58,382 bases of DNA from a virus. The DNA is taken from positions 1 through 58,382 of the IMG/VR virus record IMGVR_UViG_3300009158_000057; one strand, given 5' to 3'. Shown piece by piece: positions 1-58,382 of the stretch; the stretch's first letter is position 1, and each line of letters begins with the position of its first letter. A program made the position numbers and the translations under genes. The notes beneath the pieces were generated by a model, which saw only the letters and a list, made by a program, of their open reading frames with translations, searched no databases and was not told where the DNA came from.

Positions 1-78
1 ATAACCATCGTGATGGCAGTAAATCTGAGCAACGGTACCGTTCTCATACTCAATTGCAATTGTGCTACGTGTAGACAT
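1..78 (-). CDS. Partial conserved phage protein, N-terminal part only
   Basis: Only the first 26 codons are inside the window; the gene runs off the left edge. The translation begins MSTRSTIAIEYENGTV and continues to a Tyr-Cys-His-His-Asp-Gly-Tyr stretch. I recognise this as the start of a small conserved phage protein of unknown function, in which an IYCHWDGY-like motif is typical. Its ATG shares one base with the stop codon of the upstream gene (TAATG), so it is probably translationally coupled to it. The function is unknown. Confidence 0.75.
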   Translation of the reverse strand, partial: MSTRSTIAIEYENGTVAQIYCHHDGY

Positions 79-365
79 TATTCCACATCTCCATAAATCG
101 AATTCAGCATACTATACAAAACTTGTTGCGGCTCACTATCCGTAGCGCCAAAGTCGGCAAAGAATGACATAACGTTATGAATGTTCTTTTCCACTTCGAA
201 TATACTTAAACCACTGTTTATGTCACGTTCAATTGCATTGTTTAGAGCAACTGCCACGAATTCAGGATTAATCTCTCGACCGTCTTCGTCCGCAGCAGCA
301 TACAACTGCCAGTCATCGGCAGTCAAGGTAATACTAACACTCTTTTTAATTTTAACACCGCGCAT
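78..365 (-). CDS. Hypothetical protein, 95 aa
   Basis: I do not recognise this protein. It has a short basic N-terminus (MRGVKIKKS), then an acidic, largely helical body with no membrane segment or signal peptide and no cysteines. It sits in a tight leftward array of small genes: its stop overlaps the next start by one base, and its start lies 1 base past the stop of the 49-aa gene upstream. Such compact early-region small genes in T4-like phages often encode host-takeover factors, but nothing in the sequence assigns one here. Confidence 0.7.
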   Translation of the reverse strand: MRGVKIKKSVSITLTADDWQLYAAADEDGREINPEFVAVALNNAIERDINSGLSIFEVEKNIHNVMSFFADFGATDSEPQQVLYSMLNSIYGDVE

Positions 366-366
366 G

Positions 367-516
367 TTATAACACCTTCAATTTGTTTTGAATTTCAAAA
401 ATACGATTTTCAATACGGGCGTTGTCTTCATCGGACAATTCGCCACGGATTTCGCAAAGCATAATAAGTTCTTCGTTCAAACTGTCAATAGCTTCTTTCA
501 AACTTCTGCACAACAT
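367..516 (-). CDS. Small acidic hypothetical protein, 49 aa
   Basis: This short gene fills the gap between two longer ones exactly: its ATG is one base beyond the upstream stop, and its TAA ends one base before the next ATG. The protein (MLCRSLKEAIDSLNEE and onward) is predicted to be almost entirely helical, with a regular Leu/Ile spacing suggesting a short coiled coil or hairpin. The evidence is packing, reading frame and plausible composition; there is no family match. The function is unknown. Confidence 0.55.
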   Translation of the reverse strand: MLCRSLKEAIDSLNEELIMLCEIRGELSDEDNARIENRIFEIQNKLKVL

Positions 517-517
517 C

Positions 518-1000
518 TTAAGCTGCCAGAGCCGCATTAAGGCTCTGCTCCTTTACAGTTGCACCATTACGCATGGTGTACGTGGCGCTATAGTTAGCGC
601 GGTCGCCAGCGGGCAGCATGTCCCACTGTTCAGTCTTGCTGGCAATCTCTTGCCGCATGTAACCGTATTCATCATTGCTGATGGTACGGCGGGCAACGTA
701 CTTGTCACCCATGCGCGAGATACGGACAGGCGTCTGCCACTCTTCGCCTTCAACCGCATCATCATCGGCAATGCGCCAGTCAATGACGTATTCCTTGAAG
801 GAATCATTGAAGTCCTCAATGAGGACTAGCAGCGGGTCGATACCCGTGGCGACAAAGTCCATAACATCGGGAACAGACAGGTTGTCGACCACGTAGGTAG
901 AACCGCCTTTGAACTTCCAGTATTGCGGGCATTCACCCTTACCGTCCCACGCATGGGCGCCGTAGTTCTCTTCGTGCTGGGTATCAATGATGATCTTCAT
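518..1000 (-). CDS. Hypothetical protein, 160 aa
   Basis: This is a soluble acidic protein starting MKIIIDTQHEENYGAHAWDG. The N-terminal third is rich in Trp, Tyr and Gly, and the C-terminal part holds a run of Arg and Ser residues before an Ala-rich end. A GAGAG tract about 9 bases before the ATG can serve as ribosome binding site. It is the first gene of the leftward array that continues off the window edge. Similar proteins are common as uncharacterised early genes of large myoviruses, but I cannot name a family. Confidence 0.75.
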   Translation of the reverse strand: MKIIIDTQHEENYGAHAWDGKGECPQYWKFKGGSTYVVDNLSVPDVMDFVATGIDPLLVLIEDFNDSFKEYVIDWRIADDDAVEGEEWQTPVRISRMGDKYVARRTISNDEYGYMRQEIASKTEQWDMLPAGDRANYSATYTMRNGATVKEQSLNAALAA

Positions 1001-1071
1001 AAACTTGTCTCTCTCAACTCAATTTCAATATAGCTATAATAACAAATTGGTAGGTAAAGTCAAGAACTATC

Positions 1072-1162
1072 TTTTGTTTAAAATCAAACACTTAGCCGAG
1101 TAATCCGTAAGTCATTGTTTTTGTTAAGAATTTAGTTTTTGTTTAAAATCAAGCACTTAGCC
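1072..1162. repeat. Pair of 26-bp direct repeats in an intergenic region
   Basis: Positions 1072-1097 and 1137-1162 carry the same 26-base sequence with one mismatch. Read leftward it is GGCTAAGTG(T/C)TTGATTTTA followed by AACAAAA. The copies start 65 bp apart, about six helical turns. They lie upstream of the leftward small-gene array. A weak TTGACT-like -35 (1058-1063) with a poor TATAGC -10 follows closer to the gene. The repeats could be operator sites or duplicated promoter elements; I see no hairpin inside them. Confidence 0.6.
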
Positions 1163-1171
1163 ATTTCAGTC

Positions 1172-1198
1172 AAAAAAAGGGGTGGATTTCTCCACCCC
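1172..1198 (-). terminator. Rho-independent terminator after the HNH gene
   Basis: On the minus strand an 8-bp perfect GC-rich stem (GGGGTGGA pairing with TCCACCCC) closes a 4-base loop and is followed by seven T residues. It lies just past the stop codon at 1207, so it would end transcripts of the DUF262-like/HNH gene and insulate the downstream small-gene array. Confidence 0.85.
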
Positions 1199-1206
1199 GA
1201 GGTAGT

Positions 1207-2673
1207 CTAGGCGGCAAGTTTCTTGACCTCTGTCAGCGTCAGGGTATCGCCACGGTGGTTGCAAGCCTTACAGAGAACTTTACCGTCCTCTATCTTACCA
1301 CCACGCGCATGTGGCGTATCATGACCAAACTCGGCTTCATCAACAGAGATGGCCTTCTCGCAGGTGAAGCATTTGTTATTCTGCTTTGCAAGGGCAACCT
1401 CACGCTCGGCGCGAGACATGCTGCGCTTGCTTTCGGGGAAAACAATACCCATTCTGTTAAACGCAGGAGCATCGGCATCAACCTTAAGAGTACCCTTGAA
1501 CTTTTTACCTAGCATGTGTTCGAGGAGAAGACGGGCAGCAAAGGCCTGCTTTTTTCCGTCAGAGAAGGACTTCTTATAGACCTTGAAGATATTCTTAACG
1601 ATATCTTCTTCGCCTTCTGTTCCCTTGATAATATCAGAACAATTCTTGATAGCATCAATAGCATTAACAAACTTAATATTAAATGCTGTCATATCGTAGA
1701 ACTTAAAGGTATTTCTAGCGCGATACAATTCAAACCAAATACACTCAAAAGCACTGAAATCATCTTCGGTAATCTTGCGTTTCTTTTCCTTGGACAGTTC
1801 AAAGAGAGTATCAAAGAAATTCTTGATAGTATCCATGTGCTTCTTCTGAATAGTAAACTCCTTGCTATCTTCGCGTTCCACGAGACTAGAAAGATCCTCG
1901 TGACCAGCATCAAAATCGCTGTCAGTGGCATCAGGATCACAAACGGCAACACTCTTGAGGAGAATTACCGACACATCTCTTGCCCAACGTGCCTTGGCGT
2001 TAGTACAACCAAGATACTTCGCCACATTCTTTGTGCTTTCTTCTTTATTAGACTGTTTAGAAAGTTCAAAGATACGATGCGGCTGATTCCAATCATACTC
2101 TTTGTATTCACGATAGAACATACGGATCTGTTTAAGAACTTCCGACTGATCATTAGCCATGATCATTTCATAGTCATTAACCTTAGTGCCTTTATTGATA
2201 GCACGGAAAATAAGGATCGCTTGCTGTGAAGAACAAATTTTTTCATCAATATTCACCACGAAATTATTAAAATAATCGCGTTCTTCTTTACTCAATTCAG
2301 TATAGGACTTTTTCTGACCATTAACTCTGACCTTGAAAAAGCCGTTGATAAAACACTGAATGGCGCGTGTCCTGTGTCCAGCATCAATCACAAGAAAATC
2401 ATTGTTAGAATAATATAACTTAATGTTTTCTTCATAAAGATGCGGGCCTTCGCTGGTAGAACGAATATCACGCAACGTAATCATACCGATACCAACACCA
2501 TTGAAAATGGATTCAACGATTCCCCTATCCTTGGGACAACCAATAGTGTCATTGGTAGATTCCCGTTGAGAGATAGGGTTGGTATTGATTTGACCACCGA
2601 TGATAGCATCATATATCTGCTTAACAGTTTTGCAGGAATATGTGGTCTTGATTAAACCCAATTCATTTGACAT
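1207..2673 (-). CDS. DUF262-like / HNH endonuclease fusion, 488 aa
   Basis: The N-terminal half resembles the DUF262 (ParB/sulfiredoxin-like NTPase) domain of GmrSD-type modification-dependent nucleases. Residues 96-105 read IDAGHRTRAI, the counterpart of the family's D-G-Q-R motif, and are followed by an F-rich strand and a helical region. The C-terminus is a zinc-bound HNH domain: CxxC at 435/438, GHDTPHARGG around 450-459, CxxC at 468/471, then N472. The domain order matches bacterial DUF262-HNH proteins that cut foreign or modified DNA. In a phage it could attack host or competing phage DNA, or be a mobile HNH element. The gene stands alone with its own terminator. Family assignment is moderately sure; the role is inference. 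Confidence 0.7.
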   Translation of the reverse strand: MSNELGLIKTTYSCKTVKQIYDAIIGGQINTNPISQRESTNDTIGCPKDRGIVESIFNGVGIGMITLRDIRSTSEGPHLYEENIKLYYSNNDFLVIDAGHRTRAIQCFINGFFKVRVNGQKKSYTELSKEERDYFNNFVVNIDEKICSSQQAILIFRAINKGTKVNDYEMIMANDQSEVLKQIRMFYREYKEYDWNQPHRIFELSKQSNKEESTKNVAKYLGCTNAKARWARDVSVILLKSVAVCDPDATDSDFDAGHEDLSSLVEREDSKEFTIQKKHMDTIKNFFDTLFELSKEKKRKITEDDFSAFECIWFELYRARNTFKFYDMTAFNIKFVNAIDAIKNCSDIIKGTEGEEDIVKNIFKVYKKSFSDGKKQAFAARLLLEHMLGKKFKGTLKVDADAPAFNRMGIVFPESKRSMSRAEREVALAKQNNKCFTCEKAISVDEAEFGHDTPHARGGKIEDGKVLCKACNHRGDTLTLTEVKKLAA

Positions 2674-2694
2674 TTTGGTTGTCCCTTTTATAGA

Positions 2695-3183
2695 TTAAGC
2701 GCGGCGCAGGAAAGACGGAATTTCCATCTCGCCTTCGCTCTGCTTCGTTTCTTCTACCCGAACCTTAGCGCGAGCGCGGGCCAAACCAGCCTTGAACTCT
2801 TCTACAGTCATCTTCTTGGGCTGCGTAGGAGCGGGTACCACAAGTGTTGCGCCAGTAGTCTGCATAACAGCAGCGGGCGGCAACAGCGTCTCCACAGCGA
2901 CTTCCTTAGTCGCGGGAGCAGTCTTCGCCTTTGCCTTGCGGGTAAAGACAGCCTTACCAGCGTCAGGAACCCGCTTGGTAATATTAGTCAGACCCTTGCG
3001 GATCACAGCCTTGTAATAGTTGTGGATAGCATTGCCAAGCTTGATTTCCAGAGTGTCAGCAATCATCTTGCCGATCTGACTTTCAGGCATTGTAGGATTA
3101 GCGTTAATCAGCGAAATTGCAATCTTAAGCTTTTCGCCACGGCTAAACGACTTGGCGGTAGTCACATTGGTATCAGTAGTCAT
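2695..3183 (-). CDS. Hypothetical basic protein, about 162 aa
   Basis: Start choice: the frame is open to 3204, but a GGAG sequence lies 9 bases before the ATG at 3183 and overlaps the more upstream ATGs, so 3183 is preferred. Residues up to about 65 (SRGEKLKIAISLI and onward) are helical and might form a small winged-helix-like or scaffold domain. The middle is an Ala/Lys/Pro-rich linker. A basic KKMTVEEFKAGLARARAK helix follows. A strong early promoter lies just upstream. The composition suggests nucleic-acid binding, but I recognise no family. Confidence 0.7.
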   Translation of the reverse strand: MTTDTNVTTAKSFSRGEKLKIAISLINANPTMPESQIGKMIADTLEIKLGNAIHNYYKAVIRKGLTNITKRVPDAGKAVFTRKAKAKTAPATKEVAVETLLPPAAVMQTTGATLVVPAPTQPKKMTVEEFKAGLARARAKVRVEETKQSEGEMEIPSFLRRA

Positions 3184-3213
3184 AATCATAGTCTCCATTA
3201 TCAAAAGTAGGTA

Positions 3214-3275
3214 GGGACACCACGTCCCCTCTCACATTGCCTACATATAATGACATGGATTTTGGGTATTGTCAA
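3214..3275 (-). promoter_or_regulatory. Sigma70-like early promoter with 5'UTR hairpin
   Basis: On the minus strand TTGACA (3270-3275) is separated by 17 bases from CATTAT (3247-3252), four of six matching the -10 consensus. The predicted leader then contains a small inverted repeat, GGGAC/GTCCC with a 5-base loop, at 3214-3228, before the GGAG of the gene at 2695-3183. The host RNA polymerase would use this promoter early in infection. Confidence 0.7.
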
Positions 3276-3321
3276 CAACTAAATTCATAACAAAATCAAT
3301 AGGTTACAACCCATCAAAATT

Positions 3322-3798
3322 TTATGTAAGGATATCAAGCACTTGGCCAACAAGATTTTTTGAGTATTTTCTGTTGTATTTATGCACCAACCCGACTTCC
3401 CTACCGTAGGCCTCGATTTCCCACGGTAAATCATGGTAATCTATGTTCTTTACGTTCATTCGAGTACGATTCCACTTGAATTCGTGAATGTCTTTACCGT
3501 CTCTTAGCTCGCCCCTATGATACTGTTTAAGATGCACCATCTCATGCGCTAGGGTTTCAATCTGCTCTTCGATCTTATCGTCAACAATTTCTATAACAAA
3601 CAGAGTAGGCACTTTTTCATCAAAGTCTAAGACTTCACAATTGCCCTTTTCGTTCTTCCATTTTTCTGTTAGAACGATTTCAAGTTCAATGTCAGGTATT
3701 GAATAGTCAGGCAAAAGGCAATCTGCAAAAAATCTTGCTGCTCTTTCTAGCTCTGCTCTAGTCTCAACAGAAAAGTTACCTTTAAATTCTACAAGCAT
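3322..3798 (-). CDS. SprT-like zinc metalloprotease-fold protein, 158 aa
   Basis: SprT-like proteins are zinc-dependent proteases related to Spartan, which degrades DNA-crosslinked proteins; phage versions are uncharacterised. Residues 85-89 give the HEMVH zinc-binding and catalytic motif within LAHEMVHLKQYH. A later E/H-rich helix (WEIEAYG) could supply the third ligand. The start at 3798 (MLVEFKGNFS) follows an AGG ribosome site at good spacing; an open frame to 3837 would need a TTG start without a ribosome site. It overlaps the end of the upstream 62-aa gene by 17 bases. It lies downstream of the helicase gp41, compatible with a replication-associated role. Confidence 0.7.
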   Translation of the reverse strand: MLVEFKGNFSVETRAELERAARFFADCLLPDYSIPDIELEIVLTEKWKNEKGNCEVLDFDEKVPTLFVIEIVDDKIEEQIETLAHEMVHLKQYHRGELRDGKDIHEFKWNRTRMNVKNIDYHDLPWEIEAYGREVGLVHKYNRKYSKNLVGQVLDILT

Positions 3799-3970
3799 TT
3801 GGTGACCTAGCAAAGAAGCGCGGCGTGTAGCCATCAAACGCCGCGCCAGAGTTTAATGATTTACATAGACTTTTCATTGTTGTTTCATTAGAAGAAAACT
3901 CAATGATAGCTTTTGTTTGAATTTCAAAGATACAGAACAGGCTACTCATTGTTTTGATTTTATAGTTCAT
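3782..3970 (-). CDS. Small hypothetical protein, 62 aa, coupled to gp41
   Basis: The ATG overlaps the TGA of the gp41 helicase gene (ATGA), a strong sign of translational coupling, and the frame runs to within the start of the SprT-like gene. The protein looks real: alternating hydrophobic strands (SLFCIFEIQTKAIIEF), then LCKSLNSGAAFDGYTPRFF, reminiscent of small T4-like phage proteins of unknown role. The coding DNA includes a 9-bp GC-rich inverted repeat (GCGCGGCGT/ACGCCGCGC, about 3815-3843) followed by TTCTTT on the minus strand, which could also attenuate transcription after gp41. Confidence 0.6.
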   Translation of the reverse strand: MNYKIKTMSSLFCIFEIQTKAIIEFSSNETTMKSLCKSLNSGAAFDGYTPRFFARSPNACRI

Positions 3971-5412
3971 GAAATCTTAAGACCACTAAAGTCTTTCCTT
4001 CCCGCTTTCTTTGTTACAAAACGCATTGTCTCTTCTTCGTTGTAGCGTTCACCGAATTTAGAGTTGTCCATAACTGGTTTATCTTCGTTCTTTTTCTTAG
4101 ACCGCGGTCCATCAAGAATATCTTGCTGTGCAGACTGTTCAACATCATAGAACTTCATCTTAGCTTTGTTGACACCGATAACGAAACGTCGGTTGTTAGC
4201 AGGGTCATCATAACGGTTCTTCAACTGCTTAACTAGGATCTGATTAAGACCCTCTAGCTCTTCTGTAGAGATAAGAGCAAACATAAGGTCAGCAGTCGCA
4301 GGCAGCGCAAACGACTCAGAAGTGTTGTCTAGACCAACGTCAGAAGAGTTATACGCATCACGATTACTCTGTGTAGCAGAGATAATTGGTAGATCGAACT
4401 CTACAGCAAGACCACGTAGCTCTTCAGCAATTGCTTTCACATACATGTAGCTGTTAACTGTGCCACCCATCTTCATACGTGCAGACGCACAGATATTCAG
4501 ATAGTCAATATAGATGATATCTGGTATAAAGTTCTTCTTGATACGTAGCTCTTGAATGAGATGCCTGAAGTGTGCAGAGCCAGCAGCAGCAGTAGGATAC
4601 TCTTTCACGATTAGCTTGCCGCGTGTCTTCTCTCTGATCTTACTGATCTTCTTATCAAAATACTCTTTCGGTAGTTCTTTAAGATCATCAATCGTCATGT
4701 CCATCAAGTTAGCGTCAATACGTTCTGCAATACGCTCTTCAGACATTTCCATAGTGATGTAGAGTACGTTCTTACCCACAGTCAAATTGTGTGAAGCACA
4801 GTGCGTCATGAACATAGTCTTACCAACACCAGTAGATGCAAGAATGATGTTCAGAGTCTTGCGAGACAGACCACCCTTGGTGATCTTGTTGAAGAACTCT
4901 AGATCGAAATCAATCTTCTCTTCTTTCAGATGGTAAAACGCATAACGTCGATCAGAATCTTCAATAAAGTCATGCCCAATATTAGTATCAAAAGAAACTG
5001 CAAGAGCTTCAGTAAGAATTTGTGGAATACTACCCTTACTACGCTTAACATCTTTCTTGTCAATGATCTTGATTGAATCCATGATAGCATTGTATACAGC
5101 TTTCTCTTGACAAAACTTTTCTGTTTCGTCTGTTAACCAATCAATAGATGTATTCAAGTCTGCTTTGAGTGCGTTGATCTCGCCATCGCAAATCTTGAAT
5201 TCATCTTCAGTTAGATTTTCTAATCCCTGCAACGAGGACAAGACTGCCTCTTTAGAAGGCATCTTGTTGTACGACTTCACATAGTTTTCAATCAGAGTAA
5301 ACGTAATCTTGTGCGACCTAGATTGGAAATACTCTGACTTCAGAAAAGGAAGTACCTTTCTGCTATACTCTTCGTTGTAAAGAAGATGTGAAAAAATTAC
5401 GTCTTCAATCAT
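3967..5412 (-). CDS. 41: Replicative DNA helicase, gp41 (DnaB family)
   Basis: gp41 is the hexameric 5'-3' helicase of the T4 primosome; it unwinds the fork and pairs with the gp61 primase (not in this window). The 481-aa length matches T4 gp41 (about 475). The N-terminal about 170 residues form the helical primase-interacting region. The RecA-like ATPase follows, with Walker A STGVGKT at 193-199, then an IYIDYLN Walker B segment and an SATQSNRDA motif typical of DnaB. The C-terminal tail is basic. Its start shares one base with the uvsX stop (TAATG), so recombinase and helicase are co-expressed. Confidence 0.95.
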   Translation of the reverse strand: MIEDVIFSHLLYNEEYSRKVLPFLKSEYFQSRSHKITFTLIENYVKSYNKMPSKEAVLSSLQGLENLTEDEFKICDGEINALKADLNTSIDWLTDETEKFCQEKAVYNAIMDSIKIIDKKDVKRSKGSIPQILTEALAVSFDTNIGHDFIEDSDRRYAFYHLKEEKIDFDLEFFNKITKGGLSRKTLNIILASTGVGKTMFMTHCASHNLTVGKNVLYITMEMSEERIAERIDANLMDMTIDDLKELPKEYFDKKISKIREKTRGKLIVKEYPTAAAGSAHFRHLIQELRIKKNFIPDIIYIDYLNICASARMKMGGTVNSYMYVKAIAEELRGLAVEFDLPIISATQSNRDAYNSSDVGLDNTSESFALPATADLMFALISTEELEGLNQILVKQLKNRYDDPANNRRFVIGVNKAKMKFYDVEQSAQQDILDGPRSKKKNEDKPVMDNSKFGERYNEEETMRFVTKKAGRKDFSGLKIS

Positions 5413-6470
5413 TAATCTTCACCGTAGATATCTTCTAGCTGTTGATCAGTCATGATATCACCGTGTGCCATCATGTACTTTGTCTCAATGTATGTTCTGA
5501 AAGACTTTGACTTGAGAACAGGTAGCCAGAAGTCCTTAGTGTTGGTATCTGCTTGGCGATAGTTCTTCTCTGCAACTTCGCCAGTTTCCATATCGACTTT
5601 CTGATACCAACCGTTCTTGGGCTTAATAACATGACCAGACTCAAGAGCAACTTCAAGTAGACCTGACCATGAACTGATGCCACCAGTGAATGAGACTTCA
5701 ATTGGAATCTTCGACTTCTCTCTAACAAAGCGGCTCTTCTCAACGTTGATGATGAAGTTATAGCCAGTTAGTTCAGTGCCGTCCTTCTCTTGCTGACGAC
5801 CGATGATGAAGATGTTATCAGCAGAGTAATACGAACCAGTACCACCACCAACGATAGCCTTGGGGAACATGCCAATTTCCATGTACGTGTGATTGACAAC
5901 AACAAGCGGAATGTCCTTGATGTTCAAGTGCGGCGTAACAATACGGAATAGCGACTTGATCTGCTTTGCTCTCGACATATCAGCAACAGACTTGCCGTCC
6001 ATTGCGTCATCGACTTCTTTCTTTGAAGCAAGATTGCCGATAGAGTCAATGACGATGATAACGTGATCACCACGATTGATTGTACTCAACTGATTAGTGA
6101 TATCTACCTTCAACTGTTCAACGTCAGTGATCGGCGTATGCAGCACACGTGCAGGATCAATACCGAATGTTTGGAAGTACGCCTGAGGCGCACCAAACTC
6201 TGAGTCATAGAACAACAACATTGCATCATCATACTTGTCAAGATATGCCTTGACCATCATGAGAGAAAACGCAGTCTTAAAGTGCTTAGACGGACCAGCA
6301 AACATCGTAAGACCTGGAGTTAGACCACCGTCTAGACGGCCAGACAATGCAACGTTCAACATAGGTACTGACGTAGCAATCATGTCCTTCTTTTCAAAGA
6401 ACTTTGATTCAGAAAGAATGTCTGACTCTTTAACGGTAGAACTCTTTCTTAGTTTTTCTAAAATGCTCAT
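5412..6470 (-). CDS. uvsX: UvsX, RecA-like recombinase
   Basis: UvsX forms presynaptic filaments on single-stranded DNA and drives strand exchange, recombination-dependent replication and repair, loaded by UvsY (26134-26571). The ATPase P-loop is GPSKHFKT at 59-66, the form seen in T4 UvsX, and a VIVIDSIGNL Walker B follows. At 352 aa it is slightly shorter than T4 UvsX (391) and close to cyanophage versions. A clean sigma70-like promoter with TTGACA and TACAAT lies directly upstream, and AGGAG precedes the ATG. The gp41 gene follows with a one-base overlap. Confidence 0.96.
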   Translation of the reverse strand: MSILEKLRKSSTVKESDILSESKFFEKKDMIATSVPMLNVALSGRLDGGLTPGLTMFAGPSKHFKTAFSLMMVKAYLDKYDDAMLLFYDSEFGAPQAYFQTFGIDPARVLHTPITDVEQLKVDITNQLSTINRGDHVIIVIDSIGNLASKKEVDDAMDGKSVADMSRAKQIKSLFRIVTPHLNIKDIPLVVVNHTYMEIGMFPKAIVGGGTGSYYSADNIFIIGRQQEKDGTELTGYNFIINVEKSRFVREKSKIPIEVSFTGGISSWSGLLEVALESGHVIKPKNGWYQKVDMETGEVAEKNYRQADTNTKDFWLPVLKSKSFRTYIETKYMMAHGDIMTDQQLEDIYGED

Positions 6471-6499
6471 AATATCTCCTGTTTATGCCACTGTTCATC

Positions 6500-6528
6500 A
6501 TTGTATACTAGATCAAACAAAATGTCAA
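6500..6528 (-). promoter_or_regulatory. Sigma70-like early promoter for uvsX-41
   Basis: On the minus strand TTGACA (6523-6528, perfect consensus), a 17-base spacer and TACAAT (6500-6505, five of six) lie about 30 bases upstream of the uvsX ATG. The -35 box overlaps the last codons of the 95-aa gene. This is one of the best host-type promoters in the window. Confidence 0.85.
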
Positions 6529-6812
6529 CTGCCATTTGCGATAGCGTGTAATTTCTTTCGGTACGCTTCAATTTTTGCTTTACGATCAGGCCAATAGATG
6601 TATTCTTTTGTGTCTGCATCTTTGACAAGGTTGTTTAGCAGCGGTTCAATTGATTTCAATAGGTCGTCTATGATCTGCTGATAACCTTGCGCGGCAATCA
6701 AAATTGCGGGTTGCAAGTCTTTTATAATAGGTGCTTTGATCTCGTCTTCGCTTGCGGATGTAAATCCGAAATCAAAATCAAAATCAATTTCTGTTGCTTG
6801 TTTAGTTGCCAT
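6525..6812 (-). CDS. Hypothetical protein between gp43 and UvsX, 95 aa
   Basis: This is a small acidic-then-basic protein: an alternating Asp/Phe segment near the N-terminus (DFDFDFGF), a central helix, and a C-terminal YIYWPDRKAKIEAYRKKL. T4-like cyanophages carry a comparably placed small unknown gene between the DNA polymerase and UvsX. It overlaps the end of gp43 by 11 bases, so it is coupled to polymerase translation. The DFDF acidic repeat could be a docking peptide, by analogy with other acidic-aromatic tails on replication proteins, but that is inference. Confidence 0.75.
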   Translation of the reverse strand: MATKQATEIDFDFDFGFTSASEDEIKAPIIKDLQPAILIAAQGYQQIIDDLLKSIEPLLNNLVKDADTKEYIYWPDRKAKIEAYRKKLHAIANGS

Positions 6813-9300
6813 TTAGAAAGTCCTCCAATGTTGACATGTGTTCTGTTTTCCATTTAATAACACTAGTGATGCTCCTAATAGGATCAAAGAAAGCTTTATC
6901 GAATTGTAGATTGTAATCAATGTATCTCTCTAGCTTCAACTCTGGTGGTAGAACACCAGGACAAGAGATTACATTTTCACGAAACGAATTCGGCAGCTTC
7001 ATATAACAGAACTTGATCTTCTCGCCTTCTTTAACTGTTGCGTACTTACGATCAAGATTGTTTTCACGCAGTAGAGCATTATACACTAGGGCTCCACGCA
7101 CATGCATCGGTGTGCCGTCAGTGTATATCTTTTTTTCATCACTGTATTTAAGAATGCCGTTGCAGCCACGAGGAAAGGCAACCTCTTCAAACTTCAGCTT
7201 AGAGAATTCATCTCTAAACGTATCAATAAACTCAATAAGCTTACCGTTGTTACCTTGCATGATGATCTTGAGTGCAAGCTTAATCTTCTCTCGACACGAA
7301 TACGGCGTCGAGGACTTAACAGCTTCGATGCCTTTCATGTATAGCTTAGGCTCATCATACTTAACGCCTTCGCTGTCGTACACGTTCATGATGTACTTCT
7401 TCTTCGCAATGAAGATAGCAGTGTCACAAATGTTCTCACGCTTCATCTTCATCTGATTGACATAAGAGTTTGTGTATTCTTTCAGGCGTTCAAACGACTT
7501 GTTAATCACAGGCTCTAGTTTATCAGAACAGACCTTGTTCACAAACTCTGTGACTTTCTGCACATCTGACGTATCAGTAAACACAGACTTGACTAGATCG
7601 TCCAGCGAGACGAACACAGAGTCGGTGTCGCAGTACACAACATACTGCTTATCTGTTGTCTTAAGAAGTTTGTTAAGATAAGCATCAATGTCTTGTGCAA
7701 CCCAACGAATAGCTAACTGACCATGAATAGTGATACCTTCTGCGTAATCATTCTGATAGAAACGAAACGCTGGATTACCAGTAGCACCGAACAAACTGTT
7801 AAGAACAATCTTCTTGACTAGCTGTAGATTGTGATAGCGAGAAACACCGTTAGAATCGTTAGCTTGCTTTGCTTCTTTCTTAAGTTTGTTATACTCGACA
7901 CGTTCAGCATACATCTTCAACACGATCTCAGGGAATAGACCTTGCTTCTCTTTGTTCCACAAAGCGCCGTTGGCAGACATTGCAACATTATTTTCTTGTA
8001 GAATAGATTGCTTGTCAAACTTACCTGCAAGTAGTTCATCAACATTCATCGTGTTAACTTTACCAGCATGTGTTTCTGGCGACATGTTGTTCTGCACGAT
8101 CAAAGAAGGATACAGACTGTTAACGTCAAACGTTGTGATCCACTTGTGCATACCTACTTTTGGATCACGTACATAAGCGCCAGTGAACTGCGAGTCTTTT
8201 GTGCTTTCTCTCTGCAACGGTACAACGATCTTACGATCTAGCAGATAGTTGTGAATGATGATATCCCACAGTCTAATGCTTGTGAACATATCATCATACT
8301 TGATCTTAGCGTCATAAGCAAGAGTAAGACCTAGAGCAAGAAGACCTAGCTTCTCTTCTAGACGATCAACTAGTTCAACGTCATGAATATTATATTCGAT
8401 ATACTTTTGAAAGTTGTTGCGACACATCTCAGTCAAGCTACCGTACTCAGAGTAGTCTAGCTTACGTTCACCTAGCTCAGTAAAAGCAACGTGATCTAGT
8501 CTATAGCTTTCTTGTTGTGTGTATGTAAACTTCTTGTAGATGCGTAGATAGTCTAGAACACAAACACCGAGCGGTCGATACGTCTGCTGCTCTTTGCCGT
8601 TACCGTGAATGTCGATCTTCTTTTCGTCTAACATTCCCCACGGCGACAAACGCTTTGCATGTTCTTTATCTAGCACACGTTCAATACGATTGATGATGTA
8701 CGGTACGTCAAAGAACTCAATGTTCCAGCCAGTAATAACATCTGGATCAACAGCCTGCCAGTAACCGATGAACTCTTGAAGCAGCCGCTTTTCATCGCTG
8801 CACTTCACATACTTCACATTAGATTGATGGACTTCAAACTCACCGCAGCCAAACGTTGTGATCTTGTCTTTGACTTTACACGTGATAGCAGTGATTGGTT
8901 GATTTGCAGTTTCAATATTTGGAAAGCCAGTATCATCGCCATCGGGCGCACATTCGATATCTAGATTGATGATACGAACTGTGTCTAGGTTGTACTGAAC
9001 TTTGCCTGGATACTCATCGTTGAGAAACGGATACAGAAATGAATTCAGACCGTAGATGCTCATGCCACCTACGTCTTTGTATCGCTCGACAAAATCTTTT
9101 GCTTCTCGAATGTTCTCAAAAGAGATTTTCTCAGCAGACTTGCCCTCTAGAGTTTTGTACTCAGAGTTTTTCTCTTTGCTAGAGACAAACAAGTATGGAG
9201 CGTAATTGACTTTGCGTTGAATTCTGCGGCCGTTGTTGTAACCACGCAGAAAGATAGTGTTGCCTCGTTGCGAGACCTCAGTGTAAAAACTCTCAAACAT
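6802..9300 (-). CDS. 43: DNA polymerase, gp43 (family B)
   Basis: This is the replicative polymerase with 3'-5' proofreading. The 832-aa protein has Exo I at 112-116 (NLDIE), an Exo II region (WNIEFFDVPY), polymerase motif A DVNSLYPSLI, motif B KIVLNSLFGATGN, and motif C YCDTDSVFV. The tail is the likely clamp-binding peptide. It is shorter than T4 gp43 (898), as in many cyanophage relatives. It is read from a sigma70-like promoter at 9349-9377. RegA, which represses several replication messages in T4, is encoded 3 kb upstream. Confidence 0.97.
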   Translation of the reverse strand: MFESFYTEVSQRGNTIFLRGYNNGRRIQRKVNYAPYLFVSSKEKNSEYKTLEGKSAEKISFENIREAKDFVERYKDVGGMSIYGLNSFLYPFLNDEYPGKVQYNLDTVRIINLDIECAPDGDDTGFPNIETANQPITAITCKVKDKITTFGCGEFEVHQSNVKYVKCSDEKRLLQEFIGYWQAVDPDVITGWNIEFFDVPYIINRIERVLDKEHAKRLSPWGMLDEKKIDIHGNGKEQQTYRPLGVCVLDYLRIYKKFTYTQQESYRLDHVAFTELGERKLDYSEYGSLTEMCRNNFQKYIEYNIHDVELVDRLEEKLGLLALGLTLAYDAKIKYDDMFTSIRLWDIIIHNYLLDRKIVVPLQRESTKDSQFTGAYVRDPKVGMHKWITTFDVNSLYPSLIVQNNMSPETHAGKVNTMNVDELLAGKFDKQSILQENNVAMSANGALWNKEKQGLFPEIVLKMYAERVEYNKLKKEAKQANDSNGVSRYHNLQLVKKIVLNSLFGATGNPAFRFYQNDYAEGITIHGQLAIRWVAQDIDAYLNKLLKTTDKQYVVYCDTDSVFVSLDDLVKSVFTDTSDVQKVTEFVNKVCSDKLEPVINKSFERLKEYTNSYVNQMKMKRENICDTAIFIAKKKYIMNVYDSEGVKYDEPKLYMKGIEAVKSSTPYSCREKIKLALKIIMQGNNGKLIEFIDTFRDEFSKLKFEEVAFPRGCNGILKYSDEKKIYTDGTPMHVRGALVYNALLRENNLDRKYATVKEGEKIKFCYMKLPNSFRENVISCPGVLPPELKLERYIDYNLQFDKAFFDPIRSITSVIKWKTEHMSTLEDFLNGN

Positions 9301-9348
9301 TCATTGTACCTTCAAGTTGGTAGCTGTAAACGTACAGCGCATATCATC

Positions 9349-9377
9349 ATTATATACGAAAGCGAGCAACTAGTAAA
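9349..9377 (-). promoter_or_regulatory. Sigma70-like promoter for gp43
   Basis: On the minus strand TTTACT (9372-9377, four of six), a 17-base spacer and a perfect TATAAT (9349-9354) lie about 50 bases before the gp43 ATG. The leader contains a small inverted repeat (GCTGT/ACAGC) that might serve as a translational operator; that last point is only a suggestion. Confidence 0.7.
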
Positions 9378-10107
9378 GCGAAAGTTGTTGTACCCGCTGT
9401 TGTTCTAGATATTTGTTTAGGCGATCAAAGTACCCACGATTGCGAATGTCTTTGAAGATTAAGTTTTCATTAGAGAATTCTCCAGCTCGGTGAATACCCG
9501 CTGATCTCATGATGCGAAACTTTTCTTTTAGACTTTTAATTTCTTGAGTATGATCGCCAGGTTCGGTTAAAATCTTTTCAATTGTTTTAATGTATTCTTC
9601 GATCTTAAGTTTTAGAGCCGAGTCATTATGAAAATCAGGATGGTTCTCAATATTTGGTTTATAGATCCATTTGTTTTTCTTAAGAGAGAAAACGCCTTGA
9701 TGTGAGGCAACTTGTTCTCTATAGTCTTGAGCATATAGCTCTACAGGATAACCCATGACAGTTAGGCCGGGGTGCTTGTATGCCCATAGTGCTTTCTTGT
9801 CTAGAAAGTAATCTACAAGAAACTCTTTGTCAACTGGAATCGCACTAATGTCAACTAGAATGTGAACGTCTAGATCAGAGTATGGCGTATAGTTGTAGTT
9901 GGCATTACCTCCAGTGAGTGTAATGTCTCGTACTGCACTTTCTGGAATACGAGAGAACTCTGCCCACATTTTGCCAATTTGTAAAAGCCTGTCTAGAACT
10001 TTTGGCTTCATCGTAGCGTTTTCTTCCCAGATAGTGGGATTCAACTCATCATGATACTCTAATGTGAGTTGGATGTCTTCATTAAGATATCTGTTAAATT
10101 TACGCAT
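9370..10107 (-). CDS. Nucleotidyltransferase-fold protein, 245 aa
   Basis: The protein carries the pol-beta nucleotidyltransferase signature: GG at 66-67, then YSDLDVHI with Asp78 and Asp80 as likely metal ligands. Helices flank this core (residues 30-60) and fill the C-terminal half. Such stand-alone nucleotidyltransferases occur in many large phages; substrates are unknown (possibly tRNA, protein or small molecules). The gene begins just left of the palindromic late promoter at 10133-10144 and ends inside the gp43 promoter, suggesting insertion between regA and 43, which are adjacent in T4. Confidence 0.7.
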   Translation of the reverse strand: MRKFNRYLNEDIQLTLEYHDELNPTIWEENATMKPKVLDRLLQIGKMWAEFSRIPESAVRDITLTGGNANYNYTPYSDLDVHILVDISAIPVDKEFLVDYFLDKKALWAYKHPGLTVMGYPVELYAQDYREQVASHQGVFSLKKNKWIYKPNIENHPDFHNDSALKLKIEEYIKTIEKILTEPGDHTQEIKSLKEKFRIMRSAGIHRAGEFSNENLIFKDIRNRGYFDRLNKYLEQQRVQQLSLY

Positions 10108-10132
10108 AGTTTGCCTTTTCTGTCTCTACGAG

Positions 10133-10144
10133 TATTTATAAATA
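10133..10144. promoter_or_regulatory. Palindromic, bidirectional T4-type late promoter
   Basis: The 12-mer TATTTATAAATA is a perfect palindrome and contains TATAAATA, the T4 late promoter -10 consensus read by gp55, on both strands (10137-10144 on plus, 10133-10140 on minus). It lies in the 72-base gap between the divergent nucleotidyltransferase gene (ATG at 10107) and endolysin gene (ATG at 10180), at suitable distance from both. Confidence 0.75.
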
Positions 10145-10179
10145 TGCGAGTAAGGCATTCCAACAAAGGAGAAGTGTAT

Positions 10180-10791
10180 ATGTCACTAATTGATCTACAA
10201 AAGAAGATTGGCGTAACAGCAGACGGCGCTTGGGGTCCAGGCACATTCAAGGCTGCCGTAGCGTTCTATAAGTTACCAAAGAATCGCGCTGCTCACTTCT
10301 TTGCCCAGACTGCCCACGAATCAGGCAACTTTAAGGCATTCTCTGAGAACCTAAACTATTCTGCTGATGGTCTAACAAAGATTTTTCACAAGTATTTCCC
10401 AGACCTAGATCACGCTACGCCCTACGCTCGTCAACCAGAGAAGATTGCTAACAAGGTATATGGTGGTCGTATGGGCAACGGCGATGAACATTCTGGCGAT
10501 GGTTACAAGTATCGTGGTCGTGGCGCACTACAACTAACTGGCAAAGATAACTATAAGGCATTCTCTGACTACTGTAAGCGTCCAGACATTATGACCAACC
10601 CAGACCTAATCTCAGGTGAACTTGCATTTGAGTCAGCAATGTGGTTCTTCGAAAAGAATCATATCTGGGAACTCTGCGACAAGGGTACAGACGATGCTAC
10701 AATTACTGCTGTTACAAAGAAAGTAAACGGCGGTACAATTGGTCTAGAAGACCGCATCAAGCATACACATCAGTACGCTGGTTGGCTCTAA
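10180..10791 (+). CDS. Endolysin, glycoside hydrolase family 19
   Basis: GH19 endolysins cleave the glycan strands of peptidoglycan at the end of infection. This 203-aa protein has AHESGNF with catalytic Glu47 and the GNGDEHSGDGYKYRGRG block with second acid Glu103, followed by the conserved LQLTGKDNY. The first 25 residues (LQKKIGVTADGAWGPGT) look like part of a peptidoglycan-binding repeat. The start at 10180 follows AGGAG; the frame is open to 10069, but without a ribosome site. It is a single-gene rightward unit in a leftward region, between the palindromic late promoter and a terminator. No signal peptide is seen, so a separate holin is expected. Confidence 0.9.
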   Translation: MSLIDLQKKIGVTADGAWGPGTFKAAVAFYKLPKNRAAHFFAQTAHESGNFKAFSENLNYSADGLTKIFHKYFPDLDHATPYARQPEKIANKVYGGRMGNGDEHSGDGYKYRGRGALQLTGKDNYKAFSDYCKRPDIMTNPDLISGELAFESAMWFFEKNHIWELCDKGTDDATITAVTKKVNGGTIGLEDRIKHTHQYAGWL

Positions 10792-10797
10792 AGAATC

Positions 10798-10823
10798 GGG
10801 GGGAGTTTTAGCTCCCCCCTTTT
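10798..10823 (+). terminator. Rho-independent terminator after the endolysin
   Basis: An 8-bp perfect stem (GGGGGGAG with CTCCCCCC) with a 6-base loop is followed by four T residues on the plus strand. It starts 6 bases after the endolysin stop and stops transcripts before they run against the leftward Hsp20 gene. Confidence 0.85.
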
Positions 10824-10827
10824 CATA

Positions 10828-11310
10828 TCACTTCTTCTTGCTATCAGCAGTCTTATCTGCTTCATCATTAATATCAATCTTCTTCGGCTTTTTATGCTCT
10901 GGGATAATGGCTTCGAGCCAAATCTTGAGCATACCGTTTAGAAGTTGTGCATTACGAACTTCAACAGAGTCAGCAAGTGTGAACTGACGAGTAAAAGCAC
11001 GATCAGAAATACCTTTATAGAGATAAGTCTGTTCTAAGCCATCCTTCGTTAGATCATCCATTGTTTCCATCTTTCCCTTGACAATCAGCTTGTCGTCTTC
11101 CATTTCAAGAGTAACGTCTTGCTTAGTGAAACCAGCAACAGCCATCTCAATGACATACTTGTTGTCATCGACTTTCTTGATATTATATGGAGGGTAATTT
11201 GATGCTACTTTAGTAGCATTATTAGCTAGTGTTTCTAGCTGCTTGAGAATTTGATCTCCGCCGATGAAAAGACGGTCGAATCCAGGGAACGTGTCATATA
11301 GTGTACGCAT
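10828..11310 (-). CDS. Small heat shock protein, Hsp20/IbpA type
   Basis: This is an ATP-independent holdase chaperone of the alpha-crystallin family. The 160-aa protein has an N-terminal RTLYDTFPGFDRLF region typical of IbpA-like proteins, then an alpha-crystallin domain (about 45-135: YNIKKVDDNKYVIEMAVAGF, DDKLIVKGK, FTRQFTL, LLNGMLKIWL). The C-terminal IPEH tail stands in for the I-x-I motif, and the end is Lys-rich. Hsp20 genes are a hallmark of cyanophage-like T4 relatives and may protect replisome or capsid folding. It has its own strong promoter at 11377-11405 and AAGGAG before the ATG. Confidence 0.93.
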   Translation of the reverse strand: MRTLYDTFPGFDRLFIGGDQILKQLETLANNATKVASNYPPYNIKKVDDNKYVIEMAVAGFTKQDVTLEMEDDKLIVKGKMETMDDLTKDGLEQTYLYKGISDRAFTRQFTLADSVEVRNAQLLNGMLKIWLEAIIPEHKKPKKIDINDEADKTADSKKK

Positions 11311-11376
11311 AAGTTTCTCCTTATTAAGCGAGGTTATTGTTAAGTGCCTCTACCCGTAAGGCATAGAGACGGCATC

Positions 11377-11405
11377 AATATATATGTTGGCTAGTCAATT
11401 GTCAA
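11377..11405 (-). promoter_or_regulatory. Sigma70-like promoter for hsp20
   Basis: On the minus strand TTGACA (11400-11405), a 17-base spacer and TATATT (11377-11382, five of six) are present; the promoter overlaps the last codons of the upstream gene. The leader (11320-11375) can fold into a stem (CTCTA/TAGAG plus TGCC/GGCA with a bulge). Whether this is a temperature- or protein-responsive element is unknown. Confidence 0.8.
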
Positions 11406-11603
11406 GTACTTTCTTGAAGTTTTTTTCCAGAACGATCCATTACCGTAATTACCGATATAACTCTGACCTGTTTCTAGGTCAGTCAAAAGCCATTTGCCTG
11501 GACATTTTGTATAGACTTCTAAAGTCTTAGCTTTTTCTAAATCTAGAACAACTCTTCCGTTCTTGAGAGTCCTAGTCTTTATTTCTTTTTCACTCTTGTC
11601 CAT
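11391..11603 (-). CDS. Hypothetical protein, 70 aa
   Basis: I do not recognise this protein. The start at 11603 (MDKSEKEIK) is chosen because GGGAAG lies just before it; the longer frame to 11645 would need a TTG start and would overlap the upstream gene more. The protein is basic, with a segment KCPGKWLLTDLETGQSYIGN that looks like a small beta-barrel or SH3-like strand pair reminiscent of reader-type folds. It overlaps the end of the 60-aa gene upstream by 25 bases. Confidence 0.65.
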   Translation of the reverse strand: MDKSEKEIKTRTLKNGRVVLDLEKAKTLEVYTKCPGKWLLTDLETGQSYIGNYGNGSFWKKTSRKYLTID

Positions 11604-11761
11604 GTGCTTCCCAGTATAATTTTTGTAATGAAACGTCTTTTCCAAGACACTTCTCTAGGAACTTTAACAGTCATCAATTTATCTCCAACGACATCCCATT
11701 CCCAAACTGTAGGGTCTGGGCGCATGTGTACATATCCTTGATGAGCCCATTGCTCTGCCAT
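11579..11761 (-). CDS. Hypothetical protein, 60 aa
   Basis: This small Trp-rich protein (MAEQWAHQGYVHMRPDPTVW) has a basic C-terminus ending in Lys-Lys-Lys. Its ATG shares one base with the stop of the FkbM-like gene, showing coupling. There is no recognisable domain. The Trp/His-rich N-terminus and basic tail are compatible with a small nucleic-acid or protein inhibitor, but this is not supported further. Confidence 0.65.
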   Translation of the reverse strand: MAEQWAHQGYVHMRPDPTVWEWDVVGDKLMTVKVPREVSWKRRFITKIILGSTWTRVKKK

Positions 11762-12411
11762 CAGATTACCTTGTAAACGTCATCAGACCTATCTGAGCCG
11801 ATGCCAAAACTTCCTACGTGTTCGTAAGGAGCCAACGACTTCAAGAAGTTTAGAATTTCTTCGCTGCCGTTTTCTACGCTGATAACTGGCTTGAACTTAC
11901 GAATAGTTTCTGCTGCACCATGTAGGGCATTTAATTCGTAGTTTTCGATATCAAGCTGAATAAAATCACAGGCATCAAGAAACAAAGAATCAATCGTAGT
12001 AAGTACAATCCTATAATCACCATCGGTACGAATTCTTGCCTCGCCTAGATTGTTTAGACCTTGTGTCTTGATCATTGCCACGCCAGGCTCTGAGCCTAGA
12101 CCCATATTGAACTTCGAGATATTGTTCGACTGGCAGTTATTTACTAGACAGTGAAAGCTAATAGGATTAGGCTCAAACGTGTAGACATGCTTGAACGTCT
12201 CAGACAAGAGGCGAGGATACATTCCACACGCACCACCAGCTTGTACGCATACGTTATAGCTCTTAACGTGCTTGCCCCACAGAGACTTAAGATGCTGCCA
12301 CTCGTAAGCAATGATGTTCCAGAGACCGTTATCTTCAATGACCCATTTCCATGGGCCAATCTCATCCATCTTAGTGTCAACAATTCTACACTTCTTGTCA
12401 TAATCAAGCAT
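11761..12411 (-). CDS. FkbM-family methyltransferase, 216 aa
   Basis: FkbM-type enzymes transfer methyl from S-adenosylmethionine, usually to hydroxyl groups of sugars or secondary metabolites. The SAM-binding motif I is VCVQAGGACGMYP (about 53-65), motif II VYTFEPNP follows near residue 76, and an FIQLDIENYELNAL motif typical of FkbM lies near 145. The final IGSDRSDDVYKVI segment closes the fold. Several glycosyltransferases are encoded nearby (15454-19142), so it may methylate a phage-made glycan, but the target is not visible. It lies between the Hsp20 region and the clamp-loader operon. Confidence 0.8.
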   Translation of the reverse strand: MLDYDKKCRIVDTKMDEIGPWKWVIEDNGLWNIIAYEWQHLKSLWGKHVKSYNVCVQAGGACGMYPRLLSETFKHVYTFEPNPISFHCLVNNCQSNNISKFNMGLGSEPGVAMIKTQGLNNLGEARIRTDGDYRIVLTTIDSLFLDACDFIQLDIENYELNALHGAAETIRKFKPVISVENGSEEILNFLKSLAPYEHVGSFGIGSDRSDDVYKVI

Positions 12412-12428
12412 AATTTATTACCTATAAT

Positions 12429-12827
12429 TTAAGATTTCTTGCCTATCGAATATTTGCTTACTAGTGCCCACTCGCCTTTCTCTTTGTAAGAGATTACTTT
12501 AATCTGATTGAGTGGTGTCAAAGGCTCTTTAGCCTTTTCTTTATCAACTAGTTCGGTTAGGCCCCATTCGACTAGAAGATTTACAATTGTATTCCTGCGA
12601 CCCTCATCAATGTCAGAGAAGTCGGTAGGCTTGCCATCAAGAGCAAATAGCTCCTTGAAGTGTACAATGTAGTACTTACCTTGCTTGTGAAGAATATGAC
12701 ATGACTGATATAAAGTCTTGTCTTTACGTGAGGCAATGCCTATACGGGTCAATGTCTCCTTGATCTTGAGGAAGTCATCTGGCTCTTTGAGCTTGACCTC
12801 CACTAATGAATCCACTGTTAGTCTCAT
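12429..12827 (-). CDS. regA: RegA translational repressor
   Basis: RegA binds ribosome-binding regions of early messages (in T4 including 44, 45 and rIIB) and shuts off their translation. The 132-aa protein matches T4 RegA closely in the stretches FLKIKETLTRIGIA, YQSCHILHKQGKYYIVHFKE and the C-terminal VISYKEKGEWALVSKYSIG. The N-terminus (MRLTVDSLVEVKL) is about 9 residues longer than in T4. It is coupled to the gp62 gene by an ATGA overlap, preserving the T4 order 45-44-62-regA. Confidence 0.95.
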   Translation of the reverse strand: MRLTVDSLVEVKLKEPDDFLKIKETLTRIGIASRKDKTLYQSCHILHKQGKYYIVHFKELFALDGKPTDFSDIDEGRRNTIVNLLVEWGLTELVDKEKAKEPLTPLNQIKVISYKEKGEWALVSKYSIGKKS

Positions 12828-13219
12828 TTTTTCAATCCACCTTTTTCTTGTTTTTGTTTTAATGAATTAATTTGAGCCTTAGATAACAAAGATAATGCTA
12901 TTTCTGCCTTCTTTTGTGAGTAGCCGTACGTTTCCTTAACAATATCAATGTCATCATTTTGAGCTTTTTTGGCCCATTTAGAGAATCTCTTCTTGGGTCT
13001 GATTATATTTATCAAATAATCATATTGAAGTTTCTTGTCAAGCAGGTGAAATTGGTTCATTTCGTTAGCATGTAGTATTGTATCGACAAAATATGACAAG
13101 CCCTTGTTCACCACCCAAGGAGCGTATTCTTTCTCCATAAGCTCCGGAGACTCGGACTCGTCAATTAAGTTCTTCTTAGAGTAAGTGATACTGTTAATAA
13201 AGTCGAATGGATTTGCCAT
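12824..13219 (-). CDS. 62: Clamp-loader small subunit, gp62
   Basis: gp62 joins four gp44 subunits to load the gp45 sliding clamp. At 131 aa it is shorter than T4 gp62 (187) but resembles the cyanophage type: NPFDFINSI, YAPWVVNKGLSYF, LDKKLQYDYLINIIRPKKRF, SKWAKK, then a helical ETYGYSQKKAEIALSLL segment. Position and ATGA coupling to regA support the call. A separate gene (13224-13679) is inserted between it and gp44, which touch directly in T4. Confidence 0.88.
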   Translation of the reverse strand: MANPFDFINSITYSKKNLIDESESPELMEKEYAPWVVNKGLSYFVDTILHANEMNQFHLLDKKLQYDYLINIIRPKKRFSKWAKKAQNDDIDIVKETYGYSQKKAEIALSLLSKAQINSLKQKQEKGGLKK

Positions 13220-13223
13220 TTCT

Positions 13224-13679
13224 TTAGTATCCAGAAACAGTATATTTTTTTAATTCAAAAATCTCTTCGTCAGATAGCTTCGCAATAGGCTTGAGTGCTT
13301 CTTGCTCTCTATCAATAAGAAGCATCTCTCGACCATCTCTCGTCTTGCGTTGACGCACTTTGAACTCTTGAGGTTTAGCTTCGAACACCCAGCCCGCCCA
13401 CTTGTCATCGTGATTTGGTGGTGGCACGGAGATGAAGTACAGCACATCTACATTGCGGCACTTCGTAAGTTGACTGCTCTTAAACGTAAATGCGTTTTCT
13501 AGAACGAAAGGCACTTGCGTCTTGACTTCTGCTTTTAGCTTACCGTCGATCATAAGGTCTTTAGTTCTATCATATTTGTCAATAGAACTCTCTACAATAT
13601 GACCCTTCTTGCTTAGGCGATTGATGATGATCTTTTCACCTAGCATACCTAGTTCTTGTATTTTGTCGTTAGTGTTCAT
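13224..13679 (-). CDS. Putative PD-(D/E)XK nuclease-fold protein, 151 aa
   Basis: The protein contains LGEKIIINRLSKKG, then a Asp-x(n)-Glu-x-Lys pattern (KDLMIDGKLKAEVKTQ, about residues 42-57), the hallmark of the restriction-endonuclease-like fold. A later AGWVFEA strand and basic KVRQRKTRDG follow. The start at 13679 shares one base with the gp44 stop (TGATG); an in-frame GTG one codon upstream is less likely. It is inserted in the clamp-loader operon between gp44 and gp62, so it is co-expressed with the replisome. A role in flap or junction cleavage or host DNA breakdown is possible but unproven. Confidence 0.6.
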   Translation of the reverse strand: MNTNDKIQELGMLGEKIIINRLSKKGHIVESSIDKYDRTKDLMIDGKLKAEVKTQVPFVLENAFTFKSSQLTKCRNVDVLYFISVPPPNHDDKWAGWVFEAKPQEFKVRQRKTRDGREMLLIDREQEALKPIAKLSDEEIFELKKYTVSGY

Positions 13680-14614
13680 CACTTGAACTCACATTCTAGC
13701 ATGATCTCAGAGAGACACGCCATGATGTTTACTTCTTGATCAGCAACAAACGCAGCCTTATGCTGATAGTTTGCCAACGTAATCACAAGAGCAGGAATGT
13801 ACTCCATCTTGATGAAGTCATAACAGTTATCATAAAAATAACGAAACAGCGTTGTCGTATCAGTATCAGAATTCTCTGCTACCCACTTACGCATGTTTGT
13901 ATAGTTCTTGTCTTTGATAAAGCCGACAAGACTCTTGTATGAATCTTCTGTTAGATTTGTAAAGATATCAGCATCAATCTTACCAGTAACAGAATATCGC
14001 TGAAGCTCATTTAGAACTCGGCGCCAATCTGGGAAGTATCGTGTGATTAGTTCTGCAACAACATTCTTATCATATTCAATATTTTCTGCCTTGAGAATGT
14101 TGAACACTCGCTTCATGAACTGAGAAGCAAGATTAGCCTTGTCTTTCTTTGCGATCTTGAACTCAATTACAGAGCATCGTGAATGAAGCGGCGCAATGAT
14201 CTTGTTCTTGAAGTTGCAAGTAAAAATAAACCCACAGTTGTGACTGAACTCTTCCATGAAGTTACGCAAGGAAGGCTGAGTACTCTGCGGGTTTAGATAA
14301 TCTGCTTCGTCTAGAATGACGTACTTGCGACCACCCTTAAAGGAAACGCTCGACGCAAACTGTGAGATTTCTCCACGCAGCGTGTCGATGTTGCCATTAA
14401 GAGAGCCGTTGATAACGATGTAGTCACAACCAATCTGTTCTAGCATAGCACGTGCTACAGTAGTCTTGCCTACACCGGGGCCACCAGTGAGCAACAAATT
14501 GGGAATATTATTCTGATCTACAAACTGTTGAAAAACAGTTTTTAGTTCATCAGGTAAAATACAATCTTCAATCTTCTTTGGTCGATACTTCTCGACAAAC
14601 AGGAACTCTTCCAT
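13679..14614 (-). CDS. 44: Clamp-loader large subunit, gp44 (AAA+)
   Basis: gp44 is the ATPase of the clamp loader. The 311-aa protein starts MEEFLFVEKYRPKKIEDCIL, as in RFC/gp44 proteins. It has Walker A GGPGVGKT (44-51), Walker B YVILDEADYL (around 98-107), sensor 1 FIFTCNFKN and the SRC arginine-finger motif (LHSRCSVIEF). The length is close to T4 gp44 (319). It overlaps the 3' end of the preceding 60-aa gene by about 47 bases. Confidence 0.96.
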   Translation of the reverse strand: MEEFLFVEKYRPKKIEDCILPDELKTVFQQFVDQNNIPNLLLTGGPGVGKTTVARAMLEQIGCDYIVINGSLNGNIDTLRGEISQFASSVSFKGGRKYVILDEADYLNPQSTQPSLRNFMEEFSHNCGFIFTCNFKNKIIAPLHSRCSVIEFKIAKKDKANLASQFMKRVFNILKAENIEYDKNVVAELITRYFPDWRRVLNELQRYSVTGKIDADIFTNLTEDSYKSLVGFIKDKNYTNMRKWVAENSDTDTTTLFRYFYDNCYDFIKMEYIPALVITLANYQHKAAFVADQEVNIMACLSEIMLECEFK

Positions 14615-14750
14615 AATCTACTCCCACTTTATTCATAATATAATTGTCATCAATAATCAGCACACGTGTAGAAGGTTCTGCGCCAAAGTCACGCTCATAG
14701 ACAGTTTTGCCTTTATCTGGGCTTTCGTAGATTTTTGGCTTGTTGTCCAT
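14568..14750 (-). CDS. Small conserved phage protein between gp45 and gp44, 60 aa
   Basis: The start at 14750 (MDNKPKIYESPDKGKTVY) follows GGAAG at 8-base spacing; the open frame to 14771 would need a TTG. The YESPDKGKTVYERDFG motif occurs in small uncharacterised proteins of T4-like and other large phages. The C-terminus overlaps the gp44 start by 47 bases in another frame, an unusually long overlap. The function is unknown; the position suggests an accessory to the clamp/clamp-loader. Confidence 0.7.
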   Translation of the reverse strand: MDNKPKIYESPDKGKTVYERDFGAEPSTRVLIIDDNYIMNKVGVDYGRVPVCREVSTKED

Positions 14751-14763
14751 GAGCGCGTCTTCC

Positions 14764-15420
14764 TTATGCAAAGCTAGATGCAGTTTCCATTGCGATCCAA
14801 TAAGTCAGACCAGCAGCATCAAACTTAGCAATACGCTTGCTAGTTAGCTCAACAGTGTAATCATTCTGCATCATCTTGAGATTTTCGCTCTTGAAGATAA
14901 CATTGAACGTCTTATCAGTTGAACCGATTACGATGCTGAAACCGTCTACTGTTGGATTCTTCGTATTCGCAGCACTTAGAGTGATAGTATTGCCGTTACC
15001 AGAGACAATGATCTCAGGCAACTGTAGTACTGCACCGCCGCGCTGTACCTTACTTAGATCATCAGCCTTAAGCGTGAATGTTACTTCAGCAGCAGGCAAA
15101 GCAAACTCTGAAGTGGGAGCAGTCACGATGCTTGCTGGATCAGCATAGACATACTTCAGAGTGCTTTGATCAGACGAGATAGAAACAGAGTTGTCGCCAA
15201 ACGTTACTTCTGGCTTATCAAAGAGCGATAGCGCAGAAAGAAAACGCGATAGGTCATAGATTGCACATTCCTTATCGAATGTGTTATCTACCTCTGCTTT
15301 CGCCAGGACAGTCTTGTGTGCAGAAATACTACGCACAGTATTGCCTGGACGAAATAGAATACCAGGGTTAATTGAAGAAAAGTTCTTTAGTACGTTCAGT
15401 GTAGTTTCGCTTAGAATCAT
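14764..15420 (-). CDS. 45: Sliding clamp, gp45
   Basis: gp45 is the trimeric PCNA-like clamp that tethers gp43 to DNA and, in T4, also activates late transcription through gp55/gp33. The 218-aa protein (T4: 228) starts ILSETTLNVLKNFSSINPGI, as in T4-like clamps, and carries the two-domain pattern with an internal LSKVQRGGAVLQLPEIIV strand pair. The late TATAAATA promoters seen elsewhere in the window fit a clamp-activated late system. Confidence 0.93.
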   Translation of the reverse strand: MILSETTLNVLKNFSSINPGILFRPGNTVRSISAHKTVLAKAEVDNTFDKECAIYDLSRFLSALSLFDKPEVTFGDNSVSISSDQSTLKYVYADPASIVTAPTSEFALPAAEVTFTLKADDLSKVQRGGAVLQLPEIIVSGNGNTITLSAANTKNPTVDGFSIVIGSTDKTFNVIFKSENLKMMQNDYTVELTSKRIAKFDAAGLTYWIAMETASSFA

Positions 15421-15453
15421 TTTGCAGTCTCCTATAATATATAAAAATTAAAC

Positions 15454-16416
15454 TTACTTCTTGCTACCAAGTTTGGCTGGATCTGCTGTAGCAGCAACAC
15501 CGACTGATGCTAGATCAGCAAGAGTGCCACCGAACACGTATGTACCGACGTGCTGTAGACCCATCCATGGACACAACCAAATCTTTAGACCGATGTTACG
15601 TGCCCATTGACAGAACATGTAATCTTCAGATAGGTAACGCTTGGAATATTTGTTTCCATCTACATCATAGTCTACATCGTCGATAAAGTCAACAACTTCT
15701 TTTTGGGTAGCATTTGGGTTCTTTTCATAGAACTTTCGAATCTGCTTCTTGATGTAAGAGTGCTTGTTATCAATAAGAGCATCAAAGTACGTCATGATCT
15801 CACGCGAGCCGTCAAATGCTGCTGTACGTACATGATCTGGTCGATACATCAACTCAGGATATGCAGCAGCAAACTTCTCTAATGTTGACTTACGGAACAT
15901 CATAAAGCCTGTGCCTGATTCCATTACCTCTGCTGGTTCCATAAGAGACATTTGACCTGTACCATTTACCACGTTGAACACGTAGTCGCCGACAAACTTC
16001 TCTAGAACGTTAGGATCTTGATCGGCAGCACCCTTATCTACAGCAGTCTTGATCTTTTCCCATGAGATACACTTCTTGGGATATGGACCACAAATAACAT
16101 CATATTCACTTTCATCTGACTGTAGAGCAAGCATTGTGATAACGTCATTAGCATTGAAACCAATGTCACTGTCAATGAAGATCATATGCGTACAATCTGA
16201 ACGCATAAACTCATCACAGCAATAGTTTCTTGCGCGTGTGATTAATGACTCATTGAATAGGTAATAAAAACGAACTTCAATGCCATATCTTACTGCAAGG
16301 GCAGAAAGATCATTACATGACTTTGTAAACATACCCGCACACATACCACCATACATGGGTGTTGCTACGAATAGTTTTCGCTTTTGCAATTCTTCTACGG
16401 GAATTTTAATTTCCAT
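15454..16416 (-). CDS. GT-A type glycosyltransferase, 320 aa
   Basis: The N-terminus KLFVATPMYGGMC begins a Rossmann-like GT-A fold, and MIFIDSDIGF gives the metal-binding D-x-D at 82-84. Later come EDYMFCQWARNIGLKIW (an acidic ED motif before a helix, typical of GT-A acceptor sites) and a GLQHVGTYVFGG block. The C-terminal 25 residues are Ala-rich and low in complexity. It is the first of several sugar-transfer-like genes between gp45 and gp46. The acceptor could be DNA, a phage structural protein or host surface glycan; the sequence does not decide. Confidence 0.78.
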   Translation of the reverse strand: MEIKIPVEELQKRKLFVATPMYGGMCAGMFTKSCNDLSALAVRYGIEVRFYYLFNESLITRARNYCCDEFMRSDCTHMIFIDSDIGFNANDVITMLALQSDESEYDVICGPYPKKCISWEKIKTAVDKGAADQDPNVLEKFVGDYVFNVVNGTGQMSLMEPAEVMESGTGFMMFRKSTLEKFAAAYPELMYRPDHVRTAAFDGSREIMTYFDALIDNKHSYIKKQIRKFYEKNPNATQKEVVDFIDDVDYDVDGNKYSKRYLSEDYMFCQWARNIGLKIWLCPWMGLQHVGTYVFGGTLADLASVGVAATADPAKLGSKK

Positions 16417-16430
16417 TTTATATCCTCAAC

Positions 16431-17060
16431 TCAGTTATTTTTAACATTTAAAAAAACAGCATTACAATATCTTCCATTACCTAGTCCACAGTCTGACTTA
16501 ATTTCTGTAACTTCGTGTTTTGTATTACCAGATATCAGTATGATTCTATTGTTATTTATAGCAATCTTATGGCGTCTTTCTCCATTGAAAGAATGAAGTA
16601 TTACTTCTCCACCTTCAAATTCTTTAGGCTCTACATTAAAGTAATTGAGTATAGTGAATACTGTAGCATCACAATGTACTTTATAAAAGTCTGAATTTTC
16701 ATAATAAGAAAGAAGATGTGTTCTCATGTCACAAGCATAGAATATTTTATATAACGGATTCAAGCTTATTAGTTTAGCTTTTATTTCTGGTTTTTCAAAA
16801 TTCTCAAAACAATGCTTCATTAATGCAGAGTGCTGCCAGTTAACAAATACCTGTTCTAAGAAGATACCTTTTTTAGAGGCACCATAATCGCCTGTTGTAA
16901 TTGAAGTCGATGCACCTAAATTATCTAAGTCTGATTTAAGAATATTGGGTTTTGTCAGCCATTTTAACTCAGTCATTATCTGAGCCATTTGATCATAGGA
17001 ATAAAGACCATCAATTACAACGGCATCTACTCCATCTTGAATGTGTTCAAACTTTACCAT
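16431..17060 (-). CDS. 2OG-Fe(II) oxygenase, prolyl-hydroxylase-like, 209 aa
   Basis: The double-stranded beta-helix core has the iron ligands H129-x-D131 (YKVHCDATVF) and H182 (GNTKHEV), with Arg197 (GNGRYCN) as probable 2-oxoglutarate ligand. The strand FEGGEVILHSF fits the P4H superfamily. The substrate is unknown. It sits beside glycosyltransferases, so it may create a hydroxyl that is then glycosylated, on DNA or protein. It overlaps the end of the 99-aa gene by 14 bases. A TATAAATA on its own minus strand at 16553-16560 is internal and may be chance. Confidence 0.78.
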   Translation of the reverse strand: MVKFEHIQDGVDAVVIDGLYSYDQMAQIMTELKWLTKPNILKSDLDNLGASTSITTGDYGASKKGIFLEQVFVNWQHSALMKHCFENFEKPEIKAKLISLNPLYKIFYACDMRTHLLSYYENSDFYKVHCDATVFTILNYFNVEPKEFEGGEVILHSFNGERRHKIAINNNRIILISGNTKHEVTEIKSDCGLGNGRYCNAVFLNVKNN

Positions 17061-17346
17061 TATTTTCTAGTTCATGTACATGCAATTGTATAATAGCATA
17101 ATGAATTACTTTTAGCAAGTCACTTCGCCAATCTTTTGGCGAACCTTTACGACCATAACGTTGTGCATACTTGAGAACATTACCGATGCAGAAGCCAGTA
17201 CCGTGGCCACCATCAATGATGAACTCTGTTGCTTGATACTTGTTCTGAGAATAATGCTGACCATACGTTGCGTCAATGTATGAAGCAATCTCTGCTAGAG
17301 ATTTATCTTCATTGTATTTGTATTGTGTTGTCACAGTTTTAACCAT
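17047..17346 (-). CDS. DUF3310-like small protein, 99 aa
   Basis: The segment FCIGNVLKYAQRYGRKGSPKDWRSDLLKVIHYAIIQLH matches the pattern of DUF3310 (phage proteins often labelled nucleotide kinase-like): a GNvlKY helix, a Gly/Lys-rich turn, a D-L-x-K-a helix. The biochemical function of the family is not established. A late-promoter sequence TATAAATA (17371-17378) lies about 25 bases upstream of its ATG. Confidence 0.7.
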   Translation of the reverse strand: MVKTVTTQYKYNEDKSLAEIASYIDATYGQHYSQNKYQATEFIIDGGHGTGFCIGNVLKYAQRYGRKGSPKDWRSDLLKVIHYAIIQLHVHELENNGKV

Positions 17347-17370
17347 AATATACTTTTCCTCTGTATAATG

Positions 17371-17378
17371 TATTTATA
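17371..17378 (-). promoter_or_regulatory. T4-type late promoter, TATAAATA
   Basis: The minus strand reads TATAAATA about 25 bases before the ATG at 17346, overlapping the stop codon of the upstream gene. The match is perfect and the position suits the DUF3310-like gene and the oxygenase behind it. Confidence 0.6.
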
Positions 17379-18228
17379 GATATTCTAAGAATGGATTGTC
17401 GTTATCTACTCTTTTTTTAAATGCTTTACTCCATAGAATTTTTGATTTACCAAAATCTCTAAACCCACCAGAAGTTCTTTTGCCGTCTTCGTCATACAGA
17501 ATAGTAAAGATTCCTGGGAACATTGATTCTAAAATCTTATGATCACGTAATGTATTTTCATATGTTTGTTCGTCCCAGATAGCAGACTTCATATCTTTCT
17601 TATGTGCGCTGTTATTGAAAACAATAAATTCTTGACTGACACGATTTCCATATCCTCTATTCAAAAGGCTTAAAAGAAATAGTACGTCCTCTGCTACTTT
17701 AATTTTTGTAAGTTCTAATTCAGGCAAAACATCTTTAAAGTGTTTACCATTAATCCACAAAGCACTACTCAAAGAAGAATTTTCAGAGTACGGCTTATCT
17801 TGTGGTGGATTCTCACTAAGACCACAACCACAAACTGTTACTTCTTTATCGTCTAGCCAGTTGTCATATAGATCAAACATCTGAAGTACATCATCTTGTG
17901 TAGCTTTACGCTTGGACATTTCCATGTTAGATATACGAGTCCAGTATTTGGCATTTCTTCTACCAAATTCAACATCGTCATCTAAAACCGCATATTTAAT
18001 ATCTTGTCCAGCTTCGTAAATAATTTTACGTGTTTTCGAAATACAATAATAGTCATTAAGATTTACTTCTTCTGGTAAGACAAGATAATCACAATCGTAG
18101 TTGTACTTGTCTTTTTCCCAAGACTGTACAACCATTGTGACACGTTTCTTTAATTCATCTGGAAGATGGTTGAACGTAATTTGATTATCTACGCGATTAA
18201 CAGTAGGTATAAAAATACGTTCAATCAT
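17374..18228 (-). CDS. Glycosyltransferase-like protein, 284 aa
   Basis: The protein begins RIFIPTVNRVDNQITFNHLP, followed by SKTRKIIYEAG and KYAVLDDDVEF with an Asp-Asp-Asp metal site at 83-85. This is the layout of the widespread phage GT-A-like proteins related to TET-associated glycosyltransferases. A later KVAEDVLFLLSLLNRGYGN block supplies the second acidic motif. Its ATG overlaps the stop of the next gene's product (TAGT-like) in ATGA form, so the two are co-translated and may act together or in sequence. Confidence 0.7.
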   Translation of the reverse strand: MIERIFIPTVNRVDNQITFNHLPDELKKRVTMVVQSWEKDKYNYDCDYLVLPEEVNLNDYYCISKTRKIIYEAGQDIKYAVLDDDVEFGRRNAKYWTRISNMEMSKRKATQDDVLQMFDLYDNWLDDKEVTVCGCGLSENPPQDKPYSENSSLSSALWINGKHFKDVLPELELTKIKVAEDVLFLLSLLNRGYGNRVSQEFIVFNNSAHKKDMKSAIWDEQTYENTLRDHKILESMFPGIFTILYDEDGKRTSGGFRDFGKSKILWSKAFKKRVDNDNPFLEYL

Positions 18229-19142
18229 TCAATATCTTCCTTTTTTAATTTAACTAGTTTCATACCATAGTTATCAACTTTAGCAAAACTGTTCAATTCA
18301 ACGTTCTGTTTTAAACGTAACTTGTTTTTCTTGAACGGACTATAGTCAACGTAATGATGCCATCTGCCGTAGCGCCAGACCATCGTGGCAACGTCTGGAT
18401 GCAAATCGACTAGCATCTGTGACTTGTTGACTGTCCCCTCTGGATTAAGCTGGCCGTCTCTCCACTTGCTTTTGTCTTGAGTGCCTTCAGCGTGATAGAA
18501 CTCAGCAGTGTTGCCACCTTTGACAGTCTGTGTAGCAGCTTTACCTTGCAAGAAAGCATTGAACTGAATTGTGCAATCACCATCTTTGAGTACACGTAGG
18601 CAGATATCGGTGTCTTCGTTGTAACGACCACGCCAGCGATACTTGCAGTCATTCGAGATTAACAAGCAAGAATAAATGCGAGTATTTTTTACGTAAGGTG
18701 GGTACTTTTGATTTGGTGCAATGAAGAACCGATACTGAAAGCCAGAGATAGGCACATTCTCATATCTATCAACAAAGTCTTCTGCTGCTTTGAAGATAGC
18801 ACCAGACTCGACACGAATACGAATGTTTTCATTTAGACGATAAAAATCTACAATGTTATCATCTAACACCCAATGCTTTTCAGCACCGATAGAGATAGCA
18901 TGATCCCAACACCAGTTTCTAGCACGACCAGGTCCATCACCATGATTGCTAAACGGCGCAACTAGTAACGTAACATAATCACGAATACCAAAATTATCTA
19001 GTGCAGCTTCGTAAGGTTCTTTGTCTTGCGGTTCAATTGCAATGTAATGATTAACTTTCATTCTAGACAATGATCTAGAAGTCAACATAGAGTCGGCACG
19101 ACCCTTGCTGATAATGTAGACTGGATTCTTTGGATTAGTCAT
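18225..19142 (-). CDS. TET-associated glycosyltransferase-like protein (TAGT), 305 aa
   Basis: The start at 19142 (MTNPKNPVYIISKGRAD) is preferred over upstream in-frame starts because of a GGTGGA ribosome site and the short overlap with the previous gene. The sequence follows the TAGT pattern: PVYIISKGR near the N-terminus, YIAIEPQDKEPYEAA, GPGRARNWCWDHAISIGA, then WVLDDNIVDFYRLN with Asp94/Asp95, and EDTDICLRVLKDG. The family was described as predicted transferase for sugars on oxidised pyrimidines in phage DNA. The modification itself is not shown by the sequence; an upstream base-modifying enzyme would have to be encoded elsewhere or be the 16431-17060 oxygenase. Confidence 0.75.
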   Translation of the reverse strand: MTNPKNPVYIISKGRADSMLTSRSLSRMKVNHYIAIEPQDKEPYEAALDNFGIRDYVTLLVAPFSNHGDGPGRARNWCWDHAISIGAEKHWVLDDNIVDFYRLNENIRIRVESGAIFKAAEDFVDRYENVPISGFQYRFFIAPNQKYPPYVKNTRIYSCLLISNDCKYRWRGRYNEDTDICLRVLKDGDCTIQFNAFLQGKAATQTVKGGNTAEFYHAEGTQDKSKWRDGQLNPEGTVNKSQMLVDLHPDVATMVWRYGRWHHYVDYSPFKKNKLRLKQNVELNSFAKVDNYGMKLVKLKKEDIE

Positions 19143-19479
19143 TCGTTTCAATCCACCTACGTAGTGCATTTGCTTCACGATCAAGCTTTGGATGCCAAAT
19201 GCTTTTTGTCTTGTCAGTCAAAGACTGATCAATAAGCTTTGAGAATTCCTTATAGTCTTCTTCATTACGAAAATGAACATAGATGGTCTTGTACGCTGGA
19301 TTTTCTTCTTGCTTGAATTCGGGCATTCCAACCCAATGTTTTTTCCATTCCTTGTCAGTAGATTGCTCTAGTTCTGGCAACAAATCAAGAAACGGCGACT
19401 CTTCTTCAGCAGTGGGTTCTTTTACACCAATAAGACTTTCGTACTGTGTTGTTTCGTCAACTTTAACTTCGTCTGTCAT
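19135..19479 (-). CDS. Conserved phage protein of unknown function, 114 aa
   Basis: The start at 19479 follows GGAG at 6 bases; the frame extends to 19491 only through TTG. The acidic N-terminal third is probably unstructured. The C-terminal part (WVGMPEFKQEENPAYKTI, VHFRNEEDYKEFSKLI, TKSIWHPK) matches a small conserved phage domain that I have seen as a neighbour of DNA-modification or ParB-like genes, but I cannot name it securely. It is coupled by an 8-base overlap to the TAGT-like gene, which supports functional linkage. Confidence 0.7.
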   Translation of the reverse strand: MTDEVKVDETTQYESLIGVKEPTAEEESPFLDLLPELEQSTDKEWKKHWVGMPEFKQEENPAYKTIYVHFRNEEDYKEFSKLIDQSLTDKTKSIWHPKLDREANALRRWIETND

Positions 19480-19494
19480 AACAATCTCCAAATA

Positions 19495-20004
19495 TTACTT
19501 TGTTCTCGCAAGGATCTTTTCGTATGCTTTACGTGCCTTCTTTGCCTTTTCCTTGTGATAAGGATGAGCGCGGTCTAAATGAACAATACCATTGAGATGA
19601 TCTAGTTCATGTAGAAAGCAACGTGCAGTCATACCGTCAAATTTTTCAGTCTTAGTCTCACCATTGGGCATAGTGAAACGAACTCTTAGCATCTTTGGTC
19701 GCTTGATCTTTACAACCAAGCCAGGATAGCTTAAGCAGCCTTCATCAAGATACACCATTTCACTTGTGCTGTCAACTACTTTCGGATTAAAACATGCATT
19801 GATCGGACTACCAGTGAGTACAAATACTCTGTATGGTAAGCCAACTTGATTAGCAGCAAGACCTAGACCTTTGTTTTCGATCATAGTCTCTGCTAGGTCT
19901 TTTGCTAACTGAATAGGATCAATAGGAGGATTTGTAAAATCAAAATCTTCCATCTTCTGTTTTAGAATAAGGTTAGACGCATCTACTAGTTTGAGAATTG
20001 CCAT
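19495..20004 (-). CDS. Peptide deformylase
   Basis: Peptide deformylase removes the formyl group from new N-termini. All three family motifs are present: GLAANQVG (48-55), EGCLSYPG with metal-binding Cys90, and HELDH (132-136) with the two His ligands and catalytic Glu133. At 169 aa with a short basic C-terminal tail, it should be active. Phage deformylases are known in cyanophages, where they may favour turnover of host photosystem subunits. Its ATG shares one base with the stop of the MazG-like gene. Confidence 0.94.
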   Translation of the reverse strand: MAILKLVDASNLILKQKMEDFDFTNPPIDPIQLAKDLAETMIENKGLGLAANQVGLPYRVFVLTGSPINACFNPKVVDSTSEMVYLDEGCLSYPGLVVKIKRPKMLRVRFTMPNGETKTEKFDGMTARCFLHELDHLNGIVHLDRAHPYHKEKAKKARKAYEKILARTK

Positions 20005-20630
20005 TAGAACTTCTTCCCACCTTCTGCTTCACGATTCTTTAGCTGATGATCTGCGCGTGTTCTGTTGTACTCATGCTTCTCTGCTAGAGCGCCGGCAACG
20101 TCATAGCCCTCACGACCAGCTAGATCAAGAATACGAATGATGCAGTCAGCAAGTTCAACTTCTGGCATAGGACGATGTGTTAGATGATCGTCCCACAAGT
20201 CTTTGCGGGCGCCCTCTAGTGCTTCTGATAGTTCAGAGTGACATAGAGCAATCATTGTACCAAAGTCGCGTGGCTTATTATGCCAACCCATTTGCTTTGA
20301 TTGATTATACAGCTTCTTTTGAATATTTGCAAGAGTCAAGACTTCTTCTAGTGTAATCAAATTATCTTGTGTTTCTTCTGGCTCTGGTGTCTTTTCTTCA
20401 GTTTGAATGTAATTGTAATCTACAATATTACCTACGCCGATAGACCATTTTGATGGATCATACTGCATTGAATAATTCAATCCTGCTACTGAACTAGAAT
20501 ACCCTAGTGAAGCTGCCGGTACTGTGATTACTCCACCTGGAATCACAACGTCATCAAGCTTAATCGTATAAGAGCTATTAAAATCTGTTAGATTATAATT
20601 GGTAACATTGATATCTGTATTGCTTGTCAT
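20004..20630 (-). CDS. MazG-like pyrophosphohydrolase with an unusual N-terminal extension
   Basis: The C-terminal about 115 residues form an all-alpha NTP pyrophosphatase: GWHNKPRDFGTMIALCHSELSEALEGARK, then EVELADCIIRILDLAG, giving the E-x-x-E and E-x-x-D metal sites. MazG-like proteins hydrolyse NTPs or alter host stress nucleotides, and may recycle nucleotides for phage DNA. The first about 85 residues are atypical: a beta-rich, Ser/Thr/Val-rich sequence (YTIKLDDVVIPGGVITVPAA, SSVAGLNYSMQYD) resembling a structural or adhesion domain, joined by a Glu/Pro linker. I could not match it. The fusion looks genuine, since the frame is continuous from a good start at 20630. Confidence 0.8.
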   Translation of the reverse strand: MTSNTDINVTNYNLTDFNSSYTIKLDDVVIPGGVITVPAASLGYSSSVAGLNYSMQYDPSKWSIGVGNIVDYNYIQTEEKTPEPEETQDNLITLEEVLTLANIQKKLYNQSKQMGWHNKPRDFGTMIALCHSELSEALEGARKDLWDDHLTHRPMPEVELADCIIRILDLAGREGYDVAGALAEKHEYNRTRADHQLKNREAEGGKKF

Positions 20631-20640
20631 AATATATCTC

Positions 20641-22359
20641 CTAGTTGTTTGCTATCTGGCTAAAGTTTTTTACTTTTTCAAATTTAATCACACTAGAGAA
20701 CTTATCAAATAGTTGATCTCCCTTGTGACTAATAATGAATACGTTGGTGTCTGCTGTCACTGAACTTAGAATCTTAAAGAACTCTTCTGTACCTGAAGTA
20801 TCAAGAGAGCTATCAAACACTTCGTCCATAATCAACAGATTTGTGCTGGCGCTGTTACGTAACTTAGATACTGCTCTCCATGTGAAGAGCAACGACAAGT
20901 CAATACGCATTTTCTCGCCTTCAGAGAATGAACCATATGTAAACTCGTCTCTAAACCTAGACTTAATCTTCTCATCAAAGTTTTCGTCTAATTCAAATTG
21001 AACAAAGAAGTCCATTGCAGCAAGGTACTTGTTGATCAACTTGTTCATCACAGGCACATACTGCTTGATGATCTTTGTTTTAATACCACCGTCTTTCAAT
21101 AGAAGCGCAGCAGTACTGAGTAATGTTCTTGCGTTGGTCAGTTTTTCTTTTTCTGTTTCAATCTCAACTAGCTCTGCTTTGGCAGCATTTAACTCGGTAG
21201 CATCTGTCTCAATCTTTTTTTGCTGAACATTAAGATTGGTTATTTCTTTCTGTAGTTCTGCGTTGTATCGTGTATACATTGCAATCTTGTTGTTGCAGTC
21301 ATTAATCTCTGCATACAGAAGGTCAATCTGATCCTGAGCAGTTTCAATTTCTTTAAGACGAACATCTACCCTGTCTTGTTCTTCTTTTAACTTCACAATC
21401 GCGTCAGTCAATTCTTTAGACTTATTGCGGCCCTCTTCGAGCTTATATGATTTTATTCCAGCTTCAATATCTTGAGTACAGGTAGGACACTCATCGTGCT
21501 TCTCAAAAAAGTCAATATGCTTGGAGCAGTCTGTGATCTTATACTGCAATTCAGACTGAAGAGAGTTGATCTTCTTTAGCTTAGATATAAGCTTTGTCTG
21601 ATCGGCAACAACTGGAGTATAATCACCAAGCTTTCTTGCTGAATCGTCACGTGAGATTGTTACCTCTTCGATCATGAAGTTGTGTTCATTGATCTTGTTC
21701 TGCTTGATCTCTATGATCTCGTCATTGTTTTGGCGCATAGACTCAATGTGCCTTTTATTCAATTGAATCTTTTGCTCACACAACGATATTCTTGTAGCAC
21801 ATGCGGCGATATCGTCCTTGTTCTTCTGAACTCTGTCTTTCAAAAGAATATTCATTGTAGAAAAGATTTGAATATCTAGCAAGTCTTCGATGAACTCACG
21901 CCTAGATGCTGCTGGTAGCTGCATGAACGGTACAAATGTAGAAGAACCTAGTGTAATGATCTGTGAGAAAGACTTGTGCGTTAGACGCAGAATGTTCTTC
22001 TCTAGAATTTCTTGATAGTCTTTAGATGCTGCTTCTTGATTAAGCAGCACACCATCGACAAGAATCTCAAACACAGCAGGCTTTAGACCTCTGCGAATAA
22101 AATACTCTTTTTTACCAATAGAGAATTCAATTTCAACAATAAGATTTTTGTTGTTGATAGAATTAACTAGCAGTGGCTTATTGATCTTACGGAATGGTTT
22201 ACCATACAGCGCAAAAGAAATAGCCTCAACAAAAGTAGACTTACCACTGCCATTCTCGCCAATGATTAGCGTAGAAGACGACTGATTAAGTTTGACTTCT
22301 GTAAAGACGTTTCCTGTTGAGAGTAAGTTCTTCCAACGTACTGTTTTAAAATATATCAC
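20641..22359 (-). CDS. 46: Recombination endonuclease subunit gp46 (SbcC/Rad50-like)
   Basis: gp46 is the SMC-like ATPase partner of gp47; together they resect DNA ends for recombination-dependent replication and degrade host DNA. The 572-aa protein has Walker A GENGSGKST (34-42), long coiled-coil arms, a zinc-hook CPTC near residue 283 and the signature SEGEKMRIDLSLLF with Walker B LLIMDEVFD near the C-terminus. The length matches T4 gp46 (560). It overlaps gp47 by 4 bases (ATGA). Confidence 0.96.
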   Translation of the reverse strand: MIYFKTVRWKNLLSTGNVFTEVKLNQSSSTLIIGENGSGKSTFVEAISFALYGKPFRKINKPLLVNSINNKNLIVEIEFSIGKKEYFIRRGLKPAVFEILVDGVLLNQEAASKDYQEILEKNILRLTHKSFSQIITLGSSTFVPFMQLPAASRREFIEDLLDIQIFSTMNILLKDRVQKNKDDIAACATRISLCEQKIQLNKRHIESMRQNNDEIIEIKQNKINEHNFMIEEVTISRDDSARKLGDYTPVVADQTKLISKLKKINSLQSELQYKITDCSKHIDFFEKHDECPTCTQDIEAGIKSYKLEEGRNKSKELTDAIVKLKEEQDRVDVRLKEIETAQDQIDLLYAEINDCNNKIAMYTRYNAELQKEITNLNVQQKKIETDATELNAAKAELVEIETEKEKLTNARTLLSTAALLLKDGGIKTKIIKQYVPVMNKLINKYLAAMDFFVQFELDENFDEKIKSRFRDEFTYGSFSEGEKMRIDLSLLFTWRAVSKLRNSASTNLLIMDEVFDSSLDTSGTEEFFKILSSVTADTNVFIISHKGDQLFDKFSSVIKFEKVKNFSQIANN

Positions 22360-23417
22360 TCTATCGACAATGCCTCTTCATATAGCGAGCGCATCAAATC
22401 ATCTAATGCCGCTTTGTCTGCATCTAATTCTAGATTGTCAACATACTTACGTAAGATTGTAAGCGTGTCTTCTGTTTCATTCACAATGTTATCATCGCTC
22501 TCTAAGTTCAAGTTGAGATGATCGTCCACGACTTGAATGTTAACTGTACCTGCTTTTTCAAGCTTATCAATAAACATATCAAACCAGTATGGATTGTTCT
22601 TTGCTTTTACGATAACTTTGACATACGTGTTCTTGTATACGGAGAAGTCTTGTTCGACAAGCGCATTTAAGGTTGTATCTGTGTCATCGTAGATAAGCTT
22701 AAAGAACATTCTATATGGATTCTCTACAAATGTCAACTCTCTTGTTTCGGTATCAAAAATATGAAAGCCTTTAGTGTCATTGTAATCTGACCAGGTCATC
22801 TCATACGGGCAACCTAGATAATGAATGTTACCACGTGAAGACTTGTGGTGATAGTGACCAGAGCAGACAACATCAAACTTCTGAAACACGCCTGAGTCCA
22901 TACCATCGTCATGAACTGCACCCTTGTACATCTCGAAGCCACCTAGTTCTAAGTGACCGAAAACAATCTGTGCATCAGTCTTGGCAATGAGTTCCATGGT
23001 CTGATCATAGTTGTCATCACAAATCCACGGCACAAGCAATATCTTTGTATCATCATACACAACTTCTTTAGGTTCTGCAACAGTCTTGACGTTGCTGTAT
23101 TCTTTAAGCAGTAGATCAAGCGCATTGATCGACAATGTGTTGCGATACGGAATAACGTGGTTGCCTACGATAGAAGTGATGTTCAGTTTCCTGTTTACCA
23201 TTTCTTCGTAATAGTACTTCTTTGCCCTACTCAACGAGTAGAAGCTAATGTATTTTCTACGATCAAAAGTATCACCAAGATCAATGATCTCAGAGATGTT
23301 GTTGTCGCTCAGGTAAGGAAAGAAAAACTCTGTATAAAACTTTTCAAAGAAATCATGAAACACAGGGCTGTCATTCCTAACACCAAAGTGTTGGTCTGTA
23401 ATCAGCGCAATCTTCAT
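22356..23417 (-). CDS. 47: Recombination endonuclease subunit gp47 (SbcD/Mre11-like)
   Basis: gp47 is the metal-dependent nuclease of the gp46/47 complex. The calcineurin-like phosphoesterase motifs appear in order: TDQHFG (Asp8, His10), IDLGDTFDRR, IVGNHVIPYRN, VFGHLELGG and VCSGHYHHKS. The C-terminal third contains the gp46-binding helices. At 353 aa it is close to T4 gp47 (339). The gene lies in the order 55-x-47-46 on the minus strand, as in T4-like cyanophages. Confidence 0.96.
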   Translation of the reverse strand: MKIALITDQHFGVRNDSPVFHDFFEKFYTEFFFPYLSDNNISEIIDLGDTFDRRKYISFYSLSRAKKYYYEEMVNRKLNITSIVGNHVIPYRNTLSINALDLLLKEYSNVKTVAEPKEVVYDDTKILLVPWICDDNYDQTMELIAKTDAQIVFGHLELGGFEMYKGAVHDDGMDSGVFQKFDVVCSGHYHHKSSRGNIHYLGCPYEMTWSDYNDTKGFHIFDTETRELTFVENPYRMFFKLIYDDTDTTLNALVEQDFSVYKNTYVKVIVKAKNNPYWFDMFIDKLEKAGTVNIQVVDDHLNLNLESDDNIVNETEDTLTILRKYVDNLELDADKAALDDLMRSLYEEALSIE

Positions 23418-23418
23418 A

Positions 23419-23628
23419 TTAGCGTTTCTTTTGTTTGAAGGAAGGTGTTTTCATGTTGAGCATAGCTACCTGTGAGTCATAGGTTTTAATTGCAAGCTCA
23501 CAGCACTTACGAATATCGTCTACGCTACGCTTATAGTTCTCACGGGTGTTGCGTGAATTCTTTTCATTAAAAAGTTCAGTTAACATATGAGTAATGATCG
23601 GTGGCATATTGTTATCAATATTAAACAT
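23419..23628 (-). CDS. Hypothetical protein between gp55 and gp47, 69 aa
   Basis: This small basic helical protein has HMLTELFNEKNSRNTRENYK, then a Cys-containing helix (RKCCELAIKTYD) and a Lys-rich tail. It overlaps the end of the gp55 gene by 8 bases and ends one base before gp47. T4-like phages often have small genes here (T4 47.1 region), but I see no sequence match to a named one. The function is unknown. Confidence 0.7.
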   Translation of the reverse strand: MFNIDNNMPPIITHMLTELFNEKNSRNTRENYKRSVDDIRKCCELAIKTYDSQVAMLNMKTPSFKQKKR

Positions 23629-24187
23629 TGGTAGTATCCTTGTTTAGCAATTCAAGACCTACAAGATTGACTTCCTTTGGCAATTTCTTTTCACTCATCT
23701 TTTTCTCGTAGTCTCTTACAAATTCATGCATGTTTTCGTGTGACTTGGCATCAGAGATAAACGAATCATCGCTGTCCGATGTTGAGAAGAATTCGTTGCT
23801 TACAATAGAATGTTCAAACGACTTGTACTTGATATAGGTTTGTTTCTTCTCTTTCTGAATACGAAGTATGTAAGCATTATAGATGATTCTCGTGAAATAT
23901 GCAAATGGATTTTTTGATTTTTCTGGATCAAAATTGTCCATGTATTGAATACAGTTCTCAATACCATCTGAAATCATTTCATCTTTATAAGAATAATTTA
24001 TGAAGTTACCTTTTGTAGCTAACCTTGTAGCAATCTGAAAGATACAAACACCCACGTATTCGGGTATTCTAGGCGGTTTAGTACCTAGAGCCAAAGCTTC
24101 TTTTTTGCTGTTTTTGAATTTAATCAGCGTTTCGTAGAGAGTTTTGTTGTCTACGTAGTGTTTTGGCTTGTGAGTTTTTGCTATCAT
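23621..24187 (-). CDS. 55: Late-transcription sigma factor gp55
   Basis: gp55 replaces sigma70 on host RNA polymerase and recognises the TATAAATA late promoters seen across this window. The 188-aa protein matches T4 gp55 (185) in the core: YVGVCIFQIATRLATKGNF, YKDEMISDGIENCIQYMDNFDP, NPFAYFTRIIYNAYILRIQKEKKQ. The C-terminus (VNLVGLELLN) is the likely hydrophobic clamp-binding tail for gp45. Confidence 0.93.
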   Translation of the reverse strand: MIAKTHKPKHYVDNKTLYETLIKFKNSKKEALALGTKPPRIPEYVGVCIFQIATRLATKGNFINYSYKDEMISDGIENCIQYMDNFDPEKSKNPFAYFTRIIYNAYILRIQKEKKQTYIKYKSFEHSIVSNEFFSTSDSDDSFISDAKSHENMHEFVRDYEKKMSEKKLPKEVNLVGLELLNKDTTNV

Positions 24188-24252
24188 AATTTATCCTAAC
24201 ATGAATGTGTTGACAAAGTTCAAATTGTGTGTATAATCAGGTCTGTGCCTGT

Positions 24253-24738
24253 TCAATGAATAGTAACTTTAAAGTCCCTGAACGCTTTAGAAACTACCGA
24301 TGCTAGTGCTTTCTGTGTTATCTCATCTTTTAAAGATTGAGGCGCAGCCTCTGGAGGCTCTGCCTCCTCTTTAGTCTTCTTAATATCATCTTTCATCTTT
24401 TTATCTTTTGAGGTAAAATCTATATAGTTTCCGATGACTTCAGAATCTACCTCTGAAGCAGATACAATGTTTGTGTTTTCAAAAGCCACAACTAAATTTT
24501 CTTTCATTGAAAGTTGGTTGTAATTTACAAAGTACATGTACGCTGAAGCGTTGTCTTCATTGACGCCAAACTTAACAACGACTGGGTGACAGATACTTGT
24601 ACTCTTGCTATTAACAGAGACAAATTTACCCAAAACAATATCAGTAGTTACCAAATGAAGAGATATGTAAATATCTTCTTCAGGTTTCTTACTGAAGGTC
24701 GATGTTATAAATCTTGTAATCAAACCCTTCTTCAACAT
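24253..24738 (-). CDS. Hypothetical protein, 161 aa, possible Sm-like fold
   Basis: Residues 20-100 form a beta-rich segment (DIYISLHLVTTDIVLGKFV, ICHPVVVKFG, AYMYFVNYNQL, VVAFENTNIV) reminiscent of an Sm-like or Hfq-like barrel, in which a G-x-F/Y-V strand is typical. The C-terminal 60 residues are Lys/Glu-rich and probably disordered or helical. It overlaps uvsW by 50 bases in another frame and precedes gp55. If it binds RNA it could regulate phage messages, but the fold assignment is a guess from strand pattern. Confidence 0.6.
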   Translation of the reverse strand: MLKKGLITRFITSTFSKKPEEDIYISLHLVTTDIVLGKFVSVNSKSTSICHPVVVKFGVNEDNASAYMYFVNYNQLSMKENLVVAFENTNIVSASEVDSEVIGNYIDFTSKDKKMKDDIKKTKEEAEPPEAAPQSLKDEITQKALASVVSKAFRDFKVTIH

Positions 24739-26137
24739 AAATTTTCATTCTTTCCTTAAAATGTTCTAGTGTAAAATTCTTTCTTGTTTTCCATGAAAGA
24801 TCATCTGCTATATCAAACAACGTTACACTTTCTTTAGTATCTGATGTTCTTAGACCACGACCAATAGACTGCAACGTTTTAATCTTAGACTTGCTAGGTG
24901 AAGCAAATATAATATTGTGTAAGTTCTTTATATTTACTCCAGTGGAAAACACACCAGATGAAGCAATGATGATTGCGTCTTTCTCTGTCTCTACTAGCTT
25001 ACGAATTCTCTCGCGCTCATCGCCGTCTACGCCGCCGTGAACAAAGAAAACTTTTCTGTCTGATGTAGTATCATTGATAGAAAGATATAACTCTTTACCA
25101 TGCTTATCTACATACTGGAATAATAGTAACACATTTCCCGACAAAGATAAAGCTAAATTTTTAATAAACTTGTTTCTTCCTGCATGTCTTACGATGAAAT
25201 CCATTTCTCCAGGATAGTCTAAGCCTTTGCATTGCTTTCTAACATCATCTGTGTATTTCATCAAAAGAATTTTAATCTTTAATTTTGCAAGATACTTCTG
25301 CTCAATCAAGTCTGTTGTAGATGCTACACGCTTAACTGGTCCGAAGAGTCCTTCTAGAACAAGCTTGTTTGTTTCTGTGCCGTCTAGAGTACCTGTAAAG
25401 CCAAAACGATACTTGCAGTTGCTCATCTTTTCCATAATAGATGTTAAGCTCTTAGCTTTAAACAAGTGTGCTTCGTCACCAATTACAACATCGAACTGTG
25501 AGAACCATTTTACCGGCATCTTATAGATTGACTGCCAGGTAGAGATAACAATATCTTCACTTGTTTCTTTCTCTACACCAGAATAGATTCTGTGTATTGG
25601 CTTTGTGTAACCATACGATTCAAAGTCAGAAGCCATCTGACTGACAAGAGAGATCGTAGGCACAATGATCAAAGTCTTCTGTCTGAAGTACTTTACAATT
25701 GTATAGATGATCAAAGACTTACCAGAAGCAGTAGGCGATAACAATAGACCTCTGCTTTTTCTGACTGCATGTGCTAAAGCTTCAATCTGATAGTCTCTAG
25801 GCTGTATGTTAGCAGGTAAATTTAATTGCTTTGTAAACTCTGTAGCTTCTGCTAACGAGAACGGCACATCATTAAACTCTGACAGATATTCAATCTCATA
25901 ATCTCTAGCGCTAACAAAAGCCATTACGTTGTTAAGAAGACCAGCATAGAGTTGCTTTGTCATAACGTTGAAGAGACGAATTTTACCGTCCCAAACTTTG
26001 TTCTTAAACAGCGGATGAAACTTAGCGTTCGGCACCATAAACGTAAAGTGATCCGATAGCTCATATGCTACCGAAGCTTCACAGTCTATTTTGATAAACG
26101 TTTCGTTTACCTTAGAGATTCTTAGAATATCGGTCAT
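24689..26137 (-). CDS. uvsW: DNA/RNA helicase UvsW
   Basis: UvsW is a superfamily 2 helicase that unwinds R-loops and branched DNA, switching T4 from origin-dependent to recombination-dependent replication. The start at 26137 is set by ATGA overlap with uvsY; the open frame to 26188 lies inside uvsY. The 482-aa protein has Q-motif-like RDYQIEAL, Walker A SPTASGKS (134-141), GDEAH, SFTGTLDG-like motif III, and a C-terminal QSIGRGLRTS motif VI. The length is close to T4 UvsW (502). Confidence 0.95.
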   Translation of the reverse strand: MTDILRISKVNETFIKIDCEASVAYELSDHFTFMVPNAKFHPLFKNKVWDGKIRLFNVMTKQLYAGLLNNVMAFVSARDYEIEYLSEFNDVPFSLAEATEFTKQLNLPANIQPRDYQIEALAHAVRKSRGLLLSPTASGKSLIIYTIVKYFRQKTLIIVPTISLVSQMASDFESYGYTKPIHRIYSGVEKETSEDIVISTWQSIYKMPVKWFSQFDVVIGDEAHLFKAKSLTSIMEKMSNCKYRFGFTGTLDGTETNKLVLEGLFGPVKRVASTTDLIEQKYLAKLKIKILLMKYTDDVRKQCKGLDYPGEMDFIVRHAGRNKFIKNLALSLSGNVLLLFQYVDKHGKELYLSINDTTSDRKVFFVHGGVDGDERERIRKLVETEKDAIIIASSGVFSTGVNIKNLHNIIFASPSKSKIKTLQSIGRGLRTSDTKESVTLFDIADDLSWKTRKNFTLEHFKERMKIYVEEGFDYKIYNIDLQ

Positions 26138-26571
26138 GCTGTGCCGCTGGTAAACTTCTGCCACTCGATATAATTGCGGATCATCCAACCACGTTCAATG
26201 ACGTTCTTGACAATCGACTCTAATGCTGTTATCTTTTCTTTTTGATAAGCAATCTTCAAAGTCAGGTTGATGATATCCTGATCTGCATCTAAGTGCATAG
26301 GTATATCTGACTTGAGAATGTTACGAGGATTAGGCTTCCAGTTGTGTTCAATCAAACTATCTTGATCAAGAGTGCCCATGAAGTATTCATACTTGTCTAG
26401 ATATAATTGCTTGTAGTTAGACTCAAGTTTCTTTAAACTTAGTCTTTCAGCAGACAAAAGTTTAAAGTACTTGTTGTGTAGTTTAGGGATCTTGATTGCT
26501 TCTTCGCTAATAGCAGAAGTGTTGATCTCTGAGTCTTTTGACCAGAGATCGAATATCTCATCCAAAGTCAT
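26134..26571 (-). CDS. uvsY: Recombination mediator UvsY
   Basis: UvsY loads UvsX on gp32-coated single strands. The 145-aa protein (T4: 137) shares the T4 UvsY plan: an N-terminal IFDLWSKDSEIN, basic helix (LESNYKQLYLDKYEYFMG), then a C-terminal RGWMIRNYIEWQKFTSG. It is immediately followed by uvsW through a 4-base overlap, and preceded by the tail-tube-like gene under a strong early promoter. Confidence 0.9.
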   Translation of the reverse strand: MTLDEIFDLWSKDSEINTSAISEEAIKIPKLHNKYFKLLSAERLSLKKLESNYKQLYLDKYEYFMGTLDQDSLIEHNWKPNPRNILKSDIPMHLDADQDIINLTLKIAYQKEKITALESIVKNVIERGWMIRNYIEWQKFTSGTA

Positions 26572-26597
26572 AATAAAATCATCCTATAAGTTAAAAA

Positions 26598-27122
26598 TTA
26601 CAGTCTTTCGTATGTGATCTGATTGAATTTAAATACTGCTGTGGCTGTTACGTAATTTACGTCTGTTTGTGTCGAGTCAAATTTTGGACCAGATATTGAA
26701 ATAGGTAACAAATCTTGAAATGTGATTTTAATGTTGGGTTTCATTGCGCTACTCAAAATCAACAAGTTTGCGTCTACCAATGCGCCTAAGCCGCTAGTTC
26801 GACTTTGTGCAGCAATATCTTTATACTGATCAAAGTTATCTGGCTTACCTATTGCTGTGATCCAGTCAAAAATTTCAAAATAACCTTTCATGTCTTCGTC
26901 AATCTTAAAAGTGACAGACAAGTTAGTATATGACAAGTGATCGCCAGGAACGGTAATTCTGCTGAAAGGTGTCTGTATGCCTTTTGTTTCGTTCAATTTT
27001 GTTATTGGGAAATCAACACTTTGAACAAAGTACACAAAGTTAGGTATCTTGCTCAAGATAAACTTGTAGCCAAGAGGCGATAAAAAGTTCATGTTCTGTG
27101 GTTGGTCGTTGATACTTGCCAC
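26598..27122 (-). CDS. Tail-tube-like protein (gp19/gp54-related), 174 aa
   Basis: The protein reads NFLSPLGYKFILSKIPNFVYF, then FSRITVPGDHLSYTNLSVTFKIDEDMKGYFEIFDWI, the pattern of T4-like tail-tube and baseplate tube-initiator proteins. Its neighbour uvsY matches the cyanophage position of such a gene. It starts at GTG (27120-27122) after an AAGG site. The call between tube and tube-initiator is undecided; the canonical gp19 is at 36950-37501. The early promoter just upstream is unusual for a structural gene and may mainly serve uvsY/uvsW. Confidence 0.75.
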   Translation of the reverse strand: MASINDQPQNMNFLSPLGYKFILSKIPNFVYFVQSVDFPITKLNETKGIQTPFSRITVPGDHLSYTNLSVTFKIDEDMKGYFEIFDWITAIGKPDNFDQYKDIAAQSRTSGLGALVDANLLILSSAMKPNIKITFQDLLPISISGPKFDSTQTDVNYVTATAVFKFNQITYERL

Positions 27123-27156
27123 GTTTTTACCTTAAGTTAAGTTGCTGATTGTATTC

Positions 27157-27185
27157 ATTATACCGCATAATGTACTTATAGTCAA
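27157..27185 (-). promoter_or_regulatory. Leftward sigma70-like promoter
   Basis: On the minus strand TTGACT (27180-27185), a 17-base spacer and a perfect TATAAT (27157-27162) lie 35 bases before the GTG of the tail-tube-like gene. It probably drives the tube-like, uvsY, uvsW and gp55 transcript. It forms a divergent pair with the promoter at 27217-27245. Confidence 0.85.
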
Positions 27186-27216
27186 GAAAAAAGTTTGTTT
27201 TTTTGTGCCTTTTCGC

Positions 27217-27245
27217 TTGACACATTAAATATAATAGCGTATTAT
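27217..27245 (+). promoter_or_regulatory. Rightward sigma70-like promoter
   Basis: On the plus strand TTGACA (27217-27222), a 17-base spacer and TATTAT (27240-27245, five of six) lie 39 bases before the first rightward gene at 27284. It is the likely source of the transcript carrying two small genes and the four tRNAs. Confidence 0.88.
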
Positions 27246-27283
27246 GGCTATTGTAAATCAGAAGCAACACAGGAGATTTCGAA

Positions 27284-27472
27284 ATGCGGTTCGTCAAACA
27301 GTATAGTTTTCCTACACTGAAAGATGGCGTATACAGTATCGAAAAGGTAGCAGATAAGCTGTCTTTTAGGTATCGCAGAGGATACAAGCTTGATGAAGAA
27401 GAGCTTGACTATATTGATTGGGCAGAACGTATGCTCCATCTACACTACAACGCGGAGCGTAAAAGCGCCTAA
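27284..27472 (+). CDS. Hypothetical protein, 62 aa
   Basis: This small protein (MRFVKQYSFPTLKDGVYSIE) has an LSFRYRRGYKLDEEELDYIDWAER segment, mixed basic and acidic, ending in HYNAERKSA. It follows AGGAG and the rightward early promoter, so it is among the first genes expressed rightward. I do not recognise it. Confidence 0.75.
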   Translation: MRFVKQYSFPTLKDGVYSIEKVADKLSFRYRRGYKLDEEELDYIDWAERMLHLHYNAERKSA

Positions 27473-27648
27473 TGGACGAATACAAGTACAAAAAAGTATC
27501 ATACTGGCTTGATGAACAAGATAAGCTAGAAGATATGTATGTCGATTTTAAAAATTTGTTGCAGATTTCTGATTATCCTATGAAAGATTTTGCGACAATT
27601 CTAAAGTGGTTAGAAGCGGCCTTTCAAGCTGGCAGGGAACACGAATAA
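27472..27648 (+). CDS. Hypothetical protein, 58 aa
   Basis: The ATG shares one base with the stop of the preceding gene (TAATG). The protein (MDEYKYKKVSYWLDEQDK) is mostly helical, with an aromatic-rich start and a LKWLEAAFQAG helix near the end. It lies 7 bases before the first tRNA, which makes it part of the tRNA transcript. The function is unknown. Confidence 0.7.
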   Translation: MDEYKYKKVSYWLDEQDKLEDMYVDFKNLLQISDYPMKDFATILKWLEAAFQAGREHE

Positions 27649-27655
27649 CTAATTT

Positions 27656-27732
27656 GGTTCCTTAGCTCAGTTGGATAGAGCAACAGCCTTCTAAGCTGTG
27701 GGTCGCTGGTTCAAGTCCAGCAGGGACCGCCA
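27656..27732 (+). tRNA. tRNA-Arg, anticodon TCT
   Basis: The cloverleaf is clear: acceptor GGTTCCT/AGGGACC with one G-U pair, anticodon loop CTTCTAA giving TCT (reads AGA), T-loop TTCAAGT, discriminator G and an encoded CCA. Arg-AGA tRNAs are common in phages whose codon use differs from the host's. Confidence 0.93.
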
Positions 27733-27741
27733 TATAAGTAC

Positions 27742-27913
<172 letters not shown>

Positions 27914-27940
27914 AAACGTGTTGTATCTATTTTTATTTTT

Positions 27941-28026
27941 GGACAGATGGGTGAGTGGTTAAAACCGACAGACTGTAAATCTGTTGCCTAATGGCTACGT
28001 TAGTTCGAATCTAACTCTGTCCACCA
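27941..28026 (+). tRNA. tRNA-Tyr, anticodon GTA
   Basis: This class II tRNA has acceptor GGACAGA/TCTGTCC, anticodon loop CTGTAAA giving GTA, a long variable arm (TGCCTAATGGCTA), T-loop TTCGAAT, discriminator A and an encoded CCA. Tyr is heavily used in the fibre repeats of this phage (GYTGS and SYNAQN units), which may explain keeping this gene; that link is inference. Confidence 0.94.
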
Positions 28027-28069
28027 TTCAATGTAGATGAATTATTATAAATTATAAGAGGAGTATAAT

Positions 28070-28546
28070 TTGCCTAAAACAATGCCGTCGATGCTAAAAG
28101 AAAACAAAGAACTTTGGCACAAGTTTCATGCTATCTTAGATATCGTATTGACTAAAGGTATATACGAATCAAAGTGGCCAGGTAACTTTACGCGAGGACA
28201 TAGAGAGTTCTTGTTTGCGTACATTAGCAGAAAGAACAATTGCTATTTCTGTTCTACCACGCACTTTGCTCTTGCCAAGGCTCTTGGCGTAGAAAAGCTT
28301 GATAGAGATATTCTAACACGTACAGACGAATTGTATGACAACATTTTGATGCCCGTGTTAGATGAAATTGATCCTCTTACGCAACAAATTCTCTTTACTA
28401 TTAGTGCTGCTAAGTTCATCAACACTCAGGTAGTAGCACACGATGTTCATATTAGCCCTACCTCTTTGTTGAAGTCACCCGTGTTCTTAGAATTTGGCTA
28501 TGAAGCGGCTTTTAGCCAGCTAAAGAACGAAGATACCTATGCTTAA
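28070..28546 (+). CDS. AhpD-like (carboxymuconolactone decarboxylase-like) protein, 158 aa
   Basis: The AhpD/CMD superfamily includes alkylhydroperoxidase adaptors that use a C-x-x-C...H redox site. Here C58-Y-F-C61-S-T-T-H65 sits within YISRKNNCYFCSTTHFALAK, matching the family signature, followed by the ALG helix. The start is the TTG at 28070, 6 bases after GGAG; an ATG 12 bases downstream is poorly spaced. It lies right after the tRNA block. A role in peroxide defence during infection is plausible but untested. Confidence 0.75.
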   Translation: MPKTMPSMLKENKELWHKFHAILDIVLTKGIYESKWPGNFTRGHREFLFAYISRKNNCYFCSTTHFALAKALGVEKLDRDILTRTDELYDNILMPVLDEIDPLTQQILFTISAAKFINTQVVAHDVHISPTSLLKSPVFLEFGYEAAFSQLKNEDTYA

Positions 28547-28589
28547 TTTGTAATGAAAACAATGAGGTAGAAGAAATGTAAAAAAGTAC

Positions 28590-28618
28590 TTGACATGTAT
28601 GACTGAATATAGTACTAT
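28590..28618 (+). promoter_or_regulatory. Rightward sigma70-like promoter for the HTH gene
   Basis: On the plus strand a perfect TTGACA (28590-28595), a 17-base spacer and TACTAT (28613-28618, four of six) lie about 60 bases before the ATG at 28679. GGAG precedes the ATG. Confidence 0.75.
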
Positions 28619-28678
28619 GTATATACGGTGATAATTGTTATGCCGTTTGATGTGAAACTGAAACTTAGGAGTTAATTT

Positions 28679-28969
28679 ATGAATACCAATACCAATACCG
28701 TTTCGAAGTCCGATCGTCTTCTTTCTGCTCTTGTCGAAGGTGCTGAACTTTCGCAGTCGCAGATTGCCAGCCGCTTCGGTTATTCGCCCAACTCAGTGAG
28801 CAAGGCGATCTTCCGTCTCCGCACTGAAGGCTTTCCGATCTTCACGAACAAGCGCACCACAAAGAAGGGTGCAACTGTTAGCAAGTATCGGATGGGTACT
28901 GCGCCCCGTAGCGTTATCGCTGCTGGCTATCGTACTCTTACTGCGATCGGTTACAATCCACTAGGCTAA
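28679..28969 (+). CDS. Winged/helix-turn-helix DNA-binding protein, 96 aa
   Basis: Residues 12-50 form an HTH: RLLSALVEGAELSQSQIASR, then FGYSPNSVSKAIFRLRTEGF, with the recognition helix around SPNSVSKAIFRLR. A short beta wing follows (PIFTNKRTTKKGATVSKYRMG). The fold is that of small phage HTH regulators. The gene is a monocistronic unit with its own promoter and a strong terminator, which fits a regulator. Targets are unknown. Confidence 0.8.
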   Translation: MNTNTNTVSKSDRLLSALVEGAELSQSQIASRFGYSPNSVSKAIFRLRTEGFPIFTNKRTTKKGATVSKYRMGTAPRSVIAAGYRTLTAIGYNPLG

Positions 28970-28983
28970 AACCTAGTTAAGAG

Positions 28984-29014
28984 GGGAGAGAGTTTCGGCT
29001 CTCTCCCTTTTTTT
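28984..29014 (+). terminator. Rho-independent terminator after the HTH gene
   Basis: A 9-bp perfect stem (GGGAGAGAG/CTCTCTCCC) with a 6-base loop is followed by seven T residues, 15 bases after the HTH gene stop. It separates that gene from the ClpP-like gene. Confidence 0.9.
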
Positions 29015-29039
29015 GTATCTGAAATGGAGTATTAATGTA

Positions 29040-29786
29040 ATGAGAAAGAGAAGCTTGGGCGATCATTATCTGGATGATATCCATGCATACAGAATTAACA
29101 GAGATACGTTTTCAATCTACATCGGCGGCGATCCTACTCTTATGGGTAATGAGGGCGCAGAGCCAGGTGTGGACTTCAACATGGCAGACAGGTTCGAACT
29201 TAATCTAGACGTTCTATCGTCTATAGACAAGCATCGACCTATTGTAGTCAATATGTCATCGTGTGGTGGCTGCTGGGAAGAGGGCATGAAGATGTTCTCT
29301 GCGATCTTAGCTTGCCCCAATCCCATTACAGTTGTCGCCACCAAACACGCCAGATCAATGACCTCGTTGATCCCACTAGCTGCTGACAAGTTTATTATTC
29401 GTCCACCAGCTACGTACATGTTTCATCGTGGTACATACGTAATTGAAGCACTGGACGAAGAGGTAGAGACGGAGGACAACGAGCGCCGTAAGGCAGTAGA
29501 GATGATGCTGCGTATCTATGTGGCTCGCCTACGTGAGCAGGGCAAGTTTAAGACGCACTCCGAAGCACGGATTAAGAATATGCTTCTACAGAGTATGCGT
29601 GAGAAGATCAACGTCCACCTGACAGCGGACGAAGCTGTAGCGTGGGGCTTTGCTGATGCAATCTATCTTGGCTGGAATCTAGAAGAGAAAGAGGAGTATC
29701 GTGCAACTAAGGTAAACATTGATCGTAGACACGCGATGATGGAAGTTCTACGTAAGCCGATTACACTTAAGTTTGAGATTAGCTAA
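29040..29786 (+). CDS. ClpP-like serine protease, 248 aa
   Basis: The protein has the ClpP/crotonase fold: IVVNMSSCGGCWEEG (oxyanion Gly loop at 73-77), then TKHARSMTSLIPLAADK with nucleophile Ser106, and TYMFHRG with catalytic His129. The helical insert (about 135-205) is larger than usual. The start at 29040 follows GGAG; the frame extends to 29013 only by a TTG lying within the terminator's T-run. Phage ClpP-like proteases act in head maturation or in protein turnover; here the T4-type prohead protease gp21 is present separately, so a regulatory role is likely. Confidence 0.8.
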   Translation: MRKRSLGDHYLDDIHAYRINRDTFSIYIGGDPTLMGNEGAEPGVDFNMADRFELNLDVLSSIDKHRPIVVNMSSCGGCWEEGMKMFSAILACPNPITVVATKHARSMTSLIPLAADKFIIRPPATYMFHRGTYVIEALDEEVETEDNERRKAVEMMLRIYVARLREQGKFKTHSEARIKNMLLQSMREKINVHLTADEAVAWGFADAIYLGWNLEEKEEYRATKVNIDRRHAMMEVLRKPITLKFEIS

Positions 29787-29787
29787 T

Positions 29788-29919
29788 ATGAATACAGGTG
29801 GGAAAGGCAGTAAGCCAAGACCTATGAATGTACCCAGAAAGAAATTCGAAGACAACTGGGACGCAATCTTCAAAAAGAAGACGAAGAAGACGAAGCATAA
29901 AAAAAGGGCTGCCTTATGA
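29788..29919 (+). CDS. Small basic conserved phage protein, 43 aa
   Basis: The ATG lies one base after the ClpP-like stop. The sequence KPRPMNVPRKKFEDNWDAIF followed by a Lys-rich tail recalls short conserved phage proteins with a P-x-x-F-x-x-N-W-D-x-I-F core. The last codons are inside the bidirectional terminator hairpin. The function is unknown; it could be an adaptor peptide for the protease, by position only. Confidence 0.65.
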   Translation: MNTGGKGSKPRPMNVPRKKFEDNWDAIFKKKTKKTKHKKRAAL

Positions 29920-29930
29920 GCAGCCCTTTT
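29899..29930. terminator. Bidirectional terminator between converging transcripts
   Basis: An 11-bp stem (AAAAGGGCTGC/GCAGCCCTTTT) with a 7-base loop has a run of seven A on the left and four T on the right. It can end the rightward ClpP-like transcript and the leftward capsid transcript. A second, weaker hairpin (ATCCTA/TAGGAT) lies at the gp23 stop. Confidence 0.85.
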
Positions 29931-29971
29931 AGTTTAATCAACAACCTGTTATAGTTGTTTTTAATCCTACA

Positions 29972-31321
29972 TTATAGGATGTTGTTGATTAGGAAGCGAC
30001 GGTAGAACACGTTGGTGTTCTGTACTAGTGAACCGTCGGAGGTTGTGGCACCAGCTGAGAAGGGATTTGCGACCATGCCGTAGCGGGTCTTAAAGCCAAT
30101 CTTGGGCTGGAAGCTGTCCTGACCAACTGCACGAACCATCTGTAGTGGAACATATGGGCAGTAGAAAAGACCAGCGTCAAAGGCAGATGCGCCCTTGTAG
30201 CCGACTACTGCGAAGTTACCACCAGCATATGGGTCGACATATACGCGAGTGCGGCCGTTTAGAACGCCTGCGAATGTGTTGCCCGTGTCATCAACCTGTA
30301 GGTTGTTGCTGTTTAGAGCAGGTGTGTAGTCTAGAACACCAGCCATCTGTAGAGCAGACGCAACGTCTGAAGAACAGATGATGATGTTGCCCTTGCCGCG
30401 ACGAGTTGCCTTGGCAATTGCGTTAGCTTCACGCTCAATCTGGAACATTAGACCCTTGAACTTCTCAACTGACCAACGGCCGTTTGAGTCAACGTCTAGA
30501 TCGAATGTACCGGCAGTTGTTGTACCAGCAGCACCCTGTGTTGCAGTTAGAACTACTGAACGAACTACTTCACGATTGATTTCAGCAAGAATTTCTGCTG
30601 AAAGAATTGTTGATAGCTCTGTCTCAGCATCTAGACCGTGAATGGCCTTTAGATCCTGAGCTAGTTCGATTGAGTACTCAGCCTTTAGGGCACGTGACTT
30701 TGCAGTTACAGAAACACGCTCAATTGAGAATGCCATCTGTGCGAAGTCAGAGTTACCTGAAGCGCCTAGAGCTTCTGCCTGGGCAGTATTCATGCCGCCA
30801 GCAAAGTTATAGGTTGATGAGTTACCAGAAGCGACTACGGTATTTGAGAAGCCGTAGATACCGCCAACGTCACCAGCAGCTTGACCCAATGTGGTGTTGC
30901 CGGCAGTAAGAGTTGACTGACCTGTGTTGGCTTCGTAGTACATTGCTTCATAACCAGCAGCACCCTGAGCGGCTAGCTGTGAGTTATATGAAGGACGTAG
31001 TGCGAAGATCAAACCAGTTGGGCCGGTCATTGGCTGAACGCCGCAGATATCATATGCAATGAGGTTAGGCATTGCACGGCGAACTAGTGAGATCAACACT
31101 GGATCGTAGTTGAGTGAACCACCGGTTAGTGAAGTAGGTGCAGCGCCCGAGGTCTCAATTAGAGACTGTGGGCTCATGGTGCTGCCTTCACGAATTGCGG
31201 CTTCGGTGTTTTCTAGCATCTGAGCAAGAGTTGAACGCTTGTGTGCATCAGTGATCTTTGGTAGATCGGCATGCTCAAGCACTGGTGCCCACTTCTTTTG
31301 GATTTCTTCATTGATTAACAT
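29972..31321 (-). CDS. 23: Major capsid protein, gp23
   Basis: gp23 forms the hexamers of the T4-type head (HK97 fold). The 449-aa protein is shorter than T4 gp23 (521) and close to cyanophage versions. It has the characteristic N-terminal AQMLENTE region, the PMTGPTGLIFALR strand, YSIELAQDLKAIHGLDAETEL helix and a C-terminal GMVANPF/NVFYRRFLINNIL. A gp21-type cleavage site could be after L54-I-E56, removing a propeptide as in T4. A late promoter (31354-31361) precedes the ATG. Confidence 0.97.
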   Translation of the reverse strand: MLINEEIQKKWAPVLEHADLPKITDAHKRSTLAQMLENTEAAIREGSTMSPQSLIETSGAAPTSLTGGSLNYDPVLISLVRRAMPNLIAYDICGVQPMTGPTGLIFALRPSYNSQLAAQGAAGYEAMYYEANTGQSTLTAGNTTLGQAAGDVGGIYGFSNTVVASGNSSTYNFAGGMNTAQAEALGASGNSDFAQMAFSIERVSVTAKSRALKAEYSIELAQDLKAIHGLDAETELSTILSAEILAEINREVVRSVVLTATQGAAGTTTAGTFDLDVDSNGRWSVEKFKGLMFQIEREANAIAKATRRGKGNIIICSSDVASALQMAGVLDYTPALNSNNLQVDDTGNTFAGVLNGRTRVYVDPYAGGNFAVVGYKGASAFDAGLFYCPYVPLQMVRAVGQDSFQPKIGFKTRYGMVANPFSAGATTSDGSLVQNTNVFYRRFLINNIL

Positions 31322-31353
31322 TTAACTTCTCCCTTTTCGTTTTGGATTATACT

Positions 31354-31361
31354 TATTTATA
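31354..31361 (-). promoter_or_regulatory. T4-type late promoter for gp23
   Basis: The minus strand reads TATAAATA about 33 bases before the gp23 ATG. It is an exact match to the gp55-dependent -10 element, in front of the most highly expressed late gene. Confidence 0.88.
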
Positions 31362-31366
31362 AAAAC

Positions 31367-32455
31367 TTACTTCTTAGTGGTTTGCGAAATTGCCTTTACG
31401 TAGTGAGCCATTGGGCCAGTTGCCTTGATCTCAACTCCCTCTTCATCATCAGAAACGCCATCTACTTCTTCAGTTAAAGAAACGGACTTCTTTTCGCTTG
31501 GGAAGTACGATTCCTTAATAACATTCAACTTCTTTGTGAACTCTGAGGCGTCTGAGTATTCAATACCCTCAACGAGAGAACGGAGCTTCTCTGCTTGAGT
31601 TAGTGGAAGTGAATCCACTGCCTCAGAGAAAATCTTGTCTACCTCTAGTGAGTCAACATAATCTTTTAGTTCAACATTTTCCTTGAGGGCAGAGTTAACC
31701 TTGTCTTCGAGATCAGCAACATGCTGTGTTAGCTCGGCAACTAGATCGACCTTGTCATCTGGAATGTCTACGTAATTTTCTTGGAATAGTGTCTTAAGAC
31801 CATGAATGAAGCCTTCAACAACTTCAGCCTTGAGTCCAGTTTCGATAGCAACTTCATTATCTGCAACCCACTGCTCTACGGCGTAGGAGAGATATTTGTC
31901 AACGTTTTCAGTTAGAGCAGTGATCTTCTCTTCTAGTGATTCAACTAGACGAGCATCAAACTCTTCCTGAATACGAGCTACTTCTGATACTAGATTTGCA
32001 TTTAGAGCAGCTTCAAAAATTGTTCTTGCCTTCTCACGGACTTCTTCTGATAGTTCTTGACCATCAAAGATTACGTCCATGTCTTCTGATGCAACATGCT
32101 TTGCACTTGTTGGTGAGATATGCATCTGTGCAATTGTTTCGCCATCAGATGCATCTGATGCAGTGCCACCAAGACGGCGTGTTGCCTTTGCCTTAGCAGA
32201 GTCATGACCAGCAGTCATGCCCTTGAAGATATCAGCAATGGCTTCTTTAGGAAGACCGCTCATGTGCTGAATGGCAGCATTGAGTGCTTCAACCTTTGTT
32301 GCGAACTGAGGAATTGCAGTCTCGCCAGCAGACTTATCTGCGCCGCGATTAGCGTGTGCATCACCCTTAGCAACGGGATCTGCTGTTTCGCTTTGACCGT
32401 CTGATGATTTGAATTCAACTAGTTCTGAATTCTCGTGAATATTCTTCTTAGCCAT
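31367..32455 (-). CDS. 22: Prohead core scaffolding protein, gp22
   Basis: gp22 is the main internal scaffold that shapes the prohead and is destroyed by gp21. The protein is very acidic, highly helical with long coiled-coil segments (RTIFEAALNANLVSEVARIQ, LVAELTQHVADLEDKVN), and ends in VKAISQTTKK. At 362 aa it is longer than T4 gp22 (269) because of an N-terminal Ser/Ala/Asp-rich region (residues 1-130), as in cyanophages. It sits between gp21 and gp23, the canonical order. Confidence 0.92.
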   Translation of the reverse strand: MAKKNIHENSELVEFKSSDGQSETADPVAKGDAHANRGADKSAGETAIPQFATKVEALNAAIQHMSGLPKEAIADIFKGMTAGHDSAKAKATRRLGGTASDASDGETIAQMHISPTSAKHVASEDMDVIFDGQELSEEVREKARTIFEAALNANLVSEVARIQEEFDARLVESLEEKITALTENVDKYLSYAVEQWVADNEVAIETGLKAEVVEGFIHGLKTLFQENYVDIPDDKVDLVAELTQHVADLEDKVNSALKENVELKDYVDSLEVDKIFSEAVDSLPLTQAEKLRSLVEGIEYSDASEFTKKLNVIKESYFPSEKKSVSLTEEVDGVSDDEEGVEIKATGPMAHYVKAISQTTKK

Positions 32456-32483
32456 TTTCTTACTCCCTTGAGGTAATATATAT

Positions 32484-32491
32484 TATTTATA
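32484..32491 (-). promoter_or_regulatory. T4-type late promoter for gp22
   Basis: The minus strand reads TATAAATA about 29 bases before the gp22 ATG, with AAGGGAG close to the start. It is an exact consensus match. Confidence 0.85.
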
Positions 32492-32496
32492 ATTTC

Positions 32497-33165
32497 TTAT
32501 TTTCGTGAAAGCGAATTAAGATACTTCTCGAAAAGATGTAGCTGATTTTCGTTGATTTGAGACATACTCATCTTCTTTAGATTCTTCTTTGTGTTTTCTA
32601 GCATTTCAGCGGCGCGCCATGAACCAGCAGCAGCATCATATACCCACTCTACATTTTCCATTACACCGCGCACAAATGCTTTGTGTGCAGAAGGATCAGC
32701 AACAATATCAGCAGCAGTAGCCAACATGAAGTCATCTTGAACTTCCATGATACCGTTCTTTTCTTTTAGCGTACCCATGCCGCGAGAAGAAACTCCTAAA
32801 TTTGCGCCTTCATCAAGAAGATTCATTACAATATTACCCATAGGGGTATCTGTAATCTTAGCCTTACCAACAAAGTCTGAACCTTCTTGACGTAGCGACT
32901 TGATCATATGTGATACACGATCTAGATTGATCGTTGGACCTGCAGGATGACCTAGTTCGCCATAAGCACGATTTGTTTCAATTAAATCTTTTGTATAACG
33001 TGCAACTTCTTTAGCAAGAATTTTTGACTCATAGATGCGACCATTCTTGTTGGGTCTATCACCCATTAAGAATACGCCTTCAATATGAAATTGCTTCTTG
33101 CCGTCTTCCCTAGCTTCTTTTACAAGGCTAAGTTTTTGATCTAGTACTTCGCAGATAAGTTTCAT
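32497..33165 (-). CDS. 21: Prohead core protease, gp21
   Basis: gp21 cleaves the scaffold and head proteins during maturation. The 222-aa protein (T4: 212) has the family's FHIEGVFLMGDRPNKNGRIY start, GELGHPAGPTINLDRVSH with the conserved His, and ANLGVSSRGMGTLKE with the probable Ser nucleophile in SSRG. The serine protease fold is like herpesvirus assemblin. It precedes gp22 and gp23 as in T4. Confidence 0.95.
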   Translation of the reverse strand: MKLICEVLDQKLSLVKEAREDGKKQFHIEGVFLMGDRPNKNGRIYESKILAKEVARYTKDLIETNRAYGELGHPAGPTINLDRVSHMIKSLRQEGSDFVGKAKITDTPMGNIVMNLLDEGANLGVSSRGMGTLKEKNGIMEVQDDFMLATAADIVADPSAHKAFVRGVMENVEWVYDAAAGSWRAAEMLENTKKNLKKMSMSQINENQLHLFEKYLNSLSRK

Positions 33166-33176
33166 CTTAGCTACCC

Positions 33177-33581
33177 TTAAGTTACGTTAACTGGAGCATA
33201 AGAGCCAGTATAGTGTGTGCCATCTGAGCCGTATGCGCCACCGCCAGCTTGTGCAGTCTGCTTGGCTAACTGAATAAGCAACGTACCATTAGTATCGTTA
33301 TTTGCACAAACAACTGTTGCAGTTGAGAACTGACTTAGTGATGTACCCTGACCATTGAAGTCAAAAAACCCAGGACCTGTGTTTCCCAAATACAATACTG
33401 TGTTTGAACCACGTGAGATTGTCCAACTACCAGTCCAAAATACTTTTGTAATAGCAAGATTTGAAACAGTTTCAATGCTAGTATTAACTGATGCTGACGT
33501 TAGTGTGATTGTATTAGCAGCATTTAAGCTAAACCACACATGACCGCCTGGTCGATTTTGATATGCAACTGGATCTGCCAT
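33177..33581 (-). CDS. Beta-rich putative head protein, 134 aa
   Basis: The protein begins MADPVAYQNRPGGHVWFSLN and has alternating Thr/Ser/Val strands with Gly turns and few charges, typical of a decoration or fibre-like beta sandwich. It lies between gp21 and the large head protein in the late operon, so a virion role (capsid decoration or prohead component) is probable. No recognised family; a phage-specific head gene is the best guess. Confidence 0.65.
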   Translation of the reverse strand: MADPVAYQNRPGGHVWFSLNAANTITLTSASVNTSIETVSNLAITKVFWTGSWTISRGSNTVLYLGNTGPGFFDFNGQGTSLSQFSTATVVCANNDTNGTLLIQLAKQTAQAGGGAYGSDGTHYTGSYAPVNVT

Positions 33582-33582
33582 C

Positions 33583-35112
33583 TTACTTTACTCCATGCTT
33601 TGCGCGAATTTTAGCTAGGATAGCACCAGCAACTTTTTCGCCTGATTCTTTTGAGCCATACTTCTTTGAAGCCTTAGCAGCAATCTTAGCAAAGTTCTTG
33701 CCAGGCTTGCCAATATCTTTACCAGCAGCAGCAGCCTTTGCTGAATAAGAAGCTTCACCTAATTCGACTTCTTCTTTGTATGCTGTTGGCTTCTGTGTGT
33801 TTGTTTGATCTGAACCGGGCTTGCCAGCTTCGCCAGCTTTGTTGCCTTCTGGATCATCTTCACCTTCGCCATCTTCGTCTGAATTTTCATCAACAAAATC
33901 TTGAACTGACGAAACAAAATTCTTTGCTAGGTCAAGCTTCTCTAGAATCCAGCTGGGCATCTCTAGACCATCTGAGATGTTCTCATAGAGTTCAGCAGCA
34001 GCCATTGCAATTTCTTCTAAGTCTTCCTTAGCTTGACGAACGCCATCAGCCTCATTGCTGTCTTCGTTGCTGTCTTCATCGTTTTTGTTTTGATCATTTG
34101 AATCTTTACCGCCAGCGCCAGCAGATGCACTATCAGCACCGCCTGGATTATCGCCACTAGCAGGAGCTGGTGCCATTTGATCACCAAGTTCTGCAATGTA
34201 TGTGAAAGCAGTCATTTCATTTAGTGCGGGAATATCATTCCACTCTACATTTTCAGAATGAAAGTTACCGGCATCCATCTCTGCCTGATGCTTATCGGCC
34301 ATATGTGATGCAGCTTGCTTACGATCAGCAGTGGTGAACATCTTGTGCCAAGGTGTTTTTACATCGCCATGTTGTTTTGAATAGCTCTGTGCTGCACGAT
34401 CAGCGTGATAGCCCCAAAGTTTCTTTGCTTTCTCATGATCATAGCTGCCCTTCTTGAACTTTTTTTCTAAGTTCTTGGCAACAGGCACATGACTGTTTCT
34501 GTATAGATGATGATCATTATCAGCATGAAGTGATAATTCGTGTGCGGCATCTGACATTTCTGCTGCTTCAGTTAGCTCTGTCTCTTCAGCACCTGACCAT
34601 GCAGACCGAGAAGGCAATGCAGTCTTAATCTTACCAATAGGCTGACTCGTCTCAATGCCCTTCTTCTCTGTCTTTTCATGATGTGGCTTTGCTTTATCAA
34701 AAGCGGCTTCTACACCAATTTCGCCAGATTTAACAGCATGGAGTTTCTGTGCATTGTCACCAGATTCTGTGCCATTTAGATTTCCGTTTGGATTTCTATC
34801 TTTCTTTACAAACTTTTCAATAAGCTTGCCATGAGTTTCACTCTCGTATGCTGTGATAGCTTCATTGCCATGATAGTCAGCGCGGCGAGTAGTTAACTCT
34901 TTCTTTAAATTTGAACCATTAAAAATCTTTTCGCTTTCATCTTCATCATTGCTTGGTGTATTTGTTCTTAAAACAGGATGCTTATCAGAGAACTTCTTTA
35001 GTCCAGCCTTAGAGTCACGACCGACAACATAGTCCTGAGGATTAGTTTTGACTAATTTACGAGCCAATTCTTTTGGAGTTTTGGCAATTGCCATCTTGTC
35101 TGTATTAGCCAT
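33583..35112 (-). CDS. Composite head-region protein, 509 aa
   Basis: Several modules are joined by linkers. Residues 1-150 are Lys/Asp-rich and disordered. Near 185-285 lies a helical module (SDAAHELSLHADNDHHLYRN, VAKNLEKKFKKGSYDHEKAK, LWGYHADRAAQSYSK) that resembles a small stand-alone domain found in diverse phages. A Pro/Gly/Asp-rich linker follows (310-345), then a helical segment, and a C-terminal module ending GKNFAKIAAKASKKYGSKES seen in cyanophage head-cluster proteins. The position beside gp20, the gp67/68-like gene and gp21 suggests a prohead-core or internal protein processed by gp21. Confidence 0.65.
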   Translation of the reverse strand: MANTDKMAIAKTPKELARKLVKTNPQDYVVGRDSKAGLKKFSDKHPVLRTNTPSNDEDESEKIFNGSNLKKELTTRRADYHGNEAITAYESETHGKLIEKFVKKDRNPNGNLNGTESGDNAQKLHAVKSGEIGVEAAFDKAKPHHEKTEKKGIETSQPIGKIKTALPSRSAWSGAEETELTEAAEMSDAAHELSLHADNDHHLYRNSHVPVAKNLEKKFKKGSYDHEKAKKLWGYHADRAAQSYSKQHGDVKTPWHKMFTTADRKQAASHMADKHQAEMDAGNFHSENVEWNDIPALNEMTAFTYIAELGDQMAPAPASGDNPGGADSASAGAGGKDSNDQNKNDEDSNEDSNEADGVRQAKEDLEEIAMAAAELYENISDGLEMPSWILEKLDLAKNFVSSVQDFVDENSDEDGEGEDDPEGNKAGEAGKPGSDQTNTQKPTAYKEEVELGEASYSAKAAAAGKDIGKPGKNFAKIAAKASKKYGSKESGEKVAGAILAKIRAKHGVK

Positions 35113-35275
35113 TTTGTTCCTCTGGATTGAAAAATCTCTGTGCTACTTCGATCTTTTTTGCAGCTAAAACGTCATGAATTCTTGCCATCAAGGCATCATT
35201 TACAGTTGACTGTAGACCGTCGATGTTATCATCTAAACAGAGGTCTATAATATCTGTTGCTACATTGTTTTCCAT
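35105..35275 (-). CDS. Small prohead core protein, gp67/68-like, 56 aa
   Basis: The start at 35275 (MENNVATDIIDLCLDD) follows GGAG at 6 bases; an in-frame ATG at 35293 lies ahead of that site. The DLCLDDNIDGLQSTVNDAL helix and the C-terminal VAQRFFNPEE match small prohead core proteins of T4-like cyanophages (T4 gp67/gp68 position, just after portal gp20). It overlaps the start of the 509-aa gene by 8 bases. A late promoter lies 25 bases upstream. Confidence 0.75.
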   Translation of the reverse strand: MENNVATDIIDLCLDDNIDGLQSTVNDALMARIHDVLAAKKIEVAQRFFNPEEQNG

Positions 35276-35299
35276 GTTAATCTCCATTTTCATTCTATT

Positions 35300-35307
35300 T
35301 ATTTATA
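35300..35307 (-). promoter_or_regulatory. T4-type late promoter for the gp67/68-like gene
   Basis: The minus strand reads TATAAATA just after the portal gene stop and about 25 bases before the ATG at 35275. A second, shifted match overlaps (TAAATAAATA). It is an exact consensus match. Confidence 0.8.
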
Positions 35308-35308
35308 T

Positions 35309-36928
35309 TTAGCTTCCACCTAGATTTTGACTAGATAGTTGCGGCTCATTTGGAGCGAATCCTGAAGCTTGGCCTTGCTGTTGTCCTTGTTGCTGATCTT
35401 GACCCTGCTGATCTTGACCGGGCTGTTGGCCCATTGCTGCCATTTGTTGCTGCTGCATTTCCATGTTTTTTGCAGCTTCTTCTTGCATTTCTTGATCCAT
35501 GTCAATGATATCTTCATCGCTCAATTGAAGTACATTTCTCTTTACCCATTCTGCTGAGTAGTACTTACCAACATATGGATCAACCATTGAAAGAGTGTTC
35601 ATTCTTTCACGCAGAATTTCTTCTTGCTTTAATTCAGAAAATACATTGTCTGCTTTGTAATTAAAATGAATGTTGCTCTTGAAAGTTTCCCAGTCTGATG
35701 CTGCAATAACACCAGTAAGAATTAACTGCTTTTCTAGTGCTTTCATAAACAAAGCAGAAAACTTTGTTCTTAAGCGATAAATGAATTTCTGGAACTGAAG
35801 TTCATCACGTGTAATTTCTGATGAACGACCAAGACTAAAACCTGTGTCTGCTTGTAAACGTGAGACAGGCACGTTCAATGCGCGATATAGTTTCTTCTCA
35901 AAGTATTCAACGTCAGCTAGTTCGCCCAAGTTCTGACCAGATGGTAGTGTAGTAACATTAGTACCACCACCGCCTTCACGGCGTGGGAACCAATAGTCTT
36001 CTAACATCGTCATGAACTTACGATCATCTCTAACGTCACCAGTAGTGGCATCATAGATCAATCTATTCTTATGGCGTGTCATTACATCTTTGACATACTG
36101 TTCGGCTTTCATCTTTGGTAGATTGCCAACGTCAATAGAGAAGATACGTCTTTCAGGCGCACGTGAGATACGATAGATTACTGTTGCGTCTTCTAGAACA
36201 CGTAACTGATTAAGTGGCTTAATTGCTTTGTGTAGATAGCCTAGAACAATTTTATTGTCTCTGTCTACAACGCCAGATGGTACATGAATGATTGAGTCTT
36301 TAGCAATCTGTAGACCTTGATTGTCCATACCTGTAGCAGAAGCGCCCTTAAAGCCTCTTTCGCTATAGATGTAAAATTCATTATCAGTAACGTTAGTGTA
36401 TACCATGTCTTTCTTGACACGCTTAACTGCACGTACTTTGCGAATCTTTCTAGGGTCAATGTAACGTAGTTCTTTGATGCCAGACTTAGCATCATTCACA
36501 TCAATCATGATATGATAGTAGATACGACCATCAACATACCAACGTCTAAAAATATCGTAACCAGAGTTGTTGAAGTCTAACAACTGATCAATCTTATTCC
36601 ATTCTTCTTGAATTCTTAATTTGATATTGTCTGTAACATCAAGATCGTCAAGATCAATCTCAACGATCTTTTCTTTGCCTTCTTTACAGATAGTTTCATC
36701 TACAATATCGCTAATTGCAGCGTCACACTCTGGCTGAATAGACATTTCACGATACTTGGCAACGATCTCGGCTTCTGTTTTAGCAGAGCCTTCTAAGTCT
36801 AGATACGTACCAAAAGTACCGCCCGCTGAAACAACCAAAGCTCCGTCATCTGTCTCACGCGGAGCAAATGACGGAATACTTAGGTCTTCTTCGGTTTCTT
36901 TCCGAATTTCAAAGCCAAAAAGTTTCAT
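35309..36928 (-). CDS. 20: Portal vertex protein, gp20
   Basis: gp20 is the dodecameric portal through which DNA is packaged and on which the neck assembles. The 539-aa protein (T4: 524) shows the conserved KYREMSIQPECDAAISDIVDE, YFEKKLYRALNVPVSRLQ and SAEWVKRNVLQLSDEDI stretches. The C-terminal about 60 residues are Gln/Gly/Pro-rich and low in complexity, longer than usual. The order gp17-gp18-gp19-gp20-gp21-gp22-gp23 is preserved on the minus strand. Confidence 0.97.
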   Translation of the reverse strand: MKLFGFEIRKETEEDLSIPSFAPRETDDGALVVSAGGTFGTYLDLEGSAKTEAEIVAKYREMSIQPECDAAISDIVDETICKEGKEKIVEIDLDDLDVTDNIKLRIQEEWNKIDQLLDFNNSGYDIFRRWYVDGRIYYHIMIDVNDAKSGIKELRYIDPRKIRKVRAVKRVKKDMVYTNVTDNEFYIYSERGFKGASATGMDNQGLQIAKDSIIHVPSGVVDRDNKIVLGYLHKAIKPLNQLRVLEDATVIYRISRAPERRIFSIDVGNLPKMKAEQYVKDVMTRHKNRLIYDATTGDVRDDRKFMTMLEDYWFPRREGGGGTNVTTLPSGQNLGELADVEYFEKKLYRALNVPVSRLQADTGFSLGRSSEITRDELQFQKFIYRLRTKFSALFMKALEKQLILTGVIAASDWETFKSNIHFNYKADNVFSELKQEEILRERMNTLSMVDPYVGKYYSAEWVKRNVLQLSDEDIIDMDQEMQEEAAKNMEMQQQQMAAMGQQPGQDQQGQDQQQGQQQGQASGFAPNEPQLSSQNLGGS

Positions 36929-36949
36929 AATAATGTCCTAACTTTTACT

Positions 36950-37501
36950 TTAAGATCCACCAGCGCGACCAGTGACGCCGCCTGTAACTTCCCAATAGTC
37001 ATATAAGAATGTAACTCTAAACTCTTCGATACGATCTGTTGCATCCCAGTCTAGGTCAATTGCTTGAATATCTGCGGGATAGATCCCGTAGAATGTGTAC
37101 TCACGAATAGGAACGCCTGTCTTTGAGAACTGAGTTACCGTTGCGTTTGACTTGTATAGCAGAGGTGAAGCAGAACCGAATGAACGTAAGTTGCCTTCTA
37201 GTGAGTTGATCTTGTTTGACCACTCTTCCATTGCATTACGGATTAGGAAGTCTTCATCGTTGATGACTGTTACGCCCCAATCTGCGAATGTACGATCACC
37301 AGCTAGATTGATCTTACGACCGAAGTAGCCGATTGTGATGTTGCCTAGCTTTGACTCTGGAAGCTGTGCAGTGCGTACCATGAATGGCACTTTGATGTTA
37401 CCAGTTCCATTTGCAGGATTGTTAAATTGCACCTGGAATAGCGACTGTCTTGCACCGCCACCTGTTAGTTGTGACTTAATTTCGTTGATATTGAAAGCCA
37501 T
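36950..37501 (-). CDS. 19: Tail tube protein, gp19
   Basis: gp19 polymerises into the inner tube of the contractile tail. The 183-aa protein (T4: 163) has MAFNINEIKSQLTGGGARQS, the conserved KVPFMVRTAQLPESKLG and FADWGVTVINDEDF motifs, and the C-terminal FLYDYWEVTG typical of T4-like tubes. It follows the sheath gene gp18 with a 30-base gap holding a late-promoter variant. Confidence 0.95.
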   Translation of the reverse strand: MAFNINEIKSQLTGGGARQSLFQVQFNNPANGTGNIKVPFMVRTAQLPESKLGNITIGYFGRKINLAGDRTFADWGVTVINDEDFLIRNAMEEWSNKINSLEGNLRSFGSASPLLYKSNATVTQFSKTGVPIREYTFYGIYPADIQAIDLDWDATDRIEEFRVTFLYDYWEVTGGVTGRAGGS

Positions 37502-37522
37502 GTTTGTTTCTCCTTGTCCTTT

Positions 37523-37530
37523 TATTTATC
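37523..37530 (-). promoter_or_regulatory. Probable late promoter variant for gp19
   Basis: The minus strand reads GATAAATA (one mismatch to TATAAATA) 22 bases before the gp19 ATG, followed by AAGGAG. The position is right for a late promoter, but the first base departs from consensus. Confidence 0.45.
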
Positions 37531-39555
37531 TTAGAATTTGCCTACGATTTCGGAGAATTCAACACCAGTTCTAACAGCAACAAAGTTTAGCTGGATGAAG
37601 TTGATTGAACGTGCAGGCTTAATGTAGATATCGCCTACAAAACGGTTGCCGTCAATTACTTCTCCTGTGTTGTTTGTCTCATCGCACACTACCTTGAAGT
37701 CATAGATGCCACGACGGCCCTGGATGTCCTTCAAGAATGGTGTAACGAGTGATACGAACTGTGACCGAGTGAAAGCATCGTTGAATTCAAATAGTGTGAA
37801 TTTAGAAGCAGTCGCAATGGCCTTTTCTAGGACAATGAAGAGTCTACGCACGTTGATACGATCAAAGGCAGAAGGTTTGGCGAGAAGAGTCTTGTCGCCG
37901 TATAGAATTGTGCCTTGACCAGGGAATGTAACAACTGGGTTGACGCCAGCAGGATAGAGAACGTCACGATCAGCTTGCTTCGGATTGTATGCAAGCTTAA
38001 TGATGTTCTTGATCTGACCGCGATTAAAGCCAGCAGGAGACCACCATGGATCTCTCTGAGTGTCTGTAACAACGCAAAGACCGGCAACGTCACCGTTTAG
38101 AGGCACCCAACGATAGATATCATTGTACTTGTCATACTGATACTTATAGCCAGAGTCTAAGACAGCATATGAAGTGCTTCTTAGATTATTGCGGAAAGTA
38201 GTAACTGCACTTAGTTCGCTGCCGACATTGTTAACAACGTCTGTGTTTTGAGGAGATACGAATACAACGCAGTCCTTTCTAACGTTAGCAACATTGTCGA
38301 TGAGATAGTTGGCTAGCTGTGTGCCGTTTGTACCAGCAGTCTTACCAGCCATGACTAGAGCAACATCAACATTTTCTGTTGAAGCGAATAGATCATAAGC
38401 ATTTGTAATATTGCCAATATATGTGCCGACTGTTGCCTCATCAAAGCCGTCATTACCGCCTTGGAACGATAGTGATAGCGGCGTTGCAGTTGCAGTTGTA
38501 GCAATGTTAATTGCAGTGTTGACGCTGTAGCCGCTACGGTGGTTTGTCCACCAGAGATACTGTGAACTCTGATTTAGAACGTTGACGTAGTAGTTTGTAG
38601 AGCCGTCTTGTGTCTTGGCATCTGTAGCACGTGATAAGCCCTGATAGACTTCTAGAATCGTGCCAGGAACGCCTGTGAACTTACCATCTTGGTCAGAAAC
38701 AACAGCGTGAACTTCATCTACTGCGGCAGTGTTGCCGAAGCTGGTGTTGTAGTCTGATGAGCCAGGAGCTTTATCGACTGACTGGAAGTATTCCCAGTTA
38801 CGAGTAATTGTACCAGACATTGATACGCTGGATGATAGCGTATAAGTGCTTGACAAGTTAACTGTAAAGGTATTGCCTGTTGGTGTTGATGCGGGCTTTG
38901 CAGCAACTTGAACATACTGATAGCCAACAATTGTGTTGCCAACATATAGATAGTCGCCAACAGTTAGTGCTTGATAAGCAGCGTTTGATCTTACGTAGCT
39001 GCCAGAGTCATCAAAGGTGATGACCATTGAGTTGCCAGAGAATGTTGTAGTGGCAACGTTAGCTAGTGAAGACTGATACTGTGTAGCGTTATCGCAAACA
39101 GATAGCTTTAGTGTGTTGCCTAGATCACCAGGATATTTTGCAACATATAGGATCTGAGTGTTTGAGGCAAAGTTATTGGCAGTCAACTTTTGATCATAAT
39201 CGTCTGCGTTCTTAACGTTAAGAATAGCATTGAATGTGTAGCTGGCGGTATTTGCAACAGCGCTCCATGTGCCAATTGTATTAGCAGAACTTGTTGTATT
39301 TGCTGCACGGCTAACATATAGCGCATTGCCATATGAAAGAAAGTTTGCTGCTGTGAAAAAAGTCTCAGCATTTAGATTTGTTGGCTTGCCGAAACGATTT
39401 ACGAGCGAAGCTTCTGAATCGACTAGGACCAGCTTACCTACTGGACCCCAACGAAATAAACCGCCAATACCGCCAGTGGTTGTAGAAACCGCTGGAACGA
39501 TAGTTGTTAGGTCAATTTCGCTTACATTTACGCCTGGGCTTACTTGGAATGACAT
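37531..39555 (-). CDS. 18: Contractile tail sheath protein, gp18
   Basis: gp18 forms the sheath that contracts to drive the tube into the cell. The 674-aa protein (T4: 659) starts SFQVSPGVNVSEIDLTT, has a variable beta-rich middle (residues 100-330) typical of surface-exposed sheath domains, and a C-terminal core with RRLFIVLEKAIATASKFTLFEFNDAFTRS and the GVEFSEIVGKF end. A late promoter precedes it at 39611-39618. Confidence 0.96.
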   Translation of the reverse strand: MSFQVSPGVNVSEIDLTTIVPAVSTTTGGIGGLFRWGPVGKLVLVDSEASLVNRFGKPTNLNAETFFTAANFLSYGNALYVSRAANTTSSANTIGTWSAVANTASYTFNAILNVKNADDYDQKLTANNFASNTQILYVAKYPGDLGNTLKLSVCDNATQYQSSLANVATTTFSGNSMVITFDDSGSYVRSNAAYQALTVGDYLYVGNTIVGYQYVQVAAKPASTPTGNTFTVNLSSTYTLSSSVSMSGTITRNWEYFQSVDKAPGSSDYNTSFGNTAAVDEVHAVVSDQDGKFTGVPGTILEVYQGLSRATDAKTQDGSTNYYVNVLNQSSQYLWWTNHRSGYSVNTAINIATTATATPLSLSFQGGNDGFDEATVGTYIGNITNAYDLFASTENVDVALVMAGKTAGTNGTQLANYLIDNVANVRKDCVVFVSPQNTDVVNNVGSELSAVTTFRNNLRSTSYAVLDSGYKYQYDKYNDIYRWVPLNGDVAGLCVVTDTQRDPWWSPAGFNRGQIKNIIKLAYNPKQADRDVLYPAGVNPVVTFPGQGTILYGDKTLLAKPSAFDRINVRRLFIVLEKAIATASKFTLFEFNDAFTRSQFVSLVTPFLKDIQGRRGIYDFKVVCDETNNTGEVIDGNRFVGDIYIKPARSINFIQLNFVAVRTGVEFSEIVGKF

Positions 39556-39610
39556 TTTTTTTCTCCCTTTATCTTATTAGGCTCTAGTGGCTCAAATTGG
39601 AACTTCTGTA

Positions 39611-39618
39611 TATTTATA
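39611..39618 (-). promoter_or_regulatory. T4-type late promoter for gp18
   Basis: The minus strand reads TATAAATA about 56 bases before the gp18 ATG, between the gp17 stop and the sheath gene, with AAAGGGAG near the start. It is an exact consensus match. Confidence 0.82.
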
Positions 39619-39622
39619 AAAA

Positions 39623-41266
39623 TCAAATAATAAACTTTTCATACGGATCGGCCAACGGCACTCCAAGAAACCTGTTAAACTCATCGTCTTCTGAAGAAGT
39701 GTCTAGTCCTTCGTCTATAAAGCCAAAGGGTAACATTTCCTCTTCTAATTTGCGTTGATTGCTTTCTAAAAGTTCTAGGCGGGCATCGTTATTACTCAAC
39801 TCCTTAAAGTAGTCTTGGTTTACGAGCCAAGAGAACAAAACGCAACACATTACTAGGTCGTCGTGTTCTCCCTCTTCTGCCTGATACTTGCCGTTTATTT
39901 CAATAAATCTGTACATTTCATAAAGCAGGTCATAATCATTAATTATGATTTTATCGCTCTCTACTAAGCTTTTAAAGTTAGCGCAGCCGATACGTTTTAC
40001 TTGTGTAGTAGTGCGTACACCCAGCGATAGCTTACCGCCACCAGAATCACCGAGCTTTTGACCTGATTTGCCGCCAGACCTAGTTAGCAAGACGTTTTCA
40101 TATTCCAAGTCGTTCTGTAGAATATCTGCGACTTGCTGACCAATGTCATTTGTTTCGACAAGAATATACGCCGTGTTGTATGGTCGTGAAGCATTGTAAA
40201 TAACATTTGGATAAACTAAAGCGGCAATATTGTTATCTTTGTATCTAGCAACAACTTTATATGGTATTTTAGTAATATCGTAAACTATAAACGCAGAGTA
40301 GTCTATGCCCGCGCCTCTAGACGTATCTACTACAGTCAGATACACGTGTTTCTTTTTTGGCAATTCATAGATGATTAAATTACCATGACGCTCTAGCGGT
40401 AACGCATGTGTCAACATAGAAAGTTTTGATGCGTCAATTAGAGTATTTGAAGAGCCTAGGAACTCGCACTCATACTCTTGCTTGAACTGTCTCTCACTAG
40501 TATTGTCAATAGTCTGCTTCTTCCAGGCTTCCGTTCTGCCGGGAATCTGCGACCAGTGTACAGAGACTCTAGAGTATGAGTTTTTACCTGTCTCGCTTTC
40601 TGACCAAATCTTGTAGAACAAGTTCATGCCGTTTGGCGTAGATGTAATTAGAACCTTAGTGGATTGACCAGACGAAATTGTAGGATAAACTGATGCAAAG
40701 AATTCTTCCTGTACGTTACTGGGTACGAAAGCAAACTCGTCTAGGTAAACTAAGTTCTGTGAAGTACCGCGAATTGCAGAGGATGAGGTAGAACTTGCTA
40801 GAATTTTGCTACCATTCTCTAGCTCAATGTTGCCTTTGTTCCACTCAATAATCCCTTGCTGGAGCCACTTTGGCAGATGTTCGTATGCTAACTGTATGCG
40901 AGACAGGATCTCACGGGCCTGACGCTCCTTGTTCGCTAGGATAGCAATGGAGAAGTTATCTTTGAACAGCACATACCACAACAGAAGAGCAGCGATTGTA
41001 GTAGTCTTACCTACCTGACGAGGCATCTTTGCAATGACGAACCTATCGTCAATACATTTTTTAATCATTTCAACTTGAAAAGGCCAAGGTTCGAACGGAA
41101 CTAGACCCTTATCGACGTTGACGATCTTGACATATTTTTTTATGAAATACAAAGGTTCTTTGGAACACTTGACGTATTCCTTTACCATATCTTCGTTCCA
41201 GCCGATAGAGACGGCCGAACGTTTTAAGTTCTTATTACCAAGATACGTTGAGGACTTATCAGCCAT
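39623..41266 (-). CDS. 17: Terminase large subunit, gp17
   Basis: gp17 is the DNA-packaging ATPase and headful nuclease. The 547-aa protein has adenine-binding WPFQVEMIKK, Walker A RQVGKTT (83-89), Walker B LVYLDEFAF, the C-motif ITSTPNGMN, and the RNase H-like nuclease (TVVDTSRGAGIDYSAF, ILVETNDIGQQ, DDLVMCCVLF) with its acidic metal ligands. It is shorter than T4 gp17 (610). The frame is intact, without an intron. It overlaps gp16 by one base. Confidence 0.97.
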   Translation of the reverse strand: MADKSSTYLGNKNLKRSAVSIGWNEDMVKEYVKCSKEPLYFIKKYVKIVNVDKGLVPFEPWPFQVEMIKKCIDDRFVIAKMPRQVGKTTTIAALLLWYVLFKDNFSIAILANKERQAREILSRIQLAYEHLPKWLQQGIIEWNKGNIELENGSKILASSTSSSAIRGTSQNLVYLDEFAFVPSNVQEEFFASVYPTISSGQSTKVLITSTPNGMNLFYKIWSESETGKNSYSRVSVHWSQIPGRTEAWKKQTIDNTSERQFKQEYECEFLGSSNTLIDASKLSMLTHALPLERHGNLIIYELPKKKHVYLTVVDTSRGAGIDYSAFIVYDITKIPYKVVARYKDNNIAALVYPNVIYNASRPYNTAYILVETNDIGQQVADILQNDLEYENVLLTRSGGKSGQKLGDSGGGKLSLGVRTTTQVKRIGCANFKSLVESDKIIINDYDLLYEMYRFIEINGKYQAEEGEHDDLVMCCVLFSWLVNQDYFKELSNNDARLELLESNQRKLEEEMLPFGFIDEGLDTSSEDDEFNRFLGVPLADPYEKFII

Positions 41267-41688
41267 TATTCGCCACGCAACAGTTTTTGCAACTCTACGG
41301 TGCTTCCTACGAATAGATTGTTATTGACTGTCTTAGAGTCGCCGCCGTCTTTATCTGCGTCTTGCTTTTTGATCTCTTTGACTTGCTTACTAAGATTGAG
41401 AAGCTTTTGATTTGCGTCAACAAGATTGCTGATTAGAGTGCCAACAACTTCGTATGCACGTGGATGCTGCGCTTGTCTTGCAAAATCAATCATATCGTCT
41501 AGAGCGCGTTGACCGTTCTGAATAATACCATACAGATTTCCGCGAGCAAATTCGTAATCGTTATCTGCTTTATCGTTTCCGGGTGTCTCTTGATCAATAG
41601 TTATAGATTTTGGTGCTGTGCTATCACTAACAGTCGGAAGCTGTGAAACTCCCAATAAGCTTGAGATGCTTTGATTATTCGCTATCAT
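41266..41688 (-). CDS. 16: Terminase small subunit, gp16
   Basis: gp16 recognises phage DNA and stimulates gp17. The 140-aa protein (T4: 164) is acidic, with a central helical oligomerisation region (YEFARGNLYGIIQNGQRALD, VVGTLISNLVDANQKLL) matching T4-like gp16, and a C-terminal VNNNLFVGSTVELQKLL that may contact gp17. It precedes gp17 with a one-base overlap, the canonical arrangement. Confidence 0.9.
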   Translation of the reverse strand: MIANNQSISSLLGVSQLPTVSDSTAPKSITIDQETPGNDKADNDYEFARGNLYGIIQNGQRALDDMIDFARQAQHPRAYEVVGTLISNLVDANQKLLNLSKQVKEIKKQDADKDGGDSKTVNNNLFVGSTVELQKLLRGE

Positions 41689-41699
41689 GTAAGTCGCCC

Positions 41700-42527
41700 T
41701 TAAATATCAGAATAAAAATCTACGATATAGCCGTAATTAGAGTTTGCCTGAATTTCTGCATTTGGAATAGAGATAGAAGAATTGCTTGTTGGATTGCCAT
41801 TAGCGTCTAAGCCTGGCTTAACTACAATGTATTCTGCCTTAGTTGTTGTACCAACACCTTCAGCCGCAGTATTTGTAGACGGCACATAGAAGTTAACGTC
41901 CGACTCTTTAATAACACCCTTAGTGGAGATTGGTCCATAAATGTAACCCTTCAACACAAACTGTAGAGTCCAGATAATTGCGTATCTATCATTAAAGCCA
42001 GCTTCATATGTGTCTTCATAATTGATAGTTTTCAACACAACAGGAATGTCCATGTGGATATTCATGTCTGGAATCAAATTAACAGTTGTAGTCCATTCGG
42101 GCTTAAAGTACGGTAAAATCTGTTCTACAATACGTAAAGCATCGTCAGCATTTCTTGTTAAGATAGACAAGTCAATATTAAAGTTGTACGGTACAGGATT
42201 ATACTGACTATTGAATATGTCCGCGTCTGTATTTGTCTTTTTGTTTCTGCCTATAGTATTAAGCTTTCTGCTTGAGTCATACTCTACGCTTTTAATTTCA
42301 AAAGACATTCTTGGCAAAATCTGATTGATCTGCCTGTTTAAATCTGGATTAGCTTTTAGACGCGCAAGATATCTGTCTTTAGGACCATAAGACAACGGCA
42401 CTTTGATCCAGTTTACAGTTTCACCTGTTGACTGATCGACACGTTCAAGCATGATGTCATTGAACAACGTCCCGAAAAGCGAGATGTATTTTCTTGTTGA
42501 TCCAAAATAGAACGTTTTACCAAACAT
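41700..42527 (-). CDS. 15: Tail terminator / sheath stabiliser, gp15
   Basis: gp15 caps the tail tube and sheath and joins it to the neck. The 275-aa protein (T4: 272) starts MFGKTFYFGSTRKYISLFGT, then VPLSYGPKDRYLARLKANPD, the gp15 signature, and PRMSFEI. Its C-terminal 60 residues are Asn/Gly/Ser-rich. It shares a one-base overlap with gp14. Confidence 0.93.
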   Translation of the reverse strand: MFGKTFYFGSTRKYISLFGTLFNDIMLERVDQSTGETVNWIKVPLSYGPKDRYLARLKANPDLNRQINQILPRMSFEIKSVEYDSSRKLNTIGRNKKTNTDADIFNSQYNPVPYNFNIDLSILTRNADDALRIVEQILPYFKPEWTTTVNLIPDMNIHMDIPVVLKTINYEDTYEAGFNDRYAIIWTLQFVLKGYIYGPISTKGVIKESDVNFYVPSTNTAAEGVGTTTKAEYIVVKPGLDANGNPTSNSSISIPNAEIQANSNYGYIVDFYSDI

Positions 42528-43252
42528 TAGAATACGCCGCCTTCACTAAATGGATCTTGAACTGTAAAGTCTGTGAATAGATCAGAGTTGTTCTGGAATA
42601 TATCATTCTGAGCTTCAGCATCATCACCACTCATGTCGTAGTCTTCTAGAGTTAGCTCATAATTGTCTTCTGTTGTCATGTAGTAGCCGTCTTCCGTATA
42701 ATAGAAGAAAGCATTTTCAGCAACAGAGTATGTACCCATAACTTGATCAATCTCAGAAACACCCGTATTGAACGTCTCACTATTGTAATTAAACTTCTCT
42801 AGTTGCAACTCATAGTACTGTAGACTACCTACTGGATAAAATGAGTCTTCGTGTTCGACAAACTTGATTTCAAAAATACCCTTAGTGAACGGGAAGAATA
42901 CTAAATCGCCTTCATTAGGACGAGTCAAGTTCCAGACAGAGCCAATGTCTTCCATGAAACGTGAACGAGAAACAGATAGTACTAGTTTGTCAGCAATACT
43001 GAGACCAAACTTGGTAAGCAAGTCGCCTTCGCCTTGAAAACCAGAATACGAGTTGATATACATTTCCATAGGAATTGCAATATTGAATGAAGAATTTGTA
43101 GCTTCAGTCAAAAGAGTGTCAACAGTACCAGTGTTTCTTATGATGTAATATACATCAGTACCGTTGATCTTGATCATTTCCTGAACTAAATCACTTACAA
43201 GATTTTGTTCTGGATTATAATCTGTGTTCCTAAAGAAAAAGTTTGTTGCCAT
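42527..43252 (-). CDS. 14: Neck protein, gp14
   Basis: gp14 is part of the head-to-tail connector with gp13. The 241-aa protein (T4: 256) starts MATNFFFRNTDYNPEQNLVSDLVQ; then come YYIIRNTGTVDTLL, a conserved LTRPNEGDLVFFPFTKGIFEI block and an acidic C-terminal region ending in FSEGGVF. It is contiguous with gp13 and gp15. Confidence 0.93.
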   Translation of the reverse strand: MATNFFFRNTDYNPEQNLVSDLVQEMIKINGTDVYYIIRNTGTVDTLLTEATNSSFNIAIPMEMYINSYSGFQGEGDLLTKFGLSIADKLVLSVSRSRFMEDIGSVWNLTRPNEGDLVFFPFTKGIFEIKFVEHEDSFYPVGSLQYYELQLEKFNYNSETFNTGVSEIDQVMGTYSVAENAFFYYTEDGYYMTTEDNYELTLEDYDMSGDDAEAQNDIFQNNSDLFTDFTVQDPFSEGGVF

Positions 43253-43261
43253 GAAAGGTCT

Positions 43262-44002
43262 TTAACCTATCATGTCTGTGACGGGCAACGAGTATGAATG
43301 GATCATCTCATGCTCTAGATTATCAATCTCAGTCTGAGAATCGTCACGAATCTTTGTGCCGTTGAACTTGAGACCACCAGGCAGAGGAACGCCATCATAC
43401 TTTGTGATGTTGTCGCCCCATTGTCTCTTGATTAACGCAGATGCATAACGAGAGAGCCAACGATCACCCCATACGTCAGGATAAACTTCTGGATCAACAA
43501 TCTGATATGCTTCTACAATAATATAGTCGCCTACGTTAACTCTGTCCCAACCCATGTCGATATAGAGTCTGTTCATGTGACGATTGTAACGAATAGGCTG
43601 ATTGCCTACGAGCAACTGTTCAAGAAATTGAATGTGCTGCATTGCCATATAGTACGGTACCATCGTTGTAGATGTTAGATCGTACAAATCGTTTAGAGCA
43701 ATCTGATAGCGAATATTGAACAAATTGTTAGAAGATAGAGATTGACCTACAGGAAAAATAGATACTGCGCCGATGATGTTTTCGGGCATCGTGATGTATC
43801 TGTTTGTAACGTCTGTTGATTGTACTTGATACTTGTAGTACATTTTCTCAGTACCGTCAAAATGATAGTCCCAGTAGTACTTGAGTGCTTCATCAATACG
43901 ATCTTCTACTTGATCATCATCAACGTTAATGTCAATGACAGGCTTACCGAGCCTACGTAGGCAGTACTGTTTGAATTGTTCTCTTGTATTAGGAGTTGCC
44001 AT
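43262..44002 (-). CDS. 13: Neck protein, gp13
   Basis: gp13 completes the head and, with gp14, forms the neck. The 246-aa protein is shorter than T4 gp13 (309). It has the start TREQFKQYCLRRLGKPVIDI, NVDDDQVEDRIDEALKYYWD, the YVDPEVYPDVWGDRW-like region (VDPEVYPDVWGDRWLSRYA) and the WGDNITKYDGVPLPGG motif conserved in T4-like connectors. Confidence 0.93.
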   Translation of the reverse strand: MATPNTREQFKQYCLRRLGKPVIDINVDDDQVEDRIDEALKYYWDYHFDGTEKMYYKYQVQSTDVTNRYITMPENIIGAVSIFPVGQSLSSNNLFNIRYQIALNDLYDLTSTTMVPYYMAMQHIQFLEQLLVGNQPIRYNRHMNRLYIDMGWDRVNVGDYIIVEAYQIVDPEVYPDVWGDRWLSRYASALIKRQWGDNITKYDGVPLPGGLKFNGTKIRDDSQTEIDNLEHEMIHSYSLPVTDMIG

Positions 44003-44023
44003 TGCAGTTACCTTGTATTTTTA

Positions 44024-44242
44024 TTACTTATTAGAATTTAATTTTGCTCTCATTTGTAAATATCTATTGTGTTGATCAATAGAAACACGTACTTTGGCAA
44101 GTGTTGCTTCTTCATCACAAGATCCATCGGGTAAAAAAACTGCATGAATCTCAAATGTTATTGTGTCACTAACGCAGTCAATAAAACTACCTTTAACATA
44201 AGATTCCTCAACTGTTGTAGGAAAAGTATAGTCTTCAGTCAT
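44024..44242 (-). CDS. Hypothetical protein, 72 aa
   Basis: This acidic beta-strand-rich protein (ESYVKGSFIDCVSDTITFEI, then VFLPDGSCDEEATLAKVRV) lies between the neck gene gp13 and the fibre genes. It may be a small virion component or a chaperone for the fibres. I recognise no family. Confidence 0.65.
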   Translation of the reverse strand: MTEDYTFPTTVEESYVKGSFIDCVSDTITFEIHAVFLPDGSCDEEATLAKVRVSIDQHNRYLQMRAKLNSNK

Positions 44243-44253
44243 TATATATTCCT

Positions 44254-44877
44254 TTAGGTTATAGCAAGATATGAAGTGGGAGAATACAATATAGTACCCT
44301 GAGTACCGCCGCCATCAATAACACTACGCCATTGGGCAGATGAACCATTACTAAAATAATCCATATTACTTCTGTTGTATGATACACTATTACCATATTC
44401 ATCTACAACAACCAGTGTAGTCCAACCAGAATTTGCATGATATCCATCGATGATGTAATTAAATCTCCCACCAATGTAGCCCAACCCTGACCAATAATTA
44501 TTTGTCGAATCCCAAGCCCAACTGATTTCTTGAATTTGACCATTAGTCAAACTACTGGTGCCATCACCATATATGCCACCAGCTGGATTTCCAAAATTAA
44601 AAACTTTACTATAAATATTTAACCCATATTGATAATAACTATCGTCATAAGCGTAAACGCCACTATACTCTGTTTGTTGAGGATATACAACTTGGAAATC
44701 AATTTTTTCAAACGCGAGCATTGATACAGCGCCGGTACTTCCCGGCCAACCAACAGTAGTTAAAGCACTAGGAATATTATTAGTGCCCGCACGAAGTAAA
44801 TTCATATCTGCTGTGCCAAAAATATTTTTAAGTGTACTTAAACCCAGCTGATTATATGGTTGTGGTAATGCTGCCAT
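44254..44877 (-). CDS. Putative fibre-associated protein, 207 aa
   Basis: The sequence is rich in Tyr, Trp, Gly, Asn and Ser, with WAWDSTNNYWSGLGYIGGRF, GGIYGDGTSSL and SNGSSAQWRSVIDGGGTQG segments. The composition and position (next to the collagen-like fibre with an S74 chaperone) suggest a fibre tip or adhesin, possibly carbohydrate-binding by aromatic residues. It ends 6 bases before the neighbouring fibre gene starts. No recognised family. Confidence 0.6.
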   Translation of the reverse strand: MAALPQPYNQLGLSTLKNIFGTADMNLLRAGTNNIPSALTTVGWPGSTGAVSMLAFEKIDFQVVYPQQTEYSGVYAYDDSYYQYGLNIYSKVFNFGNPAGGIYGDGTSSLTNGQIQEISWAWDSTNNYWSGLGYIGGRFNYIIDGYHANSGWTTLVVVDEYGNSVSYNRSNMDYFSNGSSAQWRSVIDGGGTQGTILYSPTSYLAIT

Positions 44878-44883
44878 TGTCGT

Positions 44884-46830
44884 TTATCCGTTAGAGTTTT
44901 TTAGTTTATCTACTTCTGCCGCTAATACGTTGATAGCAGCAAAAGCAACAGCGACAAGTTTTAGATAATCAACGCCTAGTGTACCGTCTGGTTTAACTCT
45001 TGTAGCAACTGGGAACGCAGCAAGTACGTCTTGAGCAATAACGCCGAAGTCAGATTTCTGTCTGTAGTAAGCGTCTGCGCCGCCATGCTTTTCAAGATAC
45101 TCGTCTGTCCAATCAAACGTTTTACCGCCAATTGCAGCTACAATAGCTAAAGCATTTTGAATATCTTGAATATTTTCTTTTAATGAAATGTCAGAGCCGT
45201 TGTACGCAACAATGTTACCTGAAGCACCGATGTCACCGTTGACTTGAATACTGGCGTTGAATGTGCCGCCGCCGAAAGGATTACCTGAAGAACCAGTGTC
45301 GCCCTTAGATCCTGTGTAACCAATGCCGCCTGCCCCACCATTAGAGCCGTTGCTGCCATCAGAACCTCTAGAGCCAGTGTAACCGATAGGTCCTTGAATA
45401 CCCTGTGAGCCACCACCACCTTGAGAGCCAGTGTACCCGATAACACCTTGAGAACCTGTGTCGCCTTTAGAGCCTGTATAACCGATGCTGCCTTGTGAAC
45501 CAACAGAACCATTATAACCAGTCGAGCCAGTGTCGCCCTTTGAGCCATTATAACCAGTGGAGCCCTGTGAGCCTGTGTAACCAATTGAACCAGTATAGCC
45601 AATAGAGCCAGTTGCACCGACAGAGCCAGTGTAGCCAGTGGGTCCTTGATTGCCTACTGAGCCGCCGTAACCTACGCCAACAGAACCAGTATAGCCTAGT
45701 GAACCAGTATAGCCAAGAGAGCCTGTAGCGCCAACAGAGCCGTTGTAGCCAGTAGAGCCAGTTGCGCCGACAGAGCCACCGTAGCCGATAGAGCCAGTAT
45801 AACCGATGGGCCCTTGATTGCCTACTGAGCCGTTGTAGCCTACAGAACCACTATAACCAATGCTGCCAGTGTAGCCGATAGGACCTTGAGAACCAGTATA
45901 GCCAGTGCCACCCAAAGAGCCTGTATAACCCTGTGGACCAACAAGTGACGTTGCCCAGTAGAGAGATGTGCCGTTTGTAGAAAGAACTTGGCCTGATGTT
46001 CCAGGGCCGCTATTCGCAATAATAGCTACGCCAGCATTGAAGATGACGTTAGCAGCATGAGTTAGCTGGCCAGAAAGAGTGTAGTCTGAGCTAGTTGTCA
46101 CATAGTTTGTAGGTGTAACGCCATTTAGATATGAAGCGTTGTTTGCTGTACCTGAAAATGCAGTCGAGTTAATCGAAGTGTTGACAGAAGAGTTGCCAAT
46201 GACTAGACTGGAAGTACTGATATAGACATTAGAACCAACAGTAACATTGGCAGAAGCAGCTACAGTCGTGCCAGAGACGTTACCAGTATGAATACCAGTC
46301 GTATTAGCAGTTACAGTAGTAGCATAGACGTTAGTTGTGATAACGTTAGAGGACGCATTTATAGTTGTAGCAACAACGTTGCCGAACAGCGTAGGTGTAA
46401 ATACGTTAGCTGACGCATTGACTACAGAAGCAGAAACGTTACCAGTATGAATACCAGTTGTGTTTGCTGTTACTGTTGTTGCGTAGACGTTAACTGTGAT
46501 GACATTAGCTGCGGCATTGATAGTCGTAGCATACACATTAGTCGTAATGACGTTTGAAGACGCATTGACCGTGATGCTGACTGTGTTGCCGTAGAATACG
46601 GGAGATGTTACGTTAGCAGATGCGTTGACAAAGCCAGTGACAGTAGTGTTGCCTGCCGCGAAGGTAGTCGTTACAACTGCTGGACCTTGAACGTTAGCTG
46701 AACCAACAATCGTTAGCGCGGCATCTGGAGAGGCTGTATTAACACCGACTTTGCCATTGTTCGCAAACAATAGATTGGTGTTAACTGTTAGCCCATTTTT
46801 TACAACAAATGAAGAATTACTACTAGCCAT
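44884..46830 (-). CDS. Collagen-like tail fibre with C-terminal S74 chaperone, 648 aa
   Basis: Four parts are visible. Residues 1-270 form Asn/Val/Thr-rich repeats (SSNVITTNVYATTVTANTTG units), a beta-prism-like shaft. Residues about 280-520 are collagen-like triplets with GYTGS as main motif. A short linker follows. The last about 110 residues (SDISLKENIQDIQNALAIV, then DFGVIAQDVLAAFP) are a peptidase S74 intramolecular chaperone, which trims itself after trimerisation. The collagen part is almost proline-free, with Thr, Ser and Lys in the Y position. Interruptions (GVGYGGS) break strict periodicity. It probably forms a host-recognising fibre. Confidence 0.9.
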   Translation of the reverse strand: MASSNSSFVVKNGLTVNTNLLFANNGKVGVNTASPDAALTIVGSANVQGPAVVTTTFAAGNTTVTGFVNASANVTSPVFYGNTVSITVNASSNVITTNVYATTINAAANVITVNVYATTVTANTTGIHTGNVSASVVNASANVFTPTLFGNVVATTINASSNVITTNVYATTVTANTTGIHTGNVSGTTVAASANVTVGSNVYISTSSLVIGNSSVNTSINSTAFSGTANNASYLNGVTPTNYVTTSSDYTLSGQLTHAANVIFNAGVAIIANSGPGTSGQVLSTNGTSLYWATSLVGPQGYTGSLGGTGYTGSQGPIGYTGSIGYSGSVGYNGSVGNQGPIGYTGSIGYGGSVGATGSTGYNGSVGATGSLGYTGSLGYTGSVGVGYGGSVGNQGPTGYTGSVGATGSIGYTGSIGYTGSQGSTGYNGSKGDTGSTGYNGSVGSQGSIGYTGSKGDTGSQGVIGYTGSQGGGGSQGIQGPIGYTGSRGSDGSNGSNGGAGGIGYTGSKGDTGSSGNPFGGGTFNASIQVNGDIGASGNIVAYNGSDISLKENIQDIQNALAIVAAIGGKTFDWTDEYLEKHGGADAYYRQKSDFGVIAQDVLAAFPVATRVKPDGTLGVDYLKLVAVAFAAINVLAAEVDKLKNSNG

Positions 46831-46868
46831 AACCTGGTTCCCTCTCCCCTAGGTGGTGATGTTCGTAG

Positions 46869-46876
46869 TATTTATG
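46869..46876 (-). promoter_or_regulatory. Possible late promoter variant for the S74 fibre
   Basis: The minus strand reads CATAAATA, one mismatch to the late consensus, 39 bases before the fibre ATG and overlapping the stop of the glycosyltransferase gene. Position fits, consensus is imperfect. Confidence 0.4.
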
Positions 46877-47891
46877 TTTGTTCTACCGCAACCTCTGGAA
46901 CTACTTCTTGAGTTGGTTCTACTGCTACTTCAGCAACTTCTGCTGGAATCTCTTCTACTGGCTCAGGCCCGCCGCCAAGAGTAATCGTATACGTCTTGGC
47001 TTTCTCTTCTAGACACTGATTAATGTAATCAACACCAGAGTACTCGCGGTACTCTTCTAGGACAGCATCATCTAAATTAGCAATAAACTGTTTTAGATAC
47101 TGATGCGACTTGTAGATTCTTTCGCCTAGAACATGCTCTGGAATAACAGGCTGAACACTCTGCTTTGTGATGTAGCCGTGAGTGCCTAGAAAGTGATAAC
47201 AGTGCATTGATCTAGGATGATACATGTGATAGCCAGCAGCAAAAGAAGATAGCGTTAGAATTTGTTCCTCACCCTCAAAGAAGATGTACGGATCAACGCC
47301 GACTTGTTTTATCCAAGAAGCAGGGAACATAGTATTACCTGCACAGATATGAATTGCAGGCATAACATCGTCTGTCGGTGAAATGTGATCTCCGTGAGCA
47401 GAGACGATATCGCAGTCTGCACGATAATCAAAGTATCGTACTCGACACGTTAGCTTCATGTCTTCTAATTGCTTGGTTGCTTTACCGTCAAGAAATTCCC
47501 AGTTCTTACAGCTTCCAGTGATGATGATTTTACCATCATTGTGCTTTTCATTTGCTTTTCTGTAATCATTGATGAGTTTTCTATCCCAACCCTTATCAAA
47601 CAACATATGTGAGTCGATCTGATACAGAAAGTCTTCATCTTTCATCTGAAGAGAATTAACATGTCGAGCAAAGCCAACGCCATAAGAATACTCAGGATTA
47701 ATCCTCATGTATCTAATATTTCTCTGAGCGATAAGATCGGGCGCTAACACTTCTAAGCTATCAGCAGCTACAGTCTGCTCAAAGACGCCGACAGTGATTT
47801 CGTGCCTACCAGACGCACTTTCTAGAATACTATCTATTGTTAGCTTTAAAAGAGGATCTCTGTACGAGACAATGCTTACAAATATTTTCAT
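46872..47891 (-). CDS. Glycosyltransferase, GT60-like (GlcNAc transferase type), 339 aa
   Basis: The protein begins KIFVSIVSYRDPLLKLTIDS, has YGVGFARHVNSLQMKDEDF, then YQIDSHMLFDKGWD with Asp93-Ser-His95 as metal motif, and a HGDHISPTDDVMPAIHICAG block. This resembles the GlcNAc-transferase family known from the Skp1 hydroxyproline-modifying enzyme (CAZy GT60). The last 35 residues are Glu/Val/Pro-rich and disordered. It lies directly beside a collagen-like fibre, and a prolyl-hydroxylase-like gene is encoded nearby, so it may glycosylate a hydroxylated fibre. The acceptor is inferred. Confidence 0.78.
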   Translation of the reverse strand: MKIFVSIVSYRDPLLKLTIDSILESASGRHEITVGVFEQTVAADSLEVLAPDLIAQRNIRYMRINPEYSYGVGFARHVNSLQMKDEDFLYQIDSHMLFDKGWDRKLINDYRKANEKHNDGKIIITGSCKNWEFLDGKATKQLEDMKLTCRVRYFDYRADCDIVSAHGDHISPTDDVMPAIHICAGNTMFPASWIKQVGVDPYIFFEGEEQILTLSSFAAGYHMYHPRSMHCYHFLGTHGYITKQSVQPVIPEHVLGERIYKSHQYLKQFIANLDDAVLEEYREYSGVDYINQCLEEKAKTYTITLGGGPEPVEEIPAEVAEVAVEPTQEVVPEVAVEQT

Positions 47892-47897
47892 AATTTC

Positions 47898-48704
47898 CTA
47901 CTTCTTGAATTTTTCATTGTCTGGTAAATCATCTAAATCGGATTCTGGATCTTCCACTACGTTTTGTTCAGAGTTGCCGTCGTGCAGTTTTAATCCCATA
48001 GGCTTTTTATTTAAAATATATTTTCTATAAAATTGTTTTGCACTTGAGAAAATAGTATTTGTGTAATCAAATTGTTCTGGTGTTGCTGGTCCATAACCAC
48101 CCGTAATGCCATCTTTAATATGAAGAAAGGGCATCACTTGATACAATGGTGTACCGGCTTTGATAGTAAAATTGCATTTTCTCTTAATTGAGAAAATAAA
48201 ATTCATAGAAGAATAATTGTTATAATCAACAATACCCGGATAAACAAAGATATCATCTAGAAAAGGAGCATGATATGTTGCTGGTAAAAACACCATGGAC
48301 ATTCCTGGCTTATGAGAAACAACATGCCATGGAGATTCAATATGCCACACTTGAAAAGGAATATTATCTTGAGGCGTAAATATTCCAGCTCCTATTTCAT
48401 TAGACATTTTCCTTGGAGGTGGAAAATGTGATTGTCTGCCAGTGCCCATTGTTACCATAACGCCAGACTCATTAGCCATAATGTTGATATCATCCCAAGC
48501 AGGAATAATGTATCCGTAGTTTTTTAAATCTACCATTCCTGGGCATTGAGCAAAATCAAGTTTACCAGTACTCTTTACTTGCTTATCACCAAAGTGTACT
48601 TTAACTTGTGCTGCTTTTTCAACAGGATGCATCAGATATGCTTTTCGAGAGCAATCTACAAATAATACATCTTTTTCTTTTTTCTTCAGGAAATTAAACA
48701 TCAT
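47898..48704 (-). CDS. Unknown protein, paralogue of 48701-49426, 268 aa
   Basis: I cannot name the family with certainty; it may belong to a DUF6065-like group of beta-rich proteins. By eye it is a divergent paralogue of the next gene: both share a C-P/M-x-x-D...G(Y/F)IIP...D core, a PG-x-S-x-x-FLP motif, a G-(I/L)VD motif and a late AGTPL turn. The N-terminus is basic (FLKKKEKD) and the C-terminus acidic. The pair is co-translated by an ATGA overlap and sits between the glycosyltransferase and the hydroxylase-like gene. Confidence 0.65.
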   Translation of the reverse strand: MMFNFLKKKEKDVLFVDCSRKAYLMHPVEKAAQVKVHFGDKQVKSTGKLDFAQCPGMVDLKNYGYIIPAWDDINIMANESGVMVTMGTGRQSHFPPPRKMSNEIGAGIFTPQDNIPFQVWHIESPWHVVSHKPGMSMVFLPATYHAPFLDDIFVYPGIVDYNNYSSMNFIFSIKRKCNFTIKAGTPLYQVMPFLHIKDGITGGYGPATPEQFDYTNTIFSSAKQFYRKYILNKKPMGLKLHDGNSEQNVVEDPESDLDDLPDNEKFKK

Positions 48705-49426
48705 TTTCTAGGTTCCCTCAATTCATTAGTATAATAACTTAATCTAGAACCTTGAATAATTTGCATCTTCTCAATTTCTTTAGCTTCTTTGGCTTTCATC
48801 TTTCTAATTTTTGGAAATCTATCAAAAGAATTTCTCTTAATAGGAATAGCAGTCACTAGAGGAGTACCAGCACGTAGTACGTCATCAAAATTGCCTGTAT
48901 GCCAGATAGCTGGAAAGTTAACTTCCTTTGGATATCTATCTGTGTCTACAAGACCGCCGAGACAAGTGAAGTTTGGATTAAATGCGTTGATTGGCGGAAG
49001 AAACAAAGTAGACCAGCCAGGCGCAGTTTTAATTACCCAATAGTTGATAAACTTGATTGCGTCTGCATCACGGAAACCACCAATTTGATCTTTGTTATGA
49101 AACTCAGCAAGACCCATATTTGGTGGATTTGTGACTTTAATAATGCTTCTATCAATGTTTGTGTGTACACCAAGATCGCCCTGTAGGGGAATAATAAATC
49201 CCAAAGAATGTACGTCTAAAAGGGGCATACATTTCTTTGAAGTCCATGGTTTACCACCAAACGGATCTCTTGGCGCATCATCAATATATGGGGGAACTTT
49301 TTTCCACCAGTCTGGAATTTTTCTATTTGCCGGTACTGGTTCTGGGATAACACCTTCCCATCTAGGATGACAATAAAATTCTATTACTTCATTACGAAAT
49401 AACAGTTTCAAATCTTTGAGTTTCAT
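48701..49426 (-). CDS. Unknown protein, paralogue of 47898-48704, 241 aa
   Basis: It starts with LKDLKLLFRNEVIEFYCHPR, then PANRKIPDWWKKVPPYIDDA; the LGFIIPLQGDLGV, PGWSTLFLP and RAGTPLVTAIPI stretches align with the preceding paralogue. The alternation of short strands and Pro/Gly turns suggests a cupin-like or double-stranded beta-helix fold, which would fit an oxygenase-like or sugar-binding role, but no iron ligand triad can be seen. It is part of the modification cassette by position. Confidence 0.65.
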   Translation of the reverse strand: MKLKDLKLLFRNEVIEFYCHPRWEGVIPEPVPANRKIPDWWKKVPPYIDDAPRDPFGGKPWTSKKCMPLLDVHSLGFIIPLQGDLGVHTNIDRSIIKVTNPPNMGLAEFHNKDQIGGFRDADAIKFINYWVIKTAPGWSTLFLPPINAFNPNFTCLGGLVDTDRYPKEVNFPAIWHTGNFDDVLRAGTPLVTAIPIKRNSFDRFPKIRKMKAKEAKEIEKMQIIQGSRLSYYTNELREPRK

Positions 49427-49432
49427 AATATA

Positions 49433-50032
49433 TTACTCTCTTTCGCCCTCAATCCAGAATACAATTGTCTTTCTGGTTCCTTTGGTTACTGGTTTAACTC
49501 TATGTGGAAACATTGAAGAAAAGAATACAACGTCACCAGCATTTCCTTTGATGATCTCTGTACGATCTGGACTGCCAGTAGTCATGATTTCTAGCTCGCC
49601 GCCTTCATACTCGTCTGGATTATTTAGGAACATTACGCCGCTAATTTTTCTTTCGAAGTTATGCCAAGCAGGAAATACGTCAATATGCCAGTCGTAATGG
49701 CCGTTGTTTTTAGCTTTGTATATTGTATATTGAAAAGGAGAAAGCCCTGCAATATTAAGCATAAAATGATCATAATTGATTCTAGGAATAAAATTTGCAA
49801 TTTTTTCAAAAATCCAACCAGAATTTTCATCTGGCATAAAATTTGAAACATCACAACTTCTTACTTCTGGAGATTCTTGTGCTTGACCAATACCAATGCC
49901 TATAACTCCCTTTTCAAACTTCATGATCTTTTCAAGAAAAACAATTTTTTCTATCTCATCAGAACTAAACATCTCATTACATACACAAAATTTATTAAAA
50001 ATAGCGCCAATTTTATTCACTCTCAAAGTCAT
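49433..50032 (-). CDS. 2OG-Fe(II) oxygenase, prolyl-4-hydroxylase-like, 199 aa
   Basis: The start at 50032 follows AGGAG; the open frame to 50050 would overlap the upstream gene. The double-stranded beta-helix core has H116-x-D118 (YDWHIDVF), H177 (MFPHRVK) and Arg187 (KGTRKTIVFW) as 2-oxoglutarate ligand, with EYEGGELEIM and GDVVFFSS strands. This is a canonical P4H/PiuC-type active site. The substrate is unknown; its place between repeat-fibre genes and beside a GT60-like glycosyltransferase suggests hydroxylation of fibre residues, as an inference. Confidence 0.88.
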   Translation of the reverse strand: MTLRVNKIGAIFNKFCVCNEMFSSDEIEKIVFLEKIMKFEKGVIGIGIGQAQESPEVRSCDVSNFMPDENSGWIFEKIANFIPRINYDHFMLNIAGLSPFQYTIYKAKNNGHYDWHIDVFPAWHNFERKISGVMFLNNPDEYEGGELEIMTTGSPDRTEIIKGNAGDVVFFSSMFPHRVKPVTKGTRKTIVFWIEGERE

Positions 50033-50046
50033 GCTAATTCTCCTGT

Positions 50047-50739
50047 TCAATCAAATGTTATATTTTTACTCGCAAAAAATGCATAGTCTGTTGCATAATA
50101 GGCTTTAATTGCTGAAATCTCTTCTGGAGTTAAATCTGCGACATTTACATGTTTAACTGATACGTTATCTCTACGCAATTCTTTATAGCTAATACCTAAC
50201 GCATCTGTTACTTTTCTTACTTCATTATTTATATCACGAAAATCAAGCAATGTCAAATTAGGATGGTCTAACCAATGTGTTTGATTATGAAAAACTCCGA
50301 GTCTCGCAAAGACTTTTTCTTTTGGATCATCGCGTAATTGTGTCAATACAGTAATAAAATCTGTTATCGAAAGTCTATATTGATGATTGTTCCATGTTAT
50401 GCCTTGTGCGATTACATTCACAGCATCGGCTTCTGGAACTGAAACATTATGGAATTTCTCATACATAAACAACAAAATAGGACTGTTGTAATATCCTTTA
50501 AATCCGCCATCTGAATTCAGTTCAAAGAGGCACATGTGATTATACGCAGAAACAAATTTTTCTATAGGATTTCTATAAAAACAAAATAAAGCATAATCTG
50601 TTTCTTCTGTTAGAACAGAATGTCTAATGTCGTGATAACAAACATCTAGACCAGAGTCTTTGTATGTATTATAGATTGAAGTCCCGCCAGTTTTGGGATT
50701 AAAATACAGAATTGTTTTATTGCTATTAGATATTAACAT
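50047..50739 (-). CDS. Sulfotransferase-like protein, 230 aa
   Basis: Sulfotransferases move sulfate from PAPS to hydroxyl or amine groups. The 5'-phosphosulfate loop is FNPKTGGTSIY (13-23, Lys16), and the 3'-phosphate site is CFYRNPIEKFVSAYNH (Arg56, Ser64), the order and spacing of the Sulfotransfer_2 family. A probable catalytic His lies in YHDIRH (about 35-40). No signal peptide or transmembrane segment, so it acts in the cytoplasm. It overlaps the next gene by 7 bases. The targets may be tyrosines or glycans on the phage fibres, an inference from location. Confidence 0.85.
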   Translation of the reverse strand: MLISNSNKTILYFNPKTGGTSIYNTYKDSGLDVCYHDIRHSVLTEETDYALFCFYRNPIEKFVSAYNHMCLFELNSDGGFKGYYNSPILLFMYEKFHNVSVPEADAVNVIAQGITWNNHQYRLSITDFITVLTQLRDDPKEKVFARLGVFHNQTHWLDHPNLTLLDFRDINNEVRKVTDALGISYKELRRDNVSVKHVNVADLTPEEISAIKAYYATDYAFFASKNITFD

Positions 50740-51488
50740 TTTTCTGCTACCACAAAAATAACTGTGTTTGTAGTTAAATTTTTAATCTCTATTCTACCAG
50801 TATATTCTGGATTATTGATAATGTCAAAAATATATCTATCTTCATTTATTTTAAATTGTTTATTTCGTGGAAGATTAAATGGAATTATCATTTTTTCGCT
50901 AGTTGTATCTAGTACAATAGATGTATTGGCATCTAGGTTGCAATATTTAGCTGTGTATGTTTCATTTCTTTTTATTGCAATGAAAAATGTTTCCGCTGCT
51001 TCTTGCTTTGGAATAGCCACTTCCACGTTCATTGATGTTGTCATCCAATCTCGTTTAACATCAATCCATGTGTTATTTGCTGATGGTTCCGCTGTGATAT
51101 GCACAACAAATTTATTGTCAAGTTCTTCATAGTCATACAAATCTGGATTATCAATAGAATCAATGTAATTTGTTATTCTATTTTTTTCGTCTCTTGATGC
51201 ATCATCGACAGGATTGTAATCGTATGTGATATCTGTTTTGCCAGATAAAACAATAAACATCTTATTATTTACATTTTGAAATGTATTCAAATAAAAGCTG
51301 TCTAACATTCCATTGGCACATTTCATGTATCTTGTGTTGGTAGCAGCATCATCAACGGCGCACACTGTATTCTCATTAGAGTTTATTAGTTGTATTACAT
51401 GTGGATGATCGTGCCCAGCTCCAATACCCACTTTCTGGCGAAAAATAATTCCAGTTGGTTGTGTTGGCTGTGTAAATGGTCCTGGCAT
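50733..51488 (-). CDS. Hypothetical protein in the fibre cassette, 251 aa
   Basis: The N-terminus (GPFTQPTQPTGIIFRQKVGI) is Pro/Thr-rich, then beta-rich segments follow (KMFIVLSGKTDITYDYNP, WIDVKRDWMTTSMNVEVAIP, GRIEIKNLTTNTVIFVVAEK). No motif is recognised. It may be a fibre adaptor or a head domain for the octapeptide-repeat protein that precedes it in the genome (51495-53048), with which it is spaced by 6 bases. A virion role is likely but unproven. Confidence 0.6.
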   Translation of the reverse strand: MPGPFTQPTQPTGIIFRQKVGIGAGHDHPHVIQLINSNENTVCAVDDAATNTRYMKCANGMLDSFYLNTFQNVNNKMFIVLSGKTDITYDYNPVDDASRDEKNRITNYIDSIDNPDLYDYEELDNKFVVHITAEPSANNTWIDVKRDWMTTSMNVEVAIPKQEAAETFFIAIKRNETYTAKYCNLDANTSIVLDTTSEKMIIPFNLPRNKQFKINEDRYIFDIINNPEYTGRIEIKNLTTNTVIFVVAEKC

Positions 51489-51494
51489 AGTAAA

Positions 51495-53048
51495 TTACCT
51501 TGATCTTACGGTGACAGAACCACCGGTACCTACAGTTACAGGATAAGTTGCTCCGTCTGGATAGCTATACTGAGACACTGTAGTTGCTGGCGTGTATGCA
51601 CCAGGCTGTGCAGGAGAGTTACTTGCTGCTGCGCCCGCTGCATTGACACCCAATGCACCAGAACTGTTGCCCGCATTTGCTGCATTGTATGTTGCGATTG
51701 TATTTACGTTGAACGAGGCAATGTTATTGACGTTATATGTAGCAATGTTATTGACGTTATACGATGCTGCGTTCTGTGTGTTGTATGTTGCAATGTTTTT
51801 AGCGTTATATGTTGCAATATTTTGCGTATTGTATGTTGCAGGATTCTGAGAGTTATAGTTAGCATTGTTTACGTTGTATGATGCTGCGTTCTGTGCGTTG
51901 TATGCCGCAATGTTTTTAGCGTTATATGTTGCAATATTCTGAGGATTGTATGTTGCGGCATTTTGTGCGTTATATGTTGCTGGATTTTGTGCGTTATATG
52001 TTGCTGGATTTTGTGCGTTATACGATGCTGGATTTTGTGCGTTATATGCTGAAATGTTCTGAGAGTTATATGACGCAGGATTCTGCGGATTAAAACCAGA
52101 CACGGCATAGTTTGCGTTGCTGGCATTGTATGACGCAACGTTTTGTGCGTTAAAGCCATCAACGTTTTGCGGATTAAATCCATATACAGCGTAGTTTGGA
52201 TTGTTGCCATATCCAGTACAAGAATAGTTTCGTACATAAAATTGATAACCAAAACCAATTTCATAAAATGCAGGGCAGTCGGGCTGGGCATTCTGAGTGC
52301 CGTTTTGGAAAAAAGTCATATAGAAAAATTGAATTCTGTCGAATGATGTAACTTCCCAGTTGTAGTTATATGCATTATACGGATTGAACCCACTTACATC
52401 GTAGTTTGGATTATTTGAGTTGTAGTTTGCATTACTAGCATTATACGATGCGGCATTCTGCGGATTAAAACCAGACACGGCATAGTTTGGATTGCTGGCA
52501 TTGTATGACGCAGGATTTTGTGCGTTATATGCTGATACGTTCTGAGCATTGTATGACGCTACGTTCTGAGCATTGTATGACGCTACGTTCTGAGCATTGT
52601 ATGACGCTACGTTCTGAGCATTGTATGACGCTACGTTCTGAGCATTGTATGAAGCAATGTTGTTTACGTTGTAGTTAGCATTGTTTACGTTGTATGACGC
52701 TACGTTCTGAGCATTATATGCTGCGATACTTTGAGCATTGTATGTTGCAACAGTCTGAGCATTGTATGAAGCAATGTTGTTTACGTTGTAGTTAGCATTG
52801 TTTACGTTGTATGATGCTACGGTTTGAGCATTATATGACGCTACGTTCTGAGCATTGTATGTTGCGGCATTTTGTGCGTTATATGTTGCAATGTTGCCGA
52901 CAGTGTTTTGTCCACCAACGGCAGCTACGTCCATATCATATCTGCCGTAAGGCAGAGTTATGTTACTGGGAGCGTTAAAGATTTGAGTGCCAGTACCTGA
53001 AGCTCTCCAAGTCTTTTCTAACTCAAAGTTTTTTGTCTTATTGCTCAT
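51495..53048 (-). CDS. Octapeptide-repeat protein, Tyr/Asn-rich, 517 aa
   Basis: The N-terminal 51 residues are non-repetitive, ending GRYDMDVAAVGGQN. Residues 52-228 and 284-458 are about 43 tandem 8-residue units of the form (A/S)-(S/T)-Y-N-(A/V)-(Q/N)-(N/T)-(V/I/A/P), giving continuous Tyr and Asn ladders. An aromatic, Cys-containing insert (residues 229-283, WEVTSFDRIQFFYMTFFQNG, then PDCPAFYEIGFGYQF) interrupts them. The C-terminal 59 residues are Gly/Ala-rich and end in GTGGSVTVRSR. Length, bias and position between fibres point to a structural adhesin, perhaps a beta-solenoid. I know no named family for it. Confidence 0.85.
   Translation of the reverse strand: MSNKTKNFELEKTWRASGTGTQIFNAPSNITLPYGRYDMDVAAVGGQNTVGNIATYNAQNAATYNAQNVASYNAQTVASYNVNNANYNVNNIASYNAQTVATYNAQSIAAYNAQNVASYNVNNANYNVNNIASYNAQNVASYNAQNVASYNAQNVASYNAQNVASYNAQNVSAYNAQNPASYNASNPNYAVSGFNPQNAASYNASNANYNSNNPNYDVSGFNPYNAYNYNWEVTSFDRIQFFYMTFFQNGTQNAQPDCPAFYEIGFGYQFYVRNYSCTGYGNNPNYAVYGFNPQNVDGFNAQNVASYNASNANYAVSGFNPQNPASYNSQNISAYNAQNPASYNAQNPATYNAQNPATYNAQNAATYNPQNIATYNAKNIAAYNAQNAASYNVNNANYNSQNPATYNTQNIATYNAKNIATYNTQNAASYNVNNIATYNVNNIASFNVNTIATYNAANAGNSSGALGVNAAGAAASNSPAQPGAYTPATTVSQYSYPDGATYPVTVGTGGSVTVRSR
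52537..52652. repeat. Tandem 24-bp DNA repeat inside the octapeptide gene
   Basis: Four perfect copies of a 24-base unit (52537-52560, 52561-52584, 52585-52608, 52609-52632) are followed by 20 matching bases of a fifth. The unit encodes one SYNAQNVA octapeptide. Perfect DNA identity, not just protein similarity, implies recent slippage or unequal recombination. Confidence 0.9.
52638..52814. repeat. Dispersed 60-bp direct repeat in the octapeptide gene
   Basis: Positions 52638-52697 and 52755-52814 are identical over 60 bases, separated by 57 bases. Each copy encodes a variant block with an NVNNANYNVNNIA sequence. It is a segmental duplication within the repeat tract. Confidence 0.88.
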
Positions 53049-53063
53049 TTATCTTTTCCAATA

Positions 53064-56000
53064 TTACGATGCGTTTTTCACTGCAAGAGATACGATCCAA
53101 GTTGTCCCGCCGTTATATGTAAGTACTGACCAAATGTCAACGCCGTTTGCTGTCGTTGTAGCCGGAGGAGATACTGCCCCTGCATACTTAGAGCCTGCAG
53201 GCCAAGTGATTGTTCTGCCACCAGTTGCGTCTTGTGTTGCAATGATAGTGAACGCAAAGGCACGACCAGATGGTGCGTTAGAGAACGTGAATGTTGTGTT
53301 GCCTGTCATTGACAAGTTGAACATGTTGCTTGTTGACAAGTCTAGTGTCACAGCACCAGTTGAGCTTGAGTTAGCACAGAACTCTGATGTTGCTTTGAAG
53401 ACTGGAGCAATCAAGTGATTGTTGCCCAGTGCAACGTTTGCACTAGCAGTGAACGCCGTTGTATTAATAACGAATGTTGAGCCTACTGTGTGTGAAGCAG
53501 CATTGACAACACCAGAGTGATAAACACCAGTTGTGTTTGCTGTAAAGTTAGTAGCGTTATACGATACAGCATTGACACCAGCAGAGCCAGTTGAGTATTG
53601 ACCAGTGGTATTTGCAATCCAAGAAGAACCAACTGTAAACGAAGCAGCATTAATTCTACCTGTGTGCCAGATGCCCGTGTCGTTAGCAGAAAGTACAGGA
53701 TTGACTGTTGTGTTTGCCTGCGTTAGAGTTGTGGCAGTGATAACAGTATTGACTGTGCTATTTGAGCTTACGAGATATGCTGTTGTGTTAGCTTGTAGCA
53801 AGCTACCGACGTTAGCAGAAGTCGTTGCATAGAATGTTGCTGTGTTGACTTGACCGCTTACGTTTGCATACTGTGCTGATACGTTAGCAGTTACAGTAGT
53901 AGCGCCGACAGTAATAGCAACAACGTTAGCAGTTACAGTAGTAGCGCCGACAGTAATAGCAACAACGTTAGCAGTTACAGTAGTAGCGCCGACAGTAGTG
54001 GCAACAACGTTACCAGTATGAATACCAGTTGTATTAGCAGTTACAGTAGTAGCATAAACGTTTGTTGTAATAACGTTAGAAGATGCATTAATTGTTGTAG
54101 CAAAAACGCCAGTTGTGTTAGCTACCAAACTAGTGCCAACGCTGTATGACGTAGCATTGATTGCGCCATTAACGTTTAGTGTATTAGCTGAGAAGTCAAA
54201 CGTTAATCCATTGTTGCCTACTAGTACGCCGTTAGCGTTGTAGATAACTTGAGTGTTAGAGCTTGCAGCACCAGCAGAACCAGTGTAACCAATTACACCT
54301 TGAGAGCCAGTGTAACCAATAGAGCCAGTATAGCCACTGGCGCCGAATGAACCACCGTAACCAGTGTCACCCTTAGAACCAGTGTAACCAGTAGAACCGT
54401 TGTAGCCAGTAGAGCCTGTATCACCCTTTGAGCCAGTGTAACCAATAACGCCTTGAGAGCCTGTGTAACCCACAGAGCCATCATAGCCCCTAGAGCCTGT
54501 GTAACCAATGTCGCCCTTAGAGCCTGTGTAACCAATGTCGCCCATATCACCAGTTCTTGTGAATGTAATAATTGTATCAAGACTATTGCTAAAAGATGTT
54601 GCGCCGTTTAGCCACGCAACAGGAACTTGAAAGTAATCTGACGGATGACTATGTGAGCCAGTGATTGAAAAATACGCAAAGTTTTGTGTGTTTGCCTTTT
54701 CTTCAAGTTTAAATGTGCCTTTAATTGATGAAGTAGAATCATCGATAGTGTTTAGATAATTGAAACAGTTTGCAGAAGCATAGTCTAAGAAATCAATATA
54801 AAGTGTTGTTGCTACCGACAAGTCGGTGTTACTAAATTTGAGATAACCAGCAGTTGGATCTGAATTTGTTGTATTTGTGCTATAGTAATACTCGAATGTA
54901 GCGCCACCAAATTCGCCTTGTGGACCCTTAGAACCAGTGTAACCAAACGAGCCATTGTAGCCTGTATCGCCCTTAGAACCAGTATAACCAATAGAGCCAG
55001 TATAACCAGTAGAGCCAAATGAACCGTCGTAACCAGTGTTACCCTTAGAACCAGTATAACCAATAGAGCCAGTATAACCAGTAGCGCCAAATGAACCGTC
55101 GTAACCAGTGGAGCCCTGTGAGCCTGTGTAACCAATTGAACCAGTATAGCCAATAGAGCCAGTATACCCTAATGATCCAGTGTAACCGAATGAACCATCA
55201 TAGCCTCTTGAGCCAGTATAGCCAATGTCGCCCTTAGAACCAGTGTAGCCGATGCTGCCATCGTAACCAGTGTTACCAAAAGAGCCATCATAGCCTCTCG
55301 AACCGCCATATCCTAGTGAACCAGTGTAACCAGTTGCGCCGAATGAGCCACCATAACCGAACGAGCCAGTATAGCCGATGCTGCCTGTATAGCCAAATGA
55401 ACCGTCGTAGCCTGTGTTGCCCTTAGATCCATTGTATCCAGTGTCGCCCTTAGAGCCAGTGTAACCAAACGAGCCATCATAGCCAGTTAATCCAGTATCA
55501 CCCTTAGAGCCTGTGTAACCAATGTCGCCTTTTGAGCCATTGTATCCAGTATCACCCTTAGAGCCTGTGTAACCAATGTCGCCTTTTGAGCCAGTATAAC
55601 CAATTACACCTTGAGAGCCTGTGTAACCAAAAGAGCCATTGTATCCAGTGTCGCCCTTAGAGCCAGTGTAACCGAATGAACCATCATAGCCCGTATCGCC
55701 CTTAGAGCCAGTGTAACCAATAACGCCTTGATTACCCTGAGAACCAGTGTAACCAATAGAACCTGTATACCCGATTACGCCCTGAGAGCCGTTATAGCCA
55801 GTTGCGCCTTGTGAACCAGTGTAACCAATATTACCTTGCGAACCCTGAGAGCCAGTGTAACCAATAACGCCTTGAGAGCCGCCGTAGCCTAGTGAACCAG
55901 TGTAACCGATAGAGCCTGTATCGCCCTTAGAGCCAGTGTAACCAAACGAGCCATTGTAGCCTGTATCGCCCTTAGATCCTTGATAGCCAGTGTCGCCAAT

Positions 56001-56474
56001 GTCACCGGTTCTTGCAAATGAGACAATAGATAGAGTGTTGTTAGCTAGAGTTGTTCTGCCCGAAAGCCACGCAATTGGAACTTGGAAATAAGGACCAGTA
56101 CCCTCATGGTGAGCGCCAACAATAGAGAATGTAGCAAAGCTTGAGTTATTGCCTGCAATGCTTAATGTAAAATGACCTTTAACTACAGAAGTAGAATCGT
56201 CAATTGTCGTTAAGAAGTTATATACGTTTGCGCTAGTAGCATCAGTAAAATTGATATAAAGAGTATTAGCAGAGCTAAATGATGTATTATTAAATGCTAG
56301 ATATCCAGCAGTGGGATCAGTATTGGAAGTAGGTGTGATATAGTTATAGCTATACGCTTCGCCGCCCAAACCGCCTTGTTCGCCTCTAGATCCAGTGTAG
56401 CCTGTATCGCCCTTAGAGCCAGTGTAGCCTACAAAGGATCCGGATAATAGATCACTTAAATTGGTCGTTGTCAT
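53064..56474 (-). CDS. Long collagen-like fibre protein, 1136 aa
   Basis: The N-terminus is MTTTNLSDLLSGSFVGYTGS. Two copies of a ~125-residue beta domain (SNTDPTAGYLAFNNTSF and NSDPTAGYLKFSNTDLSV; both followed by TIDDSTS and FQVP(I/V)AWL) are set in a collagen-like scaffold of GYTGS/GYNGS/GYDGS triplets, with large blocks about 165-560 and 690-760. Residues about 775-1010 are Asn/Thr/Val-rich repeats including the 14-aa VAITVGATTVTAN unit, shared with the S74 fibre. The C-terminal ~110 residues form a beta domain (SSSTGAVTLDLSTSNMF, TGGRTITWPAGSKYAG). Proline is very scarce; Thr/Lys/Asp sit in Y and X positions. The protein is probably a long trimeric fibre. Confidence 0.88.
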   Translation of the reverse strand: MTTTNLSDLLSGSFVGYTGSKGDTGYTGSRGEQGGLGGEAYSYNYITPTSNTDPTAGYLAFNNTSFSSANTLYINFTDATSANVYNFLTTIDDSTSVVKGHFTLSIAGNNSSFATFSIVGAHHEGTGPYFQVPIAWLSGRTTLANNTLSIVSFARTGDIGDTGYQGSKGDTGYNGSFGYTGSKGDTGSIGYTGSLGYGGSQGVIGYTGSQGSQGNIGYTGSQGATGYNGSQGVIGYTGSIGYTGSQGNQGVIGYTGSKGDTGYDGSFGYTGSKGDTGYNGSFGYTGSQGVIGYTGSKGDIGYTGSKGDTGYNGSKGDIGYTGSKGDTGLTGYDGSFGYTGSKGDTGYNGSKGNTGYDGSFGYTGSIGYTGSFGYGGSFGATGYTGSLGYGGSRGYDGSFGNTGYDGSIGYTGSKGDIGYTGSRGYDGSFGYTGSLGYTGSIGYTGSIGYTGSQGSTGYDGSFGATGYTGSIGYTGSKGNTGYDGSFGSTGYTGSIGYTGSKGDTGYNGSFGYTGSKGPQGEFGGATFEYYYSTNTTNSDPTAGYLKFSNTDLSVATTLYIDFLDYASANCFNYLNTIDDSTSSIKGTFKLEEKANTQNFAYFSITGSHSHPSDYFQVPVAWLNGATSFSNSLDTIITFTRTGDMGDIGYTGSKGDIGYTGSRGYDGSVGYTGSQGVIGYTGSKGDTGSTGYNGSTGYTGSKGDTGYGGSFGASGYTGSIGYTGSQGVIGYTGSAGAASSNTQVIYNANGVLVGNNGLTFDFSANTLNVNGAINATSYSVGTSLVANTTGVFATTINASSNVITTNVYATTVTANTTGIHTGNVVATTVGATTVTANVVAITVGATTVTANVVAITVGATTVTANVSAQYANVSGQVNTATFYATTSANVGSLLQANTTAYLVSSNSTVNTVITATTLTQANTTVNPVLSANDTGIWHTGRINAASFTVGSSWIANTTGQYSTGSAGVNAVSYNATNFTANTTGVYHSGVVNAASHTVGSTFVINTTAFTASANVALGNNHLIAPVFKATSEFCANSSSTGAVTLDLSTSNMFNLSMTGNTTFTFSNAPSGRAFAFTIIATQDATGGRTITWPAGSKYAGAVSPPATTTANGVDIWSVLTYNGGTTWIVSLAVKNAS
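53881..54006. repeat. Three tandem 42-bp DNA repeats
   Basis: Copies at 53881-53922, 53923-53964 and 53965-54006 (the last with two changes) each encode a 14-residue VAITVGATTVTANV-like unit of the long fibre. The DNA identity indicates recent expansion, as in the octapeptide gene. Confidence 0.9.
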
Positions 56475-56521
56475 ACTACTCTATCCCTTGTTCGTTTTAG
56501 TCTGTTGATTAAACTCTTGCT

Positions 56522-56529
56522 TATTTATA
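56522..56529 (-). promoter_or_regulatory. T4-type late promoter for the long fibre
   Basis: The minus strand reads TATAAATA about 48 bases before the ATG at 56474, just after the stop of the upstream fibre gene. It is an exact match to the consensus, consistent with late expression of the long fibre. Confidence 0.8.
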
Positions 56530-56541
56530 TCTACACAAAAA

Positions 56542-58382
56542 TTAATAAGATCCTAATGATATTCTTTTCCATGTGTTTGTTGCGACACAAACATAAAGAT
56601 AAGAAGTATCATACGCAAGTTGCCCTGCTATTCCTGTTGCAGTTGACACTGGAGATGCAGATTGACCATAAGCGGCGCCAATAGAACCAGTATACCCTAT
56701 GCCAATTGAGCCAGTGTAGCCGATGCTGCCAGTATAGCCAGTAGAACCTAATGAGCCAGAGTAACCTCTTGTGCCTGTAGATGTTGCAACTTCCCATGTG
56801 GTGCCGCTATAGATGAACTCTACTTTAGCGTTTGTAATGTTGATTACAAGATCAGTTGCAGAACCGTCAATTGTGCTACCGTTTCTCGCAACTGTTAGTG
56901 CATTGACAGCAAAATAATTGCCAGCATCTACAATAGCAACATAATTTCCTGACGTAGGTGAAGCAGGTAAAGTTACAGTGAATGAACCACCGCTGGTGTC
57001 TGCCATCACACCGTCAAGATTAGACGCTGTATAGTTTGCAGTTTTGTTTACCCATGTAATACCGAAGCCTGCATTGCCCTTAGAGCCAGAGTAACCTCTT
57101 GTGCCTGTAGATGTTGCAACTTGCCAGACTGTACCATCCCAAACAAATTCTACTTTTGCATTGTGAATGTTAAGACTGATGCTGCTGAAGCCACCCTCAA
57201 TGTTATTGCCGTTGCCGCCAACAGTTAGAGGATTTACTGACCAGTCGCCATCGTCTAAAACAACTACGTAGTTGCCTACAGTGGGCGTTGCAGGAAGTAA
57301 TAACGTCCATGAACCGCCAGTTGTGTCAGCAATAATGCCGTCTAGATTAGATGTTGTATAGTTTGCACTCTTGTTCAGCCAATTCACGCCGTTGCCGGCA
57401 GCACCTTGAGAACCAGAATAACCTATAGAGCCTGTATAGCCAGCAGAGCCAGCAGAGCCGACTGAACCATTGTAACCAGTTGAACCCTGATCGCCTTTAG
57501 AGCCAGAGTAGCCTATGCTGCCTGTGTAGCCAACTGAACCGTTATATCCAGTAGAGCCATTGTAGCCGTTATTTCCATCAGTGCCTCTAGAGCCTGTGTA
57601 GCCAACAGAGCCAGTGTAGCCAAACGAGCCTTGATAACCTAGATTGCCTTGATCGCCCTTTGAGCCTGTGTACCCAATAGAGCCAGTAGCGCCAACTGAG
57701 CCGTCATAGCCAGTAGAGCCAATGTCACCCTTTGAGCCAGAGTAACCAACAGAACCATCATAGCCTCTAGAGCCGTTATAGCCAGTTGCGCCAGTAGAAC
57801 CGACAGAGCCGCCGTAGCCTAGTGAACCAGTGTAGCCAATAATGCCCTGTGAACCGACAGAGCCATTATAGCCAACAGAGCCAGCATAGCCTAGTGAACC
57901 AGTGTAGCCAATAACGCCTTGTGAACCGACAGAGCCGCCGTAGCCGATGCTGCCTGTATAGCCAATAGAGCCAGTCGCGCCAACTGAGCCGTCATAGCCA
58001 GTAGCGCCTGTATCGCCCTTTGAGCCGCTGTAGCCAATAGAGCCATTATAACCAGTTGAACCGTTATAGCCTACGCCAATAGAACCAGTATAACCAATAG
58101 AGCCAGTTGCGCCTACAGAACCATTATAACCAGTCGAGCCTGTATCGCCTTTAGAACCAGAGTAACCAATAGAGCCGATGCTGCCTTGTGAACCAGTGTA
58201 ACCAACTGAACCGTTATAGCCAACTGAACCGTTATAGCCAGTAGCGCCTGTTGCGCCAACTGAGCCGTTGTAACCAACTGAACCGTTATAGCCTACGCCA
58301 ATAGAACCAGTATAACCAACTGAACCGTTATAGCCTACGCCAATAGAACCAGTATAACCAACTGAACCGTTATAGCCAGTAG
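56542..58382 (-). CDS. Collagen-like fibre protein, 5' end outside the window (613 codons seen)
   Basis: The frame is open from the right window edge; the first GTG at 57387 is internal, since the in-frame upstream sequence reads as G-Y-T-G-S triplets. At least 330 residues of collagen-like repeats (GYTGS, GYNGS, GVGYNGS) are followed by two copies of a ~90-residue beta domain (NWLNKSANYTTSNLDGIIAD and WVNKTANYTASNLDGVMAD, both ending VATSTGTRGYSGS) and a short C-terminal domain (ASPVSTATGIAGQLAYDTSY, then WKRISLGSY). It is the second fibre of the same design, probably making a composite fibre with 53064-56474. Confidence 0.85.
   Translation of the reverse strand, partial: TGYNGSVGYTGSIGVGYNGSVGYTGSIGVGYNGSVGYNGSVGATGATGYNGSVGYNGSVGYTGSQGSIGSIGYSGSKGDTGSTGYNGSVGATGSIGYTGSIGVGYNGSTGYNGSIGYSGSKGDTGATGYDGSVGATGSIGYTGSIGYGGSVGSQGVIGYTGSLGYAGSVGYNGSVGSQGIIGYTGSLGYGGSVGSTGATGYNGSRGYDGSVGYSGSKGDIGSTGYDGSVGATGSIGYTGSKGDQGNLGYQGSFGYTGSVGYTGSRGTDGNNGYNGSTGYNGSVGYTGSIGYSGSKGDQGSTGYNGSVGSAGSAGYTGSIGYSGSQGAAGNGVNWLNKSANYTTSNLDGIIADTTGGSWTLLLPATPTVGNYVVVLDDGDWSVNPLTVGGNGNNIEGGFSSISLNIHNAKVEFVWDGTVWQVATSTGTRGYSGSKGNAGFGITWVNKTANYTASNLDGVMADTSGGSFTVTLPASPTSGNYVAIVDAGNYFAVNALTVARNGSTIDGSATDLVINITNAKVEFIYSGTTWEVATSTGTRGYSGSLGSTGYTGSIGYTGSIGIGYTGSIGAAYGQSASPVSTATGIAGQLAYDTSYLYVCVATNTWKRISLGSY

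Follow-up and report, generated by a model that had tools for sequence, protein, structure and literature searches.

What do an oxygenase, a glycosyltransferase, and a sulfotransferase do when a T4-like phage encodes them among its repeat fibers? In T4-like phages from the sea and from fresh water, few unexplained genes are as common as those for 2-oxoglutarate (2OG) oxygenases, which have mostly been classed as auxiliary metabolism. We addressed the question in a 58,382-nucleotide fragment of a T4-like phage (IMG/VR record IMGVR_UViG_3300009158_000057), referred to here as the window. An earlier, sequence-only reading had proposed that this phage hydroxylates, glycosylates, and sulfates its own fibers.

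A late-type operon among repeat fibers

The five cassette genes (46872 to 50739) lie in one late-type operon, all on the minus strand, and are joined by 4-base overlaps or 6-base gaps. The tight, co-oriented packing described earlier is thus present, as are the surrounding genes that had been pointed out, namely collagen-like fibers at 53064-56474, 44884-46830, and 56542-57387 and an octapeptide-repeat protein at 51495-53048. The operon is headed by a collagen-like tail fiber of 1,136 amino acids (53064..56474, minus strand), and 48 bases 5' of its ATG we found the T4-type late-promoter-like octamer TATAAATA (56522..56529, minus strand). Such octamers occur at 11 sites in the window versus 3.75 expected, a number reached in 0 of 100 shuffles, and other minus-strand sites lie 5' of the major head, scaffold, and tail-sheath genes. 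The downstream neighbor of the cassette is a collagen-like fiber with a C-terminal S74 chaperone domain (44884..46830, minus strand); a third collagen-like fiber is encoded at 56542..57387, and an unclassified protein of 251 amino acids, restricted to near relatives, is encoded at 50733..51488 (minus strand). Rfam found no RNA families in the cassette region. DNA-modification-like genes of the window are located elsewhere (16431-18228), and the window has another oxygenase, which adjoins a DNA-glucosyltransferase-like gene.

The gene at 46872..47891 (minus strand) encodes a GT60-family glycosyltransferase, in agreement with what had been proposed from its DSH motif. It matches PF11397 with 115.7 bits against a curated cutoff of 21 (E value of 4e-33) as well as phrog_24687 (1.5e-17), and its DXD-like metal motif, DSH at residues 93 to 95 (IDSH at 92 to 95), is found in 9 of 9 relatives. 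The protein ends in a Glu/Val-rich C-terminal tail, and its sequence profile matched no solved structure. At the other end of the cassette, the predicted sulfotransferase (50047..50739, minus strand) matches the PAPS sulfotransferase model Sulfotransfer_2 (PF03567) with 27.8 bits against a cutoff of 22 (3e-6), and it contains the PAPS loops PKTGGTS and RNPIEKFVSA. It is an optional addition rather than a core member.

The 2OG-Fe(II) oxygenase (49433..50050, minus strand; 2OG-FeII_Oxy_3, 1e-18), which starts with TTG or with ATG six codons on, contains the HxD...H iron triad (H122, D124, and H183). It had been called prolyl 4-hydroxylase-like, but its sequence is nearer to the PiuC/PKHD hydroxylases; with 65.9 bits against a cutoff of 143 for the PiuC/PKHD equivalog (NF003974, PRK05467), it is a relative of this family and not a member. 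In collagen-type prolyl 4-hydroxylases, the 2OG carboxylate is bound by a Lys ten residues past the second His, whereas here this position is held by a nearly invariant Arg (R193). Since Arg serves at this position in the HIF hydroxylase PHD2 as well, R193 is compatible with prolyl activity.

The two remaining genes had been recognized as paralogues, and both indeed match phrog_7084: DUF6065a (48701..49426, minus strand) with 2e-47 and the diverged DUF6065b (47898..48704, minus strand) with 3e-18, at 19% identity to each other in the alignment. DUF6065a also reaches the Pfam family DUF6065 (PF19541; 27.1 bits, cutoff of 26.6), while DUF6065b itself matches no Pfam family. In addition, a dUTPase-type beta-clip fold is predicted: a Foldseek search with the AlphaFold2 model of DUF6065a (pLDDT of 75) retrieved dUTPases and dCTP deaminases as the top PDB matches (probability of 1.00, E value of 3e-4), with a query-normalized TM score of only 0.3 to 0.4, and the GLVDTDRY stretch of DUF6065a resembles dUTPase motif III. 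The DUF6065 sequence profile matched no solved structure, and DUF6065 gave no match to PF00692, the dUTPase family. The catalytic motif II of dUTPases (RSS/RSG) is absent, with FLPPINAF as the matching loop and RSS in no relative, and both proteins probably no longer hydrolyze NTPs. Proteins with a dUTPase fold typically form trimers, and the pair could be virion or assembly proteins, e.g., fiber chaperones or attachment parts, with only the oxygenase and the GT60 protein acting as enzymes; the constant placement directly behind a fiber-type gene, the missing motif II, and the nature of the residues common to all DUF6065 relatives (mostly Gly, Pro, or structural) would fit such a role. We consider it improbable, however, since an invariant Cys (C66) and the occurrence of distant relatives next to thymidylate synthase or RNR genes in haloviruses and S-RIM4 suggest ligand binding or catalysis. 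No paper on DUF6065 was found in the open-access literature.

Conservation of the block behind a repeat-protein gene

We surveyed gene neighborhoods in IMG/VR, counting distinct loci or genes. Among 53 distinct DUF6065a genes, 51 are adjoined by the oxygenase and 51 by DUF6065b. Of the 49 distinct relatives whose contigs extend far enough upstream, 47 have a repeat protein ahead of the block, as a rule immediately 5' of the oxygenase. These 47 share the arrangement repeat protein, oxygenase, DUF6065a, and DUF6065b, mostly with GT60 next, and this order is conserved far beyond chance at ∼50 distinct viral loci. When a consensus-like single sequence of the repeat protein's own N-terminal domain was used as the query of a reverse search, the oxygenase was the next gene in all cases (36/36), with many contigs overlapping the first set. 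The expected co-occurrence of the cassette with a repeat fiber was thus seen in both directions. The flanks of the block vary within tail and fiber genes, including baseplate (L009), neck (L058), and giant-fiber (L029) genes. As for homologues far from fiber genes, which had been named as evidence against a fiber role, the block itself stays by the fiber, but distant single relatives do not: besides the DUF6065 relatives of haloviruses and S-RIM4, remote GT60 relatives belong to this class.

Neither the GT60 protein nor the sulfotransferase nor a section of the repeat protein had a tblastn match in ∼50,000 deposited phage records, and the bacterial and archaeal genomes that we scanned yielded a single 4.4-kb contig, from a Chitinophagaceae MAG, which is too short to name a host. 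This combination of genes in a phage was found in no paper of the open-access literature. Many uncultured T4-like bacterial viruses carry a fixed block behind a Tyr-Asn-rich repeat-fiber gene, suggesting that the fiber is chemically decorated by the virus itself.

The candidate substrate

Given that collagen-like genes flank the cassette in the window and are found no more than 12 kb away in roughly half of the relatives, the cassette could instead hydroxylate Pro or Lys in these fibers and glycosylate them, as in mimivirus. L076-L091 point in the same direction, since an additional oxygenase-DUF6065a pair is encoded there close to a collagen-like/Gly-Asn-rich protein. We nevertheless regard this as unlikely. 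Within the Gly-X-Y triplets of the window collagens, Pro is found at only 6 of the 250 X positions and at a single one of the 250 Y positions, which leaves almost no X-Pro-Gly sites for a collagen-type prolyl 4-hydroxylase and makes this type of hydroxylation unlikely; hydroxyproline in the window collagens was rejected on these grounds. Moreover, the full block is found in many relatives whose neighborhood lacks a collagen-like gene, while the repeat protein is almost invariably upstream. Because collagens are often absent nearby and are almost Pro-free here, the likely partner and substrate of the cassette is the Tyr/Phe-Asn repeat protein. The proposal that the phage hydroxylates and glycosylates its own fiber thus gains strong comparative support (47/49 and 36/36), but with this protein and not the collagens as the target.

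The YN-repeat protein (51495..53048, minus strand; 517 amino acids) consists of a conserved, beta-type N-terminal domain (FELEKTWRASGTGTQIFNAPSNITLPYGRYD), ∼46 [YF]N units mostly 8 residues long (YNAQNVAS), a nonrepeat insert, and a conserved C-terminal end. It matched no Pfam or PHROG family, and its AlphaFold2 model has a pLDDT of 31. Across relatives, the repeat units range from 7 to ∼19 residues, and the only mark common to nearly all of them is Tyr/Phe-Asn. No shared dipeptide is more frequent than YN, which occurs at least 4 times in 38 of the 39 distinct repeat proteins, with an observed/expected ratio of 3.0. Pro is present in only 13 of the 46 window units, and hydroxyproline-GlcNAc chemistry of the Skp1 type, which had been brought to mind by the GT60 enzyme, is not indicated. 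Nor is Tyr an obligatory target of the core enzymes: we rejected this candidate since the repeat Tyr is largely replaced by Phe in L066, L070, and L078, whose enzymes are still 71 to 86% identical.

GT60 presence varies jointly with the Tyr/Phe-Asn content of the repeat protein, an observation that rests on about five losses. The gene is absent from the entire contig in L017, L022, L033, L055, L170, and L171 (five lineages), and the repeat proteins contain 2 to 9 [YF]N without GT60 versus 8 to 66 with it (Mann-Whitney P of 1e-4, uncorrected for kinship). On the tree, 5 changes are in line with this link and 0 run in the opposite direction, but a kinship-aware sign test is not significant (P of 0.5), with too few pairs. 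The two ranges touch, as L052 has 8 [YF]N together with GT60, and the repeat proteins differ in length as well. In L170 and L171, the repeat protein retains long repeats (SYTPGNPNPPNPG) but has only 2 [YF]N, and there is no GT60 in 158.9 and 76.8 kb, respectively; in the 158.9-kb contig, the pair is missing from the long repeats. The oxygenase and DUF6065 genes persist where [YF]N is rare, suggesting that their products may act elsewhere on the repeat protein.

Two further explanations place the target outside the virion proteins, and we think both quite unlikely. If the cassette modified DNA, the oxygenase would hydroxylate a base or nucleotide, DUF6065 would handle nucleotides, and GT60 would glucosylate DNA. 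The resemblance of DUF6065a to dUTPases and dCTP deaminases, its relatives beside nucleotide genes, which hint at nucleotide chemistry, and the other window oxygenase beside a DNA-glucosyltransferase-like gene agree with this, but the cassette is located in a late fiber operon away from the DNA-modification-like genes, dUTPase motif II is not conserved, and the block was accompanied by a repeat protein in every case of the reverse search (36/36). Furthermore, characterized GT60 enzymes act on polypeptides (PMC6939170). Alternatively, the oxygenase and its partners could serve auxiliary metabolism, adjusting the 2-oxoglutarate or the surface glycans of the host, and a 2OG/NtcA role has been proposed for cyanophage 2OG oxygenases (Sullivan et al. 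2010; PMC3037559). The fixed adjacency to a repeat gene of structural type, the late-promoter-like control, and the joint variation of GT60 and the repeats would not be expected in that case.

Proposed function and comparison with known systems

On balance, we lean toward the view that the block is a self-contained late cassette for producing a repeat fiber or adhesin of the virion and decorating it chemically. In the scheme that we infer, from substrate, residue, and sugar to the order of steps, the role of DUF6065, and the effect on the virion, the oxygenase would hydroxylate the YN-repeat protein, with DUF6065a and DUF6065b assisting it as helper or binding proteins. GT60 would then add a sugar, probably GlcNAc, to numerous sites along the repeats, on or next to the Asn-containing motif, and sulfotransferases may cap the decorated fiber in some phages. 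The outcome would be a densely hydroxylated and glycosylated fiber with altered adsorption, solubility, or protection. A more specific version, which we put forward only tentatively and hold to be less probable, is that, in a widespread phage-encoded pathway, the oxygenase, guided or aided by the dUTPase-fold pair, hydroxylates the Asn (or its neighbor) of the Tyr/Phe-Asn repeats, which GT60 glycosylates into an extensin- or mucin-like glycofiber. If true, both the residue, with its hydroxyl group and sugar, and the use of the dUTPase fold as a helper would be new.

Tying the oxygenase to a named partner makes a virion-modification role directly testable; the cassette also gives DUF6065 a context, and the natural variation of its repeats can help to locate the modified residue. 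It further suggests that some phage fibers are glycoproteins, which would matter for host recognition and for the detection of virions by mass spectrometry.

The closest known parallels are found in mimivirus and in mycobacteriophages. The mimivirus collagens are modified by the lysyl hydroxylase/glucosyltransferase L230 and the collagen glucosyltransferase R699 (PMC9546862), a virus-encoded 2OG oxygenase and glycosyltransferase acting on the virus's own repetitive proteins, as proposed for our cassette. Mimivirus differs in being a eukaryotic giant virus that targets collagen lysine with other enzyme families, and no DUF6065, GT60, or colinear cassette with a repeat gene has been shown for it. 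Mycobacteriophage virions are O-glycosylated (Freeman et al. 2023, as cited in PMC11652166), with a phage-encoded glycosyltransferase decorating capsid or tail proteins; the account given in the citing paper contains no hydroxylase, repeat protein, or DUF6065. In the Skp1 pathway of Dictyostelium and Toxoplasma, a 2OG oxygenase, the prolyl hydroxylase PhyA, and then a GT60 enzyme, Gnt1, act on one polypeptide (PMC6939170). Skp1, however, is a cellular regulator with a single Pro site, whereas the window repeats are Pro-sparse and share Tyr/Phe-Asn, and the phage oxygenase has Arg at the 2OG-binding position of the collagen-type Lys. A phage parallel is found in the cyanophages syn9 and P-TIM40, where DUF6065 is clustered with a pair of tryptophan halogenases and several 2OG oxygenases directly behind the tail-fiber genes; in this cluster, halogenases replace GT60, there is one DUF6065, and Gly-rich adhesins replace the YN repeats.

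The cassette operon and its enzymes

The 58.4-kb virus record comes from a T4-like myovirus, with T4-type head, portal, sheath, neck, polymerase and helicase genes; its terminase shares 56% identity with cyanophage terminases and with that of methylophage Melnitz. A late-promoter-like site (TATAAATA, 56522-56529, minus strand) lies upstream of the cassette operon; 11 such sites were observed in the window versus 3.75 expected, and other copies precede head and sheath genes. Downstream follow, on the minus strand, a collagen-like fibre, a 517-amino-acid octapeptide-repeat protein, an unassigned 251-amino-acid protein, a sulfotransferase, a 2OG oxygenase, the paired DUF6065 proteins DUF6065a and DUF6065b, a GT60 glycosyltransferase and another collagen-like fibre, this one bearing an S74 chaperone, bearing out the sequence-only reading, which had placed these enzymes between fibre genes. 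On the plus strand, amid minus-strand structural genes, an open reading frame at 29013-29786 gives a hit (8e-12) to phrog_133, a family of ClpP-type head maturation proteases.

The HMM check proposed in that reading returned all three expected families. The GT60 gene matches PF11397 (E, 4e-33), and its IDSH motif is retained in 9/9 relatives. The oxygenase matches PF13640 (E, 1e-18; triad H122/D124/H183 plus R193), its closest solved relatives being PiuC and other PKHD hydroxylases, followed by prolyl hydroxylases from several organisms. The sulfotransferase exceeds its Pfam threshold and has the two PAPS loops. The DUF6065 paralogues fall into one PHROG family. In Foldseek, an AlphaFold2 model of DUF6065a (pLDDT 75) matches dUTPases and dCTP deaminases with probability 1.00 (E 3e-4), and a viral library gave matches of this kind too. 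With loops assigned from sequence pattern rather than from a structural alignment of residues, GLVDTDRY...AGTPLVTAIP fits dUTPase motif III and the segment behind it. Motif II, which binds phosphate in dUTPases, is replaced in position by PPINAF, which is not conserved. The careful reading of this model is a dUTPase-like fold without dUTPase chemistry.

Association of the block with a repeat protein

Relatives were retrieved from IMG/VR via GT60 and via DUF6065, and their genes were read with home-made profiles. Among 53 distinct DUF6065a genes, the oxygenase and DUF6065b each adjoin 51, and a repeat-type protein lies upstream of the oxygenase in 47 of the 49 loci with enough upstream sequence. 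GT60 usually stands behind DUF6065b; in the viral loci L006 to L014 (except L009 and L010), GT60 and a second oxygenase stand before another repeat-gene copy. Since the flanks differ (L009 has baseplate genes there, L058 neck genes and L029 a 2470-amino-acid fibre), the block behaves as a unit. A reverse search started from the repeat protein's N-terminal domain alone, in consensus-like form, and found the oxygenase next in 36/36 genes with downstream sequence, a result that tests exclusivity more than it gives an independent sample, the matches often lying on contigs already counted. The predicted co-occurrence with repeat fibres thus held, but only about half of the relatives have a collagen-like gene within 12 kb. 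Judged by gene neighborhood, the constant partner of the block is the repeat protein, not collagen, and this partnership is well supported.

L078 (13651-16864) has a second oxygenase-DUF6065a pair, encoded on the other strand and preceded by a Gly/Asn-rich collagen-like protein of 445 amino acids that the contig end cuts short. The oxygenase beside GT60 in L007 and L014 (9426-10001 in both) has Ala or Ser for the second iron-binding His, so the second oxygenase of this clade may be inactive or a helper.

Both ends of the repeat protein are conserved, and between them lie tandem repeats of 7 to 19 residues with phage-specific sequence. Its N-terminal domain ([FL]xLEKTWRASGTGTTxFNxPGNxxIPYGR) is similar to the start of Gly-rich adhesins in phages such as syn9. 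YN is the commonest shared dipeptide: 38 of 39 dereplicated proteins carry it at least four times, and it is 3.0 times as frequent as expected. The motif's aromatic residue is 97% Tyr in L058 versus 76% Phe in its close relative L070, while the oxygenase, DUF6065a and GT60 are 86%, 84% and 71% identical. Because Phe replaces Tyr almost throughout while the enzymes stay conserved, the Asn, or the Ser, Thr or Asn often preceding the aromatic residue, is a stronger candidate for the modified position than the Tyr hydroxyl. Pro occurs in only 13/46 units of the window's protein. YN-repeat proteins in L007 (5790-8006) and L014 (5452-7782), directly upstream of another YN-repeat gene, carry a C-terminal Hint/intein-type domain (in L007, Pfam Intein_splicing 7e-7, Hint 4e-7 and an AXH-labelled overlap 9e-11); fibre autocleavage or trans-ligation is conceivable.

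Apparent loss of GT60 and alternative roles

GT60 was not found on the entire contigs of L017 (82 kb), L022, L033 and L055 or on those of L170 (158.9 kb) and L171 (76.8 kb), records that are possibly incomplete; all six keep the oxygenase and DUF6065 genes. Repeat proteins in GT60-less loci have 2 to 9 [YF]N versus 8 to 66 elsewhere (Mann-Whitney P, 1e-4); that of L170/L171 is long and repetitive (SYTPGNPNPPNPG), yet has only two. The GT60 distribution requires five changes on the DUF6065a tree, where the informative pairs all run in the expected direction but are too few for significance in a kinship-aware test. We lean slightly towards a cassette that modifies the repeat protein, in which the oxygenase and DUF6065 would act on it generally and GT60 where Tyr/Phe-Asn sites are plentiful. 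Sulfotransferase-like genes recur (the window; L004, two; L016/L017; L022; L170/L171, between oxygenase and DUF6065a; L031 and L070, downstream), but position and family vary, and sulfation, if real, would be an optional cap.

The dUTPase fold of DUF6065 and its relatives beside thymidylate synthase (HRTV-2) or RNR (HF1, S-RIM4) suggest instead that the cassette could hypermodify DNA, but its place in a late fibre operon and its tie to the repeat gene argue against that here. The single DUF6065 genes that haloarchaeal viruses and cyanophage S-RIM4 carry near thymidylate synthase or RNR genes (L018, 7914-8798; L138, 7896-8768; L137, 7995-8789) possibly form a nucleotide-related branch of the family. 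Outside the fibre region, at 16431-18228, the window has a second 2OG oxygenase near a beta-glucosyl-HMC-alpha-glucosyltransferase-like gene (phrog_842, 4e-15), a separate pair for which DNA hypermodification is possible. A metabolic role, as proposed for cyanophage 2OG oxygenases (PMC3037559), does not explain the tie to the repeat gene.

Parallels in other viruses

In syn9 (L135, 8903-13644; syn9 32965-37706) and P-TIM40 (L136, 6927-11909), two tandem tryptophan halogenases, DUF6065 and several 2OG oxygenases follow in order directly behind Gly-rich fibre adhesins. By its gene order, this is a second fibre-side enzyme cluster containing DUF6065, and the natural substrate of the halogenases may be a fibre protein. 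Syn10 also has a DUF6065 homologue, of the same identity. Neither the open-access papers searched nor deposited phage genomes showed GT60 and a DUF6065 pair together with a PKHD-like oxygenase and a YN-repeat protein. Mimivirus is a known case of a virus that hydroxylates and glycosylates its own repetitive proteins (PMC9546862), phage-encoded virion glycosylation is already known in mycobacteriophages (as cited in PMC11652166), and viral use of prolyl 4-hydroxylase has been termed cryptic (PMC9301287).
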